Positions 1 through 51,292 of a DNA stretch of 51,292 nt are shown in pieces. Source of the DNA: Comamonadaceae bacterium (lineage in GTDB: Bacteria; Pseudomonadota; Gammaproteobacteria; Burkholderiales; Burkholderiaceae_C); contig CANBWK010000011.1 of NCBI GenBank assembly GCA_947373105.1, positions 1-51,292 on the forward strand, written 5' to 3'. The notes under the pieces are model-generated. The model was given only the letters and a program-made list of their open reading frames with translations, searched no databases and was not told the DNA's origin. The position numbers and the translations under genes are program-made. The first letter of the stretch is position 1, and every line of letters starts with the position of its first letter.

Positions 1-371
1 TCATCGGCTTGCCAATGGGCGTTCATCGCCACAGCGATCGCTCCGATCGATGTCACCGCCGTAAAGGCCAGCACCCACTCCGGGTAGTTGCGCATCGCGA
101 TGGCGACCCGGTCGCCTTTGATGACGCCGCAATCGTGCACCAAAACGTGGCCGATGCGTGAGGCGGCTTCCCAAGCCTCGAGAAAGCTCCAGTGTTCGTC
201 CTGGTAACTCAGAAAAGGCATGGGCGAGGCTGTGGATTCGAACAACTCCCGCAGCGATTGAGGAGAGTTACGGAAGACCCGCAGTGCACGCCCTTGGATC
301 ACTTCATCTACCAACTCATAGGGTTGCCCGGGGCCGGTGAATGCTGCTATGGCCTGCTGTCGTGTCGTCAT
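1..371 (-). CDS. AMP-dependent acyl-CoA synthetase/ligase, N-terminal part (runs off the window)
   Basis: The reading frame starts with ATG at 369-371 and stays open to the left edge, giving 123 residues that begin MTTRQQAIAAFTGPGQPYEL. It continues through GDRVAIAMRNYPEWVLAF and AVAMNAHWQADE, the usual N-terminal Rossmann-like segment of ANL-superfamily acyl-CoA ligases. These enzymes adenylate a carboxylic acid and transfer it to CoA. The adenylation loop and C-terminal lysine lie outside the window, so the substrate cannot be judged. It begins 18 bp beyond the enoyl-CoA hydratase stop on the same strand, so it is probably the distal gene of that operon and would feed CoA thioesters to the dehydrogenase and hydratase. 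Family assignment is firm. Confidence 0.85.
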   Translation of the reverse strand, partial: MTTRQQAIAAFTGPGQPYELVDEVIQGRALRVFRNSPQSLRELFESTASPMPFLSYQDEHWSFLEAWEAASRIGHVLVHDCGVIKGDRVAIAMRNYPEWVLAFTAVTSIGAIAVAMNAHWQAD

Positions 372-389
372 GTTTTTCCGCCAGTTGAC

Positions 390-1217
390 TTAACGACCTT
401 TAAAGACGGGCTCGCGCTTGGCGACAAAGGCCTGGGTAGCCTCGCGGTGGTCCTCAGTCTGTCCGCAGTGGATGTGATGGGTGGCCTCCAGGTCGAGGCA
501 ATCATCGACTTCACCCGCCATCGCGCGATTGAGGTTTTCTTTCATGTAACGGTAAGCCACAGTCGGGCCGTTGGCTATACGCAAAGCAATTTCGCGTGCC
601 TTGGTCATGAGTTCTTCGGGTTCGCAGACCCAGTTGGTCAAGCCCAGTCGGAGGGCTTCGTCGGCCGATACCCGATCAGACAGGTAGTACATTTCGCGAG
701 CCTTGGCTGAACCGACGAGCTGGGTCAGGAAGTAGGTGCCGCCGTAGTCCCCCGAGAACCCCACGCGTGCAAAAGCCGTCGTCATGATCGCGTTACGGGC
801 CATCACGCGCATGTCGCAAGCCAGCGCAAGCGATAAGCCTGCGCCTGCCGCTGCACCGGGCAGCGCAGCAATCGTTGGCTTTGGCATCTTGAACAGCTTG
901 CCCGCAGTCGCACGCTGGTTTAAGCGTTGGCGTGCGATGGCTTCGTCAATGGTCTGCGCACCCACAGTGCCATCACCCGAAGCGGCCATGCCTTTGACAT
1001 CACCGCCAGCACAAAAGCCTTTGCCCGCACCGGTCAACACCAGACATTTGACAGCCGGGTTGAACTCGGCATCGGCAAGTTGCTCTTGCAAGGCTTTGTT
1101 CATGGCTTTGGACATGGCATTGCGCGCCTCGGGACGGTTGAGCATCAGTGTCAGTACGCCCTCGTCAAGCGTCGCGATCAGGTCTGAGGTGCCAGTGTCT
1201 AGGCTTTGTACTGTCAT
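390..1217 (-). CDS. Enoyl-CoA hydratase/isomerase (crotonase) family protein
   Basis: This 275-residue protein has the crotonase fold signatures GKGFCAGGDVKGM (oxyanion-hole loop) and AGAGLSLALACDMRV. The position of the first hydratase glutamate is Ser in GLSLALACD. The second region reads GFSGDYGGTYFL, with Asp before the GG, as in PaaG-type isomerases rather than classical hydratases with two glutamates. So a CoA-thioester isomerase or other crotonase reaction is as likely as hydration. A GGAGT ribosome site precedes the start. It lies between the acyl-CoA dehydrogenase and the acyl-CoA ligase on the same strand, consistent with a beta-oxidation-like route. Family is certain; exact reaction is not. 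Confidence 0.88.
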   Translation of the reverse strand: MTVQSLDTGTSDLIATLDEGVLTLMLNRPEARNAMSKAMNKALQEQLADAEFNPAVKCLVLTGAGKGFCAGGDVKGMAASGDGTVGAQTIDEAIARQRLNQRATAGKLFKMPKPTIAALPGAAAGAGLSLALACDMRVMARNAIMTTAFARVGFSGDYGGTYFLTQLVGSAKAREMYYLSDRVSADEALRLGLTNWVCEPEELMTKAREIALRIANGPTVAYRYMKENLNRAMAGEVDDCLDLEATHHIHCGQTEDHREATQAFVAKREPVFKGR

Positions 1218-1262
1218 GTGTGTTTACTCCAGTGGGGTTGTCGGGCAAGCGGACCTGCTTGT

Positions 1263-2591
1263 TCAGCTGCGCCAGACCATCGTCGAGCTCATGTCATCAA
1301 CAGCAGATTCGGTCGCACGGATCTCGTGGCGACCCACCACCAAGTGGTGAACTTCGTCCGGGCCATCGGCCAGACGCAACGTGCGCTGCGAGGCGTACAT
1401 CTTGGCCAGCGGGGTCTTTTGCGAAACACCCAATGCTCCGTAAATTTGGATGGCCTGGTCGATGATCTCGCAGACACGCTGAGGCACCATGGCTTTGACC
1501 ATGTGGACCCAAATCCTTGCTTCGCGGTTGCCCAAGACATCCATCGCTTTGGCGGCCTTGAGCACCATCATGCGCATCGCTTCGATGTCAATACGGGCAC
1601 GGGAAATGATTTCGACATTACCGCCCAGCCAGACCAGCTGCTTGCCGAAGGCTTCACGCGAAACACCGCGCTTGACCAGCAGTTCAAGGGCTTTCTCGGC
1701 TTGGCCGATAGAGCGCATACAGTGGTGGATACGACCTGGTCCGAGGCGAAGTTGAGAAATTTCGAAGCCACGGCCTTCGCCAAGCAGCATGTTGTCCTTG
1801 GGGACGCGAACGTTGTCGAAAACGATGTGCATGTGGCCGTGTGGTGCATGGTCTTCTGAGAATACATGCATCGGCCCAACGATATTGACGCCCGGGGTGT
1901 CCTTGGGGATCAGGATCATGGACTGCTGCTGATGTGGCGCTGCGTTGGGGCTTGAGCGAACCATTGTGATCAGAATTTTGCAGCGCGGACTGCCTGCGCC
2001 AGAGATGTAGTGCTTTTCGCCATTGATGACCCATTCGTCACCTTCGAGCACAGCACTGGTTGCAACGTTTTTTGCATCGGAGGATGCGTAGTCGACCTCT
2101 GTCATCGCGTAGGCGGAGCGAATTTCACCATCCAGCAGGGGTTTTAGCCATTTCTCTTTTTGCGCTGGGGTACCCACGCGCTCGAGCACTTCCATGTTGC
2201 CGGTGTCCGGTGCTGAGCAGTTCATGCACTCGGAGGCCATCGGACTCTTGCCCAATTCAGCTGCGATGTAAGCGTAGTCCAAGTTGGACAGGCCCTCTCC
2301 GGTTTTGGAGTCGGGCAGGAAGAAGTTCCAAAGGCCTTCTTTTTTGGCCTGATTTTTTGCGCCGTTCAGCAGGTCGAGCTGGCCAGGGGCGTATTCCCAG
2401 CGATCGGCACCGGTTCGGCCTTCGCCCAGTGCGTTGTACTTTTCCGCCATCGGGTTGACGGTCTCGACTATGAAACGTTTGACATGTTCATACAGCGGAC
2501 GGGCTTTCTCAGACATGCGCAGATCGTTGAGCGGATCGCTGGGGTCCAAAGAGAACGCCGAGGCGGTGGGGTTGGCAGTTGCTTGGGTCAT
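1263..2591 (-). CDS. Acyl-CoA dehydrogenase family protein
   Basis: The 442-residue protein would oxidise an acyl-CoA to the 2-enoyl-CoA with FAD, passing electrons to ETF. Family features are the middle-domain stretch YAMTEVDYASSDAKN followed by GDEWVINGEKHYISGA, the helical C-terminal domain with REAFGKQL, and the FAD/substrate motif LADGPDEVHH near the C-terminus. The N-terminus (SEKARPLYEHVKRFI) and overall length fit the somewhat longer acyl-CoA dehydrogenases related to the ACAD10/11 group. It is followed 45 bp later by the crotonase gene and preceded, after 78 bp, by the CoxE-like gene. All are on the minus strand, suggesting one transcript. Confidence 0.92.
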   Translation of the reverse strand: MTQATANPTASAFSLDPSDPLNDLRMSEKARPLYEHVKRFIVETVNPMAEKYNALGEGRTGADRWEYAPGQLDLLNGAKNQAKKEGLWNFFLPDSKTGEGLSNLDYAYIAAELGKSPMASECMNCSAPDTGNMEVLERVGTPAQKEKWLKPLLDGEIRSAYAMTEVDYASSDAKNVATSAVLEGDEWVINGEKHYISGAGSPRCKILITMVRSSPNAAPHQQQSMILIPKDTPGVNIVGPMHVFSEDHAPHGHMHIVFDNVRVPKDNMLLGEGRGFEISQLRLGPGRIHHCMRSIGQAEKALELLVKRGVSREAFGKQLVWLGGNVEIISRARIDIEAMRMMVLKAAKAMDVLGNREARIWVHMVKAMVPQRVCEIIDQAIQIYGALGVSQKTPLAKMYASQRTLRLADGPDEVHHLVVGRHEIRATESAVDDMSSTMVWRS

Positions 2592-2669
2592 AGGGAGATT
2601 CCTCAGGTTAGGATATTGATGTTAGATGAAGATGAAAGATAAAGGCGCGACTGTTATCTCTAACGTGAC

Positions 2670-4010
2670 TCAGGCATAGGCCTGTAAGGCTTCGTCAATC
2701 GCGCGTTCAAGGTCACTCGCGCTCGCGCAGTGGGTCACATGCGTACACAGTGGTCGGTACTGGAGCATGCAACTGTCCCCGCTACCCCAGCGGACCGGCG
2801 GCTCATTACACAGCCAGACTACCCGCTTGGCGCGCTCAGTGAGTTCTGCAAAGATGTCCAATCGGGGGTTTGTTTGGTTTGATCGCCCATCGCCCAGCAC
2901 CAGCACCGTGGTGCTTCTATCAATGCAGTCCCAATGCTGATTGCGCAGGTCAACCCAAGCTTGACCGTAGTCGGTCGCACCGCCACCAACCTCACGCAGT
3001 ATCAACTCCATTGCATCCTCGAAAGGCATGGTCTCAAGGGGCGCTGCCACGTCTTGTAATCTGTGCGAAAACCCGAAGCTGCGCAGATCGGTGACCGATC
3101 CATGAAGTGCATACAAAAACAACAGCAAGAAGCGAACATGGGCGGCGACGGAACCCGAAACGTCACAGACTACGACCAGTCGAGGTTTGTCGCGTCTTTT
3201 GTGTTTGAAGCTCAGGTTAACGGGCACACCATCATGGCCCGCATTGGCCCGCAGCGTGCGTCTGAAGTCGAGTTGGCCATGCAATCGGATGCGACGCCTC
3301 TGGGAGTGTTTGGCGGACAGACGCTTGGCCATGCGCGTGACTGCGATTTTCATGCGCTCAATGTCTGGAGGACCCATCCGGCCCATTGGTCGCCTGACAG
3401 CGACCTCGGTCATGAAATTTTCCGTGGCCGGTTTACCGAAAAGTTCAAAGCGCTGCTCGACCAGTGCACGGGCCTGGCGTTGCAACAGGTCACGTGCGGA
3501 GTCCAGTATTTTTGCTTCAGCTTGCGCTTTAGCTGAAGTCTCACTCAAAAGTTCAAGCAATCGCGCCTCTAAAGGCGCTATGCCGAGTTCATCCAGTATT
3601 TGGCGCACAAAGAAAGTGGCTTGTGACGAGAAACGGATCTCATCAACACCAGCTCGGGCCGCTGCGTGTCTGAGTGCCGTATCGAGTGCATCCCGGCCCT
3701 TTCGTCCAATGGTCAAGTCCAGCAAAGTATCGATTTGCGGGTCTTCAGTGCGCTCGCTGCCAAATGCCTCTGACTGTGCTTCTTCATTTAAGGGAAGCGG
3801 GAGACTGTAGTAAAGGTCGAAAATCCGGTCGTGCATGGATTTTTCTTCGGCTGACTTCGCCAGCACGACGCCTAAAGTGGCTTTTAGGCTGGCTCGGTCA
3901 TCAAAACCGACCAACGCCATCGCGCGTGCTGCATCAATGGTCTCAGCGGTGGAGGCTTGCACCCCCGCAAGCCGTAATGCGCGGACAAATCCTGCCAGAC
4001 TGCCGTCCAT
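2670..4010 (-). CDS. CoxE-like von Willebrand factor type A domain protein
   Basis: This is a 446-residue soluble protein. The first 270 or so residues are helical and charged, and a VWA domain follows with the metal-ion-dependent adhesion motif DVSGS at residues 283-287 and the later strand TVLVLGDGRSN. This architecture is that of CoxE, which acts with the MoxR-type ATPase CoxD in maturation of the molybdenum active site of CO dehydrogenase and related hydroxylases; other VWA/MoxR pairs serve other metalloenzymes. The start ATG shares one base with the stop of the upstream ATPase gene (TAATG), so the pair is translationally coupled. The client may be the Mo-hydroxylase at 26566-30215, which has no maturation genes beside it (inference). 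Confidence 0.85.
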   Translation of the reverse strand: MDGSLAGFVRALRLAGVQASTAETIDAARAMALVGFDDRASLKATLGVVLAKSAEEKSMHDRIFDLYYSLPLPLNEEAQSEAFGSERTEDPQIDTLLDLTIGRKGRDALDTALRHAAARAGVDEIRFSSQATFFVRQILDELGIAPLEARLLELLSETSAKAQAEAKILDSARDLLQRQARALVEQRFELFGKPATENFMTEVAVRRPMGRMGPPDIERMKIAVTRMAKRLSAKHSQRRRIRLHGQLDFRRTLRANAGHDGVPVNLSFKHKRRDKPRLVVVCDVSGSVAAHVRFLLLFLYALHGSVTDLRSFGFSHRLQDVAAPLETMPFEDAMELILREVGGGATDYGQAWVDLRNQHWDCIDRSTTVLVLGDGRSNQTNPRLDIFAELTERAKRVVWLCNEPPVRWGSGDSCMLQYRPLCTHVTHCASASDLERAIDEALQAYA

Positions 4011-4969
4011 TAGTTAGACCCGACCGACTGATCAACCGCAGCTTGTGTCAGCAGGGCAAGCCGGCCTTGCATTTCCTGGATGTCGCTCTCGCGTTTGAGC
4101 AGCACGTTGAGCGTGTCGCGCACTAGGCTCTCATCAAGCAACGGGGCGTGTAGCAACAGCAGCGTGCGTGCCCAGTCCACCGACTCAGCGATAGATGGCG
4201 GTTTGCGGATGTTCTCGTCTCGCAGAGACTGTACAAATGAAACCAACTGTCTGAGCAGCAGTTCGGCAATGTCGGGCACCCTTGCACGAAGAACCTGACG
4301 CTCAAGCTCGGCGCCAGGAAAGCCGATATGCAGGTGCAAACAACGCCGCTTGAGCGCATCGCCGAGTTCGCGGGTGTTATTTGAAGTCAGCACGACCAGA
4401 GGCGGCACTTGGGCCCGAATGGTGCCGATCTCCGGAATTGTCACTTGATAGTCAGCCAGCACTTCGAGGAGCAAGGCCTCAAAGGACTCTTCGGACTTGT
4501 CGACTTCGTCAATCAACAAAACGCTTCCCCCGGGCTGCTCCATGGCCTGAAGCAGCGGGCGTGGTTCGAGGAAATCACGTGAGAAGAACAGATCCTGAAA
4601 GCCGGCAAGCTTACCGAAAGCACTTTGCAAACTGTCAGCCTTGTCGACCAAATGGCCGATCTTCTCCTTCAGAATCTGCGTGTAGAGCAGTTGCTTGCCG
4701 TACTTCCATTCGTACAGAGCTTTGCTGTCATCCAGCCCCTCATAGCACTGAAGTCGCAAGAGAGCAAAACCAAGCGCTTTGGCGACTGAGACTGCCAGGT
4801 CTGTTTTTCCAACACCTGCTGGTCCTTCGATCAGTACCGGCTTGCGCAGGTGGTGCGCCAGGTAGAGTGCTGTGGAAATCTGCCGCGTGGAGATGTAGCC
4901 CACGCTTGCCAGGGCGGCTGTGATGGCCTCTATTGATGCGAGGCCGGGTGTATTGCTGGCGTGTTTCAT
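4010..4969 (-). CDS. MoxR/CoxD-family AAA+ ATPase
   Basis: The 319-residue protein has a Walker A motif GPAGVGKT at residues 49-56, Walker B LLIDEVD at 151-157 and a sensor-1 strand ending LTSNN at 194-198, all typical of MoxR-family AAA+ chaperone ATPases. CoxD of this family remodels the CO dehydrogenase precursor so that its Mo centre can be completed. The gene is first in the minus-strand run and is coupled to the CoxE-like gene by a one-base stop/start overlap. The upstream space (4970-5513) should hold the operon promoter. Assignment to MoxR/CoxD is strong; the client protein is unknown. Confidence 0.88.
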   Translation of the reverse strand: MKHASNTPGLASIEAITAALASVGYISTRQISTALYLAHHLRKPVLIEGPAGVGKTDLAVSVAKALGFALLRLQCYEGLDDSKALYEWKYGKQLLYTQILKEKIGHLVDKADSLQSAFGKLAGFQDLFFSRDFLEPRPLLQAMEQPGGSVLLIDEVDKSEESFEALLLEVLADYQVTIPEIGTIRAQVPPLVVLTSNNTRELGDALKRRCLHLHIGFPGAELERQVLRARVPDIAELLLRQLVSFVQSLRDENIRKPPSIAESVDWARTLLLLHAPLLDESLVRDTLNVLLKRESDIQEMQGRLALLTQAAVDQSVGSN

Positions 4970-5513
4970 GCGATGTCACCACAGAGCTTGAATGACGTGC
5001 TCATTGAGACGGTCCCTGATTCAAAATTCATATGGAAAGTATGGTTCACGTTGCTTTCTCATGCAACACCGAGCCATGTTGTCGTTGTAAGGGTTTTCCG
5101 CAGTCAAGAAAATTGATTGGGAAAGGATAAGCTTGCCCTCAAGCCATGAAACAAGGAATTCTTTGGAAGTTTATTGAACTAAAAGATGCCCGTGGTTCAT
5201 GGCCTCAATTAAGCATGCCCTGCGTAACAGGTTAAATGCAATAGTAGGGGAAATGTGTTGCCCAAGTGACTCAAGTTGCTAGCGCCCATCTATAGCATCC
5301 TTTGAATTCAGTACGAGACTTTTTGTCTTGGTTCAGTTTCGACTCGAAGAGAAAAACGTGACTTGGATGCGCTATTCCAATTTGACTTTTCTGAAATCAG
5401 AGCCTTGTCTGTTGTATTGGTTAATCGCCCCTCCACTTCGTTCTTAGGGTCGCAAGAGGCTTCACAATGACCAAATGGAGCCGCAGTGGGCAATCAAATA
5501 CTTGGGAGTGTTC
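4970..5513. other. Intergenic region between divergent coxD-like and gamma-glutamyltransferase genes
   Basis: This 0.54-kb stretch separates divergent genes and must carry at least two promoters. I see no convincing protein gene. The 29-codon frame at 5146-5235 and a 61-codon minus frame at 5308-5493 lack family features. A short perfect palindrome TTCGA-C-TCGAA lies at 5338-5348 and could be a regulator site, but there is no second copy nearby. No tRNA or clear terminator was seen. Confidence 0.4.
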
Positions 5514-7088
5514 ATGAACGATAACTTTTCAAATAGCCAAACAACTTCTAAGCAAGTTGTGTCAACAAAAGCGGGTGTGGTTTCTGCGCAGCATCGACGT
5601 GCAGCAGAGGTTGGCGCTGCGGTGCTGGAAGAGGGGGGTGATGCCGTTGATGCGGCGATAGCAACATCATTTGCTCTAGGTGTTGTCGAGCCTTGGATGA
5701 GTGGCCCTGCCGCGGGTGGTGCCATGGTGATTTGGCGCGCTAAAGAAGCGAAAGCCAAGGTGATTAATTTCGGTTGTCGTTCACCGCGCGAGTTGAATCC
5801 CGATAACTATCCCTTGATGGGTAATGGAAAATTATCTGATCTTTTTCCTTGGCCATCTGTCTTAGATGATCGAAACATCATGGGTGCGACTTCAGTTGCC
5901 GTACCCGGAGTCGTAGCAGGGATGGATTTAGCCCATCAAAAATTTGGCCGAATGTCGTGGAAAAATTTGGTGATGCCTGCCGCAAAACTTGCTGAAACTG
6001 GATTGTTGGTAGATTGGTATACAACATTGCTTACCGCAGCAAATGCGCAATTATTGTCGCGAGATGTTGATACTGCTTCTTTGTTTTTAGAGGATGGTCA
6101 CTGGCCTATTGCAGGTGATTGGACCTCTACCAACGAACGTCATTTGAATCAAAAAACCTTTGCAAAAACACTGACACACATAGCGGAAGGTGGGGCTAAA
6201 GAGTTTTATTTTGGTGAAATTGCAAAAGCGCTGGTTCAGGATGTGCGCGACAAAGGTGGTTGCTTGAGTCTTGACGATCTTGCCAATTACAGTGCCGAGT
6301 GGGTCGATCCTCTTGTTATTAACTACCGATCAGGGCGTATTTTTGCAACGCCAGGACTGACTGGAGGACCCACTTTAGCAAAAGCCCTAGAGCTTCTTGA
6401 AAATCAATACAAACCATCAGATGGGCTGCCCAATGCGGATACGTATGTTGGATTTGCAAGAGCACTCGATGCCGCATTTAAATTAAGACTCAACGAAATG
6501 GGAGATCACGAATCCCCTAAGGCGCCAGGCTGCACGACACACTTTAGTGTGGTCGACCGACAGGGCAATATGTGCTCTGTAACCCAAACGCTTTTGTCCA
6601 TCTTTGGATCCAGAGTTGTTTCGCCTGGAACTGGATTGCTGTTAAACAACGGCATCATGTGGTTTGATCCTGAACCTGGAAAAGCAAACTCTCTGGCACC
6701 AAATAAGCGTTGTTTAGCGAACTACGCCCCCGTTATTGGAGAGGACACACAGGGAAGACGCTTTGCGATTGGAGCCTCGGGCGGGCGAAAAATATTGGGC
6801 ACAGTTATGCAGCTGTCCTCCTTCATGATGGACCATGCTCTGACGTTGTCTCAAGCCTTTCATCAGCCGAGACTTGATGTGAGTGGGGCTTCAAGAATCA
6901 TTGCTGATAAGGAGTTGCCTCATGACATCTTGGTGGCTTTGCAAGGAGTCCTTCCCGTCGTTCCAGCGCGGCGGACGGCGTATCCCTATTCATTTGCATG
7001 TCCTTCGGGTGTCATGCGCGATGGCGATATGAATATGGGTTGTTCAGAAATCATGTCGCCCTACGCTGATACGGTGAGTGGCGGTTGA
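5514..7088 (+). CDS. Gamma-glutamyltransferase (GGT) family protein, apparently cytoplasmic
   Basis: This is an Ntn-hydrolase of the GGT family, about 524 residues from the chosen start. It shows the N-terminal family signature GDAVDAAIATSFALGVVEP, and TTHFSVVD with the putative catalytic and autoprocessing threonine at about residue 341. GASGGRK follows in the small subunit. I chose ATG 5514 because GGGAG lies five bases upstream; an in-frame ATG at 5475 has no good ribosome site. There is no signal peptide, unlike classic periplasmic GGT, so an intracellular amide/peptide hydrolase or acylase role is more likely than glutathione salvage. It stands alone on plus, convergent with the broken CoA ligase gene. 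Confidence 0.88.
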   Translation: MNDNFSNSQTTSKQVVSTKAGVVSAQHRRAAEVGAAVLEEGGDAVDAAIATSFALGVVEPWMSGPAAGGAMVIWRAKEAKAKVINFGCRSPRELNPDNYPLMGNGKLSDLFPWPSVLDDRNIMGATSVAVPGVVAGMDLAHQKFGRMSWKNLVMPAAKLAETGLLVDWYTTLLTAANAQLLSRDVDTASLFLEDGHWPIAGDWTSTNERHLNQKTFAKTLTHIAEGGAKEFYFGEIAKALVQDVRDKGGCLSLDDLANYSAEWVDPLVINYRSGRIFATPGLTGGPTLAKALELLENQYKPSDGLPNADTYVGFARALDAAFKLRLNEMGDHESPKAPGCTTHFSVVDRQGNMCSVTQTLLSIFGSRVVSPGTGLLLNNGIMWFDPEPGKANSLAPNKRCLANYAPVIGEDTQGRRFAIGASGGRKILGTVMQLSSFMMDHALTLSQAFHQPRLDVSGASRIIADKELPHDILVALQGVLPVVPARRTAYPYSFACPSGVMRDGDMNMGCSEIMSPYADTVSGG

Positions 7089-7232
7089 TTATTGCTTTTG
7101 ATTACTCTGTTGAGACAACCAATCTCAAATCCAAGACCCCGAATGCGGCTTCATTTTTTTCAATCCCAAGACTACATGCGTATTGGTCCTTAAGCATGCG
7201 TGTGTCCCCTGTATAACTTGAATGCCTGATTA

Positions 7233-8789
7233 TTAAACACGCCGCTGCTGGCCAACCCAGAAGCGCTCGCGGATCTCGCGCTTAAGCACCTTTCCAACCG
7301 AACTGCGTGGCAAGCTGTCCCAAACCTCCATGCTCTTTGGTGCCTTCATGCCCCCCAGCCGTTCTCGGCAAAAGGACATGGCAGCCTCTTCATCCCATGG
7401 TGCGCCCGGCTTGAGCTCAATAATTGCCTTGACTGCCTCGCCCCATTTTTCATCGGGTACGCCAATGACGGCGCAATCGCTGACGGCCGGAAGCGACCAC
7501 AAGACCTGCTCTATTTCGCTCGGGGATATGTTGAAGCCACCGGAGATGATCAGATCTTTTAATCGATCAACGATGTAGACATAGCCGTCATCGTCACGGT
7601 AGCCCACTTCCCCGGTGTGCAGCCAGCAGAACTTGAGGGCTTCAGCGGTGGCTTCTTCTTTCTTGTAATAACCACGCATCACCAGATCGCCTTGTACTAC
7701 CACCTCACCTTTGATTCCTGCATCGAGCAGTTGGCCTGTCTCACCCATAATCCCCAGCCTTACGAAAGGGGAGGGTCGACCGCAACTGGCCAAGCGATGA
7801 CTTAACGACGGATTTGCCAGTATTTCCGCATGGTCTCGGCTCGTCATGCAAGTGCAAATGAATGGCGCTTCTGATTGACCATAACACAGCACCATCACAG
7901 GGCCGAACACATCCAAGGCTTCACGCAGCTTCTCGACAGACATGGGTGCGGCAGAGTAGACGAAATACTGAAGTGAACTGTAGTCAACAGTGCGCGCATA
8001 GGGATGCGAAAGTAACTTATAAATAACTGTTGGCGGTAGGAACAACTGCGTGACTTTGAATTTCTCTATGGCTTTCAACATGAGGCCCGGTTCAGCAGAA
8101 GGCATGATGATATTGACACCTCCATAGGCCATGGTGGCAAAGGTAACTGCACCTGACGCGTGGGACAGCGGCGTGGCAATCAAGTGAACTGGCCTTCCCA
8201 CGACAGGCATGGCTGCGAACCAGTTGGAAAACATCGTGAAATAGTTGCGGTGCGTCACAATTACGCCCTTGGGTAGTCCGGTTGTACCACCCGTGCCACG
8301 TATTGCCACCACATCTTTGGCTGTTGATGCGCTCCGCACGTGGCTTGCATCCTGCTTCTTGGCCCAGCTTTCCAAGTCTTCAATACCTTGAAGTGGACGA
8401 TCAATGCAGACGATACCGCGCAGGTCAGGCATGGCCTTGTACAGTTGCTCAATCTGGTCATCGAATGCACTGTGAATAAAAAGGAATTCGCAACCACCTT
8501 TAGCAAGAATATTGATATTTTCTTCAGACGAATTTCGTGCGTTCACTGGCAGCCAGACGCCCTTTGAGCGAACAATGCCTAAAACGGCAACAAATGTCAT
8601 TAAATGATGATTGGCAAGCACCCCAATTTGGCTGTTTAGAGTGATCCCAAAGGCATTCAAGCCGTTGGCGATACGTTATGAAAAATCATACACTTGGCCG
8701 TAGTTCAGAACACGTCCATCAGGCTCCATCAGACAGGGTGCATTAGCCCCATAGCCACATCCGCGGTCGAATATATCTATCAGTTGCAT
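7233..8789 (-). pseudogene. Acyl-CoA synthetase (ANL family) interrupted by an in-frame stop codon
   Basis: The frame from ATG 8787-8789 to the stop at 7233 encodes a full-length ANL acyl-CoA ligase. It has YGQVYDFS near the N-terminus, the phosphate-binding loop RGTGGTTGLPKGV, YGQSEAPF, TGEVGYRDDDGY and the C-terminal SSVGKVLKREIR with its catalytic lysine. However, codon 38 is TAA (forward 8676-8678) between DFS and RIANGLNAFG, where relatives normally have a residue such as Tyr. A TTG at 8660 could restart translation, but it would lose the first 43 residues and has no ribosome site. The downstream part is otherwise intact, so the loss looks recent, or the base is an assembly error. Confidence 0.85.
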
Positions 8790-8810
8790 GAGGGCAATTG
8801 CCTCTATTTT

Positions 8811-9778
8811 CTATTCGGCTTTGGCGCCACTGGCGCGGACAACTTGCAGCCACCGCTGGCGCTCGGCACCCAGGGTTGCGCTCCATTCTGAATGACCCGT
8901 GTATTTTGCTTCCATACCAATTGAGGTGGTGAAATCTTTGTAGCCTGTACCACGTGCTACGACAACAATGGCTTCGGAAAATTTTTGTACGATATGCAAT
9001 GGTGTTCCTGAGGGAGCAAAGAAAAAAGTGTTTGCCACATAGTCCTATCCCGGTACACCGGCTTCTGCGACAGTAGGTATTTCTGGGTAAGAACTTGAGC
9101 GACGGGTGCCACTGGCTGCTAGGATTCGCATTTTTCCGGCTTGAATGAGAGGCTGGGCAGTGGTAATCGCGGCAAAAGAGAAGTTCACTTCGCCAGTGGA
9201 TGTGCCCACTGCGGCTGGAACTTGTTCTTTGTATGGGACGTGCAGTAACTGTGCGCCAGTCAAGGTGGAAAGCATCGATCCGGCGAGCTGCCATTGCCGC
9301 CTGAGGCATACGCTACCTTACCGGGATTGACTTTTGCGAAATCTATCAACTCTTTGACGCTGTTAAAGGGCGAGTTGCTGGGAACAACGAGCATCAGTTG
9401 TACCGCCCCGACTTTTGCAACAGGTATGAAGCTCTTGATGGGATCGTATGGCAACTTGGCCACCATCGATTCGTTGGTAAAGTAGCCTGAGGAGGTGATC
9501 ATGAATGTGTAACCATCGGGCGCAGCACGTGCGGCCAGCTCAGTGCCTATGATGCCATTGGCACCGGCGCGGTGGTCCATGACCAAAGGCACTTTCCACT
9601 TTTCACTGATCTGACTGGCTATGTATCGGGCTGATCCATCAGTAGCTGTTCCAGGTGCATAAGGTTGGATCAGTGTGATCGCGCGGTCTGGCCAAGGTGT
9701 GTCTGCTGCAAAAACGTTACCTACTTGCAGTGAAGCCATCAGAACAATGCTAGCTACGTATGTCAATTTTTTTATCAT
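8811..9778 (-). pseudogene. Broken TctC/Bug-family tripartite tricarboxylate transporter binding protein
   Basis: A TctC-like protein can be read across three pieces. The first (9778 down to about 9283) has a signal peptide ending NVFA-ADTPWP and the family motifs LIQPYAPGTATDG, ELAARAAPDGYTF and PGKVAYASGGNGSS. A deletion at about 9282 then shifts the frame: the residues normally between NGSS and GSMLSTLTG are missing. The second piece runs from about 9281 to a TAG stop at 9045-9047 within GVPG-stop-DYVANTFFF. The third ends GAKAE at the stop 8811. Two independent lesions make this a pseudogene. It would have been upstream of, and 21 bp from, the broken CoA ligase. Confidence 0.9.
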
Positions 9779-10137
9779 TTGGTTTCTTTCTATGCAAAAT
9801 TCCGCAGATACAAATTTTCTTTAATGAAATTGATTCGTCAAATTTACCGGCTAAAGCGGCCTCATATCAATACAGATACCAGGCAAGCTGATCTTCAGAT
9901 GTCTTGACCAAAATGTATTGCAATGTCAATTATTTTGCAAATACATCCTTTTGCCTTTTGACCTGACCAAATGATTCCTACATCAGTTGATTTATCAGAG
10001 GATTTGTAAATTGGATTCAGTTTTTCAGAATCATGTCTGCGCTGCTAATCACGCCTTGATTTGCAGCTTTCAAAGTTTTTTGTGCCATTTGCTTGTAAAG
10101 TGAGTGGTCTTAGCAACAACTATTGGAAAGACCCCTT
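9779..10137. other. A+T-rich divergent intergenic region
   Basis: This 0.36-kb stretch lies between the decayed TctC gene (minus) and the small ORF plus hydratase (plus). It holds no gene that I can support. It contains an imperfect inverted repeat (9913-9946, listed separately) and two copies of a GACCAAA(A)TG word at 9906-9915 and 9965-9973. Promoters for both directions probably lie here, but I could not pick convincing -35/-10 pairs. Confidence 0.4.
9913..9946. promoter_or_regulatory. Inverted repeat, candidate operator
   Basis: The left arm ATGTATTGCAA (9913-9923) matches the reverse complement of the right arm TTGCAAATACAT (9935-9946) except for one inserted base, with an 11-base spacer. 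The position in a divergent intergenic region fits an operator for a dimeric regulator. No regulator gene is adjacent, so the binding protein is unknown. Confidence 0.4.
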
Positions 10138-10377
10138 ATGGCGTGGTTCATGCACAAGTTTGAAGCGACATTGGATTTCTATGGCCGCGTTCTGATGCTG
10201 CCACTCGGTTATGCGGTTAACGATGACCTGACGCAGAAACAACTTTGTTGTGATTGCAGCGCGGGTTTATTCGCGCAAGTACTGGGCAGCAACAAACCGA
10301 AATGGCAGGATCAGCAAATTGAGGCGTTTCTTTTGCGCACCTGTTTCCAGACCGAGCGTAGCGGGGTTGTGGCATGA
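10138..10377 (+). CDS. Small hypothetical protein (79 aa) coupled to the hydratase gene
   Basis: The frame begins MAWFMHKFEATLDFYGRV with GGAAAG seven bases before ATG 10138, and ends ...TERSGVVA. Its stop overlaps the start of the next gene as ATGA, a typical translational-coupling arrangement that supports expression. It has no signal peptide, no transmembrane helix and three Cys residues in QLCCDCSAG. I do not recognise the family. The stretch LDFYGRVL faintly recalls the start of a VOC-type domain, but the rest does not match. It could be a small subunit or modulator of the hydratase, or the remnant of a larger gene. No function is proposed. Confidence 0.55.
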   Translation: MAWFMHKFEATLDFYGRVLMLPLGYAVNDDLTQKQLCCDCSAGLFAQVLGSNKPKWQDQQIEAFLLRTCFQTERSGVVA

Positions 10378-11168
10378 GCCCAAATTTCAATGCAGAGGCC
10401 ATCGCTGAGGGGTTATTGTTGGCCCATAGAGAAGGCAAAAATTTCGAGCCTTTGCACATGAGCAGCGGCATTTTGTCTATAGAACAAGCCTATCACGTCC
10501 AACGATGTTTGGTCGACTTAATGTGTAAGGCCCAAGCGACGGATGTCGTGGGCTACAAGATAGGCCTGACTTCGCAAGTTATGCAGGAGATGTGCCATAT
10601 TTCTCATCCGGTGTATGGCGCCATTTTGCGAAGCCGTGTTGCACACAGCGGTTTCACTGCGTCATTGGCTGCGCATGGGCGACTGGGCATCGAGTCTGAG
10701 ATTGCCGTGCGGATGGGCAAAGATTTGCCCATGAGTAAGACGCCCCCGACGCAGCAACAAGTTACGAATAGCATTTCTGAAGTGGCGGTTGCGTTTGAAC
10801 TGGTGGACGACCGCCATGCCGCATATGACAAGCTGGAGGCTGCTTGGCTTGTGGCGGACAATGCTTGGAACGGTGGTATTGTGCTGGGCCCTTGGCGGCC
10901 TGCGCTAGAAGATATTGGTGGCCGTTCAGGTCGGTTGGTTGTAGATGGAAATGTGGTCGATCAAGGGAATGTTGGCAGCTTGAAGGCGCACCCCTTTGAA
11001 TCGGTTGCGTGGTTGGCGGCTGCCCTAGGTTTGCAGGGTCAACAGCTTTGTCGCGGGGATATTGTGATGACAGGAAGCATTGTGGGGACGCGATTTCCCG
11101 CGCAAACTGAGCATTGGCGTTTTGAGGTTGAAGGGCTTGGTGAAGTCGAGGCCAATACACTCCGCTGA
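10374..11168 (+). CDS. 2-keto-4-pentenoate hydratase family protein (MhpD-like)
   Basis: The 264-residue protein belongs to the hydratase/decarboxylase branch of the FAH superfamily, which hydrates 2-hydroxypenta-2,4-dienoate-type products of meta-cleavage or decarboxylates 4-oxalocrotonate. Visible signatures are VGYKIGLTS, GIESEIAVRMGKDLP (metal-binding glutamates), VAFELVDDR and DNAWNGG. Length matches MhpD/DmpE/DmpH. Its ATG overlaps the stop of the small upstream ORF by four bases. No ring-cleavage dioxygenase is adjacent; the nearest candidates are the VOC protein at 30257-31468 and the Rieske oxygenase on the facing strand. Hydratase versus decarboxylase cannot be settled here. Confidence 0.9.
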   Translation: MSPNFNAEAIAEGLLLAHREGKNFEPLHMSSGILSIEQAYHVQRCLVDLMCKAQATDVVGYKIGLTSQVMQEMCHISHPVYGAILRSRVAHSGFTASLAAHGRLGIESEIAVRMGKDLPMSKTPPTQQQVTNSISEVAVAFELVDDRHAAYDKLEAAWLVADNAWNGGIVLGPWRPALEDIGGRSGRLVVDGNVVDQGNVGSLKAHPFESVAWLAAALGLQGQQLCRGDIVMTGSIVGTRFPAQTEHWRFEVEGLGEVEANTLR

Positions 11169-11181
11169 GACCTTAGTCTGC

Positions 11182-11214
11182 GTTGAGCCGTCATTTTTAG
11201 AATGCGCGCTCAAC
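11182..11214. terminator. Possible hairpin between convergent genes
   Basis: GTTGAGC (11182-11188) pairs with GCTCAAC (11208-11214) around a 19-base loop that contains a T-run. It sits just after the hydratase stop and before the end of the facing binding-protein gene. The loop is long and there is no following T-tract, so this is only a weak terminator candidate. Confidence 0.3.
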
Positions 11215-11294
11215 AAAATGGGTTGGGTGAGCGCAAAGGGATAAGCACCTTTTAATGCGATGCGCCAAAATTTCAGGACTTCTGCGTGGTGAAG

Positions 11295-12461
11295 TCAGGG
11301 CAGGTAAACCCATTTCCCATTTTCTATTTTGACCATCACCTGGCTGCGATCGTCAACACCATTGTGATCTTGAGGCGACATCGTATAAACACCTTCGGTC
11401 CCGACATAGCCTTTGAGCTTTTCAATGGAATCCCTGATTGCACTTCTGAACTCGGCAGTGCCTGGTTTGGCGACTTTGACGGCCTCTTTTACAGCAGCAT
11501 CCGAAATCAGTAGGGCATCCCAAGCAGTTGCTCCAAATAAAGAGCGATTTTGAATGCCAAAATTAGCATCAGATTTCTTTAAAAAATCAACGGCTACCTT
11601 TTTAATAGGGTTGCTGTCAGGCAATTGGTCTCCAACAAGTACCGGTGCTACTGTCATGAAGCTGCCTTCTAAAGCTTTGCCTCCAACGCGAAGGAAATCT
11701 GCATTTGCAACGCCCTGAGTTTGATACACATGACCCTTGTAGCCTCTTTGGATCAATTCGATGTGCGGTAATGCGCCTGGAGTGCCAGAACTGAGGATAT
11801 AAACGGCATCCGGATTACTGCTTAATACTTTCAATACTTGCGCAGTCACAGATTGATCTGTTGCGTTGTATTTTTCGCTACTGACAACTTTGATGTTTTT
11901 TGTAGGCGCCAATGTTTCTACAGTTTTTAGAAAACCATCGCCGTAGCTGTTCGCGACTCCTATTGTGGCTATTGTTTTCAGTCCAGACTTGATCATGTGC
12001 TCCATCACTCGATTCGCAGAGATGACTTCAGTTGGTGAAAGCTTGAATGCCCAGCGACGAGGACCATCCTGGGGCAAAACAATAGCCCCACCGCCTGCCA
12101 AGCTAATGACCGGAACTTTTTCAGCTCCAGCAGCTTCGACAATAGCCAGTGACGTTGGCGTTATGGAAGATCCAATGATCAGATCAACTTTGTCTTCAGT
12201 GATCAATCGCATTGCTGTTTTAGCCGCGGTACTGGTGTCAGAGTTGTCATTCAGAATTGTGAATTTAACTTTTTGCCCACCCATTTCGTTACGCCAGAGG
12301 TTGATTACTTTTTCTTCAGGAATCCCTAACGACGCCCCCGGACCAGTTAAGGACAAAATGACCCCGACGTGAATGTCCGCTTTTACCGTCATTGACAGTG
12401 TCGCTGCACCTATGAATAAAAGCGCGCGCATTGTTTTGAAGAACCCGAGGAGTGATTGCAT
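11295..12461 (-). CDS. Liv-type (type 1) ABC transporter periplasmic binding protein
   Basis: The 388-residue protein has an N-terminal secretion signal (MRALLFIGAATLSMTVKA) and then IHVGVILSLTGPGASLGIPE, the classic first strand of branched-chain amino-acid/amide binding proteins (LivK family). Further family segments are LIIGSSITPTSLAIVEAAG and ATIGVANSYGDGF. AAGGAAAC precedes the ATG. No permease or ATPase lies beside it; the nearest Liv membrane genes are 20 kb away. It sits 29 bp after the Rieske oxygenase on the same strand, so it probably captures that enzyme's substrate or a related aromatic acid (inference). Confidence 0.9.
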   Translation of the reverse strand: MQSLLGFFKTMRALLFIGAATLSMTVKADIHVGVILSLTGPGASLGIPEEKVINLWRNEMGGQKVKFTILNDNSDTSTAAKTAMRLITEDKVDLIIGSSITPTSLAIVEAAGAEKVPVISLAGGGAIVLPQDGPRRWAFKLSPTEVISANRVMEHMIKSGLKTIATIGVANSYGDGFLKTVETLAPTKNIKVVSSEKYNATDQSVTAQVLKVLSSNPDAVYILSSGTPGALPHIELIQRGYKGHVYQTQGVANADFLRVGGKALEGSFMTVAPVLVGDQLPDSNPIKKVAVDFLKKSDANFGIQNRSLFGATAWDALLISDAAVKEAVKVAKPGTAEFRSAIRDSIEKLKGYVGTEGVYTMSPQDHNGVDDRSQVMVKIENGKWVYLP

Positions 12462-12490
12462 TGCTGTTTCCTTGATTGCCAGTTGAAAAA

Positions 12491-13546
12491 CTATGAAGTT
12501 TGAAGAAGGGTATTTTTTTCAGATTGAACAGCTTCATTAAGCATCTTCCGAAAACGAATTAATGCAGCATCAAAGTGAAGTGGGAGCATGTCATTTTCTG
12601 CATTTTCTGAGAGGTTATTGAATTGAGCAGTGATCATGCTGCGGTCTTCGTTGAATGCTTCTAGCAGCGTATTGAACATGTTGTGCCGGATGGTTGTATC
12701 CTGAACAATAGCTCGGTGAGATTGTTGAAAAAAATAATGGGTTGACGTATCGGTCTCAGGGGTTAAAGTTTGACAGCTGTGATTGATAACCGCTCTGCTA
12801 TTGTCGTCAGCCGCATCGCCAATAGGGCGCCCTCCTGAGTGCATCAGCAATGTTGCAGGAAATAAAAAATCATAAATGAACCAACGATCCATGTTGGAAT
12901 CGAAATTTTGAAATCTTTTGTAATATGGCGGTGCTGGAACATCTGGGATGAATCGAGAGACCTTCACGCCGCGCTGGCCATCGTCATCAATCGTGTCGAC
13001 GATTGGTTTAGCAAGTGCGATAGCAGCACTTCCCCCAAGTGTATTTGCGTGCACATAACTGAGATGCGAAAAGTCTAACAGGTTATCTACTATCAGAAGA
13101 TAAGGTGTTTCGTAATGCATGTAGCCGGGAACGTTGACCCAATCGGGATGGTCACAAGAGAAATTATCAGGCAGCATAGCCAGATCTGCCTTTTCAGGGT
13201 CACCCATCCACACGAAGACCCATTTATTCTTGATCGCGATAGGGTATTTCTTAACGCATGCTTTAATCGGCGGTTTGTCCATGCTGGGTACTTCTTTGCA
13301 CAGACCCTGTGCATTAAAAAGTAGGCCATGGTATCCACACCGAACGTTATCACCTTCCCTGTGCCCTGAAGAGAGAGGGGCGTGGCGATGGCAGCATTTG
13401 TCCGCTATTGCCGTTATGTTTCCATCGCTGGTTCTGTAAACGAGAATAGGCTCATTGAGCACCCGACGGGTGAAAAGTTTGTCTTCATTGGCAGCTGGAA
13501 TTTCGTGATCCCATGCTATGACGTACCAACAATTTCTCAACCACAT
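12491..13546 (-). CDS. Rieske non-heme iron oxygenase, large subunit (VanA-like)
   Basis: The 351-residue protein has a Rieske [2Fe-2S] site formed by C51-x-H53 and C70-x2-H73, and the mononuclear iron motif NLLDFSHLSYVH with N155, H161 and H166. Length and motif order fit the VanA/dicamba-demethylase group, which O-demethylates or hydroxylates aromatic acids and takes electrons from a separate reductase. No ferredoxin or reductase gene is present within this window, so the partner must be encoded elsewhere or shared. It lies upstream of, and probably co-transcribed with, the Liv-type binding protein. The substrate is not predictable from sequence alone. Confidence 0.93.
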   Translation of the reverse strand: MWLRNCWYVIAWDHEIPAANEDKLFTRRVLNEPILVYRTSDGNITAIADKCCHRHAPLSSGHREGDNVRCGYHGLLFNAQGLCKEVPSMDKPPIKACVKKYPIAIKNKWVFVWMGDPEKADLAMLPDNFSCDHPDWVNVPGYMHYETPYLLIVDNLLDFSHLSYVHANTLGGSAAIALAKPIVDTIDDDGQRGVKVSRFIPDVPAPPYYKRFQNFDSNMDRWFIYDFLFPATLLMHSGGRPIGDAADDNSRAVINHSCQTLTPETDTSTHYFFQQSHRAIVQDTTIRHNMFNTLLEAFNEDRSMITAQFNNLSENAENDMLPLHFDAALIRFRKMLNEAVQSEKNTLLQTS

Positions 13547-13682
13547 TCGTGTCTCCTTCAGGTTTTAGTGCAAATTTATTTCCTGTCAGGTTAGGCCATT
13601 GCATTGTCTAAGTCAATCGGTAATGCCCCATATTGAAGGGCGAACTTGTACTTTGCCAAATTGAAAAATTCAATGGGCTTAA

Positions 13683-15368
13683 TTAATTGAAGTCAGTGAG
13701 CAATTCACCCGCCATGGGACAGTTTTCAATCATACCGGTTTGGTCGGCAATCAACTGACCATTCACCCAGACGCCATGCACGCCTATTGCGTCTGTATGG
13801 AGACGGGGGGCGCCTAATGGCAGATCAAACACTCTCTTTTTTTCGCCACGTCCTACGGTTTGTGGATCAAATAGCAATAGATCTGCGGCATATCCAGCCC
13901 TAAGTATGCCGCGGTCTTTTAAGCCCAAAATCTGCGCTTGTTGGGCTGTAAGTTTGTGCACGGCTTGAGTCATGGTCATTGCGCCCATTTCGCGTGCCCA
14001 GTATCCAAGCAGGTGCAGACCAAAACCGGCATCATTGAAAAAGGTCAGATGTGCTCCTGCATCGCTCAAAGAAACCAAGCTATGTGGGTGATTGAGCATT
14101 CTTGAAACAGCCGTGGTATCACTGTTCAATAACATCGCTGTGAAGACGGTGCGCAGGTCTTCTTTCAAGGACAGATCTAAAGCAAAATCGAGAGGATCGC
14201 AGCCGTGTTGTTCAGCCAAAGAGGCTACACTTTTTTGTTCGTATATGTGGTGATTCGGTTCGAAGGTTTCAACGACATGTACTTTTTCCCATTCGTTATT
14301 AAACAATCGAAATGAAGCGGTTTGCTGAAGCTCTTCTTTCACTTTTTTTCTAAAGTCCAGGTCAGCCAAGCATGTTTTCAAATCTTCATGCGCCAAGCCC
14401 AGCGCCATTTTCCAACTCGCCAACCCTTCTACCGGATAGGCTGATGCAAATGTGAAGTCCATGCTCAAGGGACAACACGATACTTGACCACGAAGCCAAT
14501 TGCCTCTTGTGTTGGCTTCACTGATCGCTTGCAGATCATTGAATACACCGTTTGGATTGGTTGAGTTGTGCAGAAGGGCTGCAACCATGACAGGCCTTTT
14601 GCTGGCTGCTGACAAGGACTCTAAAAATGCGACAGACATTTGCCCGCCCTTTGTCACCATGTAAACACCGCGTCCAAAACTGCTCATGGCAAGAGTGAGT
14701 TGCATCATTTCATCATCGCTTGCTAAGCGTGATGGCATTGGAAATCCACCTTCGCCGTTATGAGCTGGGCTTGTGCTGGTGGCAAATCCTATGGCGCCAG
14801 CTGACATGGCTTCACGAACTAAATCGGCCATTTTTGCTATTTCATCAGCTGTGGCTTGACGCTTATTGGCCTCATTTCCCATGACCCAAGTTCGGACAGA
14901 GGAATGTCCAATATAAGCTGCAATATTGATGGCGCATTGCTTGCGTTTTAGCATGGCCAAATATTCGGGAAAGGTTTCAAAGTCCCAGTCAATACCATGT
15001 TCCAACACGTCCAAAGACATGCCTTCAACTTGCGTGAGGTTGCGCATTGTCAATAAACGATCAGCAGGGCGGCAAGGTGCGATGGTGAACCCGCAGTTCC
15101 CAATAATGGCTGTGGTCACGCCTAAAGCAGGCGAAGGGCGAACGAAAGAATCCCAGGTGATTTGCGCATCGAAATGGGTGTGAGAGTCAATAATCCCCGG
15201 CATCAGTGCCAAGCCTTGGGCCTCAACAACTTGTATGGCTTTGAGCTTTAAGTTCTTCCCAATGGCTACAATTTTCCCGTGGTGCAAAGCCACGTCTTTG
15301 ACTTCAGGCGCATTGCCTGTGCCATCAAAAACGAGGGAGTTTTTAATGAGGGTGTCGGCATTGTTCAT
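13683..15368 (-). CDS. N-acyl-D-amino-acid deacylase-type amidohydrolase
   Basis: The 561-residue protein is a metal-dependent amidohydrolase. It shows PGIIDSHTHFD with metal ligands H63 and H65, GNCGF with the metal-bridging-type Cys92 that marks the D-aminoacylase group, and LSDAGAHLTFF near the third quarter. D-aminoacylases hydrolyse N-acyl D-amino acids; relatives act on other cyclic or linear amides. It lies 96 bp downstream of the LeuD-like gene on the same strand, so it belongs to the LeuCD/lyase block. In that context cleavage of a ring-derived amide or enamide is conceivable, but this is inference from neighbours. Confidence 0.88.
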   Translation of the reverse strand: MNNADTLIKNSLVFDGTGNAPEVKDVALHHGKIVAIGKNLKLKAIQVVEAQGLALMPGIIDSHTHFDAQITWDSFVRPSPALGVTTAIIGNCGFTIAPCRPADRLLTMRNLTQVEGMSLDVLEHGIDWDFETFPEYLAMLKRKQCAINIAAYIGHSSVRTWVMGNEANKRQATADEIAKMADLVREAMSAGAIGFATSTSPAHNGEGGFPMPSRLASDDEMMQLTLAMSSFGRGVYMVTKGGQMSVAFLESLSAASKRPVMVAALLHNSTNPNGVFNDLQAISEANTRGNWLRGQVSCCPLSMDFTFASAYPVEGLASWKMALGLAHEDLKTCLADLDFRKKVKEELQQTASFRLFNNEWEKVHVVETFEPNHHIYEQKSVASLAEQHGCDPLDFALDLSLKEDLRTVFTAMLLNSDTTAVSRMLNHPHSLVSLSDAGAHLTFFNDAGFGLHLLGYWAREMGAMTMTQAVHKLTAQQAQILGLKDRGILRAGYAADLLLFDPQTVGRGEKKRVFDLPLGAPRLHTDAIGVHGVWVNGQLIADQTGMIENCPMAGELLTDFN

Positions 15369-15464
15369 TTAAGGGCTTTAATTTCACAAGGTTTTCAAAT
15401 CTGGAATTCGTTTGTCGTTGGTAAATCAACTACCTTGGATTTCTTTGCAAAATTTTGGAACTTC

Positions 15465-16100
15465 TCACGTTAATTTCCAAACCCAAGGTTTTTCGATTTT
15501 GCTTTTGTGTTCGTGGTTTTCGATAAAAGACAAGCTTTTAAGGGTCAATCCAATGGGGTCGAGTCCCTCTAAAAGGCTAATGCGGCGAAGCGGATCAACC
15601 TCAAAAGGATAGGAGCCATTCCACGGTGTTTTGATGTGCTGATGAATCAAATCGATTTCTATGGAAACTTGACTATGGTCATTTTCTTTTTTACCTAAAA
15701 GCAATTGATTTTGTATCTCAGTAATTTTTTCGTGGGGTAAACGAATGGGAAGTACACCATTTTGGAAACAATTCCCAAAAAATATTTCGCCAAAAGAAGG
15801 GGCAATGATGCACCTGATGCCCATTCCCACAAGGGCCCAAACGGCCATTTCTCTTGAGCTTCCGCAGCCAAAATTTTCTGAAGCAACCAATATGCAGGAC
15901 TGCTTGAACAGAATGTGATTCAAAATAAATTCAGGCTTGTCACTGCCATCTGCTTCAAAGCGTTCAGACTCAAATGCCCAGAGACCCATGTCTTGTCGAG
16001 ACACGCGAGCGCATCTTTCAATCCTGATAATTCTGTCTGTATCGACATTGGCATGTACAAATGGTGCAGCAACTCCGGTAAGAATTTCAAACTTTTTCAT
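15465..16100 (-). CDS. leuD: LeuD-type hydro-lyase small subunit
   Basis: I chose ATG 16098-16100 (211 residues, MKKFEILTGVAAPFV) because the frame further upstream lies inside the LeuC-like gene. It shows the swivelling-domain hallmarks of the isopropylmalate isomerase small subunit: VDTDRII, then ENFGCGSSRE and IIAPSFGEIFFGNCFQNGVLP. It departs from housekeeping LeuD at usually conserved positions: the sequence is SREMAVWAL where LeuD normally reads SREHAPWAL, and TDRIIRIER instead of TDQIIPKQ. With the adjacent PEP-mutase-type lyase this suggests a different hydroxy-diacid substrate. The LeuC stop is one base before this start. Confidence 0.85.
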   Translation of the reverse strand: MKKFEILTGVAAPFVHANVDTDRIIRIERCARVSRQDMGLWAFESERFEADGSDKPEFILNHILFKQSCILVASENFGCGSSREMAVWALVGMGIRCIIAPSFGEIFFGNCFQNGVLPIRLPHEKITEIQNQLLLGKKENDHSQVSIEIDLIHQHIKTPWNGSYPFEVDPLRRISLLEGLDPIGLTLKSLSFIENHEHKSKIEKPWVWKLT

Positions 16101-16101
16101 A

Positions 16102-17502
16102 TTAGAAATTCCGATGATCCACAATTGCCCCGGCCAGCGCGGCTGCGGCAGCCATTTCAGGACTCGCCAGGTGCGTTCGGGCTCCTGGGCCTTGCCGACC
16201 AGTAAAGTTACGATTCGAAGTTGAAACACAGCGATCGCCGGGACTGACCAATTCACCATTGGCGCCTACGCACAGTGAACAACCAGGTTCTCTCCATTCA
16301 AAACCTGCGTTTTTGAAAATTTGATCCAAACCGTCTGCTTCTGCTTGCTTCTTAACAAGCATCGAGCCAGGGACCACCCATGCCTTCACATGAGAAGCAA
16401 CTTTCCGACCTTGAATCACTGATGCCGCTCTTTGGAGATCGGTCAGACGTGAATTTGTGCAAGAACCTATAAATACGCGTTGAATGGGTGTGCCATGGAT
16501 GGCCTGACCTGGCTCCAATCCCATGTAATGAAGCGCATCACGCCATGCTTGTCTTTGCACAAGATCGTGTGCTTGATCGAGTAAGGGAATATTTTGAGCG
16601 ACAGAAATCACATGCTCTGGACTGGTGCCCCAGGTAATTTGCGGAGACATTGTGTCGCAATCAATGCTGACTGTTTTATCGAAGATTGCGTCTACGTCAC
16701 TTACCAATGATGACCAATTGAGAGCTGCACCATGCCAATGATCACCTTTAGGTGCAAATGGCTTATCTTTTAACCAATTCAAGGTAGTCTGATCAGGGGC
16801 AATCATGCCAATCTTGGCGCCACATTCGATCGATAAATTGCAAAGTGTGAGGCGGCCCTCCATGTCTAAAGTTTCAATGGCCTTGCCGCAATACTCTATT
16901 GCATAACCGGTGCCACCTGCAGCGCCAATGAGTCCGATCAGCGTCAAAATCATGTCTTTCGCATTGACTCCTGCAGGGGGGTGTCCCAGAAACTCAACGC
17001 GCATGGTTTTAGGTTTTGTTTGTTGCAGTGTTTGGGTGGCAAGTACGTGTTGAACTTCAGTTGTTCCGATACCAAATGCAATGGCTCCCATAGCGCCATG
17101 CGTACAGGTGTGGCTGTCACCGCAAACAATGGTCGTGCCTGGAAGCGATATACCTTGCTCAGGACCAATGACATGAATAATACCTTGTGAAACTTGACCC
17201 ACATCGAACAAGTGGATGCCTGTCTCAAGTGTTTGTTTTCTAAGCAAAGATATGGTTTCGTTGGCCCAAGGCGCCATGCCTCCTGTTCTTCCTGGTGCTG
17301 TTTCAACTACATGATCTGGCGTTGCGAATGTCAAGCCTGGTTGTCTGACTTTCAGCCCGCGTTGGCGGATCTGAAAGATAGCGTCGCCTCCACCTAAGTC
17401 ATGCATCAAATGCCTGTCGATGAATAGAAGATCAACGTTAGGCGCTAAGTTTTGCACTACATGCTGCGACCAAACTTTTTCGAACAATGTGCGTGGTGCC
17501 AT
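16102..17502 (-). CDS. leuC: LeuC-type hydro-lyase large subunit ([4Fe-4S], aconitase superfamily)
   Basis: The 466-residue protein has the cluster ligands C348 (FIGSCTNSR) and C408/C411 (GCSLCVGAN), and the substrate-site stretches FIDRHLMHD, VCGDSHTCTHGAMG and GIGTTEVQHVLATQT. Length and pattern match bacterial LeuC, which with LeuD isomerises isopropylmalate; close relatives are citraconate/dimethylmaleate hydratases. It starts two bases after the stop of the ICL/PEP-mutase-type lyase gene and ends one base before the LeuD-like start. That tight coupling to a C-C lyase, rather than to leuB/leuA, argues for a catabolic hydratase (inference). Confidence 0.88.
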   Translation of the reverse strand: MAPRTLFEKVWSQHVVQNLAPNVDLLFIDRHLMHDLGGGDAIFQIRQRGLKVRQPGLTFATPDHVVETAPGRTGGMAPWANETISLLRKQTLETGIHLFDVGQVSQGIIHVIGPEQGISLPGTTIVCGDSHTCTHGAMGAIAFGIGTTEVQHVLATQTLQQTKPKTMRVEFLGHPPAGVNAKDMILTLIGLIGAAGGTGYAIEYCGKAIETLDMEGRLTLCNLSIECGAKIGMIAPDQTTLNWLKDKPFAPKGDHWHGAALNWSSLVSDVDAIFDKTVSIDCDTMSPQITWGTSPEHVISVAQNIPLLDQAHDLVQRQAWRDALHYMGLEPGQAIHGTPIQRVFIGSCTNSRLTDLQRAASVIQGRKVASHVKAWVVPGSMLVKKQAEADGLDQIFKNAGFEWREPGCSLCVGANGELVSPGDRCVSTSNRNFTGRQGPGARTHLASPEMAAAAALAGAIVDHRNF

Positions 17503-17504
17503 GT

Positions 17505-18398
17505 CTATTCAACGTATTTTTTCTCAAATTCCCAGACATCCGGGAAGCCCACCAGTTCGTGCAGCTCTTTCATATCAATCATCGGTACTGGACTGCCCGC
17601 AGTGGTGCCGTGATGGGCTAAGTAATGCAGTGCATTTTTCGTGGCCGCAGCTGTGACTGCCATCACAGCACCAGGCCAAATGGCCAATGAAAATCCCAGC
17701 TCCTTGAGCTGCTTGGCAGATAACTCCGGCGATCTCCCTGTCGGAACCATGTTGGCAATGAGCCATGCGCCGCAGCCTTGCAATTCATCACCAATTCGCT
17801 TGAATTCGTCCAAAGACTCTGGCGACTCTACGAAAATAATGTCGGCACCGGCTTTGGCGAATAATCTGCCGCGATCAATAGCTTCATTTAAACCTAATCC
17901 AGTACGGGCATCGGTTCTTGCAATGATGAGTGTGTCGGAACTCCGCCTCGCAGCGACTGCCACATCAATGCGTTTGATGGCATCTGTTTTTGAAACTACT
18001 TTTCGGTTGGGGGTATGACCACATTTTTTGGGAGATTCCTGGTCTTCCAGTTGTATCGCTTGAACGCCAGCCTCTTCATAACCCCTGACGGTATGTCTGA
18101 TGTTAATAAGACCGCCAAAGCCTGTGTCGGCATCGGCAATGAGAGGACTGCTGATACCGTTTGCAATGGTTCGCGCTCGTCCTTGCATGTCGGTATACCC
18201 AGCTAATCCCGCATCCGGCAGACCCAGATGTGAGGCTGATACGCCGTAGCCAGTCATATACAAAGCATGAAAGCCCATTTGATCTGCGACCTTGGCCGAG
18301 ATCATTTCATAGATGCCCGGCGCTACAACGAAGTCGCCATTTTGAAGCTTCTTTTTAAGCGTTCCTCGTGGGCTTGGCATGGATAATGGTGATGTCAT
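17505..18398 (-). CDS. Isocitrate lyase/PEP mutase superfamily lyase (dimethylmalate- or methylisocitrate-lyase-like)
   Basis: About 297 residues from ATG 18396-18398; a start at 18422 would overlap the TctC stop. The TIM-barrel signatures are APGIYEMISAKVADQ, DADTGFGG (89-96, Mg site), QLEDQ and the catalytic loop KKCGH (124-128), whose Cys marks true C-C lyases of the family. Such enzymes cleave 2-hydroxy/branched diacids to pyruvate or succinate plus a second acid; 2,3-dimethylmalate lyase gives propionate and pyruvate. The gene is followed after two bases by LeuC-like and LeuD-like subunits, the partners expected for hydrating a maleate derivative before cleavage. Methylisocitrate lyase remains possible. 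Confidence 0.88.
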   Translation of the reverse strand: MTSPLSMPSPRGTLKKKLQNGDFVVAPGIYEMISAKVADQMGFHALYMTGYGVSASHLGLPDAGLAGYTDMQGRARTIANGISSPLIADADTGFGGLINIRHTVRGYEEAGVQAIQLEDQESPKKCGHTPNRKVVSKTDAIKRIDVAVAARRSSDTLIIARTDARTGLGLNEAIDRGRLFAKAGADIIFVESPESLDEFKRIGDELQGCGAWLIANMVPTGRSPELSAKQLKELGFSLAIWPGAVMAVTAAATKNALHYLAHHGTTAGSPVPMIDMKELHELVGFPDVWEFEKKYVE

Positions 18399-18411
18399 TT
18401 CGTGTCTTTCT

Positions 18412-19407
18412 TTATTCGGCAACAGCGCCAGAGTCTTTTACAGCTTTGCCCCATTTGGGTACATCAGTCACAAGCATCTGACTGTATGCGGCAGGAGAAG
18501 AAGCTACGACATCTAAGCCTAACTTGGCTAGGCGTTCCTTGACGTCGGGCTGTTGCAATGCAAAAGCAATTTCCGTATTGAGTCTGTTTACAATTTGCGT
18601 TGGAATGCCAGCAGATCCCAGAATGGCAATCCAATTTTCTGCTTCAAATGGAATCCCCGACTCGATGAAGGTGGGTACATCAGGCAGCGCAGCTGAGCGT
18701 TTCGTTGCAGCCAGCCCAATAGCTTTGGCTTTTCCAGATTGAATGTGTGCAATGGATGTGTTGACGCTGACGCTTGTCATTTGGACATCGCCGGCGAGTA
18801 AGGCTTGCATGGCTGGTGCCCCCCCTTTGTAGGGAATGTGAACCATGTCAAGTCCACCTGCAGCTGAGCGGAATAACTCCAGCGCTAGGTGCGAGCCATT
18901 GCCCGTCCCGGCCGATGAAAAAGTGAATTTTCCAGGTTGACTTTTAACCAGCGCAACAAACTCCTTGGGAGTTTTGGCTTGCACCGATGGATGAATCAAG
19001 ATGACCGCCGGAAATGTGACCGCCAGCGTGATGGGGGTGAAGTCTTTGAAGACATCGTATGGAAGTTTGGGGCCATATAAAGCCGGAGCAATGGACTGTG
19101 TGCCATTGTCTGCCACCACCAAGGTGTATCCATCTGGTGCTGATTTGGCTGTGAATGCCACCGCAATGGTGCCGCCTGCGCCTACTTTGTTTTCTACGAT
19201 AACTTGCTGCCCAATTCGTTCACTTAATTTTTGGGCAAGTATTCGACCAAATGCATCAGAGTTTCCTCCTGGTGCATGGGGGATGATGAGTTTGATGGGT
19301 TTTGCAGGGAAGTTCTGCGCATGACTTTGTCCCGGAAAAGCGAGCATTGCAATCGATGTGAGAAGTGCAATAGATCCCAAAATAAAGCGAAGGTTACTGG
19401 AAGTCAT
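18412..19407 (-). CDS. TctC/Bug-family periplasmic binding protein
   Basis: From ATG 19405-19407 the product has 331 residues. A signal peptide (SIALLTSIAMLAFPGQSHA) is followed by NFPAKPIKLIIPHAPGGNSDAFGR, and then FTAKSAPDGYTL, YGPKLPYDVFKDFTPI and VHIPYKGGAPAMQALLAGDV, all standard for the Bug/TctC family that binds carboxylates for tripartite tricarboxylate transporters. No TctA/TctB membrane genes are present. It is the first gene of the lyase-LeuCD-amidohydrolase run, 13 bp before the lyase, so it probably captures that pathway's substrate. Confidence 0.92.
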   Translation of the reverse strand: MTSSNLRFILGSIALLTSIAMLAFPGQSHAQNFPAKPIKLIIPHAPGGNSDAFGRILAQKLSERIGQQVIVENKVGAGGTIAVAFTAKSAPDGYTLVVADNGTQSIAPALYGPKLPYDVFKDFTPITLAVTFPAVILIHPSVQAKTPKEFVALVKSQPGKFTFSSAGTGNGSHLALELFRSAAGGLDMVHIPYKGGAPAMQALLAGDVQMTSVSVNTSIAHIQSGKAKAIGLAATKRSAALPDVPTFIESGIPFEAENWIAILGSAGIPTQIVNRLNTEIAFALQQPDVKERLAKLGLDVVASSPAAYSQMLVTDVPKWGKAVKDSGAVAE

Positions 19408-19574
19408 GTGGCCACTTTTTTGTAAATAATTTGTTGATTCAAAACATAGTATAGAAAAAAAAGACTTTGCATAGAGTGCTGCAATGGTTGCCAGCGATTG
19501 GCGTGAGAAGGGGTGATGCTGCAAGTCAAATTACTCGGGTTTACCCGTGTAAAAATGAGTCAATATTTGAAATT

Positions 19575-20021
19575 TCAATCAAAATGAATGTCTAAATACG
19601 CACGCCAATCGCCGTCAAAATCCAGTATCAAATGCTGTGAAATCATTCTCTCCGTGGGGTCTTGAAAGCGCGTCAATTGTTGGTTGACTAGACTGATAAG
19701 TTCGAAATTCGAATGGATAAATGCAGTCGTGGTGGTTTTAAAAAAGAAACGTCCATCAACATCAGTCAATGCAATTTCCTCCTCATTTTTGAGGGCCAGA
19801 AAACAATGCTTTAGAGGCATTAAATTGGAGCAAACTGCACGACCAGATATTAGCAAGGGATCCTGGTTTAAAGGTAGGCGATGAAGGGCATTACTTTTAG
19901 AAAGTGTGACAATTTTCTGTGCTTGGGGTAATGATGTCGCCCAAGACGCGATTGGCACTGAACCCAAGCCCACAGTTGTCATTACAAAAGAACGTCTATT
20001 GAGCAGCATAAATTCGTCCAT
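19575..20021 (-). CDS. Small Tat-exported beta-sandwich protein, intradiol-dioxygenase-like fold
   Basis: About 148 residues from ATG 20019-20021, chosen because GAGGA lies five bases upstream. The N-terminus NRRSFVMTTVGLGSVPIASWA is a twin-arginine type signal. The mature part contains LISGRAVCSNLMPLKHCFLAL followed by LTDVDGRFFFKT, the pattern of the intradiol-dioxygenase/transthyretin-like beta-sandwich in which a decorated strand precedes a TDxDGRF turn. It is shorter than dioxygenases and no Tyr/His iron site is evident, so an exported binding or structural protein is more likely. It stands alone, divergent from the FAH gene. Function unknown. Confidence 0.6.
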   Translation of the reverse strand: MDEFMLLNRRSFVMTTVGLGSVPIASWATSLPQAQKIVTLSKSNALHRLPLNQDPLLISGRAVCSNLMPLKHCFLALKNEEEIALTDVDGRFFFKTTTTAFIHSNFELISLVNQQLTRFQDPTERMISQHLILDFDGDWRAYLDIHFD

Positions 20022-20187
20022 GATCGTCCTCGCATTGAGAGAACTCATATTTGAATAAAAACCAGCGCCAGTCGATTAGGGTAAACCGCAGTCATTCAGA
20101 CCGAATGCGCATTGCTTAGCAACGCAAGCTTATTTATCATTGGCTTGTAGGTCCTTTAACCCATACTCAGAATTCGCAGAGGTGCTC

Positions 20188-21117
20188 ATGAAAATCATGT
20201 TATTCAATGATGACAGAATTGGAATCATTCAAGGCGAGGGCGTTGTAGATGTCACATCCGTTGTGAGCAATATTCCGCATCACGGTATTGGTGACTTGAT
20301 GAATGGCCTCATCGCTGTATTTGACAAAGTCAGGCCTCTCATAGACAAGGCAGTTGCAACCGGTAAATCGGTGCCCATTTCACAGGTCAAAATTCGTCCG
20401 CCACTTCCAAGGCCCATCAACATTGAGTGCATGGCTGTGAATTACATGGAAGATGGGACGCGCAAGGAACCGGCGCTTATCAATGCATTTCACAAGTCAC
20501 CCAGTTGCATCATCGGTCATGGTGACTCCATGGTCTTGCCCGATATTTCATCTTCTATTTTTGAAGGTGAAGCAGAATTGGCATTGATCATTGGAAAAGG
20601 TGGAAGCTTTATCCCCGCATCAAAAGCAATGGATCATATTTTTGGCTATATGAATTTCATAGATGGGTCGGCCAGAGGTGTACAACCCGAAAACAATTCT
20701 TTTTATCAAATGAAATCACGCGCTACTTTTGCGCCTATCGGCCCCTACATTGTCACTGCCGATGAAGTGAAAGACCCCCAAAAATTACAAGTTAAATTGT
20801 GGGTCAATGGTGTTCTTAAACAAAACTTCAATACGGATGACATGGCGCACAAAATTCCGCGTTGTATTGAATGGGTTTCGAGCATACATGCGCTTGAGCC
20901 AGGCGACATCATTGCAACAGGAACCAATCACCGAGGTTTATCTTCTTTCCAAGATGGAGACAAGGTGGACCTGGAGGTTGAGGGAATGGGGCGTTTAACC
21001 ATTGGAGTCAAAGACGAGTTGAAGCGTACTTGGTCTAGAGAAACCCGATCAGAGCGCGAACAACGCGGCTTAACAGGATTGACCCCCCAATTGACAGGTA
21101 AATACACCAAATCTTGA
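20188..21117 (+). CDS. Fumarylacetoacetate hydrolase (FAH) family protein
   Basis: About 309 residues from ATG 20188, which follows GAGG with five bases of spacing; longer frames upstream lack a ribosome site. The FAH-fold metal ligands are visible as E126 and E128 in IFEGEAELALIIGKGG and D159 in YMNFIDGSARG, followed by MKSRATFAPIGPYIVT and EPGDIIATGTNHRG. Members hydrolyse or decarboxylate acylpyruvate-like ring-cleavage products, or act as oxaloacetate or ureidoglycolate-type lyases. The following cupin and CoA ligase genes lie on the same strand at short spacing, suggesting an operon. Confidence 0.9.
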   Translation: MKIMLFNDDRIGIIQGEGVVDVTSVVSNIPHHGIGDLMNGLIAVFDKVRPLIDKAVATGKSVPISQVKIRPPLPRPINIECMAVNYMEDGTRKEPALINAFHKSPSCIIGHGDSMVLPDISSSIFEGEAELALIIGKGGSFIPASKAMDHIFGYMNFIDGSARGVQPENNSFYQMKSRATFAPIGPYIVTADEVKDPQKLQVKLWVNGVLKQNFNTDDMAHKIPRCIEWVSSIHALEPGDIIATGTNHRGLSSFQDGDKVDLEVEGMGRLTIGVKDELKRTWSRETRSEREQRGLTGLTPQLTGKYTKS

Positions 21118-21147
21118 AAATCAAAAATAGAAATTAAGGAGCCCCTA

Positions 21148-21537
21148 ATGAAAAATTCACACCTCATTTCAATCGCTTTATTGGCCATGGCTTCAACAAG
21201 TCTGATTGCCCAGCAAACAGGTTTTTCGAGAGTCCTATTGCAGACACAAGATTTAAGTACCCCTGGCAAAGTAGTCGTTCAAGCGCGGGCAGAATTTGAT
21301 CCTGGCGTCGCAGCGGGTCGACATACGCATCCTGGTGAGGAGTTGGGGTACGTCCTTGAAGGGCAGTTGGAATTACGAATTGATGGACAGCCGCCGAAAA
21401 TGATCAAAGCGGGCGAAACATTTTTTGTTCCTGAAGGTTTAATTCATGATGGAATTAACACTGGAACTTCTAAGGCCAAAGTTTTGGCGACTTATGTTGT
21501 TGAAAAAGGTAAGCCTGTTGCGACACCCGCAAAATAA
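21148..21537 (+). CDS. Exported cupin-domain protein
   Basis: The 129-residue protein begins with a cleavable signal (MKNSHLISIALLAMASTSLIA-QQ). A single cupin barrel follows with the metal-type motif H59-x-H61-x3-E65 and H100 (GRHTHPGEELGYVLEGQLEL ... PEGLIHDG). AGGAG lies just before the ATG. Periplasmic cupins of this type bind a metal and may act on, or sense, small ligands; the reaction cannot be predicted. It lies between a cytoplasmic FAH protein and a CoA ligase, so it might process the substrate before uptake (inference). Confidence 0.85.
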   Translation: MKNSHLISIALLAMASTSLIAQQTGFSRVLLQTQDLSTPGKVVVQARAEFDPGVAAGRHTHPGEELGYVLEGQLELRIDGQPPKMIKAGETFFVPEGLIHDGINTGTSKAKVLATYVVEKGKPVATPAK

Positions 21538-21601
21538 CTTGAAGTGAGATCTGAATCGATTCTCGAACTTTTTTGTCATCACTTTATGCGGAGATAAGGC
21601 C

Positions 21602-23176
21602 ATGTATCCAGGGCAACACGCCATTCAGAACAGTCATAAACCTGCTTTCATCATGGCTTCAAGTGGCGAGACGGTTACTTATGGCGAATTGGAGCAACGC
21701 AGCAACAGACTTGCCCATTTGTTGCGCTCTCAGGGTCTTAAGCGCCTTGATCATTTCTCGGTGTTTATGGAGAACAACAGTCGATTCGTTGAATCCTGCG
21801 TTGCTGGAGAACGCACAGGTCTTTATTACACCTGCATCAATTCATTTCTGACTGCGCAAGAGGTGGCTTACATCGTCAACAACAGTGAATCTCAAGTCAT
21901 GATCACGTCGACTTCTCGACTTGCTGTGGCCAAAGAAGCTTTGCTGATTTGTCCACGCGTCAAGCTCTGTTTGGTTGTGGATGGTGGTTCATCGCTTGCA
22001 TCTTCCGAAAATACGCCCAACTTGATATTTCGAGATTTTGCAGATGCACTGAACGGCTTTCCCGTCACCCCTGTTAGCGATGAGTTTGCAGGAACTGCAA
22101 TGCTCTATTCCTCAGGAACCACGGGTCGCCCCAAGGGCGTTCTGCGGCCCTTAGAAGAGCAACCACCCAGTGTGGTGATGCCCTTGTTTTCTTTTCTCAA
22201 CCAGCTTTGGCGTTGTGAAGAGAGCATGATTTATCTGTCGCCCGCGCCTTTGTACCATTCGGCTCCTTTGGCCAATGTGAGTATGGTGATTCGCAACGGA
22301 GGCACGGCCATTATCATGGAGCATTTCGACGCTAAACATTACCTGTCATTGATAGAGCGCTACCGCGTAACGCATTCTCAACTCGTTCCCACGATGTTCA
22401 GCCGGATGTTGAAGTTGCCAGATGCTGACCGTCTGATGTTTGATTTGTCTTCACTCAAAATCGCAATACATGCAGCAGCACCTTGCCCAGCGAAAGTTAA
22501 GGAGCAAATGATCGAATGGTGGGGTCCTATCGTTCATGAGTATTATGGTGCGACCGAAGGGCTTGGGTTTGCTGCTTGCGACAGCGCAGAGTGGCTTGCA
22601 CACCGCGGTACGGTAGGTCGCGTCCTCTTTGGGGAGTTGCACGTTTTGGACGAGCAGATGCAACCAGTACCCAAAGGGCAGTCGGGGGAAGTGTGGTTCA
22701 AGTCCGGTGCTGCTTTTGAATATTTCAACGACCCAGCACGAACATCCGAATCACGTTCGGCGGACGGCACCATGAGTACAGTGGGCGATATGGGCTATGT
22801 CGACGAAGACGGGTTCCTTTATTTAACCGATCGCTCTACTTTCATGATTATTTCGGGCGGCGTCAATATCTATCCGCAAGAGTGCGAGAACCTGTTGGTT
22901 ACACACCCCAAGGTTGCCGATGCTGCCGTGTTTGGTATACCCAATGAAGACTTCGGTGAAGAAGTGAAAGCGGTCATTGAACCTGTACCAGGCATAGAGC
23001 CCAGCCCCGAATTGGCGTTAGAGCTCATGGCTTTTTGCAACGAAAACTTGGCACACATGAAGTGCCCGCGCTCAATTGACTTTACCGATAAGCTGCCTCG
23101 ATTGCCGACAGGCAAACTCTACAAACGTGTGCTGCGTGACGCGTATTGGGAGGGACGCAAGACACGCATTGTTTGA
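21602..23176 (+). CDS. Acyl-CoA synthetase (AMP-dependent, ANL family)
   Basis: A complete 524-residue ANL ligase. TYGELEQRSNRLAHLL starts the N-domain. The phosphate loop is LYSSGTTGRPKG at residues 169-180, the adenine motif is EYYGATEGLGF, and the hinge and C-domain read YVDEDGFLYLTDRSTFMIISGGVNIYP in outline. The C-terminal LPTGKLYKRVL holds the catalytic lysine. It activates a carboxylic acid as the CoA ester; hydrophobic or aromatic acids are likely by neighbourhood, but specificity is not readable. It is 64 bp downstream of the cupin gene and converges, 14 bp apart, with the FadH-like gene. Confidence 0.92.
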   Translation: MYPGQHAIQNSHKPAFIMASSGETVTYGELEQRSNRLAHLLRSQGLKRLDHFSVFMENNSRFVESCVAGERTGLYYTCINSFLTAQEVAYIVNNSESQVMITSTSRLAVAKEALLICPRVKLCLVVDGGSSLASSENTPNLIFRDFADALNGFPVTPVSDEFAGTAMLYSSGTTGRPKGVLRPLEEQPPSVVMPLFSFLNQLWRCEESMIYLSPAPLYHSAPLANVSMVIRNGGTAIIMEHFDAKHYLSLIERYRVTHSQLVPTMFSRMLKLPDADRLMFDLSSLKIAIHAAAPCPAKVKEQMIEWWGPIVHEYYGATEGLGFAACDSAEWLAHRGTVGRVLFGELHVLDEQMQPVPKGQSGEVWFKSGAAFEYFNDPARTSESRSADGTMSTVGDMGYVDEDGFLYLTDRSTFMIISGGVNIYPQECENLLVTHPKVADAAVFGIPNEDFGEEVKAVIEPVPGIEPSPELALELMAFCNENLAHMKCPRSIDFTDKLPRLPTGKLYKRVLRDAYWEGRKTRIV

Positions 23177-23190
23177 CTTCCTTTAAAACA

Positions 23191-25272
<2,082 letters not shown>

Positions 25273-25360
25273 CTATCGCGTCAGTCTAAACGCAATCTTT
25301 CGAATTTCTTGCGTAAACTCGCTGTTGAGAATGGATTCATATTAATCACGGGAAACGCGG

Positions 25361-26530
25361 ATGAATCGGCAATATGTTGCGCTGCTAGCCAATGGCGACC
25401 AAGTCTATTATTCAGACCGCAAGCAATGGTGGTGGCTGTTGTCTGTGGTCTTTCCTTTGCTCCCGTTAGTTGGCATTGTTGTGCATGCTTGGCTTGGTTA
25501 CGAGATCGCGTTAGGTTTGCCACTCTTGATCAGTTATGTTTTGATGCCCTTGCTCGATTATTTTCTGGGAGAGGATGAAAATAATCCGCCTGAAGTCTTG
25601 GTGCCGCAACTTCAAGAGGAGCACTATTACCGATGGCTCACCTGGGTGACTGTGCCTTTGCATTTTGCGGCACTTATAGGGAGTGCTTGGTGGGCAGGAA
25701 CGCATAGTTTGTCATGGTGGGCTTTTTTATTATTGGCTTTTGTGATTGGCACTGGTTCAGGCCTCGGGATAAATACGGGACACGAACTGGGACATAAACA
25801 TAACCGTTTTGAGCAATGGCTGGCAAAGCTTGTATTGGCCGTTCCTGCCTACGGTCACTTTACGATAGAGCACGGTCAGGGCCATCACCGCTGGGTGGCC
25901 ACACCACATGACCATGCCAGTGCACGCATGGGAGAGAGTATTTATCGTTTTGCGCTGCGCGAGCTGCCTGGAGGAATTCGCCGTGCTTGGCAGTTTGAAA
26001 AGGAACGCTTGATTAAATTGGGTCAACCTACTTGGGGTTGGCATAACGAGATGCTGCAGTCGTATGGCATTGCCATGGTGTTGCAGTTGGGTTTGATTGG
26101 TTCTTTCGGTTGGGTCATGGTGCCATTTCTGGCTATTCACAATATGGTTGCTTGGTGGCAGTTGACTTCAGCCAATTATGTTGAGCACTATGGCTTGCTT
26201 CGTGATCAAATCGAAAATGGCAAGTATGAAGCGCCCAAGCCCCACCACTCCTGGAACGCAAACCATACCGTCTCGAATCTGGCACTGTTTCATCTGCAGC
26301 GCCATTCAGATCACCATGCTTACCCATCCCGGCGCTATCAATCGCTTCGCCATTTTGAAAATGTACCGCGATTGCCCAGTGGCTATTTTGGAATGTTTCC
26401 GTTAGCGTACATCCCCTCGCTTTGGTTCAAAGTCATGGACCCGAGATTGATGGCACTGCCCCACGTTAATGGAGATTTGAAACGAGTCAACATTGCCCCT
26501 CACCGAAGTTCCGAAATGTTGGCGCCCTAA
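25361..26530 (+). CDS. alkB: AlkB-type membrane alkane/fatty-acid hydroxylase
   Basis: This 389-residue integral membrane diiron enzyme has several hydrophobic helices in the first 135 residues and all the AlkB histidine boxes: HELGHKH (141-147), EHGQGHHRWVATPHDHASAR (box from 170), NYVEHYGL (272-279) and LQRHSDHHAYPSRRYQSLR (boxed His 315-319). It inserts oxygen at a terminal methyl group using electrons from rubredoxin. No rubredoxin or rubredoxin reductase gene is visible in the window. It is transcribed alone on plus between fadH-like and the facing Mo-hydroxylase FAD-subunit gene. Confidence 0.95.
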   Translation: MNRQYVALLANGDQVYYSDRKQWWWLLSVVFPLLPLVGIVVHAWLGYEIALGLPLLISYVLMPLLDYFLGEDENNPPEVLVPQLQEEHYYRWLTWVTVPLHFAALIGSAWWAGTHSLSWWAFLLLAFVIGTGSGLGINTGHELGHKHNRFEQWLAKLVLAVPAYGHFTIEHGQGHHRWVATPHDHASARMGESIYRFALRELPGGIRRAWQFEKERLIKLGQPTWGWHNEMLQSYGIAMVLQLGLIGSFGWVMVPFLAIHNMVAWWQLTSANYVEHYGLLRDQIENGKYEAPKPHHSWNANHTVSNLALFHLQRHSDHHAYPSRRYQSLRHFENVPRLPSGYFGMFPLAYIPSLWFKVMDPRLMALPHVNGDLKRVNIAPHRSSEMLAP

Positions 26531-26565
26531 GGTAATCCTTGAGCAAGTGCAAAAAAATCGGATTT

Positions 26566-27360
26566 TTAGGAGGCCAAGCATTGCTCAACAGCCCGAGCAG
26601 CAAGTATCGTGATCAGTGCAGCGCGGTATTGGGCCCCGGCATGTATGTCCGACAACATGTCTGACCAAGGCAATTCGACGCCTTCGATCACATCAGGTGA
26701 AAATTTCTGGCTGAGTAACTTCTCAAGTTGAGTGGCCCTGAATGCATATGTCTTGCACCCTGTGACACCCACCCGAACTTCGGCTTTGTAACGTGCAACA
26801 AAAACACCGACCATCGCCAAGCGAGAGGCAGGGTGTTTGAACTTGATGTATGCCGCTTGAAGAGGGCGTTGAAAGCTGACCGATTGAATCAACTCGCCAG
26901 GCTTCAAGCAGGTTTCATACAAGTTGACGAAAAAATTATCAGCTGAAATTGTCCGCTCATTGGTTTGGACTGTTCCGGCCAATGCCAACAACGCTGACGG
27001 GTAGCAAGCCGCTGGATCGGCATAAGCCAGGGAACCACCTAAGGTGCCCATGTTTCGAACCATGGGATCACCGATACCATGCGCCAGTTTAGCGAGTGCT
27101 GGAATGGCTTGTTGTATTTGAACTGAGAGCGCCACCTCCGCATGCCTTGTCATAGCACCCACAGTGACGGCGTTGTCGCTGACAGAGATGCCCTTGAGTT
27201 CCGATAGTTTTGAAATATCCACCAGAGTGGAGGAAGACGTCATACGCAGCTTCATGGCCTGTATTAAGCTTTGCCCTCCTGCTAGAAATTTGGCGTCGCC
27301 TTCAACAGATTTCAAAGCATCTGGTAGTGTTACGGGTTGTTGGTATTTGAGAGCGTACAT
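26566..27360 (-). CDS. Molybdenum hydroxylase medium (FAD) subunit, CoxM-like
   Basis: The 264-residue protein has the FAD-binding signatures AGGQSLIQ (27-34) and TLGGSLAYADPA (106-117) of xanthine-dehydrogenase/CO-dehydrogenase medium subunits, with the usual C-terminal domain. It accepts electrons from the two [2Fe-2S] clusters of the small subunit and passes them to NAD, a quinone or another acceptor. It is the last gene of the L-S-M set, 27 bp after the small subunit, and closes the long minus-strand operon. Confidence 0.92.
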   Translation of the reverse strand: MYALKYQQPVTLPDALKSVEGDAKFLAGGQSLIQAMKLRMTSSSTLVDISKLSELKGISVSDNAVTVGAMTRHAEVALSVQIQQAIPALAKLAHGIGDPMVRNMGTLGGSLAYADPAACYPSALLALAGTVQTNERTISADNFFVNLYETCLKPGELIQSVSFQRPLQAAYIKFKHPASRLAMVGVFVARYKAEVRVGVTGCKTYAFRATQLEKLLSQKFSPDVIEGVELPWSDMLSDIHAGAQYRAALITILAARAVEQCLAS

Positions 27361-27387
27361 GTTTTGACCTTAATCGCCGTGACGGTG

Positions 27388-27852
27388 TTAAATGCCTGCC
27401 GCAGCCTTGACTGATTTGACGATATTTTCATAGCCTGTGCAGCGGCAAATATTGCCTTCAAGGCCTTCTCGAATTTGCTCGTCAGTGGGCTTGGGGAAAT
27501 GTTTGAGTAATTGAATGGTCGTCATCACCATGCCGGGAGTGCAATAGCCGCATTGCAAGCCATGGCATTCACGAAATGCGTTTTGTACCGGATGTAATTC
27601 ATCCCCTTGAGCCAAGCCTTCAATGGTAGTAACTTCTTGTCCATTGGCTTGGAGAGCCAAGATCGAACATGATTTGACTGCAAGGCCATTCAAGTGAACG
27701 GTGCAGCAGCCGCATTGCGCTGTGTCGCATCCGACATGGGTGCCTGTCAGTTTCAAGTGATCCCTGATCAGTTGCACCAGTAAAGTTCGGGGGTCAATCT
27801 GTGTGACAACAGTGTTGCCATTGACTTTAAGCTGAATGGTTTGGGTAGTCAT
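27388..27852 (-). CDS. Molybdenum hydroxylase small ([2Fe-2S]) subunit, CoxS-like
   Basis: From ATG 27850-27852 the product has 154 residues, typical for the family. The plant-ferredoxin-type cluster is ligated by C42, C47, C50 and C62 ([16 protein letters not shown]). The second, helical-domain cluster uses C101, C104, C136 and C138 ([17 protein letters not shown]). It relays electrons from the Mo centre to the FAD subunit. It begins 14 bases after the large-subunit stop; a longer frame upstream overlaps that gene and lacks family similarity. Confidence 0.94.
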
Positions 27853-27866
27853 GTTTGTTTTAACGC

Positions 27867-30215
27867 TTATGAAGATAAGGTTGTCTTTTCTTTGGCTTGA
27901 CGTAAAGCTTGCCAAATCTTTTCCGAAGTGGCCGGCATATCGATCGTTTTGACACCCGCCGGAGCCAGAGCATCTATAACGGCATTCATAATGGCAGGAA
28001 TTGCACCTACAGTGCCCGCTTCTCCCGCGCCTTTAGCGCCCATGGGGTTGAGCAGGGTAGGTACGGCATTGTTCTCAACTCGAATATGGGGCAAGTCACT
28101 TGCACGCGGCATTGCGTAATCCATGAAACTACCGGTGAGCAATTGACCCGATTCGCGCTCATAAACGACTTGCTCCATCAATGCTTGGCCGAGGCCTTGG
28201 GCGACACCGCCGTGAATCTGACCCTTTACACCGGCGGGATTGATCATGGTGCCGACGTCGTCGACCACCAAATACTCGACCACCTTGACTTCACCGGTTT
28301 GGGCATCAATCTCAACTTCACAGACATGGCAGCCATTTGGCCAAGTGTCTGCGGCAGGAACAAATGTGGCAGTTTCGTAGAAACCACCCTCAAATCCGGC
28401 GGGTAGTTTCATGGCCAAAAAAGCTGTTTTTGCAACATCTTTGATGGTTACTTTTTTATCTGTACCGACCACCTCAAAGACGCCTTTATTGAATTGAATG
28501 TCGTCAACGGAGGCCTCCAACATATGCGCGGCTATTTTCTTGCCCTTTTCAATGATTCGATCTGCTGCTTTCCAAAGCGCAGTGCCGCCCACGACTGTGG
28601 AGCGAGAACCATTTGTGCCCATGCCAAAAGCCACGAGGTCGGTGTCGCCATCAATGAACTTAACCTGGCCAGGATCAATACCAAGTCGTTCGTTAACGAT
28701 TTGTTTGTAAAGTGTTTCGTGTCCCTGACCTTGTGCTTTGGTACCCATTAAAACAGTGGCACTTCCACTGGGATTGAATCGAATTTCAGCAAATTCATGT
28801 TGATTCGGGGAGGCGGCTCGCTCAATGGCGTTGGCTATGCCTATACCGCGCAACTTGCCACGGCTTAATGCTTCTTTTCGGCGTTCTTCAAAACTTTCGT
28901 AATTGGCGCTTTTCAATGCGATCTGCATTCCACGGACAAAGTCGCCGCAGTCATACTTGGCCCCAAAGGGATTGAGGTAGGGCATCGCGGTGGGTTTGAT
29001 CAAATTGATCTCACGTATCCGTACGCGGTCTATGTTGAGCTCACGAGCTGCATCGTCGAGTAAACGTTCCATCACATAAATGGACTCTGGTCGACCTGCA
29101 CCGCGATAAGGTGCGGTGCTGTTTGTATTTGACATGAGAACAGTCACATGCACGTGCGCTGCCGCTATATCGTAAACACCCGAAAGCGTGTGGACATTGA
29201 CAAAGGTTGAAAGCAGATTTCTGTCAGACGAAATGTAGGCGCCCACATTGGCCAGAGTTTTCACGCGCAAACCCAAAATCCGGCCTTCAGCATCTAAAGC
29301 AATTTCAGCTTCGGAAATATTGTCACGCGCATGCTCATCGGCCAAAATGGCTTCGCTGCGGTCACATGTCCATTTCACAGGTCGGCCTAATTTGCGTGCA
29401 GCCCATGGCATGAGTCTGTGCTCTGGATATTGCCAGCCTTTGGTGCCAAAGCCTCCTCCCACATCGTTGGCAATAACGCGAATACGATGTTCTGGAATTT
29501 TGAAAATATTCTCAGCCAAAGCATTGCGAACTCTATGAGGGTATTGAACATCAGCCCAAATGGTATAGCGCTCATCGCCTTCGTCGTACTTGGCTAGCAC
29601 GCCACGTGGTTGCATGTAGTGGGCGTACACCCGGCTGATTACATAACGGCGCTTCACAATATGTGCCGCTTTGGAAAAGGCTTCTTCAGCAGCCTTGGCA
29701 TTTCCAGCTTCAAATATATGAGAAATATTGTCAGGACACTCTTCCCAAACTGCGGGTGCGCCTGGCAGGGCGGCTTGCGCTGTGTCTGTAACTGAAGGCA
29801 AGGGTTCGTAATCAATGTCTATCAATTCGGCAGCATCTTTGGCCTGCAAAAGATTTTCTGCTATCACCAACGCCACAGGATCGCCAACATACCTGACAAA
29901 AGATTTTGACAAGCCCTGGTGTTGCCTTGTAAACATGGGAGAACCATCCGGACGCTTGCGAGGCAAGTTAACCTTCATGGTTCCCAACCCATCACGAGCT
30001 ACATCTTCACCGGTATAAATTGCAAGAACACCAGGTGCTTTCAAGGCTTGTTCAAGATTGATGTTTCGAATTCGGGCATTGGAATGAGGTGAGCGAACCA
30101 TCAATGCGTGTGCTTGCCCTAGTTGGTTGATGTCGTCAACAAAACAACCCTTGCCCCGTAATAGCCTGGGGTCCTCGAACCTGGAAACCGATTGACCAAT
30201 TCCATAATTTGTCAT
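27867..30215 (-). CDS. Molybdenum hydroxylase large subunit (xanthine dehydrogenase/CoxL type II family)
   Basis: The 782-residue protein carries the Mo-cofactor motifs GGGFGTKG (253-260) and GAKGAGEAG with the catalytic glutamate at about 732. The active-site loop reads PYRGAGR (369-375). That is the form II pattern (A/P-YRGAGR); true CO dehydrogenases have AYxCSFR with the Cu-binding cysteine. So it is probably a hydroxylase of an aldehyde, N-heterocycle or aromatic CoA ester, not a CODH. The gene follows the VOC protein and Liv transporter genes on the same strand and precedes the S and M subunits. Substrate unknown. Confidence 0.93.
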
Positions 30216-30256
30216 TTTGACTTTTTTCCTTCAAAATTCACCGAAGTCGTAGTGGT

Positions 30257-31468
30257 TTAACCTAATGGCCCTTGGAAAACTTGGTCCACATAAGTATCAG
30301 AAAGTGCATCGAGCGTTTCCGGCCAAGGTTGCTGAATGTTCCTTCGTTGTTCAGGTGGTCGGACTCTGCCATCCCATCCTATTTGCTCCATATGATAGTA
30401 GAGTTGAATGCAATGACCTTCAGGGTCTTGGATGTGAGCGCAGCATTCAATTCCCGGATTCAATTCAGCAGGCAATTCAATGAATTTAACGTCGTGCTTT
30501 TTGAGCCATTCGACCGCATCTCGCAATTGTTTGTAGCTGCCTAGTTGCATGCCCATAGAGACGCAACTGGTATGGGAAGAAAGTCCCAATACATCTCGCA
30601 TCGACTTGGGATAAAGTTTTAAGCTGTGGTGATCGTTGCCATGACGCATAAAAACGCACCGATGACCTTTCCATTCCACAACCTCAGTCGTTACAAAACC
30701 CATCACCTGTTGGTAAAACTCTTCTGACTCGGAGACATCATTGACAAACAGTCCTGCAGGTCCAATTTTGGTGACTTTGAATGGCCGTGGCAGCAATACC
30801 CCGCCAACATTGAATGGACTTTCATCGCACAGATCATGAATTTGATAGCCCGATGAAATGTCAACTCCACGCTGAGTAGCTTGTTGCCTTTCTGTCAAAT
30901 CTGATATTTGAGGCAAAGGTGCCGTCTCCATGAACCGTCGATCGTACAAGCTGTCAGGCTTGGAGCGACCCAACAAACCAATTTGCTCCATTCCATAATA
31001 AAGTTCAACAGTATGGCCATCAAGATCTCTCACATAAACATGCCAATTGCTTCCTGGCATATCTCTACCACTTCGGCGTATTTCAACGCCGCGTTTGTCA
31101 AAATATTTAACTGCATTGATCACCTCTTCCAGCGTTCCTACTTGAAAAGTCAGTTGGGATAATGTGATGTCTTTAGATCCTGCATCATCACCAAACATGG
31201 CGCCCAAGGAGTGGTGTGCCAATAGAAAAGAATGGTGATCTGAGTTGTTAGTCATGAAAAACAGTCGATCGTCCTCCATGTTTGAGGCCAAGTCTGGCAG
31301 CAGTTTGCCCAATCTTGTTTCATCAGTGAGCAAAAAGCCTAATTTACGGCCGTAAAAATCAAGCCCTGTATCCAGCTTGTGCACATTGAAGCCAAAGTGA
31401 CCAAGACGCCGTATTTTGAAAGGTCGTTGATAACGAATACCACCAACATCGTATGTTTCTTTGTTCAT
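30257..31468 (-). CDS. Two-domain VOC-superfamily protein (extradiol-dioxygenase/glyoxalase fold)
   Basis: The 403-residue protein has two tandem VOC domains. Domain 1 starts at RLGHFGFNV (His), contains SDHHSFLL, and ends in GHTVELYYGMEQIG (Glu). Domain 2 starts at KIGPAGLFV, with Pro/Ala where a ligand His is expected, and ends GHCIQLYYHMEQIG, with Gln for the ligand Glu. The repeats of YxMEQIG show an internal duplication. In classical type I extradiol dioxygenases the C-terminal domain holds Fe(II) via His-His-Glu; here domain 2 has lost the triad and domain 1 keeps two of three. Ring cleavage is therefore plausible but not established. It lies between livF and the Mo-hydroxylase. Confidence 0.82.
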   Translation of the reverse strand: MNKETYDVGGIRYQRPFKIRRLGHFGFNVHKLDTGLDFYGRKLGFLLTDETRLGKLLPDLASNMEDDRLFFMTNNSDHHSFLLAHHSLGAMFGDDAGSKDITLSQLTFQVGTLEEVINAVKYFDKRGVEIRRSGRDMPGSNWHVYVRDLDGHTVELYYGMEQIGLLGRSKPDSLYDRRFMETAPLPQISDLTERQQATQRGVDISSGYQIHDLCDESPFNVGGVLLPRPFKVTKIGPAGLFVNDVSESEEFYQQVMGFVTTEVVEWKGHRCVFMRHGNDHHSLKLYPKSMRDVLGLSSHTSCVSMGMQLGSYKQLRDAVEWLKKHDVKFIELPAELNPGIECCAHIQDPEGHCIQLYYHMEQIGWDGRVRPPEQRRNIQQPWPETLDALSDTYVDQVFQGPLG

Positions 31469-31512
31469 GCTGTCTCCTTATGGGTTCAAGTGTTGCGCAT
31501 TTTTTTGCGTAA

Positions 31513-32217
31513 TTACAAGCCAAGATATGCCTTTTGAATGTGGTCTTGTGCGAGGAGTTCTGAGGGCTCGCCCGACGCAACAATGTGGCCATGCTCCAGA
31601 ACATAAGCACTGTCAGCGATGTTCATGGATTGACGTACATTTTGTTCAACCAGCAACACAGAGACGCCTTCTAAGCGTATATCTCGAATGATATCGAACA
31701 CGTTATTCACAATCAGTGGTGCCAAACCCAATGAGGGTTCGTCAAACAGCATGAGTCGCGGGCGCGCCATGAGGGCGCGACCAATGGCGACCATTTGTTG
31801 TTGTCCACCAGACAATTCGCCGGCAAGTTGATTGCGCTTTTGATTCAAAATTGGGAAACGCTGGTACACATCACGCAAGCTTTCATCTCGAAGTTCTCTG
31901 GCAGCAAGTCGGTAACAACCCATCTCCAGATTTTCTTCAACTGTCATGCCAACAAACAAACGACGGCCTTCGGGAATGATGGCAATCCCGTGGTCGCAAT
32001 ATTGGTAGGAGGGCACGTTGGATAAATCTGTTCCGAGCATTTGCACGTTTCCTGAACGGCTGGGTAAAATTCCCGCGATCGCATTGATCATGGTACTTTT
32101 ACCTGCGCCATTTGGACCTATTACGGTCACGATGGTGCCTTCCGCTACTTCCAATGAAATATCCCAAATTGCCGTAGCATCGCCATATCCTACAAATAGA
32201 TTTCGAACTTGAAGCAT
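31513..32217 (-). CDS. livF: ABC transporter ATPase, LivF type
   Basis: The 234-residue protein has Walker A GPNGAGKST (38-46 counted from the alternative TTG start at 32229), the signature LSGGQQQ and Walker B LMLFDEPSLGLAP. It matches LivF of branched-chain amino-acid/amide ABC importers. I chose ATG 32215-32217, one base after the LivM-LivG stop. It pairs with the LivG half of the fused gene to power uptake of the ligand bound by the LivK-like protein. Confidence 0.92.
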   Translation of the reverse strand: MLQVRNLFVGYGDATAIWDISLEVAEGTIVTVIGPNGAGKSTMINAIAGILPSRSGNVQMLGTDLSNVPSYQYCDHGIAIIPEGRRLFVGMTVEENLEMGCYRLAARELRDESLRDVYQRFPILNQKRNQLAGELSGGQQQMVAIGRALMARPRLMLFDEPSLGLAPLIVNNVFDIIRDIRLEGVSVLLVEQNVRQSMNIADSAYVLEHGHIVASGEPSELLAQDHIQKAYLGL

Positions 32218-32218
32218 T

Positions 32219-34003
32219 TCATTGACCAAAGTAAATGGTTTTCACCTGAGGGTCATGCATGACCTGTTCGGGTAGGCCCGTCATTAAAACTTTGCCCTCA
32301 TTCATTACTGCTATGCGATCTGACAGCTGCACCACAGCACGCATCAGATGCTCAACAAAAACAATAGTGGTACCTTGCGCTCGAATTTGACGTACGAGTC
32401 GGATTGCCGTGTCTACTTCGGTGGGATTCAATCCTGACATGACTTCATCGAGCAGCAATACGCGGGGTTTAGTCACTAAAGCACGTGCCAATTCAAGTAC
32501 TTTTCTTTCGCGTAAATTCAAATCAATGGGCAAGACATGAGCGCGCTCTTGCAGGCCACAAAACTCAAGCCAATAATTCGCTTTATCGTTTGCTTCACTC
32601 GCCTTAATGCCTCCAAATAGAGCGCATAATTCCACATTTTCGAGTGCTGTCATATGGGCAAAGGGGCGCGGAATTTGGTAGGTTCTGGCCAGGCCACGCT
32701 GTACAGTCTCATGAGCCGGCAACCCACTGATGAGTACCCCATCAAGTTCGATAGAGCCGCTGTTAAGTGCGAAATGGCCTGAAATCATATTCATCAATGT
32801 GGTTTTTCCGCAGCCATTGGGTCCAATCAAACCCAAAATCTCACCCTCATAAACTTGCAGAGTGGCGCCCGCCAACGCTTGAACACCGCCAAATAATTTA
32901 TGCACATCTTGAATCTCAAGAATGACTTTTTGTTCTTGAGCTACTTTGGGCGTACCTTTTTCAGAAATGACTGAGTCATTCATAGGATGAGTTAAATCAT
33001 CTCCATGGACTGATCGTGCCCCTTCAATTGCGGCATCAGGGCTGGTTTGACGTCGTTTGAGCCAATGCAGAAATGTAGGCACAATCCCCTCTGGTAGCCA
33101 GAGTACCGCAATAATCAAAAATGCGGCTACCACGGCTCGTCCCAAGATGGTTTGCCCAGAGCTGGCCAATCCGAACAAAGCGACAGTGATTAATGTTGCG
33201 CCAAAGGCGGGCCCTAACCAATGACGCGCTCCACCCAGAACACTCATCAAAATAACACTCAAGGGCACTGCAATTCCAAAGGTCTCTGCTACCGTCAAAA
33301 AGCCAACGTAGATGGCATGAACGCCACCCACTGCGCCAGCAATACCCGATGACAGCGCAATCGCCATCATTTTGTATCGGTAGGTCGGGACCCCTTTGGC
33401 CTCTGCGACATCTTCATCGTCGTGTATGGCAAATAAGCCCTTGCCAAATTTTGACTTCGAGACCCACCAGGCAATGGCCAAAGAACCCATGCACATGAAT
33501 AAACCTAGCATGTAGATAGATCCACTTTGAGACTCAACGATTTTAGGCGGTGGGACTGCCGACAAAAACACGCCCGATCCACCGTCAATAGGCGTATTTA
33601 AAATAACTGTCGCCAAAATGAAGGTGACAGCCAAGGTCATCAAGGCAAATAATTCGCCGCGCAGACGGGGTAAACGAAAAACCAATGCACCCACACCGCA
33701 ACCTAGGCTCGCAGCCACCAAAGCCGCTACTGGAATAGTGGCCAAATAAGGCCATCCAAATTTCGCGGCCAAGGTGGCACTTGTATACATGCCTGCACCA
33801 AGGTAGGCCGCATGCCCTAAGCTGAAGTAGCCAGCAAATCCAGATAAAAGAGTCCAACTTGTAGCCAAGGACACCCAATAGAAGACGATATAAAAAAATG
33901 AATCATAAAAAGCCGGCAGTCCCAAAAAAGGAAAGAAAGCCATGGCTATAGAAATGACGGCCAAGACAACCGGCACTTGGAAACGATGTTGAGTCATAGC
34001 CAT
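32219..34003 (-). CDS. Fused LivM permease-LivG ATPase
   Basis: A single 594-residue chain. Residues 1-310 are the multi-helix LivM permease, including SLGHAAYLGAG and the GLGxA-like coupling region around HDDEDVAEAKGV. A polar linker of about 45 residues follows, then LivG (about 360-594) with Walker A GPNGCGKTT (394-402) and Walker B VLLLDE. The usual ABC signature is replaced by LNLRERK (495-501), a variant found in some LivG proteins. The gene overlaps livH by ten bases and is followed after one base by livF. Fusion of LivM and LivG occurs in other proteobacteria. Confidence 0.93.
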   Translation of the reverse strand: MAMTQHRFQVPVVLAVISIAMAFFPFLGLPAFYDSFFYIVFYWVSLATSWTLLSGFAGYFSLGHAAYLGAGMYTSATLAAKFGWPYLATIPVAALVAASLGCGVGALVFRLPRLRGELFALMTLAVTFILATVILNTPIDGGSGVFLSAVPPPKIVESQSGSIYMLGLFMCMGSLAIAWWVSKSKFGKGLFAIHDDEDVAEAKGVPTYRYKMMAIALSSGIAGAVGGVHAIYVGFLTVAETFGIAVPLSVILMSVLGGARHWLGPAFGATLITVALFGLASSGQTILGRAVVAAFLIIAVLWLPEGIVPTFLHWLKRRQTSPDAAIEGARSVHGDDLTHPMNDSVISEKGTPKVAQEQKVILEIQDVHKLFGGVQALAGATLQVYEGEILGLIGPNGCGKTTLMNMISGHFALNSGSIELDGVLISGLPAHETVQRGLARTYQIPRPFAHMTALENVELCALFGGIKASEANDKANYWLEFCGLQERAHVLPIDLNLRERKVLELARALVTKPRVLLLDEVMSGLNPTEVDTAIRLVRQIRAQGTTIVFVEHLMRAVVQLSDRIAVMNEGKVLMTGLPEQVMHDPQVKTIYFGQ

Positions 34004-34845
34004 TTAGGCTGCCAAATTAAAACAATAATCAAGAGTGAAAAAGACACCATTGGGGCCCAGGCAGGATTAAAAACGGCCATGGCCAGTCCTTCACAAGCGC
34101 CAATGGCGACGCCAGCAATCAACGCGCCTAAAGGATTGCCCAAACGTCCAATGATGACCACTGCAAAGATAACGCCTAACCAAGACCATATTTGCGAAGG
34201 CGATAAAGTGGTGATCAGTGCAATGAATACGCCTGCCACGCCTGCATAAGCAGAACAAATGCCTGACAAAATATAGGATTGGCGTGCATGGTTAACACCA
34301 AATGCGGCCGCTATTTCAGGGTCCTGAGCGCTGGCCCGAAGGGCCTTTCCAATATAGGTTTTGTTCAGCCACAACCAAGTTAATCCTGATAAAACCATTG
34401 CAGTTAAACAGGCCAAGGTTTCAAGCAGTGGAATGTAAATAGGACCTACTTGGTAAGAAAGTGTCCCCCATGGGGATTCAAACCTGCGAAAGTCCGCTGT
34501 CCAAAACCATTGAATTAAAGTCTCTAAAAGTACGGCCACGCCAAAAGTGACCAGCAGAGAACCAAACTCGTTAACTTTGAACTTCTTGAAAACCCAATGC
34601 AGTCCAACACCGAACAGGAAGAAGCTAGGGGCAATAAATACCAGTGAAACTCCAGGTCCGAAGTTATATTCAGTTCCTAACTGATAGGTGATGTAGGCGC
34701 CTAAAACAGCCAGTGCAAAGTGCGATAGATTGACAAGTCGCAAAAGTCCCCAAGACAAGCTGAGGCCCATACCCATCAAGCCGTAAAGCCCCCCAGCCAG
34801 CAGACCCGAAATCAGGGCCTGCGTTAGCAATGTCATACTTGGCAT
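33994..34845 (-). CDS. livH: ABC transporter permease, LivH type
   Basis: The 283-residue integral membrane protein has about eight hydrophobic segments and the LivH hallmarks GLYGLMGMGLSLSWGLLRLVNLSHF in outline, followed by ALRASAQDPEIAAAFGVN, the ATPase-coupling loop. Together with the LivM half of the neighbouring fusion it forms the channel of a branched-chain amide/aromatic-acid ABC importer. Its 3' end overlaps the fused gene by ten bases, so translation is coupled. Confidence 0.92.
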   Translation of the reverse strand: MPSMTLLTQALISGLLAGGLYGLMGMGLSLSWGLLRLVNLSHFALAVLGAYITYQLGTEYNFGPGVSLVFIAPSFFLFGVGLHWVFKKFKVNEFGSLLVTFGVAVLLETLIQWFWTADFRRFESPWGTLSYQVGPIYIPLLETLACLTAMVLSGLTWLWLNKTYIGKALRASAQDPEIAAAFGVNHARQSYILSGICSAYAGVAGVFIALITTLSPSQIWSWLGVIFAVVIIGRLGNPLGALIAGVAIGACEGLAMAVFNPAWAPMVSFSLLIIVLIWQPKWL

Positions 34846-34878
34846 ATTGAGTGCAAACAGAATTGCTTAGTCGGGTAA

Positions 34879-36096
34879 TTATTGGGTGAGGATAGGTCCG
34901 CCTGCTACATCTTTTGGCCATACCACCACCCACTTACCATTCTGTGCTTGTTTGACTAACATGCGGGCAGGGCCATGATTGAAGGGGCCATTGAAACTGA
35001 TGGGCCCCATTAATGTTTCGACTGTATTCTTTTTGAGCCAAGCCGCCAACACTTTGTCATCCAGGCTCTTCGTGGCTTCTACTGCTTTTGTCAACAAGTA
35101 AAAGACGTTATAGGTACCCGCGGCTTGGCTGTCCAGATTCGTATAAGGAACGCCTGCTTTTACTGCACGCGCACGGTACATGGGTGAAAGTTTTTCAACG
35201 CCAATCCTTGTTGAAAAAGGGGGGTGGTCTTCAAAAAAAGTCTGCGCAAGCGCATTTTTTGCTTCGGGTGATGCCAGCAAGGGCCCTGGTGCAGGGTAGA
35301 GATAATAGTGAAGTTTAGGCGAGTAATTTAATTTTTTAAGCGCTTCAAGCAATTGATTGCCTTCAAGCCCCAATGCGCCTACCCATAGAAAATCGACGTT
35401 TGCATCCTTGATGCGGGCAGCGATTGAAGCGAAATCACGGGTGCCAAATTCATATTCAAGGTACAAAGGAACAGACAGGCCGCGCTGCTTTCCGACTTCC
35501 CGCATGCCTTCGGCAATGAACTGTGCAGAAGGAAACTTGCTGGTCACAACAGCCATGGATTTAGGGGGTTGAGGCAAACTGGCGACGCAATCAAGTATGA
35601 CCCCGGGATAATCAACGCCAGGGTTCGGGCCAAATGGCGACGCTGGAAATTGCATATCGTAGGTGGCCAGCTTAGGAATGCCCATGCTGCTTTGAATCAT
35701 GATTTTTCCGTAGCGCTGAGCGACACCCATGGCGGCCAAAATCGAATTGGTCGCATAAGGTCCAACAATCAAATCAACTTTATCAACCGTGATGAGTTTT
35801 TCGTAAAGGCTGCGAGTGACTTCAGGTTTGGATTGGTCATCTAATAGGACCCACTCAACGGGTCTTCCAAGTAGTCCGGGGCCGCTGTTCAGGATGTCAA
35901 CAAATGTTTCGCCCGCAATTTTGTGCAAAAGGGCGGTTTGTGCCAATGGCCCGGTCAATGAAAGGGTTCCCCCAATTCGAATGGGTTTTCCGGAAGGCGC
36001 GGCATGCAGGGACCCCATGCCCGTGCTAATCAGTACGCCACCGGCAATGGTATTCATCACCATGCGTCTATTGGATGAAATCCGTTTTTGACTCAT
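34879..36096 (-). CDS. Liv-type periplasmic binding protein
   Basis: About 405 residues from ATG 36094-36096, which has AGGAG six bases upstream. The N-terminus (SSNRRMVMNTIAGGVLISTGMGSLHAA) is an export signal with a twin-arginine-like pair. The mature start PIRIGGTLSLTGPLAQTAL and the segment LIVGPYATNSILAAMGVAQRYG are typical of LivK-family type 1 binding proteins. It is the first gene of the transporter/VOC/Mo-hydroxylase operon and diverges from the GntR regulator. The ligand is probably the hydroxylase substrate (inference). Confidence 0.92.
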   Translation of the reverse strand: MSQKRISSNRRMVMNTIAGGVLISTGMGSLHAAPSGKPIRIGGTLSLTGPLAQTALLHKIAGETFVDILNSGPGLLGRPVEWVLLDDQSKPEVTRSLYEKLITVDKVDLIVGPYATNSILAAMGVAQRYGKIMIQSSMGIPKLATYDMQFPASPFGPNPGVDYPGVILDCVASLPQPPKSMAVVTSKFPSAQFIAEGMREVGKQRGLSVPLYLEYEFGTRDFASIAARIKDANVDFLWVGALGLEGNQLLEALKKLNYSPKLHYYLYPAPGPLLASPEAKNALAQTFFEDHPPFSTRIGVEKLSPMYRARAVKAGVPYTNLDSQAAGTYNVFYLLTKAVEATKSLDDKVLAAWLKKNTVETLMGPISFNGPFNHGPARMLVKQAQNGKWVVVWPKDVAGGPILTQ

Positions 36097-36193
36097 TTTT
36101 GTCTCCTGGTTGGATGATTCTCTTAACCCATGCCTTCGAGGCTTCATTTTATTTTGAGTCAAGTATGGACAAGCTTTGAGAGTTTGTAAAGAA

Positions 36194-36258
36194 TTTTCAA
36201 AATTATTGTCTATTTTTCAAAAATATTAATCTTTTCAAAGAGATGTATACTTTTCAAA
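36194..36258. promoter_or_regulatory. Four spaced TTTTCAAA repeats in the divergent promoter region
   Basis: TTTTCAAA occurs at 36194-36201, 36214-36221, 36232-36239 and 36251-36258, spaced 20, 18 and 19 bases start to start, that is near two helical turns. They fill the space between the LivK-like gene and the GntR/FCD gene, and the last copy touches the regulator's second possible ATG (36258). Regular phasing suggests same-face protein binding, most simply the adjacent GntR regulator controlling both directions (inference). Confidence 0.5.
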
Positions 36259-36956
36259 TGGCCAAGATTGGAACCGCAAAAACACTCGCATCGAACATCT
36301 ATCAGCGAATTCGTTCAGATATTTTGTGCGGGAGATTGGCAGTAGGCCAGCGTTTGAAACTGGCCAATATGGCTGCTGATTACGGAGTCTCCCTCAATCT
36401 CGTGCGCGAAGCATTGACACTTTTAGCCAGTGAGAAATTGGTTAAATCCCAGCCCCAACAAGGCTTTGCCGTCACCTCGATGACTTCTGCTGAATTACAT
36501 GACTTGACTCAGGTTCGAATTGCCATAGAAAGTCTGGCATTGGCCAAGTCTATTGAACTGGGTGGCCTTGAATGGGAGGCTGAGTTGCTTTCAGCGCATC
36601 ACAGGTTGGCTAACACACCCGTCAAAATGGACCCGCAAGGTCTGATTTTGAATGAAGCTTATGTGGAAGCCCACTCGGTTTTTCATGCTGCACTGATCGG
36701 CGCTTGTGGCAGTGCCTTGCTGATGGAAATGCGCCAATCGCTTCATGATGCCTCTGAGTTATACAGGCGCTTGGCTTACCTTAAGCAACGTGGTGTGAAA
36801 GACACGGGCAAAGAGCACAAAAAATTAATGGAAGCAGCAATCTCGCGAAATGTAGCTAGCGCTACCGCTATGTTGACAAAGCATTTTGAAGATACAACCC
36901 GTATTTGTATGGAGGTCGGTTTGACCGATCCTGTTGATTTGCAAGAAGCCGCTTAA
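36243..36956 (+). CDS. GntR-family transcriptional regulator (FadR/FCD subfamily)
   Basis: The 237-residue protein has an N-terminal winged helix-turn-helix (IYQRIRSDILCGRLAVGQRL through VSLNLVREALTLLASEKLV). It is followed by an all-helical FCD effector domain with the usual metal/ligand histidines (HSVFHAALIGACG, LTKHFEDT). Such regulators usually repress catabolic operons and are released by an organic acid. It diverges from the Liv/VOC/Mo-hydroxylase operon and precedes an SDR gene by 38 bp on its own strand. The start may be ATG 36243 or 36258; neither has a strong ribosome site. Confidence 0.9.
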   Translation: MYTFQMAKIGTAKTLASNIYQRIRSDILCGRLAVGQRLKLANMAADYGVSLNLVREALTLLASEKLVKSQPQQGFAVTSMTSAELHDLTQVRIAIESLALAKSIELGGLEWEAELLSAHHRLANTPVKMDPQGLILNEAYVEAHSVFHAALIGACGSALLMEMRQSLHDASELYRRLAYLKQRGVKDTGKEHKKLMEAAISRNVASATAMLTKHFEDTTRICMEVGLTDPVDLQEAA

Positions 36957-36994
36957 AAAATTTAATTTGCCAACTTCACCTCAAGGAGTACTTT

Positions 36995-37774
36995 ATGGAT
37001 CTCGGAATTTCTGGCCGAAAGGCAATAATTTGTGCGTCAACGCAAGGCTTGGGAAAGGCTTGCGCCACCTCTTTAGCACTTGAAGGTTGTATCGTTTACA
37101 TCAATGGCCGTCACGCTGAACGTGCTGAGCAAGTGGCCCAAGAAATCGCGCGAGAGACAGGTGGGCTGGTTTATGGTGTAGGCGCTGATATCACGACTGA
37201 AGCGGGTCGGGCTGCGCTCATTGCCGCGTGCCCAGAGCCTGACATTTTGGTGAACAACAATGCGGGTCCACCCCCTGGAAAGTTAGCAGATTGGCATCAC
37301 GACTCCTGGATACAAGCGTTGGAATCCAATATGCTTGCACCGGCGCTTCTCATTCGTGCCGTTGTTCCTGGCATGCGCGCGCGCAAATTTGGCCGCATCA
37401 TCAACATCACTTCTGCGATGGTCAAGTCACCTCGTCCACAAATGGCGTTGTCGACTGGAGCACGGGCGGGGTTGACTGCTTTTTCAAAGTCACTCTCTCT
37501 GGAAGTAGCTGTTGATAACGTCACCATTAACAGCCTACTTCCCGAGCGTATTGACACAGATCGTCAAAGATTTATGGCCGAGAAAATGATGAAAGAGCAA
37601 AGCATCACCATGCAAGAAGCACGTGATCAAATCGCCCAATCTATTGCTGCCAAAAGATTTGGCACACCTAAAGAATTTGGCGATGCCTGTGCCTACCTGT
37701 GCAGTGCCCAAGCCAGCTTTATATCGGGACAGAACCTGCAGCTGGATGGCGGCTCATATCACGGCTTAATTTAA
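36995..37774 (+). CDS. SDR-family oxidoreductase lacking the Tyr-Lys catalytic pair
   Basis: The 259-residue protein is a Rossmann-fold short-chain dehydrogenase. CASTQGLG (13-20) stands in the place of TGxxxGIG, LVNNNAG is present, and DGGSYHG lies at the C-terminus. The catalytic region keeps Ser139 (INITSA) but reads LSTGARAGL at 151-159 where YxxxK is expected, so neither Tyr nor Lys is at its normal site. Similar variants exist in Burkholderiales and may still bind NAD(P) or catalyse different chemistry. GGAG precedes the start; it is co-directional with the GntR gene. Confidence 0.88.
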   Translation: MDLGISGRKAIICASTQGLGKACATSLALEGCIVYINGRHAERAEQVAQEIARETGGLVYGVGADITTEAGRAALIAACPEPDILVNNNAGPPPGKLADWHHDSWIQALESNMLAPALLIRAVVPGMRARKFGRIINITSAMVKSPRPQMALSTGARAGLTAFSKSLSLEVAVDNVTINSLLPERIDTDRQRFMAEKMMKEQSITMQEARDQIAQSIAAKRFGTPKEFGDACAYLCSAQASFISGQNLQLDGGSYHGLI

Positions 37775-37799
37775 AGAGTCAGCGTCTAATTTGGGCTGA

Positions 37800-37863
37800 A
37801 TTTTTAGCATGCCTCTTGCCTTCAATGTCTTTATTTTGAAGTGGCATGTGAAAGCCTAAAAAT
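37800..37863. terminator. Nested hairpin between convergent genes (bidirectional terminator candidate)
   Basis: Three pairs of complementary blocks nest: ATTTTTAG 37800-37807 with CTAAAAAT 37856-37863, CATGCC 37808-37813 with GGCATG 37843-37848, and CTTCAA 37820-37825 with TTGAAG 37836-37841. A seven-base bulge interrupts the right arm. It lies between the ends of the convergent SDR and isomerase genes, and the A/T-rich outer arm gives a T-run in both directions, as expected for a two-way terminator. Confidence 0.5.
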
Positions 37864-37922
37864 CAGGGGGGATGATCATCTGTGGGTTGTTAAATCAGAG
37901 GTGATCAGTCCCATAACGCAAC

Positions 37923-38384
37923 TCAGGATTTTGGACTTGAGAAAAGCGGGTGAATATTGCTGTTGATCGTATTGAAAATTTCGGGACTTTCATCAATTTG
38001 AAAAGTGATACCGATATGACGTTGATTGAAAATTTTCTCGAAATGTAATTGGGTTGCAGCAGTCAATGCGTTGCCCACTTTCTTGTGTGTTTCGCTAGAT
38101 CGACCTTTTCCCATTCTGACATTGAGGTAAACGAAGGCGTAGTCCCCTGGATCTCCAGATGCTGCACCAAGGTGCGTATTGGCTGCACGACCCGCAGCAC
38201 CGCCATCAGCTATTGCGAAATGCGGGGCAGGAAATGCCAACACGCGAGTCCCACCTTTTGGGAAAACGGATTTGTTTTCTTCGTCAGTAATGGTCAGCAT
38301 GGTATCGGCTAAGTTGCGACAAAGCACTGACATATTTGTTTCTCGTTCGAGATTTGCTGTGTAAAAAATAACCATGTGTGGCAT
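37923..38384 (-). CDS. 5-carboxymethyl-2-hydroxymuconate isomerase family protein (CHMI/HpaF-like)
   Basis: About 153 residues from ATG 38382-38384 (AAGGAG seven bases upstream). It begins MPHMVIFYTANLE, so removal of Met exposes the N-terminal proline used as catalytic base in the tautomerase fold. FPKGGTRVLAFPAPHFAIADG, MGKGRSSETHKKVGNALTAA and the overall length match CHMI/HpaF more than the 60-70-residue 4-oxalocrotonate tautomerases. It would isomerise a hydroxymuconate or oxo-acid ring-cleavage product. It stands between two SDR genes on the opposite strand. Confidence 0.8.
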   Translation of the reverse strand: MPHMVIFYTANLERETNMSVLCRNLADTMLTITDEENKSVFPKGGTRVLAFPAPHFAIADGGAAGRAANTHLGAASGDPGDYAFVYLNVRMGKGRSSETHKKVGNALTAATQLHFEKIFNQRHIGITFQIDESPEIFNTINSNIHPLFSSPKS

Positions 38385-38450
38385 GAGATCTCCTTTGTTG
38401 TAAGCTATTAAAGTAAAGTTAATTATCATTGAATTTCAAGGATCAGGGTT

Positions 38451-39137
38451 ATGCTTTCAACTCGGTTAGATGGAAAACGCGTCTTGCTCACCCAGTCTCG
38501 GGAATTTATGGGCCCTGCACTGGTTGAAACTTTTCAGGCTTTAGGTGCACATGTGATAGCTGACGAACATTCGTTGGATCAAGATCCGTTAGTGCCTCAG
38601 AACATTGTCCAAGCGGCAGGCCAAGTGGACGTGCTTTTGTTGCATTTGGCATTGCCCGCACCCAGTACCCCAGTCGGTGAAATTGACGATGCTGAGTGGC
38701 GGAACGTATTTGCACATTTAGTCGATCCGATGCCTCGGCTGGTCGCTGCTGTGCTGCCTCAGATGATGGCGCGTCGTCAGGGTCGGATCTTGCTCATCGG
38801 CAGTGCTGCTGCGCTGCGCGGGCAAAAGCGCACCGGCAGTTACAGTGCTGCTCGTGGCGCGCAGTTAGCCTATGTACAAGCTGTCGGCTTGGAACTGGCC
38901 ACCTACGGAATTCAATTCAATGCGATTGCACAAAACTTTGTGGACAACCCCACTTACTATGGGGCCGAAGTGCAGGCCAACCCCCGCTTTCAGGATCGCT
39001 TGAAACGCGACGTCCCTCTGGGCCGTTTGGTCAGCGCGCAAGAAGACGCTAATTACGCTGGCTACCTTTGCAGTGATGCTGCCGCATGCTTTGTGGGGCA
39101 AATTTTCCCAATCAGTGGCGGCTGGGCCAGCCGCTGA
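38451..39137 (+). CDS. SDR-family protein with altered cofactor loop and YxxxR active site
   Basis: The 228-residue protein aligns with SDRs over its length: RILLIGSAAALRG with Ser118, then GSYSAARGAQLAY and the C-terminal FPISGGWASR. The nucleotide loop is TQSREFMG (14-21) instead of TGxxxGIG, and the active site is Y131-x3-R135, with Arg for Lys. It may have changed cofactor use or be non-catalytic. It is divergent from the CHMI-like gene and convergent with the TctC gene 20 bp away. Confidence 0.85.
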   Translation: MLSTRLDGKRVLLTQSREFMGPALVETFQALGAHVIADEHSLDQDPLVPQNIVQAAGQVDVLLLHLALPAPSTPVGEIDDAEWRNVFAHLVDPMPRLVAAVLPQMMARRQGRILLIGSAAALRGQKRTGSYSAARGAQLAYVQAVGLELATYGIQFNAIAQNFVDNPTYYGAEVQANPRFQDRLKRDVPLGRLVSAQEDANYAGYLCSDAAACFVGQIFPISGGWASR

Positions 39138-39157
39138 TACATAGCTCTGGAGTTGAA

Positions 39158-40132
39158 TTACTCCGCTTTCACGTCGGCGGCTTTGATAACCTTGGCCCAT
39201 TTGACGATTTCTTCGTCCAAGAATTTTCCGGCTTGTTCAGGTGTGCTGCCTACAGACTCAATGCCCAGAGCCTCAAAACGTGCTTTCAAGTCGGGCGATC
39301 GAATAGCTTTGGCAGTTTCCAGGGAAAGGCGATTGACAATGTCCCTTGGTGTGGCAGCGGGCGCAAGAAACAAGACCCACGTCGAGCCTTCAATGGCGGG
39401 CCCACCCGATTCGACAATGGTGGGGACTTCAGCCGCTCCAGGGATGCGCTTGTTTGAAAATACAGCAATAGGTTTGATCTTTCCGCTGCGAACGTGCGGC
39501 ATCATGGCGCTGGCTGTGTCGGTCAAGACTTGCAGACTACCGCCCATTAAGTCACTCAATGCGGGTGCGGTCCCCTTGTAGGGAACGTGAACCATGTCAG
39601 CGCCTGTGACTTGCTTGAACAGCTCCTGTGTCAAATGCGCTGCAGCCCCCACGCCAGATGATCCAAAGGCCACTTTGCCCGGATTGGCCTTGGAGTAAGC
39701 CACGAGCTCCTTGATATCTTTAATGGGTAAATTATTATTGACCACCATCACCAAGGGTGCGATGCCGACCAATGAGACGGGGGCAAAACTTTTCACCACG
39801 TCATAAGGCAATCGGCCGGCATAAAGGGTTGCGTTGGCCGCATGCGCACCAATGACGGTTAAAAAAGTATAGCCATCAGGCGCTGCACGGGCCGCCAAGT
39901 CGGCGCCCAGGATCGAGTTGGCGCCCGGTTTGTTTTCAATGACGATGTTCCAGCCTGTTTGCTCCTGGACTTTTTGAACCACCATGCGCGTTGCATTGTC
40001 GGTGATGCCGCCGGGGGTGTAAGGAATGATCCACTTGATGGGTTTGTTGGGCCAAGCCTGGGTCAAGCCTGAAAGAGGGAAGCCTAAAACCAAGGCGATG
40101 GAAAGGGTCTTGAGAAGAGTCAAAGTACGCAT
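39158..40132 (-). CDS. TctC/Bug-family periplasmic binding protein
   Basis: This intact 324-residue TctC protein has a signal peptide (LSIALVLGFPLSGLTQA) followed by WPNKPIKWIIPYTPGGITDNATR, then LAARAAPDGYTFL, LPYDVVKSFAPVSLVG and MVHVPYKGTAPALSDLMGG. It binds a carboxylate in the periplasm. No TctA/TctB is linked. It lies 39 bp downstream of the SRPBCC gene on the same strand, at the end of the amidohydrolase-SRPBCC run. Confidence 0.93.
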   Translation of the reverse strand: MRTLTLLKTLSIALVLGFPLSGLTQAWPNKPIKWIIPYTPGGITDNATRMVVQKVQEQTGWNIVIENKPGANSILGADLAARAAPDGYTFLTVIGAHAANATLYAGRLPYDVVKSFAPVSLVGIAPLVMVVNNNLPIKDIKELVAYSKANPGKVAFGSSGVGAAAHLTQELFKQVTGADMVHVPYKGTAPALSDLMGGSLQVLTDTASAMMPHVRSGKIKPIAVFSNKRIPGAAEVPTIVESGGPAIEGSTWVLFLAPAATPRDIVNRLSLETAKAIRSPDLKARFEALGIESVGSTPEQAGKFLDEEIVKWAKVIKAADVKAE

Positions 40133-40171
40133 TATTTTTCCAGTGTTGTTGTCTATTGAAATGTAAGGGCA

Positions 40172-40576
40172 TCAGTGCTTTTCGACGTGTTTGGCAAAAT
40201 TATTCAAAATACTTTGCCAGCCCTGTCTTTGTTGATCCTCAGAATGCTCGACTTCAGCATCGAAGGTCACCCGCACAGTCACGCCCAGTTTGCCACTTAG
40301 AAAATCAACAGCTGCAGTGCGATCGCCAAAGGTGTATTCAATGCGTTCATGGGGAATGATTTTCGTGTAGATACCTGCAAAGTCAAATCCAACACTGCCA
40401 TCCTTGGCCTCCATGTGGGACGAGAACTCGCCACCTTCCCGAAACTCGACTGAGGACTGGGTGGTGTGCCAATCTTCTGAGGCGGCATTCCATTGCATGA
40501 TGTCCGCAGGGGTTATATAAGCAAGCCACACTTGATCCAGGGGGGCGTTGACAGTGGTTTCTACAGAAATTTTCAC
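40172..40576 (-). CDS. SRPBCC/AHSA1-domain protein
   Basis: The 134-residue protein begins MKISVETTVNAPLDQVWLAYITPADIMQWN, the opening of START-like (SRPBCC, AHSA1/polyketide-cyclase) domains, followed by GGEFSSHMEAKDGSVGFDF and the final helix QGWQSILNNFAKHVE. Such small helix-grip proteins bind hydrophobic ligands; most have no known reaction. It lies between the ACMSD-type amidohydrolase and TctC genes on one strand, so a ligand-handling role in the same pathway is possible. Confidence 0.85.
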   Translation of the reverse strand: MKISVETTVNAPLDQVWLAYITPADIMQWNAASEDWHTTQSSVEFREGGEFSSHMEAKDGSVGFDFAGIYTKIIPHERIEYTFGDRTAAVDFLSGKLGVTVRVTFDAEVEHSEDQQRQGWQSILNNFAKHVEKH

Positions 40577-40605
40577 GGTGTGGCTCCATCAAAAATTGCG
40601 TGCAA

Positions 40606-41727
40606 TCATTCTGTGTGGGGGATATTGAAAAACTGACGCGCATTTCCCCCAGTGATCAGGTCGCGGTCATGCTTTGCCAAACGTTTGACCGAAGAAATCA
40701 AGCCCAGCGGATCGACCTCGGCCATATCGTAGGGGTAGTCGGTACCGAGCAACACATGGTCTGCGCCAAAGCGATCGATCAGATTGCGCAACAAGACGGG
40801 ATCGAAAGTGATGATGTCGAAGTAAAAACGTTCCAGGTAAGTGGATGGTTTTTTCTTGATTTTGGTGCGCGTATCGGGGCGGGCGCCATGCGCATGGTCC
40901 ATGCGAGCCCAGTAGTGGGGCAAATAGCCACCCGCATGGGCCAGCAAAATTTTCAGTTTAGGGTAGCGCTCCATGACGCCATCAAAAATGAGGTGGCTGA
41001 CTGCGATGGTCGTGTCCAGCGGGTTGCCAATCACATTGTTGAAGTAGTGATTCTCGAGGCGGCTTGCTTCGCTGAAACCGTTGGGGTGAATAAACAAGGG
41101 CACATTCAATTCATGCGCACGCTTGAAGAATTTTTCAAGACCCAAGGAAGGGTCTGTGAGATTTTTCCCATTCACGTGGCTGTTAATTTCGATGCCTTTG
41201 AGCCCTAATTTTTTGACTGCGTGATTCAGTTCCTTCACGGCCAATCCTGCGTCTTGCAGCGGCACGGTACCCAGCGCCAAGAGTCGATCAGGATGATCGG
41301 CCACGATGCGGGCCATCCCTTCGTTGACATCGCGGGCCAACTCGGCTCCAAATCCGGCTTCTGCAAAGTAGTAGTACTGAAATGGCGCAGGCGAGACCAC
41401 TTGAATGTCAATGCCCATGCGGTCCATGTCTTTGAGGCGAACTTCTATGTCCGAGAGCATGGGCGCACGATCGCTCATTTGTTGCGCATTGGTATCGCGC
41501 GTCAATTGATTCGCGAAGACAAATGCAAACTCTTGCTCTGCAGGTTTAAGCACAGCAGCCTTTTGCCCCACCGCCGGATTGAAATAATGACAATGCACAT
41601 CGATGTTCAAGTGACCGTCATGCCGCCGAGCCCCCTTTTTCGCGGCCAGCGAGGTGAACATGCCTTTAGTTCCTTTGCCATGTTGGTGGTAAGGATGTTT
41701 GCAAGTAGGGGCACAACTGAAAAGCAT
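40606..41727 (-). CDS. ACMSD-type amidohydrolase/decarboxylase
   Basis: The 373-residue TIM-barrel metal enzyme of the amidohydrolase-2 family has metal ligands HCH at 45-47 (IDVHCHYFNP), LFIHPNGF, LLAHAGGYLP and the aspartate in LGTDYPYDMAE. This family includes aminocarboxymuconate-semialdehyde decarboxylase and gamma-resorcylate decarboxylase: Zn/Mn-dependent non-oxidative decarboxylases of aromatic or muconate acids. The first 25 residues form an unusual Cys/His-rich extension (C5, C9, H11, H14, H16). AGGAG precedes the ATG. The MDR gene upstream ends nine bases before this start, so they are co-transcribed. Confidence 0.9.
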   Translation of the reverse strand: MLFSCAPTCKHPYHQHGKGTKGMFTSLAAKKGARRHDGHLNIDVHCHYFNPAVGQKAAVLKPAEQEFAFVFANQLTRDTNAQQMSDRAPMLSDIEVRLKDMDRMGIDIQVVSPAPFQYYYFAEAGFGAELARDVNEGMARIVADHPDRLLALGTVPLQDAGLAVKELNHAVKKLGLKGIEINSHVNGKNLTDPSLGLEKFFKRAHELNVPLFIHPNGFSEASRLENHYFNNVIGNPLDTTIAVSHLIFDGVMERYPKLKILLAHAGGYLPHYWARMDHAHGARPDTRTKIKKKPSTYLERFYFDIITFDPVLLRNLIDRFGADHVLLGTDYPYDMAEVDPLGLISSVKRLAKHDRDLITGGNARQFFNIPHTE

Positions 41728-41736
41728 GGTTTGCTC

Positions 41737-42873
41737 CTATGCCTCTTGTGGAGTAATCAGGTATTTGGAACCCGTTGCGCGCTGGGTATAGGCCGCAATT
41801 ACATCGGGTTGCAGGGCTTGGGTTAGGGTGATTCGATTCGAGTAATGGCTCGCAAATGTCGTCTTGAGTTCGGCGGAGACGCGATCTCGCAGTTTTTGCG
41901 CATCCTCATGCCCGATGCGATTTAAAAATGGAAACAGAAGCCAGCCCCCAATGCCCCATGCAAAACCAAAGTTGCGTGTTATTTCAGTAGGGCGTACATC
42001 CAGGCCACCATAGATGTAAACCTGTTTGTGGGTTGTAGAGCCATACCGGCTGTAGACGGTGGCCGAGCGGTTCAGTGCTGTTTCCATGCACGTGAGGATT
42101 TGACCTGCCAGTTGGCCGCCGCCCGTGGCATCAAATGCGATGGTGGCGCCAGTGTCCATCAATGCCTGCGTCAGATCCTCCATGAACGTGGGCACAGAGG
42201 TGTCACACACATAGCGAGCACCGATGCTTTTAAGCAATGCGGCCTGCTCGGGTTTGCGCACGATGTTCACCAGTTCAATGTGGTCTTTCTGGCAGATCCT
42301 GTTGAGCATCTGTCCAAGGTTGGATGCTGCAGCCGTGTGCACCAAGGCTTTGTAGCCTTCGCGCCGCATGGTTTCGACCATGCCCAAGGCAGTCAAGGGA
42401 TTGACAAAAGAAGAAGCACCATCTGCCGCTGTGGCAGCTTGTGCCAATACGATGCAATTGCTGGCTTCTAAACAGCGATATTGCGCATACATGCCGCCAC
42501 CAATCATGGCTACTTTTTTCCCCAGCAGCGCTTGTGCCGCAGGGGAATTTCCTGCTGCAATCACCGTGCCCGCGCCTTCGTTGCCTACAGGCAGGGATTG
42601 GTCTAACCGGCCCTGCATGCTTTTCATTGCACGCTCAGGAATCTTTAGCGTCACAACCGGATGGGTTGAGGTGCCAGACAAGACGCGAGTCTGGATATCG
42701 GCAGCGCCAAAGAGCAAACCGATGTCAGAAGGGTTGAGGGGTGTCGCTTCTACGCGAACCAATACTTCTTTTGGACCGGGAGTTGGCACAGGTTCATCAA
42801 CCAAAAAAATTTCCAGTTCGCCGCTGGCTTTAACAAGTGACCGCATTTGCAGTCCAGAGATGGGGTTCAGCAT
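41737..42873 (-). CDS. MDR-family (quinone oxidoreductase-like) dehydrogenase
   Basis: This 378-residue medium-chain dehydrogenase/reductase has GNEGAGTVIAAG in the catalytic domain. A Rossmann domain with HTAAASNLGQ follows, then FDATGGGQLAGQI. The cysteines and histidines of zinc alcohol dehydrogenases are missing, so a zinc-free NAD(P)H quinone/enone reductase is likely. It is the first gene of a minus-strand run with the ACMSD-type amidohydrolase, SRPBCC and TctC genes, and diverges from a CoA ligase. Confidence 0.88.
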   Translation of the reverse strand: MLNPISGLQMRSLVKASGELEIFLVDEPVPTPGPKEVLVRVEATPLNPSDIGLLFGAADIQTRVLSGTSTHPVVTLKIPERAMKSMQGRLDQSLPVGNEGAGTVIAAGNSPAAQALLGKKVAMIGGGMYAQYRCLEASNCIVLAQAATAADGASSFVNPLTALGMVETMRREGYKALVHTAAASNLGQMLNRICQKDHIELVNIVRKPEQAALLKSIGARYVCDTSVPTFMEDLTQALMDTGATIAFDATGGGQLAGQILTCMETALNRSATVYSRYGSTTHKQVYIYGGLDVRPTEITRNFGFAWGIGGWLLFPFLNRIGHEDAQKLRDRVSAELKTTFASHYSNRITLTQALQPDVIAAYTQRATGSKYLITPQEA

Positions 42874-43051
42874 GAGAGACTCCTATTATTTTTAAACTCT
42901 AGCACAGGGGACGCAGATGAATTGTCGGATGCGTTACTCGACCGGTATCACATTCTTTCAAAATTCAGTTATAAATTGGCCATACAAGGGTGCAGCGCTT
43001 AGGACAGTTGCCAACATTCGAACTAAAGCTGCCCCGCATTGGAGACAAAGC

Positions 43052-44605
43052 ATGAAGACACAAGCCCATCAGGGTTGCAGCATGGGTGATTTGATCATTA
43101 CCGCCATTCAACGAGGGAGTGATCGAGATGCGTTTGTCTTGGGTGATCTGCACATCACTTACCGTGAGATGGGGCGCCAAATCAGTCAAATCATTCAGGT
43201 GCTCGATGGCATGGGTTTGCAACACGGCCAGACGATCGCCACCTTGTCGACCAATCGACCGCACGCTTTTTTCATTTCAGCGGCGGCCTATGTGATGGGC
43301 CTGCGGGTGGTCTGGATGAACCCCATGTCTTCGCCGGATGACCATCTTTACCAGGTAGAAGATGCGCAGGTGCAGGCGATGGTCGTGGAGCCTGCAACGT
43401 TTGGTGACCGGGCTTTGAAGATTGCCAATGCTGTAAACCGTCCATTGGCTTTGCTCGGTTTAGGGCCCTGGGGGGCGCAAACCGATTTGTACAGCCAAAT
43501 GGCCCTGCACATGCCGATAACGCTGGTCTCCCGCAGTCAGGAAGATGACGACTGTGCCTTGATTTACACCGGCGGCACCACAGGCAAGCCCAAAGGCGTT
43601 TTACATACCCACCGCGTCATGGTGGCTATGGTGATGATGCAAATGGCCGATTTCGATTGGCCTGCCATGCCGCGCTTTTTGGCCATGACACCCATCACAC
43701 ATGCCGCAGGGGCCTTGATTCCACCGGTGCTCATGCGCTCGGGCACGGTCATCATGCACCCGGGCTTCGATGTCAAAACCTTTTGCGCCTTGGTCCAGCG
43801 GCACCGGGTCAATTGCACCTTCATGGTGCCCACAATGATCTATGTCCTGCTCGACTCGCCAGTGCGTCAAGACCATGATTTGAGTAGTTTGGAAACCTTG
43901 ATTTACGGTGCGGCCTCCATCGCTCCAGCGCGTTTGAAAGAAGGCATCGCAGAACTCGGGCCGATCTTCATGCAGTTGTATGGACAGTCCGAGGCACCCA
44001 TGGCCATGACGGTCTTGCACAAGCACGAGCATGACCCTGAAAACTACCCGCACCGTTTGAGCTCCTGTGGTACGCCGGTGGTGGGCATTCAACTTGCGCT
44101 GCTCGATGATGAGGGTCAGCCAGTTCCCACCGGTGAGGTGGGTGAAATTTGCGTGAGAGGGCCCCTGGTCATGCAAGAGTACATCCACAAGCCGCAGGAG
44201 AATGCGCAGGCTTTTCGCCATGGTTGGCTTTACAGCGGCGATTTGGCTCGACGCGATGCCGATGGCTACTTGTACATTGTGGATCGCTCCAAAGACATGG
44301 TGATCTCTGGCGGCTTCAATGTTTTCCCGCGAGAAATAGAAGACGTATTGGCAACACATTCTGCCGTGGCGGCTGTGGCCGTGGTGGGTGTACCGCATGA
44401 CAAGTGGGGTGAGGCCGTCCATGCTGTGGTGGTTTGGCGTACCGGCCAAACGGCCGACTGGGGCGAGTTGGCTGATATGGTCAGGGCCAAAAAGGGGGCC
44501 ATCCATGTGCCCAAATATTTCCATGCCGTGGATCAGTTGCTGACCACGGGGCTGGGCAAGGTTGACAAGAAAGCCATCCGCATGCAAGTGCAGAACTTTC
44601 ATTGA
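43052..44605 (+). CDS. Acyl-CoA synthetase (AMP-dependent, ANL family)
   Basis: About 517 residues from ATG 43052, which follows GGAGAC at good spacing; the longer frame to 42917 has no ribosome site. The ANL motifs are IYTGGTTGKPKGV, YGQSEAPMAM, SGDLARRDADGYLYIVDRSKDM in outline, and the C-terminal GLGKVDKKAIR with the catalytic Lys. It shares the word GQSEAP with the broken ligase at 7233-8789, so the two are probably close relatives. The Fe-alcohol dehydrogenase follows after 34 bp on the same strand. Substrate unknown. Confidence 0.92.
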   Translation: MKTQAHQGCSMGDLIITAIQRGSDRDAFVLGDLHITYREMGRQISQIIQVLDGMGLQHGQTIATLSTNRPHAFFISAAAYVMGLRVVWMNPMSSPDDHLYQVEDAQVQAMVVEPATFGDRALKIANAVNRPLALLGLGPWGAQTDLYSQMALHMPITLVSRSQEDDDCALIYTGGTTGKPKGVLHTHRVMVAMVMMQMADFDWPAMPRFLAMTPITHAAGALIPPVLMRSGTVIMHPGFDVKTFCALVQRHRVNCTFMVPTMIYVLLDSPVRQDHDLSSLETLIYGAASIAPARLKEGIAELGPIFMQLYGQSEAPMAMTVLHKHEHDPENYPHRLSSCGTPVVGIQLALLDDEGQPVPTGEVGEICVRGPLVMQEYIHKPQENAQAFRHGWLYSGDLARRDADGYLYIVDRSKDMVISGGFNVFPREIEDVLATHSAVAAVAVVGVPHDKWGEAVHAVVVWRTGQTADWGELADMVRAKKGAIHVPKYFHAVDQLLTTGLGKVDKKAIRMQVQNFH

Positions 44606-44639
44606 TATTCATTACTTATCGTTTCACAAAGGACACTCG

Positions 44640-45806
44640 ATGACCGCAGGTTTGTTTTCCTTTTTACCCCTGGACCGCGTGGTTTTTGGCACGCCAGTGG
44701 CCACTGCTTTGCAAGAAGAGGTGCACTTGCGTAAAGCAAAACGCATTTTTGTGGTGACTGGCCGTACCTTGAACCAAAAAACCGAATTGATCCAACAAGC
44801 CACATCTGGCATTGCGGACCAGATAGTCGGTATTTTTGACGGCTGTGTGGAGCACACTCCTCGGGATACCGTAATCGCCTTAACGCACGCTTTGCGTAAT
44901 GCTCAAGCTGATTTGATTGTGAGCATCGGGGGTGGCACAGTGATTGATACCGTGAAAATTGCGCTGGTATGCCTTGCTGAAAATGTGGAGCGCATTGAGC
45001 AACTCGACGATTGGCACATGGCCGTCAATCCTGACGGGTCATTGCGAGTGCCGGTGGTGAGCGAGCCGCCATGCCGGCAAATCACCGTACCCACCACCTT
45101 GTCGGGTGCGGAGTTCAGTGACTTGGCCGGCGGTACGGACACGCGTACTGGCGTGAAGCATGGATTTACCGGCAGGTTCATTGGGTCGGCCAGCGTTATT
45201 CTCGATCCGGCCATGACCATGGCAACACCCGATCGACTGTGGTTGTCCACTGGCGTAAGGGCTATCGACCATGCGGTGGAAGCGATGTGCGCAGTGAATG
45301 CGCAACCCTTCACAGATGCTTTGGCTGTCAGGGCCATTGGCATGCTGCAAACTTCATTGCGCCGCTACATGACACATCCGCAAGACCAGGAAGCCCGTTT
45401 GAACGCTCAAATGGGTGCTTGGCTGGCCGCCACCAGCATCCGACGTGTGCATTACGGTGCCAGTCATGGCTTAGGGCACGCTTTGGGTGCCGACAGTGGT
45501 GTCCCTCATGGCATCACTTCGTGTGTGTTATTGCCTTCGGTCATGCGCTACAACCAGTCTTATTGCGCCAAGCCATTGCAGGAAATTGCGGCGGCCTTTG
45601 GTGATGCTTCACGTCCAGCTGCCGATCAGTTGCAGGCCTTGATTGCCGAGCTGAAACTGCCAACACGTATTTCGCAACTCTCGGTCCCGCGTGAGCGCTT
45701 GGCGGTGATTGCTGAAAAAGGTTTAGCCAATCCGTTTGTGCGGGCCAACCCGCGGCCGATCTCTCAAGCCGCAGACACGCTCGCTATTTTGGAGTCTGCT
45801 TGGTAG
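44640..45806 (+). CDS. Iron-containing alcohol dehydrogenase (maleylacetate-reductase type)
   Basis: About 388 residues from ATG 44640 with AAAGGA upstream. The family III dehydrogenase features are SIGGGTVIDTVK (NAD binding), VPTTLSGAEFSDLAG, ILDPA (metal Asp), RAIDHAVEA, and SHGLGHALGADSGVPHG (metal His residues). Maleylacetate reductase belongs here; other members reduce aldehydes or hydroxy-acids. With the ACMSD-type enzyme nearby, a resorcylate- or hydroxyquinol-like lower route is conceivable, but no hydroxyquinol dioxygenase is present. It is convergent with the alpha/beta hydrolase gene 14 bp away. Confidence 0.9.
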   Translation: MTAGLFSFLPLDRVVFGTPVATALQEEVHLRKAKRIFVVTGRTLNQKTELIQQATSGIADQIVGIFDGCVEHTPRDTVIALTHALRNAQADLIVSIGGGTVIDTVKIALVCLAENVERIEQLDDWHMAVNPDGSLRVPVVSEPPCRQITVPTTLSGAEFSDLAGGTDTRTGVKHGFTGRFIGSASVILDPAMTMATPDRLWLSTGVRAIDHAVEAMCAVNAQPFTDALAVRAIGMLQTSLRRYMTHPQDQEARLNAQMGAWLAATSIRRVHYGASHGLGHALGADSGVPHGITSCVLLPSVMRYNQSYCAKPLQEIAAAFGDASRPAADQLQALIAELKLPTRISQLSVPRERLAVIAEKGLANPFVRANPRPISQAADTLAILESAW

Positions 45807-45820
45807 AGCTTGTCAGTGCG

Positions 45821-46969
45821 TCAAGCTGTACCGACAAATTCCAGCAGCAATTGGTTGACGGCCTCGGCCTGTTCCTGCTGCACCCAATGACCGGCATCCG
45901 GCAAGATCTTGCAAATGCGCAAATTGGTGCATGCGCTTTGCATGCGCTCAAAGGCCCCAGGCGACTGGTAAATGCCCCAGTCTGCAGCGCCCGCTATGTA
46001 AGCGCTGGGCACGGTAATGCGCCTTCCACTGAACCGGGAAAGTGCGATGTACTCGACCTCATCAGTTGAGCAGCGGTACCACTGCAAGCCCCCCTGAAAG
46101 CCGCGCCGAGCATACTCTCCCACATAAACGGCCAGGTCAGAGTCGGGCAACCAAGAGCAGGCTTGAATTTCTGAGGCCGTCGGCATGAAGGGGGCCACCG
46201 CCTCGGCCATGGTCGATGGACAGGGCATGACGTAGTAGTGCGGGAGATTGGCCAGCACGTCGGCTTGCCAGGCCTTTAAGGGCATGGGTTGATTGCCCAA
46301 CCAGTCCGCGCTTTTGACGTGGTAGTAGGCCCGCAAAAAATCGTGTAAGCCCTGCGGTGCCCGCAACATGTCACCGTTGGCCTGAGCCAGTGCGTAGTAC
46401 CACTGATAATGCTGACGAGCAGGGACCCTCTGTTGCAAGGCCAGGACCTCGCGCGTTATCCCAGCATGCGCTTGAGGTGCTGTGGTCGCGTCAGGAGGGC
46501 CACCAAAAGGTGCGCTCATCATCACCACGCGTTGAAAGACCTCGGGGTGCATCAAGGCGCACCAGGCGGCCACCGGCGAGCCGAAATCGTGACCGATCAC
46601 GGCATGTACTTGCGTGTAGCCTAGCTCCTTTACAAGTGCTAACACATCGTCGACCAAATGCGTCATGTTGCTGGCACGCCAGTCGCCTTCATAGCGGTCA
46701 TCGCTGCCGGTAGTTCGGCCGTAACCTCTTTGGTCAGGCGCCACCACATGGAAGCCTGCTTGTGCGAGTTCCGTGAGTTGATGTCGCCAGCTGTAGGCCA
46801 GTTCTGGAAAGCCGTGAAGCAGAAGCAGCAAAGGTTTGCTGGCATTTCCGAGGGCACCTTGTCCGGCTTCCAGCAGATGCATGTGCAAGCCTGTTGACAA
46901 AGAAACGTAACGAGACTGAACCCCTGCAGGCAGGGGCAAAGGTGGCGTCAGGTCGGAAAGCTTGTTCAC
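45821..46969 (-). CDS. Alpha/beta-hydrolase, epoxide-hydrolase-like
   Basis: The 382-residue hydrolase has the oxyanion-hole motif HGFPE (52-56), the nucleophile elbow GHDFG with Asp128, which marks epoxide hydrolases/dehalogenases rather than Ser esterases, and a C-terminal DAGHWVQQEQ with the catalytic His. A cap-domain insertion makes it longer than minimal dehalogenases. Its start overlaps the SDR stop as ATGA, so translation is coupled, and it ends the minus-strand hydroxyacid operon. Confidence 0.9.
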   Translation of the reverse strand: MNKLSDLTPPLPLPAGVQSRYVSLSTGLHMHLLEAGQGALGNASKPLLLLLHGFPELAYSWRHQLTELAQAGFHVVAPDQRGYGRTTGSDDRYEGDWRASNMTHLVDDVLALVKELGYTQVHAVIGHDFGSPVAAWCALMHPEVFQRVVMMSAPFGGPPDATTAPQAHAGITREVLALQQRVPARQHYQWYYALAQANGDMLRAPQGLHDFLRAYYHVKSADWLGNQPMPLKAWQADVLANLPHYYVMPCPSTMAEAVAPFMPTASEIQACSWLPDSDLAVYVGEYARRGFQGGLQWYRCSTDEVEYIALSRFSGRRITVPSAYIAGAADWGIYQSPGAFERMQSACTNLRICKILPDAGHWVQQEQAEAVNQLLLEFVGTA

Positions 46970-47757
46970 GCGGTTTTGCTTGGCACTTGCGCCTTTGAGC
47001 CACCCAGGTGAACCCCGCCGTCAAGCAACAACAGTTCACCGGTCACGGTGCGAGCACCGGTAGTCAGCCACACAATCGCTTCCGCCACATCTTCAGGCGT
47101 ACTGGCACGCTCCAAGGGTGCAATGGACTCGGCCATGGCTTTGACTTTTTCGAATCCAGCTTGCCCCAATCCATCAACAAACCAGCGTGATGTAATCAGA
47201 CCCGGGCAAACGGCATTCACACGAATATCTGGCGCGAGTGCACGTGCAAGGTAAAGCGTCATGGAATTTAATGCCCCTTTGGATGCAATATAAGGCACCG
47301 AAGAACCTATGCCCAGTGACCCGGCAATTGAGGATACGTTGACCACAGAGCCTTTTTGCATTTTGAGGTGTGGCGCACAAGCCCGAACCATCTGGAATGC
47401 GCCCACCGTGTTCACCGCATAAATGCGTGAAAAGATGTCCATGTCCAGTACATCCCAGTTGGCGGCCCCGGTGAAGGTGCTGATGCCTGCATTGTTAACA
47501 AGCGCATCAATGCGCCCCCATTTATCGATGGCGGCTTGTGTCAAAGCCTTACAGTCTGCATCTTGCGCGACATCGCCTTGCATCAACAAGGTATCTGCGC
47601 CTGCGGCTTCGCAGTCTGCCTGAGATGATTTGGCCTCTGTCTCACTGCGTGAGTAGTTAATCAAGACGTTGTAGCCTTGTTGGGAAAGAAGCAGTGCCGT
47701 CGCTGCTCCGACGCCGGTGCCAGAACCGGTGATAAGGGCTACTTTGCGTTGTGTCAT
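46966..47757 (-). CDS. SDR-family oxidoreductase (canonical)
   Basis: The 263-residue SDR has a standard nucleotide loop TGSGTGVGAA, LVNNAGIS, Ser in NVSSIAG and an intact YIASK catalytic pair, ending in LLLDGGVHLGG. It probably oxidises a hydroxyl or reduces a ketone with NAD(P). It overlaps the hydrolase gene by four bases and follows the TctC gene by 53 bp. Unlike the two SDRs at 36995 and 38451 it has no altered catalytic residue. Confidence 0.92.
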   Translation of the reverse strand: MTQRKVALITGSGTGVGAATALLLSQQGYNVLINYSRSETEAKSSQADCEAAGADTLLMQGDVAQDADCKALTQAAIDKWGRIDALVNNAGISTFTGAANWDVLDMDIFSRIYAVNTVGAFQMVRACAPHLKMQKGSVVNVSSIAGSLGIGSSVPYIASKGALNSMTLYLARALAPDIRVNAVCPGLITSRWFVDGLGQAGFEKVKAMAESIAPLERASTPEDVAEAIVWLTTGARTVTGELLLLDGGVHLGGSKAQVPSKTA

Positions 47758-47810
47758 AGGGCCTTAGTATTTTTGAAAAATCAATTGAGTTGAAAAAATT
47801 TCCAGTGCGC

Positions 47811-48809
47811 TCAATCTTCAGCGACAAAGCCAGTTGACTGGACAATGCTGCGGTAATGCTCCCAAGAGTTTCTAACCGTCACCGCGAATTGTGCCGGCGT
47901 TTGCACATCGGCTTCTGTGCCGAATTTTGCCAAAGCATCGGCACCACTGTCTGAAGCTACAACTCGAGAAATTGCAGCACCCGCTCGAGCGACCCATTCA
48001 GCAGGCGTATTGGCGGGCATCAGAAAACCGGACCAGTCTTGAAAAATGACGTCCTTATATCCGGATTCCACCATGGTGGGGATGTTCGGTACGAAGCGCG
48101 ATCGGATAGAACTTGTGGTGGCCAAAATACGCAACTTGCCTTCATTGGCATGTTGAAGTACTTCAGGCAGCGGGGTGATGACGGATGCAATATGTCCCCC
48201 CAGTACATCAATCACAGAGGGTGCGCCGCCTTTATAGCTGATGAGCGGCAGATTGATCCCCGCCGATTTGGCGAACATTACGCCTGCAAAATGCTGGCTC
48301 GATCCGCCTGGGCCACCGAAGTTGGCTTTTGTTGGATTGGCCTTTACCCATGTGATGAACTCAGAAAGGTTCGTGACGTTTGCTGGCACCGCGGGACCCA
48401 CTGAAAGGGCCAAAACACCCTTGCTGGTGGTTGCCACAGGTACAAAGTCACGCATTGTGTTGTAAGTGATGTTTTTGTAAACATGAGGAGAGATAATCAT
48501 TGGGAACGCCGGTGTGAATAACAGTGTAGTGCCATCGGCCGGTCGGTTTTTGACATACTCCACTCCAATACGTCCTGCAGCGCCCGCACGGTTTTCAATA
48601 ACCACGTTTTCCGCATAAGTCCCCCTCAGACGCTCTCCCACCAGTCTGGCGACACCGTCAGTTGCTCCACCTGCAGGAAAAGGAACCACAATCGTGACTT
48701 GTTTGAGTAGGGTCGGTTGATTTTGGGCGTATACGCCTGAACTCAAGGCGCAAATTGCTGCCATGGATGTTGACAGTGTCATCCTTAGAAAATATCTAGA
48801 AAAGTTCAT
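47811..48809 (-). CDS. TctC/Bug-family periplasmic binding protein
   Basis: This intact 332-residue TctC protein has a signal peptide ending SSGVYA-QNQP, followed by VTIVVPFPAGGATDGVARLVGERL, then NRPADGTTLLF, FGGPGGSSQHFAGVMFAK and LISYKGGAPSVIDVLGGH. It binds a carboxylate ligand. It is embedded in the dehydratase/2-hydroxyacid dehydrogenase operon, so a sugar acid or hydroxy-acid ligand is likely (inference). No TctA/TctB genes lie nearby. Confidence 0.93.
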   Translation of the reverse strand: MNFSRYFLRMTLSTSMAAICALSSGVYAQNQPTLLKQVTIVVPFPAGGATDGVARLVGERLRGTYAENVVIENRAGAAGRIGVEYVKNRPADGTTLLFTPAFPMIISPHVYKNITYNTMRDFVPVATTSKGVLALSVGPAVPANVTNLSEFITWVKANPTKANFGGPGGSSQHFAGVMFAKSAGINLPLISYKGGAPSVIDVLGGHIASVITPLPEVLQHANEGKLRILATTSSIRSRFVPNIPTMVESGYKDVIFQDWSGFLMPANTPAEWVARAGAAISRVVASDSGADALAKFGTEADVQTPAQFAVTVRNSWEHYRSIVQSTGFVAED

Positions 48810-48836
48810 TATTTTTCCAAAAATAGAGTGACTTAA

Positions 48837-49829
48837 TCATGTGACAACAATGTTGTGCAGTGGCACTCCCTGCATCAAACGCTGAAGATTTTCTACGGTG
48901 CCATCAGCCAGCCTGCGAAGACTTTCAGGACTTCCGCCGCCACCATAATGAGGGGACAACAAAAGATTAGGCGCATTCCAAAGTTGATCGTCTGCTGGAA
49001 GAGGCTCTGGGTCCGTCACATCAATGCCAGCCCCTGCCAGTTGCCCTGATTCAAGTGCTTCACGCAGAGCCACCTGATCGACAATGCCCCCTCGCGCGAT
49101 GTTGATCAACACAGAACCCTTCTTGCACGCGGCAAACTCTTTGAAACCCATCATTTGGTGGGTTTGTTCCGTTAGGGCAATGGCGATCACTATCACGTCA
49201 GCTGTATTCAATGCTTCGTGCAAGTCATTCAGTGCATAGACTTTGTCTAGCATTGGTTCAGGTGTTGCGGATCTCGAGACACAGTTCACCTTCATGCCAA
49301 ATGCTTTTGCCCGGGGAACCAGTTCTCTGCCGATGTGGCCAAATCCGACGAGTAGCATGGTCAAGCCTTCGAGTGAGAATGCTTTTAAGCCAATTGCACG
49401 GTCCCATTTGCGTTCAGCTTGTTGAATCAACATGTCAGGCACGCGTCGCCCAATTGCCAGCAGCATGGCCATGGCATGTTCAGCAACTGCTGGTGATACA
49501 GCGCCCGCAGCGTAAGTGATAGCGATATTTTTCGGTAATCCAGCTGATTCAAATCCCTCCCGTCCTGCCGTGATGAAATGCATCCAACGGACGGTCGAAG
49601 TGGGGTCGGCCAAAGCCTTGACGACTACTTCGGCCTCGGAGTGCGGCGCATCATAAAGAATGAGTGCCTGTGCGCCTGGAAGTGCAGCCAAGAGTTCTGG
49701 CAGTGTGTTGGCCACGACAAGATCAACTCCATCCAAGGACTTTAGTCGCTCAGTGATAAGGGCTCTAGCCAGTGCCAATTTGGCCCAGTAAACAACGCGC
49801 ATTGGAGTGTTTCTTTCTTGAAGTGTCAT
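48837..49829 (-). CDS. D-2-hydroxyacid dehydrogenase (NAD-dependent)
   Basis: The 330-residue protein has the Rossmann motif VGFGHIG (161-167) and the catalytic triad R246 (NIARGG), E275 (DPEPLP) and H294 (SPHYGG). It reduces 2-oxo acids or oxidises D-2-hydroxy acids. I kept the ATG at 49829 because it overlaps the stop of the upstream enolase-family gene as ATGA, a coupling signature; a second ATG lies nine codons in. Its place between a dehydratase and TctC fits sugar-acid or hydroxy-acid breakdown. Confidence 0.93.
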   Translation of the reverse strand: MTLQERNTPMRVVYWAKLALARALITERLKSLDGVDLVVANTLPELLAALPGAQALILYDAPHSEAEVVVKALADPTSTVRWMHFITAGREGFESAGLPKNIAITYAAGAVSPAVAEHAMAMLLAIGRRVPDMLIQQAERKWDRAIGLKAFSLEGLTMLLVGFGHIGRELVPRAKAFGMKVNCVSRSATPEPMLDKVYALNDLHEALNTADVIVIAIALTEQTHQMMGFKEFAACKKGSVLINIARGGIVDQVALREALESGQLAGAGIDVTDPEPLPADDQLWNAPNLLLSPHYGGGGSPESLRRLADGTVENLQRLMQGVPLHNIVVT

Positions 49830-51013
49830 TTGTTTTTAATGGGGTGTTCACGCAAGGCCTCTTCATTGACATCGGCCCCCCAACCTGGTCGGTTAGGGAC
49901 AAGCATGTCGCCGTTTACGATTTCAGGGGGGTGTGTGACAAAGGAACGGGTCCATGGGGCCTCGTCAGGCCGAAGCTCCATGATGCGAACATTGGACAAT
50001 GCAGCGCAAAACTGCAAGCTCATCAAATTGCCCAATTCGCCTACGGGGTTATGTGGCGCAATATGGGTTTCAAATGCATCTGCCAAAGTGGCAATTCGCA
50101 ATGACTGCCAAACGCCATTCCATAACGGATCGACAATGGCCATGTCAACCGTCCTACCAGCGATGAAGGGGCGGTATTCTGAGAGCCCGTGCAAAGATTC
50201 TAGGGAGGCGATTGGCGTTCGGGTTCCATTTCGAATCAGGGATAAAGACTCTGCATCCCGAGTGTCAAGTTCCAACCAGTAGAGGTTTAGCGCTTCTAAT
50301 TTTCTTGCCAATCGCAAGTAGCCCTCGGTTCTCTGACTGAAACTGACATCCAGCATCAATCCAGTGTGTTGGCCCAAGCCTTCGCGAAGGGCTTCAAGTT
50401 GTTCAACGATCGCACCGATTTGGGCATCGGTATAGCTTCTGTCTAAAAAACCTGGTGCGATGCGAAATCCTCCATTGAACATGTAGGGTTCTGATTTATC
50501 GAAAAATACAGGATTGGTTTTAACTGCCTTAAATCCTTGAGAGACAGCTTCTTTGCCCAGTCGCGTGAAATCGTTCAAATTGCGAACAGGCTCATAGCCC
50601 CATTTTTCGTAGAGCGCTGGATAACGGACTCGAAAGCTCCCGCAATGGGTCCAATACACCGGAACACGGTCGCGAAAAGGACCACCAAAGAGAGCGTGAA
50701 CGGGAACTCCCCGTGCCTTGCCACAAATATCCAAACATGCATTTTCAATGGCCGCTACGGCTTGGTGGGACAGACCGCCAGAAGCTAAGCGTGTTGTGGC
50801 CAAAAGAGTCTCGCTCAAATGGGCATAGTGAAGGGGGTTCATTCCTATCGCGCTTTTGGCAAACCCTTGAATGACTGGAACTACAGAAACACCTGCGAAT
50901 CCATCATAAAACTCAGCCCAACCTACGATTCCTTCGTCTGTACTGACTTTGATGTACGAGCAGATGCGATATCCGCCATCAGCTTGTAATGTCTCAATTT
51001 TTGTAATTTTCAT
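49826..51013 (-). CDS. Enolase-superfamily protein (mandelate racemase/muconate lactonizing family)
   Basis: The 395-residue protein has a capping domain with an (alpha/beta)7-beta barrel. The likely active-site residues are K162/K165 in FKAVKTN, metal ligands D222 (LMLDVSF), E248 (LELD) and E272 (ASLESLHG), and the general base in ETHIAPHNP (H317/H321). The His/Asp pattern at the end matches the mandelate racemase subgroup, most of which dehydrate sugar acids. The IlvD-type dehydratase upstream and the 2-hydroxyacid dehydrogenase downstream are consistent. Substrate unknown. Confidence 0.92.
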   Translation of the reverse strand: MKITKIETLQADGGYRICSYIKVSTDEGIVGWAEFYDGFAGVSVVPVIQGFAKSAIGMNPLHYAHLSETLLATTRLASGGLSHQAVAAIENACLDICGKARGVPVHALFGGPFRDRVPVYWTHCGSFRVRYPALYEKWGYEPVRNLNDFTRLGKEAVSQGFKAVKTNPVFFDKSEPYMFNGGFRIAPGFLDRSYTDAQIGAIVEQLEALREGLGQHTGLMLDVSFSQRTEGYLRLARKLEALNLYWLELDTRDAESLSLIRNGTRTPIASLESLHGLSEYRPFIAGRTVDMAIVDPLWNGVWQSLRIATLADAFETHIAPHNPVGELGNLMSLQFCAALSNVRIMELRPDEAPWTRSFVTHPPEIVNGDMLVPNRPGWGADVNEEALREHPIKNK

Positions 51014-51065
51014 AATGCATCCGAATTTTTTTAAATAGACTTATGAACTACATTCGCAATTAATT

Positions 51066-51292
51066 TCACTTTTTCTTCAAAGAATTTGCAGCTTGCAAAA
51101 AATCAAAGTCAACACCTTCATCTGCCTGTGTCACTGACTGAAGAAATAGTTTCCGGTAGCCACGTTCGGCGCTAGGTCTTGGTTTGGCTAAGCTGAGAAG
51201 TCGTGACGCCATTTCTGTTTCTTCGATAAGTAATGAAATTTCGCGGCGCTCCACACTCAGGCGAATGCGGTCTCCGTTTTGTACACACGCCA
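51066..51292 (-). CDS. IlvD/Edd-family dehydratase, C-terminal end (partial)
   Basis: Only the last 75 residues are in the window. They include ACVQNGDRIRLSVERREI, then RGYRKLFLQSVTQADEGVDFDFL, which is the C-terminal segment of dihydroxyacid/sugar-acid dehydratases (IlvD, arabonate and xylonate dehydratases). The start lies beyond the right edge. It is first in the operon with the mandelate-racemase-family enzyme 52 bp downstream, suggesting sugar-acid dehydration rather than branched-chain amino-acid synthesis (inference). Confidence 0.85.
   Translation of the reverse strand, partial: ACVQNGDRIRLSVERREISLLIEETEMASRLLSLAKPRPSAERGYRKLFLQSVTQADEGVDFDFLQAANSLKKK

Follow-up and report, generated by a model that had tools for sequence, protein, structure and literature searches.

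Gene Organization of the Locus

The locus lies in a window of 51,292 nucleotides, which is the whole stretch of DNA analysed, from a Comamonadaceae bacterium (contig CANBWK010000011.1). Eight minus-strand genes of the ORF list, encoding LivK, LivH, a LivM-LivG fusion, LivF, a VOC protein and the large (L), small (S) and medium (M) subunits of a Mo-hydroxylase, extend from 36096 to 26566 and face a divergent GntR/FCD regulator (Table 1). The intergenic gaps, in LivK to M order, are 33, −10, −11, 44, 41, 14 and 27 bases. All eight products match their own Pfam families far beyond chance; the run facing its regulator, as described in the first-pass annotation, is borne out by ORFs and Pfam matches alike, and the combination of importer, form II-like Mo-hydroxylase and ring-cleavage fold holds as well. 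The longest LivK ORF spans 34879-36162, and the ATG at 36096, proposed as the start in that annotation, reads well. The regulator ORF spans 36243-36956, with the proposed start at its second ATG (36258). For S the longest ORF is 27388-27915, and the in-frame ATG at 27852, 14 bases past the L stop, was chosen by eye.

Table 1. Features of the locus, with window coordinates and supporting evidence.
Feature	Coordinates	Strand	Evidence
FAH-family protein away from the operon	20140..21117	+	Pfam FAA_hydrolase 1e-48
Mo-hydroxylase medium FAD subunit M	26566..27360	-	Pfam FAD_binding_5 4.1e-40
Mo-hydroxylase small [2Fe-2S] subunit S	27388..27852	-	Pfam Fer2_2 1.4e-33, Fer2 5.1e-6
Mo-hydroxylase large subunit L	27867..30215	-	Pfam MoCoBD_1 1.4e-72, MoCoBD_2 8.2e-86
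Two-domain VOC protein, 403 aa	30257..31468	-	Pfam Glyoxalase 9.4e-23
LivF ATPase	31513..32229	-	Pfam ABC_tran 1.2e-29
LivM-LivG permease-ATPase fusion, 594 aa	32219..34003	-	Pfam BPD_transp_2 1.3e-30, ABC_tran 4.2e-24
LivH permease	33994..34845	-	Pfam BPD_transp_2 1.9e-30
LivK-type periplasmic binding protein	34879..36096	-	Pfam Peripla_BP_6 4.2e-38
Divergent control region	36097..36257		TTTTCAAA at 36194, 36214, 36232, 36251; last copy ends 36258
GntR/FCD regulator, divergent	36258..36956	+	Pfam GntR 1.9e-16, FCD 1.5e-19
Short-chain dehydrogenase (SDR)	36995..37774	+	Pfam adh_short_C2 6.9e-38

The SDR gene behind the regulator has 81% identity to its same-place counterpart beside the same regulator in L010, the Variovorax copy, and 68% identity to a gene within the operon of L020. 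Judged by these matches, it belongs to the system, and the unit is wider than the first-pass annotation stated. The regulator itself has 68% identity to the same-place gene in L010. In addition to the TTTTCAAA copies, the control region contains AAGTATACA and a promoter-like TTTACA-17-CATACT for LivK at 36190-36162. Both AAGTATACA and TTCTTTACA are identical between the control regions of the window and Variovorax. Promoter-like matches in the control region are no commoner than in shuffled sequence, and the promoter and terminator scans are at chance level overall. The L010 locus carries two TTTCAAA, and as many occur in 10 of 100 shuffles.

Distribution and Co-Inheritance

Conservation of the linkage had been named beforehand as one point on which the reading of these genes as one operon could fail. 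The scan retained the 80 best VOC-family loci from named genomes. The whole LivK-LivH-LivMG-LivF-VOC-L block is found in 28 of these and a partial block in 8, and the linkage stands. The carriers, which include a Variovorax plasmid and many Reyranella-type genomes, occupy one side of one branch in the VOC tree (SH-aLRT 84, under the 95 mark). The six proteins diverge together with r of 0.92-0.98, and none of 500 permutations is as high in any of the 15 pairs. The carriers are mostly near relatives, since 33 of the 37 tree rows are one Reyranella-type group, so that about four deep lineages lie behind the carrier count. The block is inherited together across distantly related bacteria, and the importer, the Mo-enzyme and the candidate ring-cleavage enzyme travel together, also on the Variovorax plasmid. 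That these are unrelated genes brought side by side by chance is a reading to which we give almost no weight; VOC is missing from all 35 same-genus genomes searched, which means that the block is not conserved within the genus, but the conserved order, the placement in the tree and the co-divergence speak against it, and it was rejected.

A search of 399 genomes of the order at 1e-100 finds VOC in 13, the window's own among them, and the other twelve have 44-48% identity. In the family around a Reyranella, 44 genomes out of 75 carry a VOC of this type. The G+C content of the measured operon genes (0.45-0.51), set beside that of six genome samples (0.48-0.57), says little about foreign origin, on which the distribution says more. 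Two loci, L030 and L043, have VOC and L with 10 kb of upstream sequence and no Liv genes in it. The VOC relatives of L006 and L087 lie near more distant Mo-hydroxylase genes (L 31% identical, and L 35% identical about 7 kb off, respectively).

The relatives also bear on the earlier description of the route as self-contained, which is too strong. An operon-type gene for an FAH-family hydrolase is present in 27 of 35 L-bearing loci, and most relatives with enough sequence hold such a gene in the operon. It is absent from the window, and the best match anywhere in the genome is 34%. Furthermore, a linked S and M were found in only 3 of the 35 L-bearing relatives, some of whose contigs end early.

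The Liv Importer

By Pfam, the Liv/HAAT importer set is complete with a binding protein, two permeases and two ATPases. The LivM-LivG fusion has its BPD_transp_2 domain at residues 36-299 and its ABC_tran domain at residues 379-521, and has full-length matches in relatives. LivF scores 239 bits against the NCBIfam LivF model, whose cut-off is 441. LivK is 77% identical in Variovorax L010 and 59-77% identical across 26 rows, in all of which Pro268 is invariant. This proline aligns, in a weak alignment of 63 bits, with Glu226 of E. coli LIVBP, the acidic contact to the α-ammonium group of the ligand. Uptake of branched-chain amino acids is thought unlikely on the strength of that proline, with the same 63-bit alignment behind it. 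In the fold search, the predicted LivK structure (pLDDT 68.9) matches binders of amino acids, of aromatic acids and of urea alike, and no ligand is therefore named. The binding protein is a direct route to finding the substrate.

The Two-Domain VOC Protein

The VOC protein consists of two VOC domains, as seen from two Pfam Glyoxalase stretches, the structure model (pLDDT 90.9) and Foldseek. H24, H78, H79, E155 and P237 are invariant in all 85 rows of the alignment. The 2-His-1-Glu triad is H24, H79 and E155, all in the N-terminal half, where a metal site is predicted; in the C-terminal half, the invariant P237 stands at the place of the first histidine. Foldseek gave 776 matches, and the 50 that it listed are all extradiol dioxygenases. 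Among chains of at least about 290 residues, the halves pair crosswise in 19 of 22 and straight in 3, in a hand count in which many chains are one enzyme. The family has at least 431 candidates in one scan.

Type I (VOC-fold) extradiol dioxygenases such as BphC, catechol 2,3-dioxygenase and HPCD have in common with this protein the two VOC domains and the H-H-E triad, whereas their triad is in the C-terminal half and that of the window protein in the N-terminal half. In PcpA-type enzymes one metal ligand comes from the N-terminal domain. According to PMC6880040, the N-terminal domain is unlikely to bind metal or take part in catalysis in the enzymes so far characterised. The window protein is a candidate ring-cleavage dioxygenase whose metal site would lie in the N-terminal half; it may work like a two-domain Type I enzyme while being no classical member. 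The N-half position of the triad gives a clear, testable prediction of the mode of action of such an enzyme.

Enzymes with the VOC fold catalyse many different reactions, and the protein might be another VOC enzyme, such as an isomerase, a lyase or a detoxifying transferase, in a unit that oxidises some other compound. The versatility of the fold, the position of the triad in the half opposite to that of characterised two-domain extradiol enzymes, and a weak similarity to FosB and lactoylglutathione lyase speak for this reading. We regard it as improbable, because extradiol dioxygenases are the best structure matches, the H-H-E triad is present, and, outside the operon group, 10 of 43 loci have an FAH gene next to VOC. 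These 10, with FAH within 2 kb of VOC, are all 5 of the plasmid or order-mate loci and 5 of the 38 others, as counted with a profile that contained the L005 gene itself and without a control window. Within the operon group, where FAH is farther off, 4 of 31 loci have it at this distance.

The Mo-Hydroxylase

The Pfam domain set of a form II Mo-hydroxylase is present in L, S and M, namely MoCoBD, two [2Fe-2S] domains and an FAD domain. The form II (CoxL-like) motif is AYRGAGR; here the first alanine is replaced by proline, and APYRGAGR is found in the window L and all 35 related L proteins, while the seven paralogous loci compared all have DAYRGAGR. The glutamate of KGxGE is catalytic in this family. 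It is residue 732 (KGAGE) in the window L and is present in 31 of the 35 related proteins; the four with no match are probably cut genes (L016, L024, L042 and L045). Over long matches, the window L is at most 45% identical to any further L protein encoded in its own genome.

Among solved chains, CO dehydrogenases score highest against L (560, 460 and 426 bits), but the form I CO-dehydrogenase motif AYXCSFR is absent and this function was rejected. The best solved chains after them are quinoline 2-oxidoreductase (442 bits) and 6-hydroxypseudooxynicotine dehydrogenase (436 bits), CoxL-like form II enzymes that share with the window protein the L/S/M composition, the KGxGE glutamate and the lack of the CO-dehydrogenase motif. 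4zoh gives 345 bits, and 1sij (131) and PaoC (116) are far lower. In NCBIfam, each of L, S and M has a glyceraldehyde dehydrogenase subunit as its top-scoring model, in every case under cut-off, which suits an aldehyde-oxidising role.

FAH and Other Hpa-Like Genes

The FAH-family gene of the window that lies away from the operon has 61.6% identity to the second FAH of L036, and 41-42% to stretches of FAH sequence that lie upstream of the VOC gene in the Chloroflexi loci L073, L079 and L085. On this similarity it is a possible downstream partner, distant from the operon. The L036 FAH scores 183 bits against HpaG-C (cut-off 276) and does best, at 207 bits, against an NCBIfam model of a general FAH family, whose cut-off is 444. 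The window FAHs at 20140 and 10374 resemble HpaG-C and DmpE/HpaH, under cut-off, and a LigB gene, present in 12 loci, reaches 160 bits against HpaD_Fe, where the cut-off is 316. A CHMI gene of the window matches Pfam CHMI at 1.4e-30, with no NCBIfam match at 1e-15 and no match at 1e-8 in 89 loci. An aldehyde dehydrogenase gene (PF00171, E 1e-20 or better) is found on neither the window contig, which the window covers in full, nor the L020 contig. Across the 7 genomes surveyed, these two included, the nearest such gene is ~73-373 kb away from VOC for L017, L023, L025 and L036, and ~11 kb past M in Variovorax. A weak likeness to the homoprotocatechuate (Hpa) meta pathway lies in genes of the window or its relatives that resemble HpaG, HpaH, HpaF and HpaD; the window contig differs in having no HpaE-type aldehyde dehydrogenase and a Mo-hydroxylase and Liv importer instead.

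Order of the Steps and Proposed Function

Mo-dependent oxidation followed by cleavage would be one of two readings of these genes. In the other, VOC would act first on an imported catechol-type acid, the Mo-enzyme would then oxidise the semialdehyde in place of HpaE, and HpaG-like FAH would follow. The gene order VOC-L-FAH mirrors that of dioxygenase, dehydrogenase and isomerase/decarboxylase, and the Hpa-like FAH, LigB and CHMI genes, the lack of PF00171 on the two contigs and the glyceraldehyde dehydrogenase models point the same way. However, every NCBIfam score is under its curated cut-off, the CHMI gene lacks both NCBIfam support and counterparts in the 89 loci at the thresholds given above, and N-heterocycle hydroxylases give L a better score than do aldehyde oxidoreductases of the PaoC type. 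A pertinent description of a Mo-enzyme semialdehyde step was not found in the openly licensed PMC literature, judged by title. We consider it rather unlikely that cleavage precedes the Mo-enzyme. It is doubtful to a greater degree that VOC represents a new group of N-terminal-domain extradiol dioxygenases, with swapped domain order, combined with a Mo-hydroxylase replacing the NAD aldehyde dehydrogenase of the semialdehyde. If true, this combination would be a meta-cleavage pathway of new make.

The explanation that we favour, tentatively and with a little less than even confidence, is a co-inherited catabolic unit for import, Mo-dependent oxidation and VOC ring cleavage under divergent GntR/FCD control. 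The Liv-type ABC importer would take up a single compound, which is probably aromatic or N-heteroaromatic, carries a carboxyl group and has no α-amino group. The L-S-M enzyme would oxidise it, most likely by ring hydroxylation, and the SDR would probably add a further redox step toward a vicinal diol. The VOC protein, as an extradiol-type dioxygenase with its triad placed in the N-terminal half by alignment, would open the ring, and an FAH-family hydrolase would then act on the product; in the window, this last function would have to come from elsewhere. The GntR/FCD protein would control the unit. No description of this gene combination was found in the openly licensed PMC literature. In the main text of PMC9804861, on isoprene in Variovorax WS11, only 'branched-chain' is present among the terms sought, in other contexts.

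A functional parallel concerns carbofuran breakdown in Novosphingobium KN65.2, where catechol ring cleavage is assigned to the VOC-family enzyme CfdE in PMC4498121 and PMC8292978. VOC-family ring cleavage, assigned for CfdE and predicted here, is the common feature. A VOC 43% identical to the window protein is encoded on plasmid pCFD-2-4 of the carbofuran strain Sphingobium CFD-2. The annotated genes of that stretch include no Liv importer or Mo-hydroxylase, and the VOC gene sits instead among genes for FAH, alpha/beta hydrolase, enoyl-CoA hydratase and CoA-transferase.

Operon Make-Up and Regulator Region

The first-pass annotation had proposed an operon of eight genes (LivK, LivH, LivM-LivG, LivF, VOC, L, S and M), and open reading frames and family matches confirm that all eight are present as stated, with spacings of -11 to 44 bases. 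The gene for a GntR/FCD regulator faces the operon in the window, and behind it lies a short-chain dehydrogenase (SDR) gene that we count as a member of the operon unit, since it matches the gene at the equivalent place in L010, the Variovorax sp. WS11 copy, at 81% (tblastn). Four TTTTCAAA boxes are spaced 18–20 bases apart (Table); the whole window has 15, a count reached in 0 of 100 shuffles. The L010 locus has two copies of TTTCAAA, 19 bases apart and both intergenic, a number reached in 10 of 100 shuffles. AAGTATACA and TTCTTTACA are identical between the control regions of the window and L010. The boxes and the shared sequences fit, without proving, one regulated promoter. A CHMI-family (HpaF-like) gene adjoins the SDR gene and had no match at 1e-8 among 89 loci (tblastn).

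Distribution and Co-Inheritance

The VOC protein is present in 3 of 60 relatives searched and in none of 35 same-genus genomes; the full-length matches among the 60 are from two order-mates (45–46%). A contig scan with a six-row alignment gave at least 431 candidate VOC-family loci, of which the best 80 were retained, and the 27 window proteins were compared with 89 loci by tblastn. Block genes were counted on the same strand at an identity of at least 50%, with LivK to LivF within 6.5 kb upstream and L within 2.5 kb downstream. The whole LivK-LivH-LivMG-LivF-VOC-L block occurs in 28 of these best 80 of at least 431 loci and a partial block in eight, six of them cut by a near contig end; the other two, L030 and L043, have VOC-L and no Liv genes in 10 kb upstream. 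No block was found in 44 of the 80; in 31 of these 44, the sequence extends 5.5 kb or more upstream and 2.5 kb or more downstream. VOC identity within the best 80 is 57–71% for carriers and 45–57% for the remaining loci. The carriers are a Variovorax sp. WS11 plasmid, pVarWS11_iso, and assemblies of Reyranella, Enhydrobacter and other, mostly alphaproteobacterial, organisms.

On a VOC tree of 85 rows, the 37 carriers including the window make up one side of one branch, with an SH-aLRT of 84 that is modest and comes from a quick tree method. A value as low as that of the carriers' placement on the tree came up in 0 of 500 shuffles, a result that near-copies favour. A Reyranella-type group accounts for 33 of the 37; of the other four, the window goes with L010, and L017 and L020 stand apart. 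Pairwise distances of LivK, LivH, LivMG, LivF, VOC and L (28–29 rows) correlate at 0.92–0.98. In the family around a Reyranella, 44 of 75 genomes have VOC, versus 13 of 399 genomes of the window's order, all except the window's own at no more than 48% identity. The operon is thus widespread among Reyranella-type bacteria but seldom present in the order of the window, which suggests transfer.

The single families are already known; new are the way in which they are combined and passed on as one unit, the triad in the N-terminal half of VOC and the L motif. No description of the importer/Mo-hydroxylase/VOC combination was found in the openly licensed PMC literature.

Variation Among Operon Copies

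The steady core of the operon is importer, VOC and L. S and M are linked to it in three of 35 L-bearing loci (L010, L017 and L020). In each of eight carrier genomes, one S-bearing place outside the operon was examined; six of these contain complete S-L-M sets and two are cut by contig ends. Reyranella-type L thus looks orphaned within its operon and may borrow partners. A LigB-type extradiol dioxygenase gene follows L in 12 loci (L011–L015, L018, L019, L021, L023, L025, L035 and L039; Pfam LigB 9.7e-24 for the L013 copy), giving two possible ring-opening enzymes per operon; L has no linked S and M there. In 31 of the 36 carrier loci, the stretch from LivF to VOC contains a weak GntR-like match (28–32%).

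A fumarylacetoacetate-hydrolase-family (FAH) gene sits between L and S in the Variovorax copy. Operon-type FAH (at least 50%) occurs in 27 of the 35 L-bearing loci; six of the eight without it have less than 3.4 kb after VOC, and L017 and L030 lack it despite a longer stretch there. It was not found in the window genome (best match 34%). Outside the operon group, all five plasmid or order-mate loci (one of the five being represented in the search profile) have an FAH gene no more than 2 kb from VOC, as do 5 of 38 others; within the group this holds for 4 of 31, because L stands between the two there. A control window could not be placed for these counts.

The VOC Protein

The first half of VOC has LGHFGFNV, DHHS and VELYYG, giving H24, H79 and E155, and the second half has Pro237 at the position expected for the first His; H24, H78, H79, E155 and P237 are invariant across 85 rows. 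The structure model (58 rows; pLDDT 90.9, pTM 0.91) resembles the extradiol dioxygenases BphC, C23O, HPCD and their kin among the best 50 of 776 matches (E 9e-15 to 1.5e-12, TM 0.50–0.56 by query length, rmsd 4.5–8.8), but H24/H79/E155 sits in the N-terminal half. The large rmsd hints that the modelled domains may be placed differently from those of the extradiol matches. By sequence, VOC matches 27 solved chains, 22 of them two-domain, although many chains represent one enzyme. In 19 of the 22, the N-half pairs with the C-domain or the C-half with the N-domain; in three (3b59, 3vb0 and 6l3w), the C-half pairs with the C-domain. Catalysis from the N-half, as these residues would imply, would be unusual: according to PMC6880040, the N-terminal domains of the enzymes characterised so far are unlikely to bind metal or to be catalytic.

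The Mo-Hydroxylase and the Pathway

All 35 related operon copies of L have the motif APYRGAGR, as the window's does, and DAYRGAGR is found in 7 of 7 paralogous loci examined. L reaches 560 bits with CoxL chain 8uem but lacks the CO-dehydrogenase motif; two N-heterocycle hydroxylases score 442 and 436 bits and 4zoh 345 bits. For L, S and M, all NCBIfam models fell below their cut-offs, and the best of them were those for glyceraldehyde dehydrogenase subunits.

The best-supported reading is that the compound would be taken up, oxidized by the Mo-enzyme, cleaved by VOC and passed to an FAH step. Support for this order comes from the solved structures closest to L once the CO dehydrogenases are set aside. 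In the rival reading, the Mo-enzyme would act after cleavage as a semialdehyde oxidase; this is favoured by HpaD/F/G/H-like proteins and by how few aldehyde dehydrogenase genes lie in the vicinity.

VOC relatives also lie near more distant Mo-hydroxylase genes in L006, a Leisingera plasmid locus, and L087 (L 31% and 35%), so VOC and Mo-hydroxylase may have come together on several occasions. L006 also has CoxG, FAH and TRAP transporter genes alongside. About 22 kb from the operon, the window encodes a CoxE-like VWA protein and an AAA ATPase, a pair known from Mo-hydroxylase maturation.

The Rest of the Window

Positions of features in the window
Feature	Position	Strand
CoxE-like VWA protein and AAA ATPase	2670-4969	-
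Largely catabolic-looking region	5475-44605	
TctC-type solute receptor genes, four (one short)	9260-9778, 18412-19524, 39158-40132, 47811-48809	-
Aconitase C-terminal-like and aconitase-like genes beside PEP mutase/isocitrate lyase-family gene	15465-18422	-
TTTTCAAA boxes, four	36194-36258	
CHMI-family (HpaF-like) gene	37923-38429	-

No TctA or TctB was found among the window proteins scanned to accompany the TctC-type receptors. Much of the window looks catabolic, with three AMP-binding enzymes, a gamma-glutamyltranspeptidase, a VanA-like Rieske oxygenase, two amidohydrolases and a second LivK-type gene. The aconitase-like/isocitrate lyase-family set is reminiscent of dimethylmaleate hydratase and dimethylmalate lyase.
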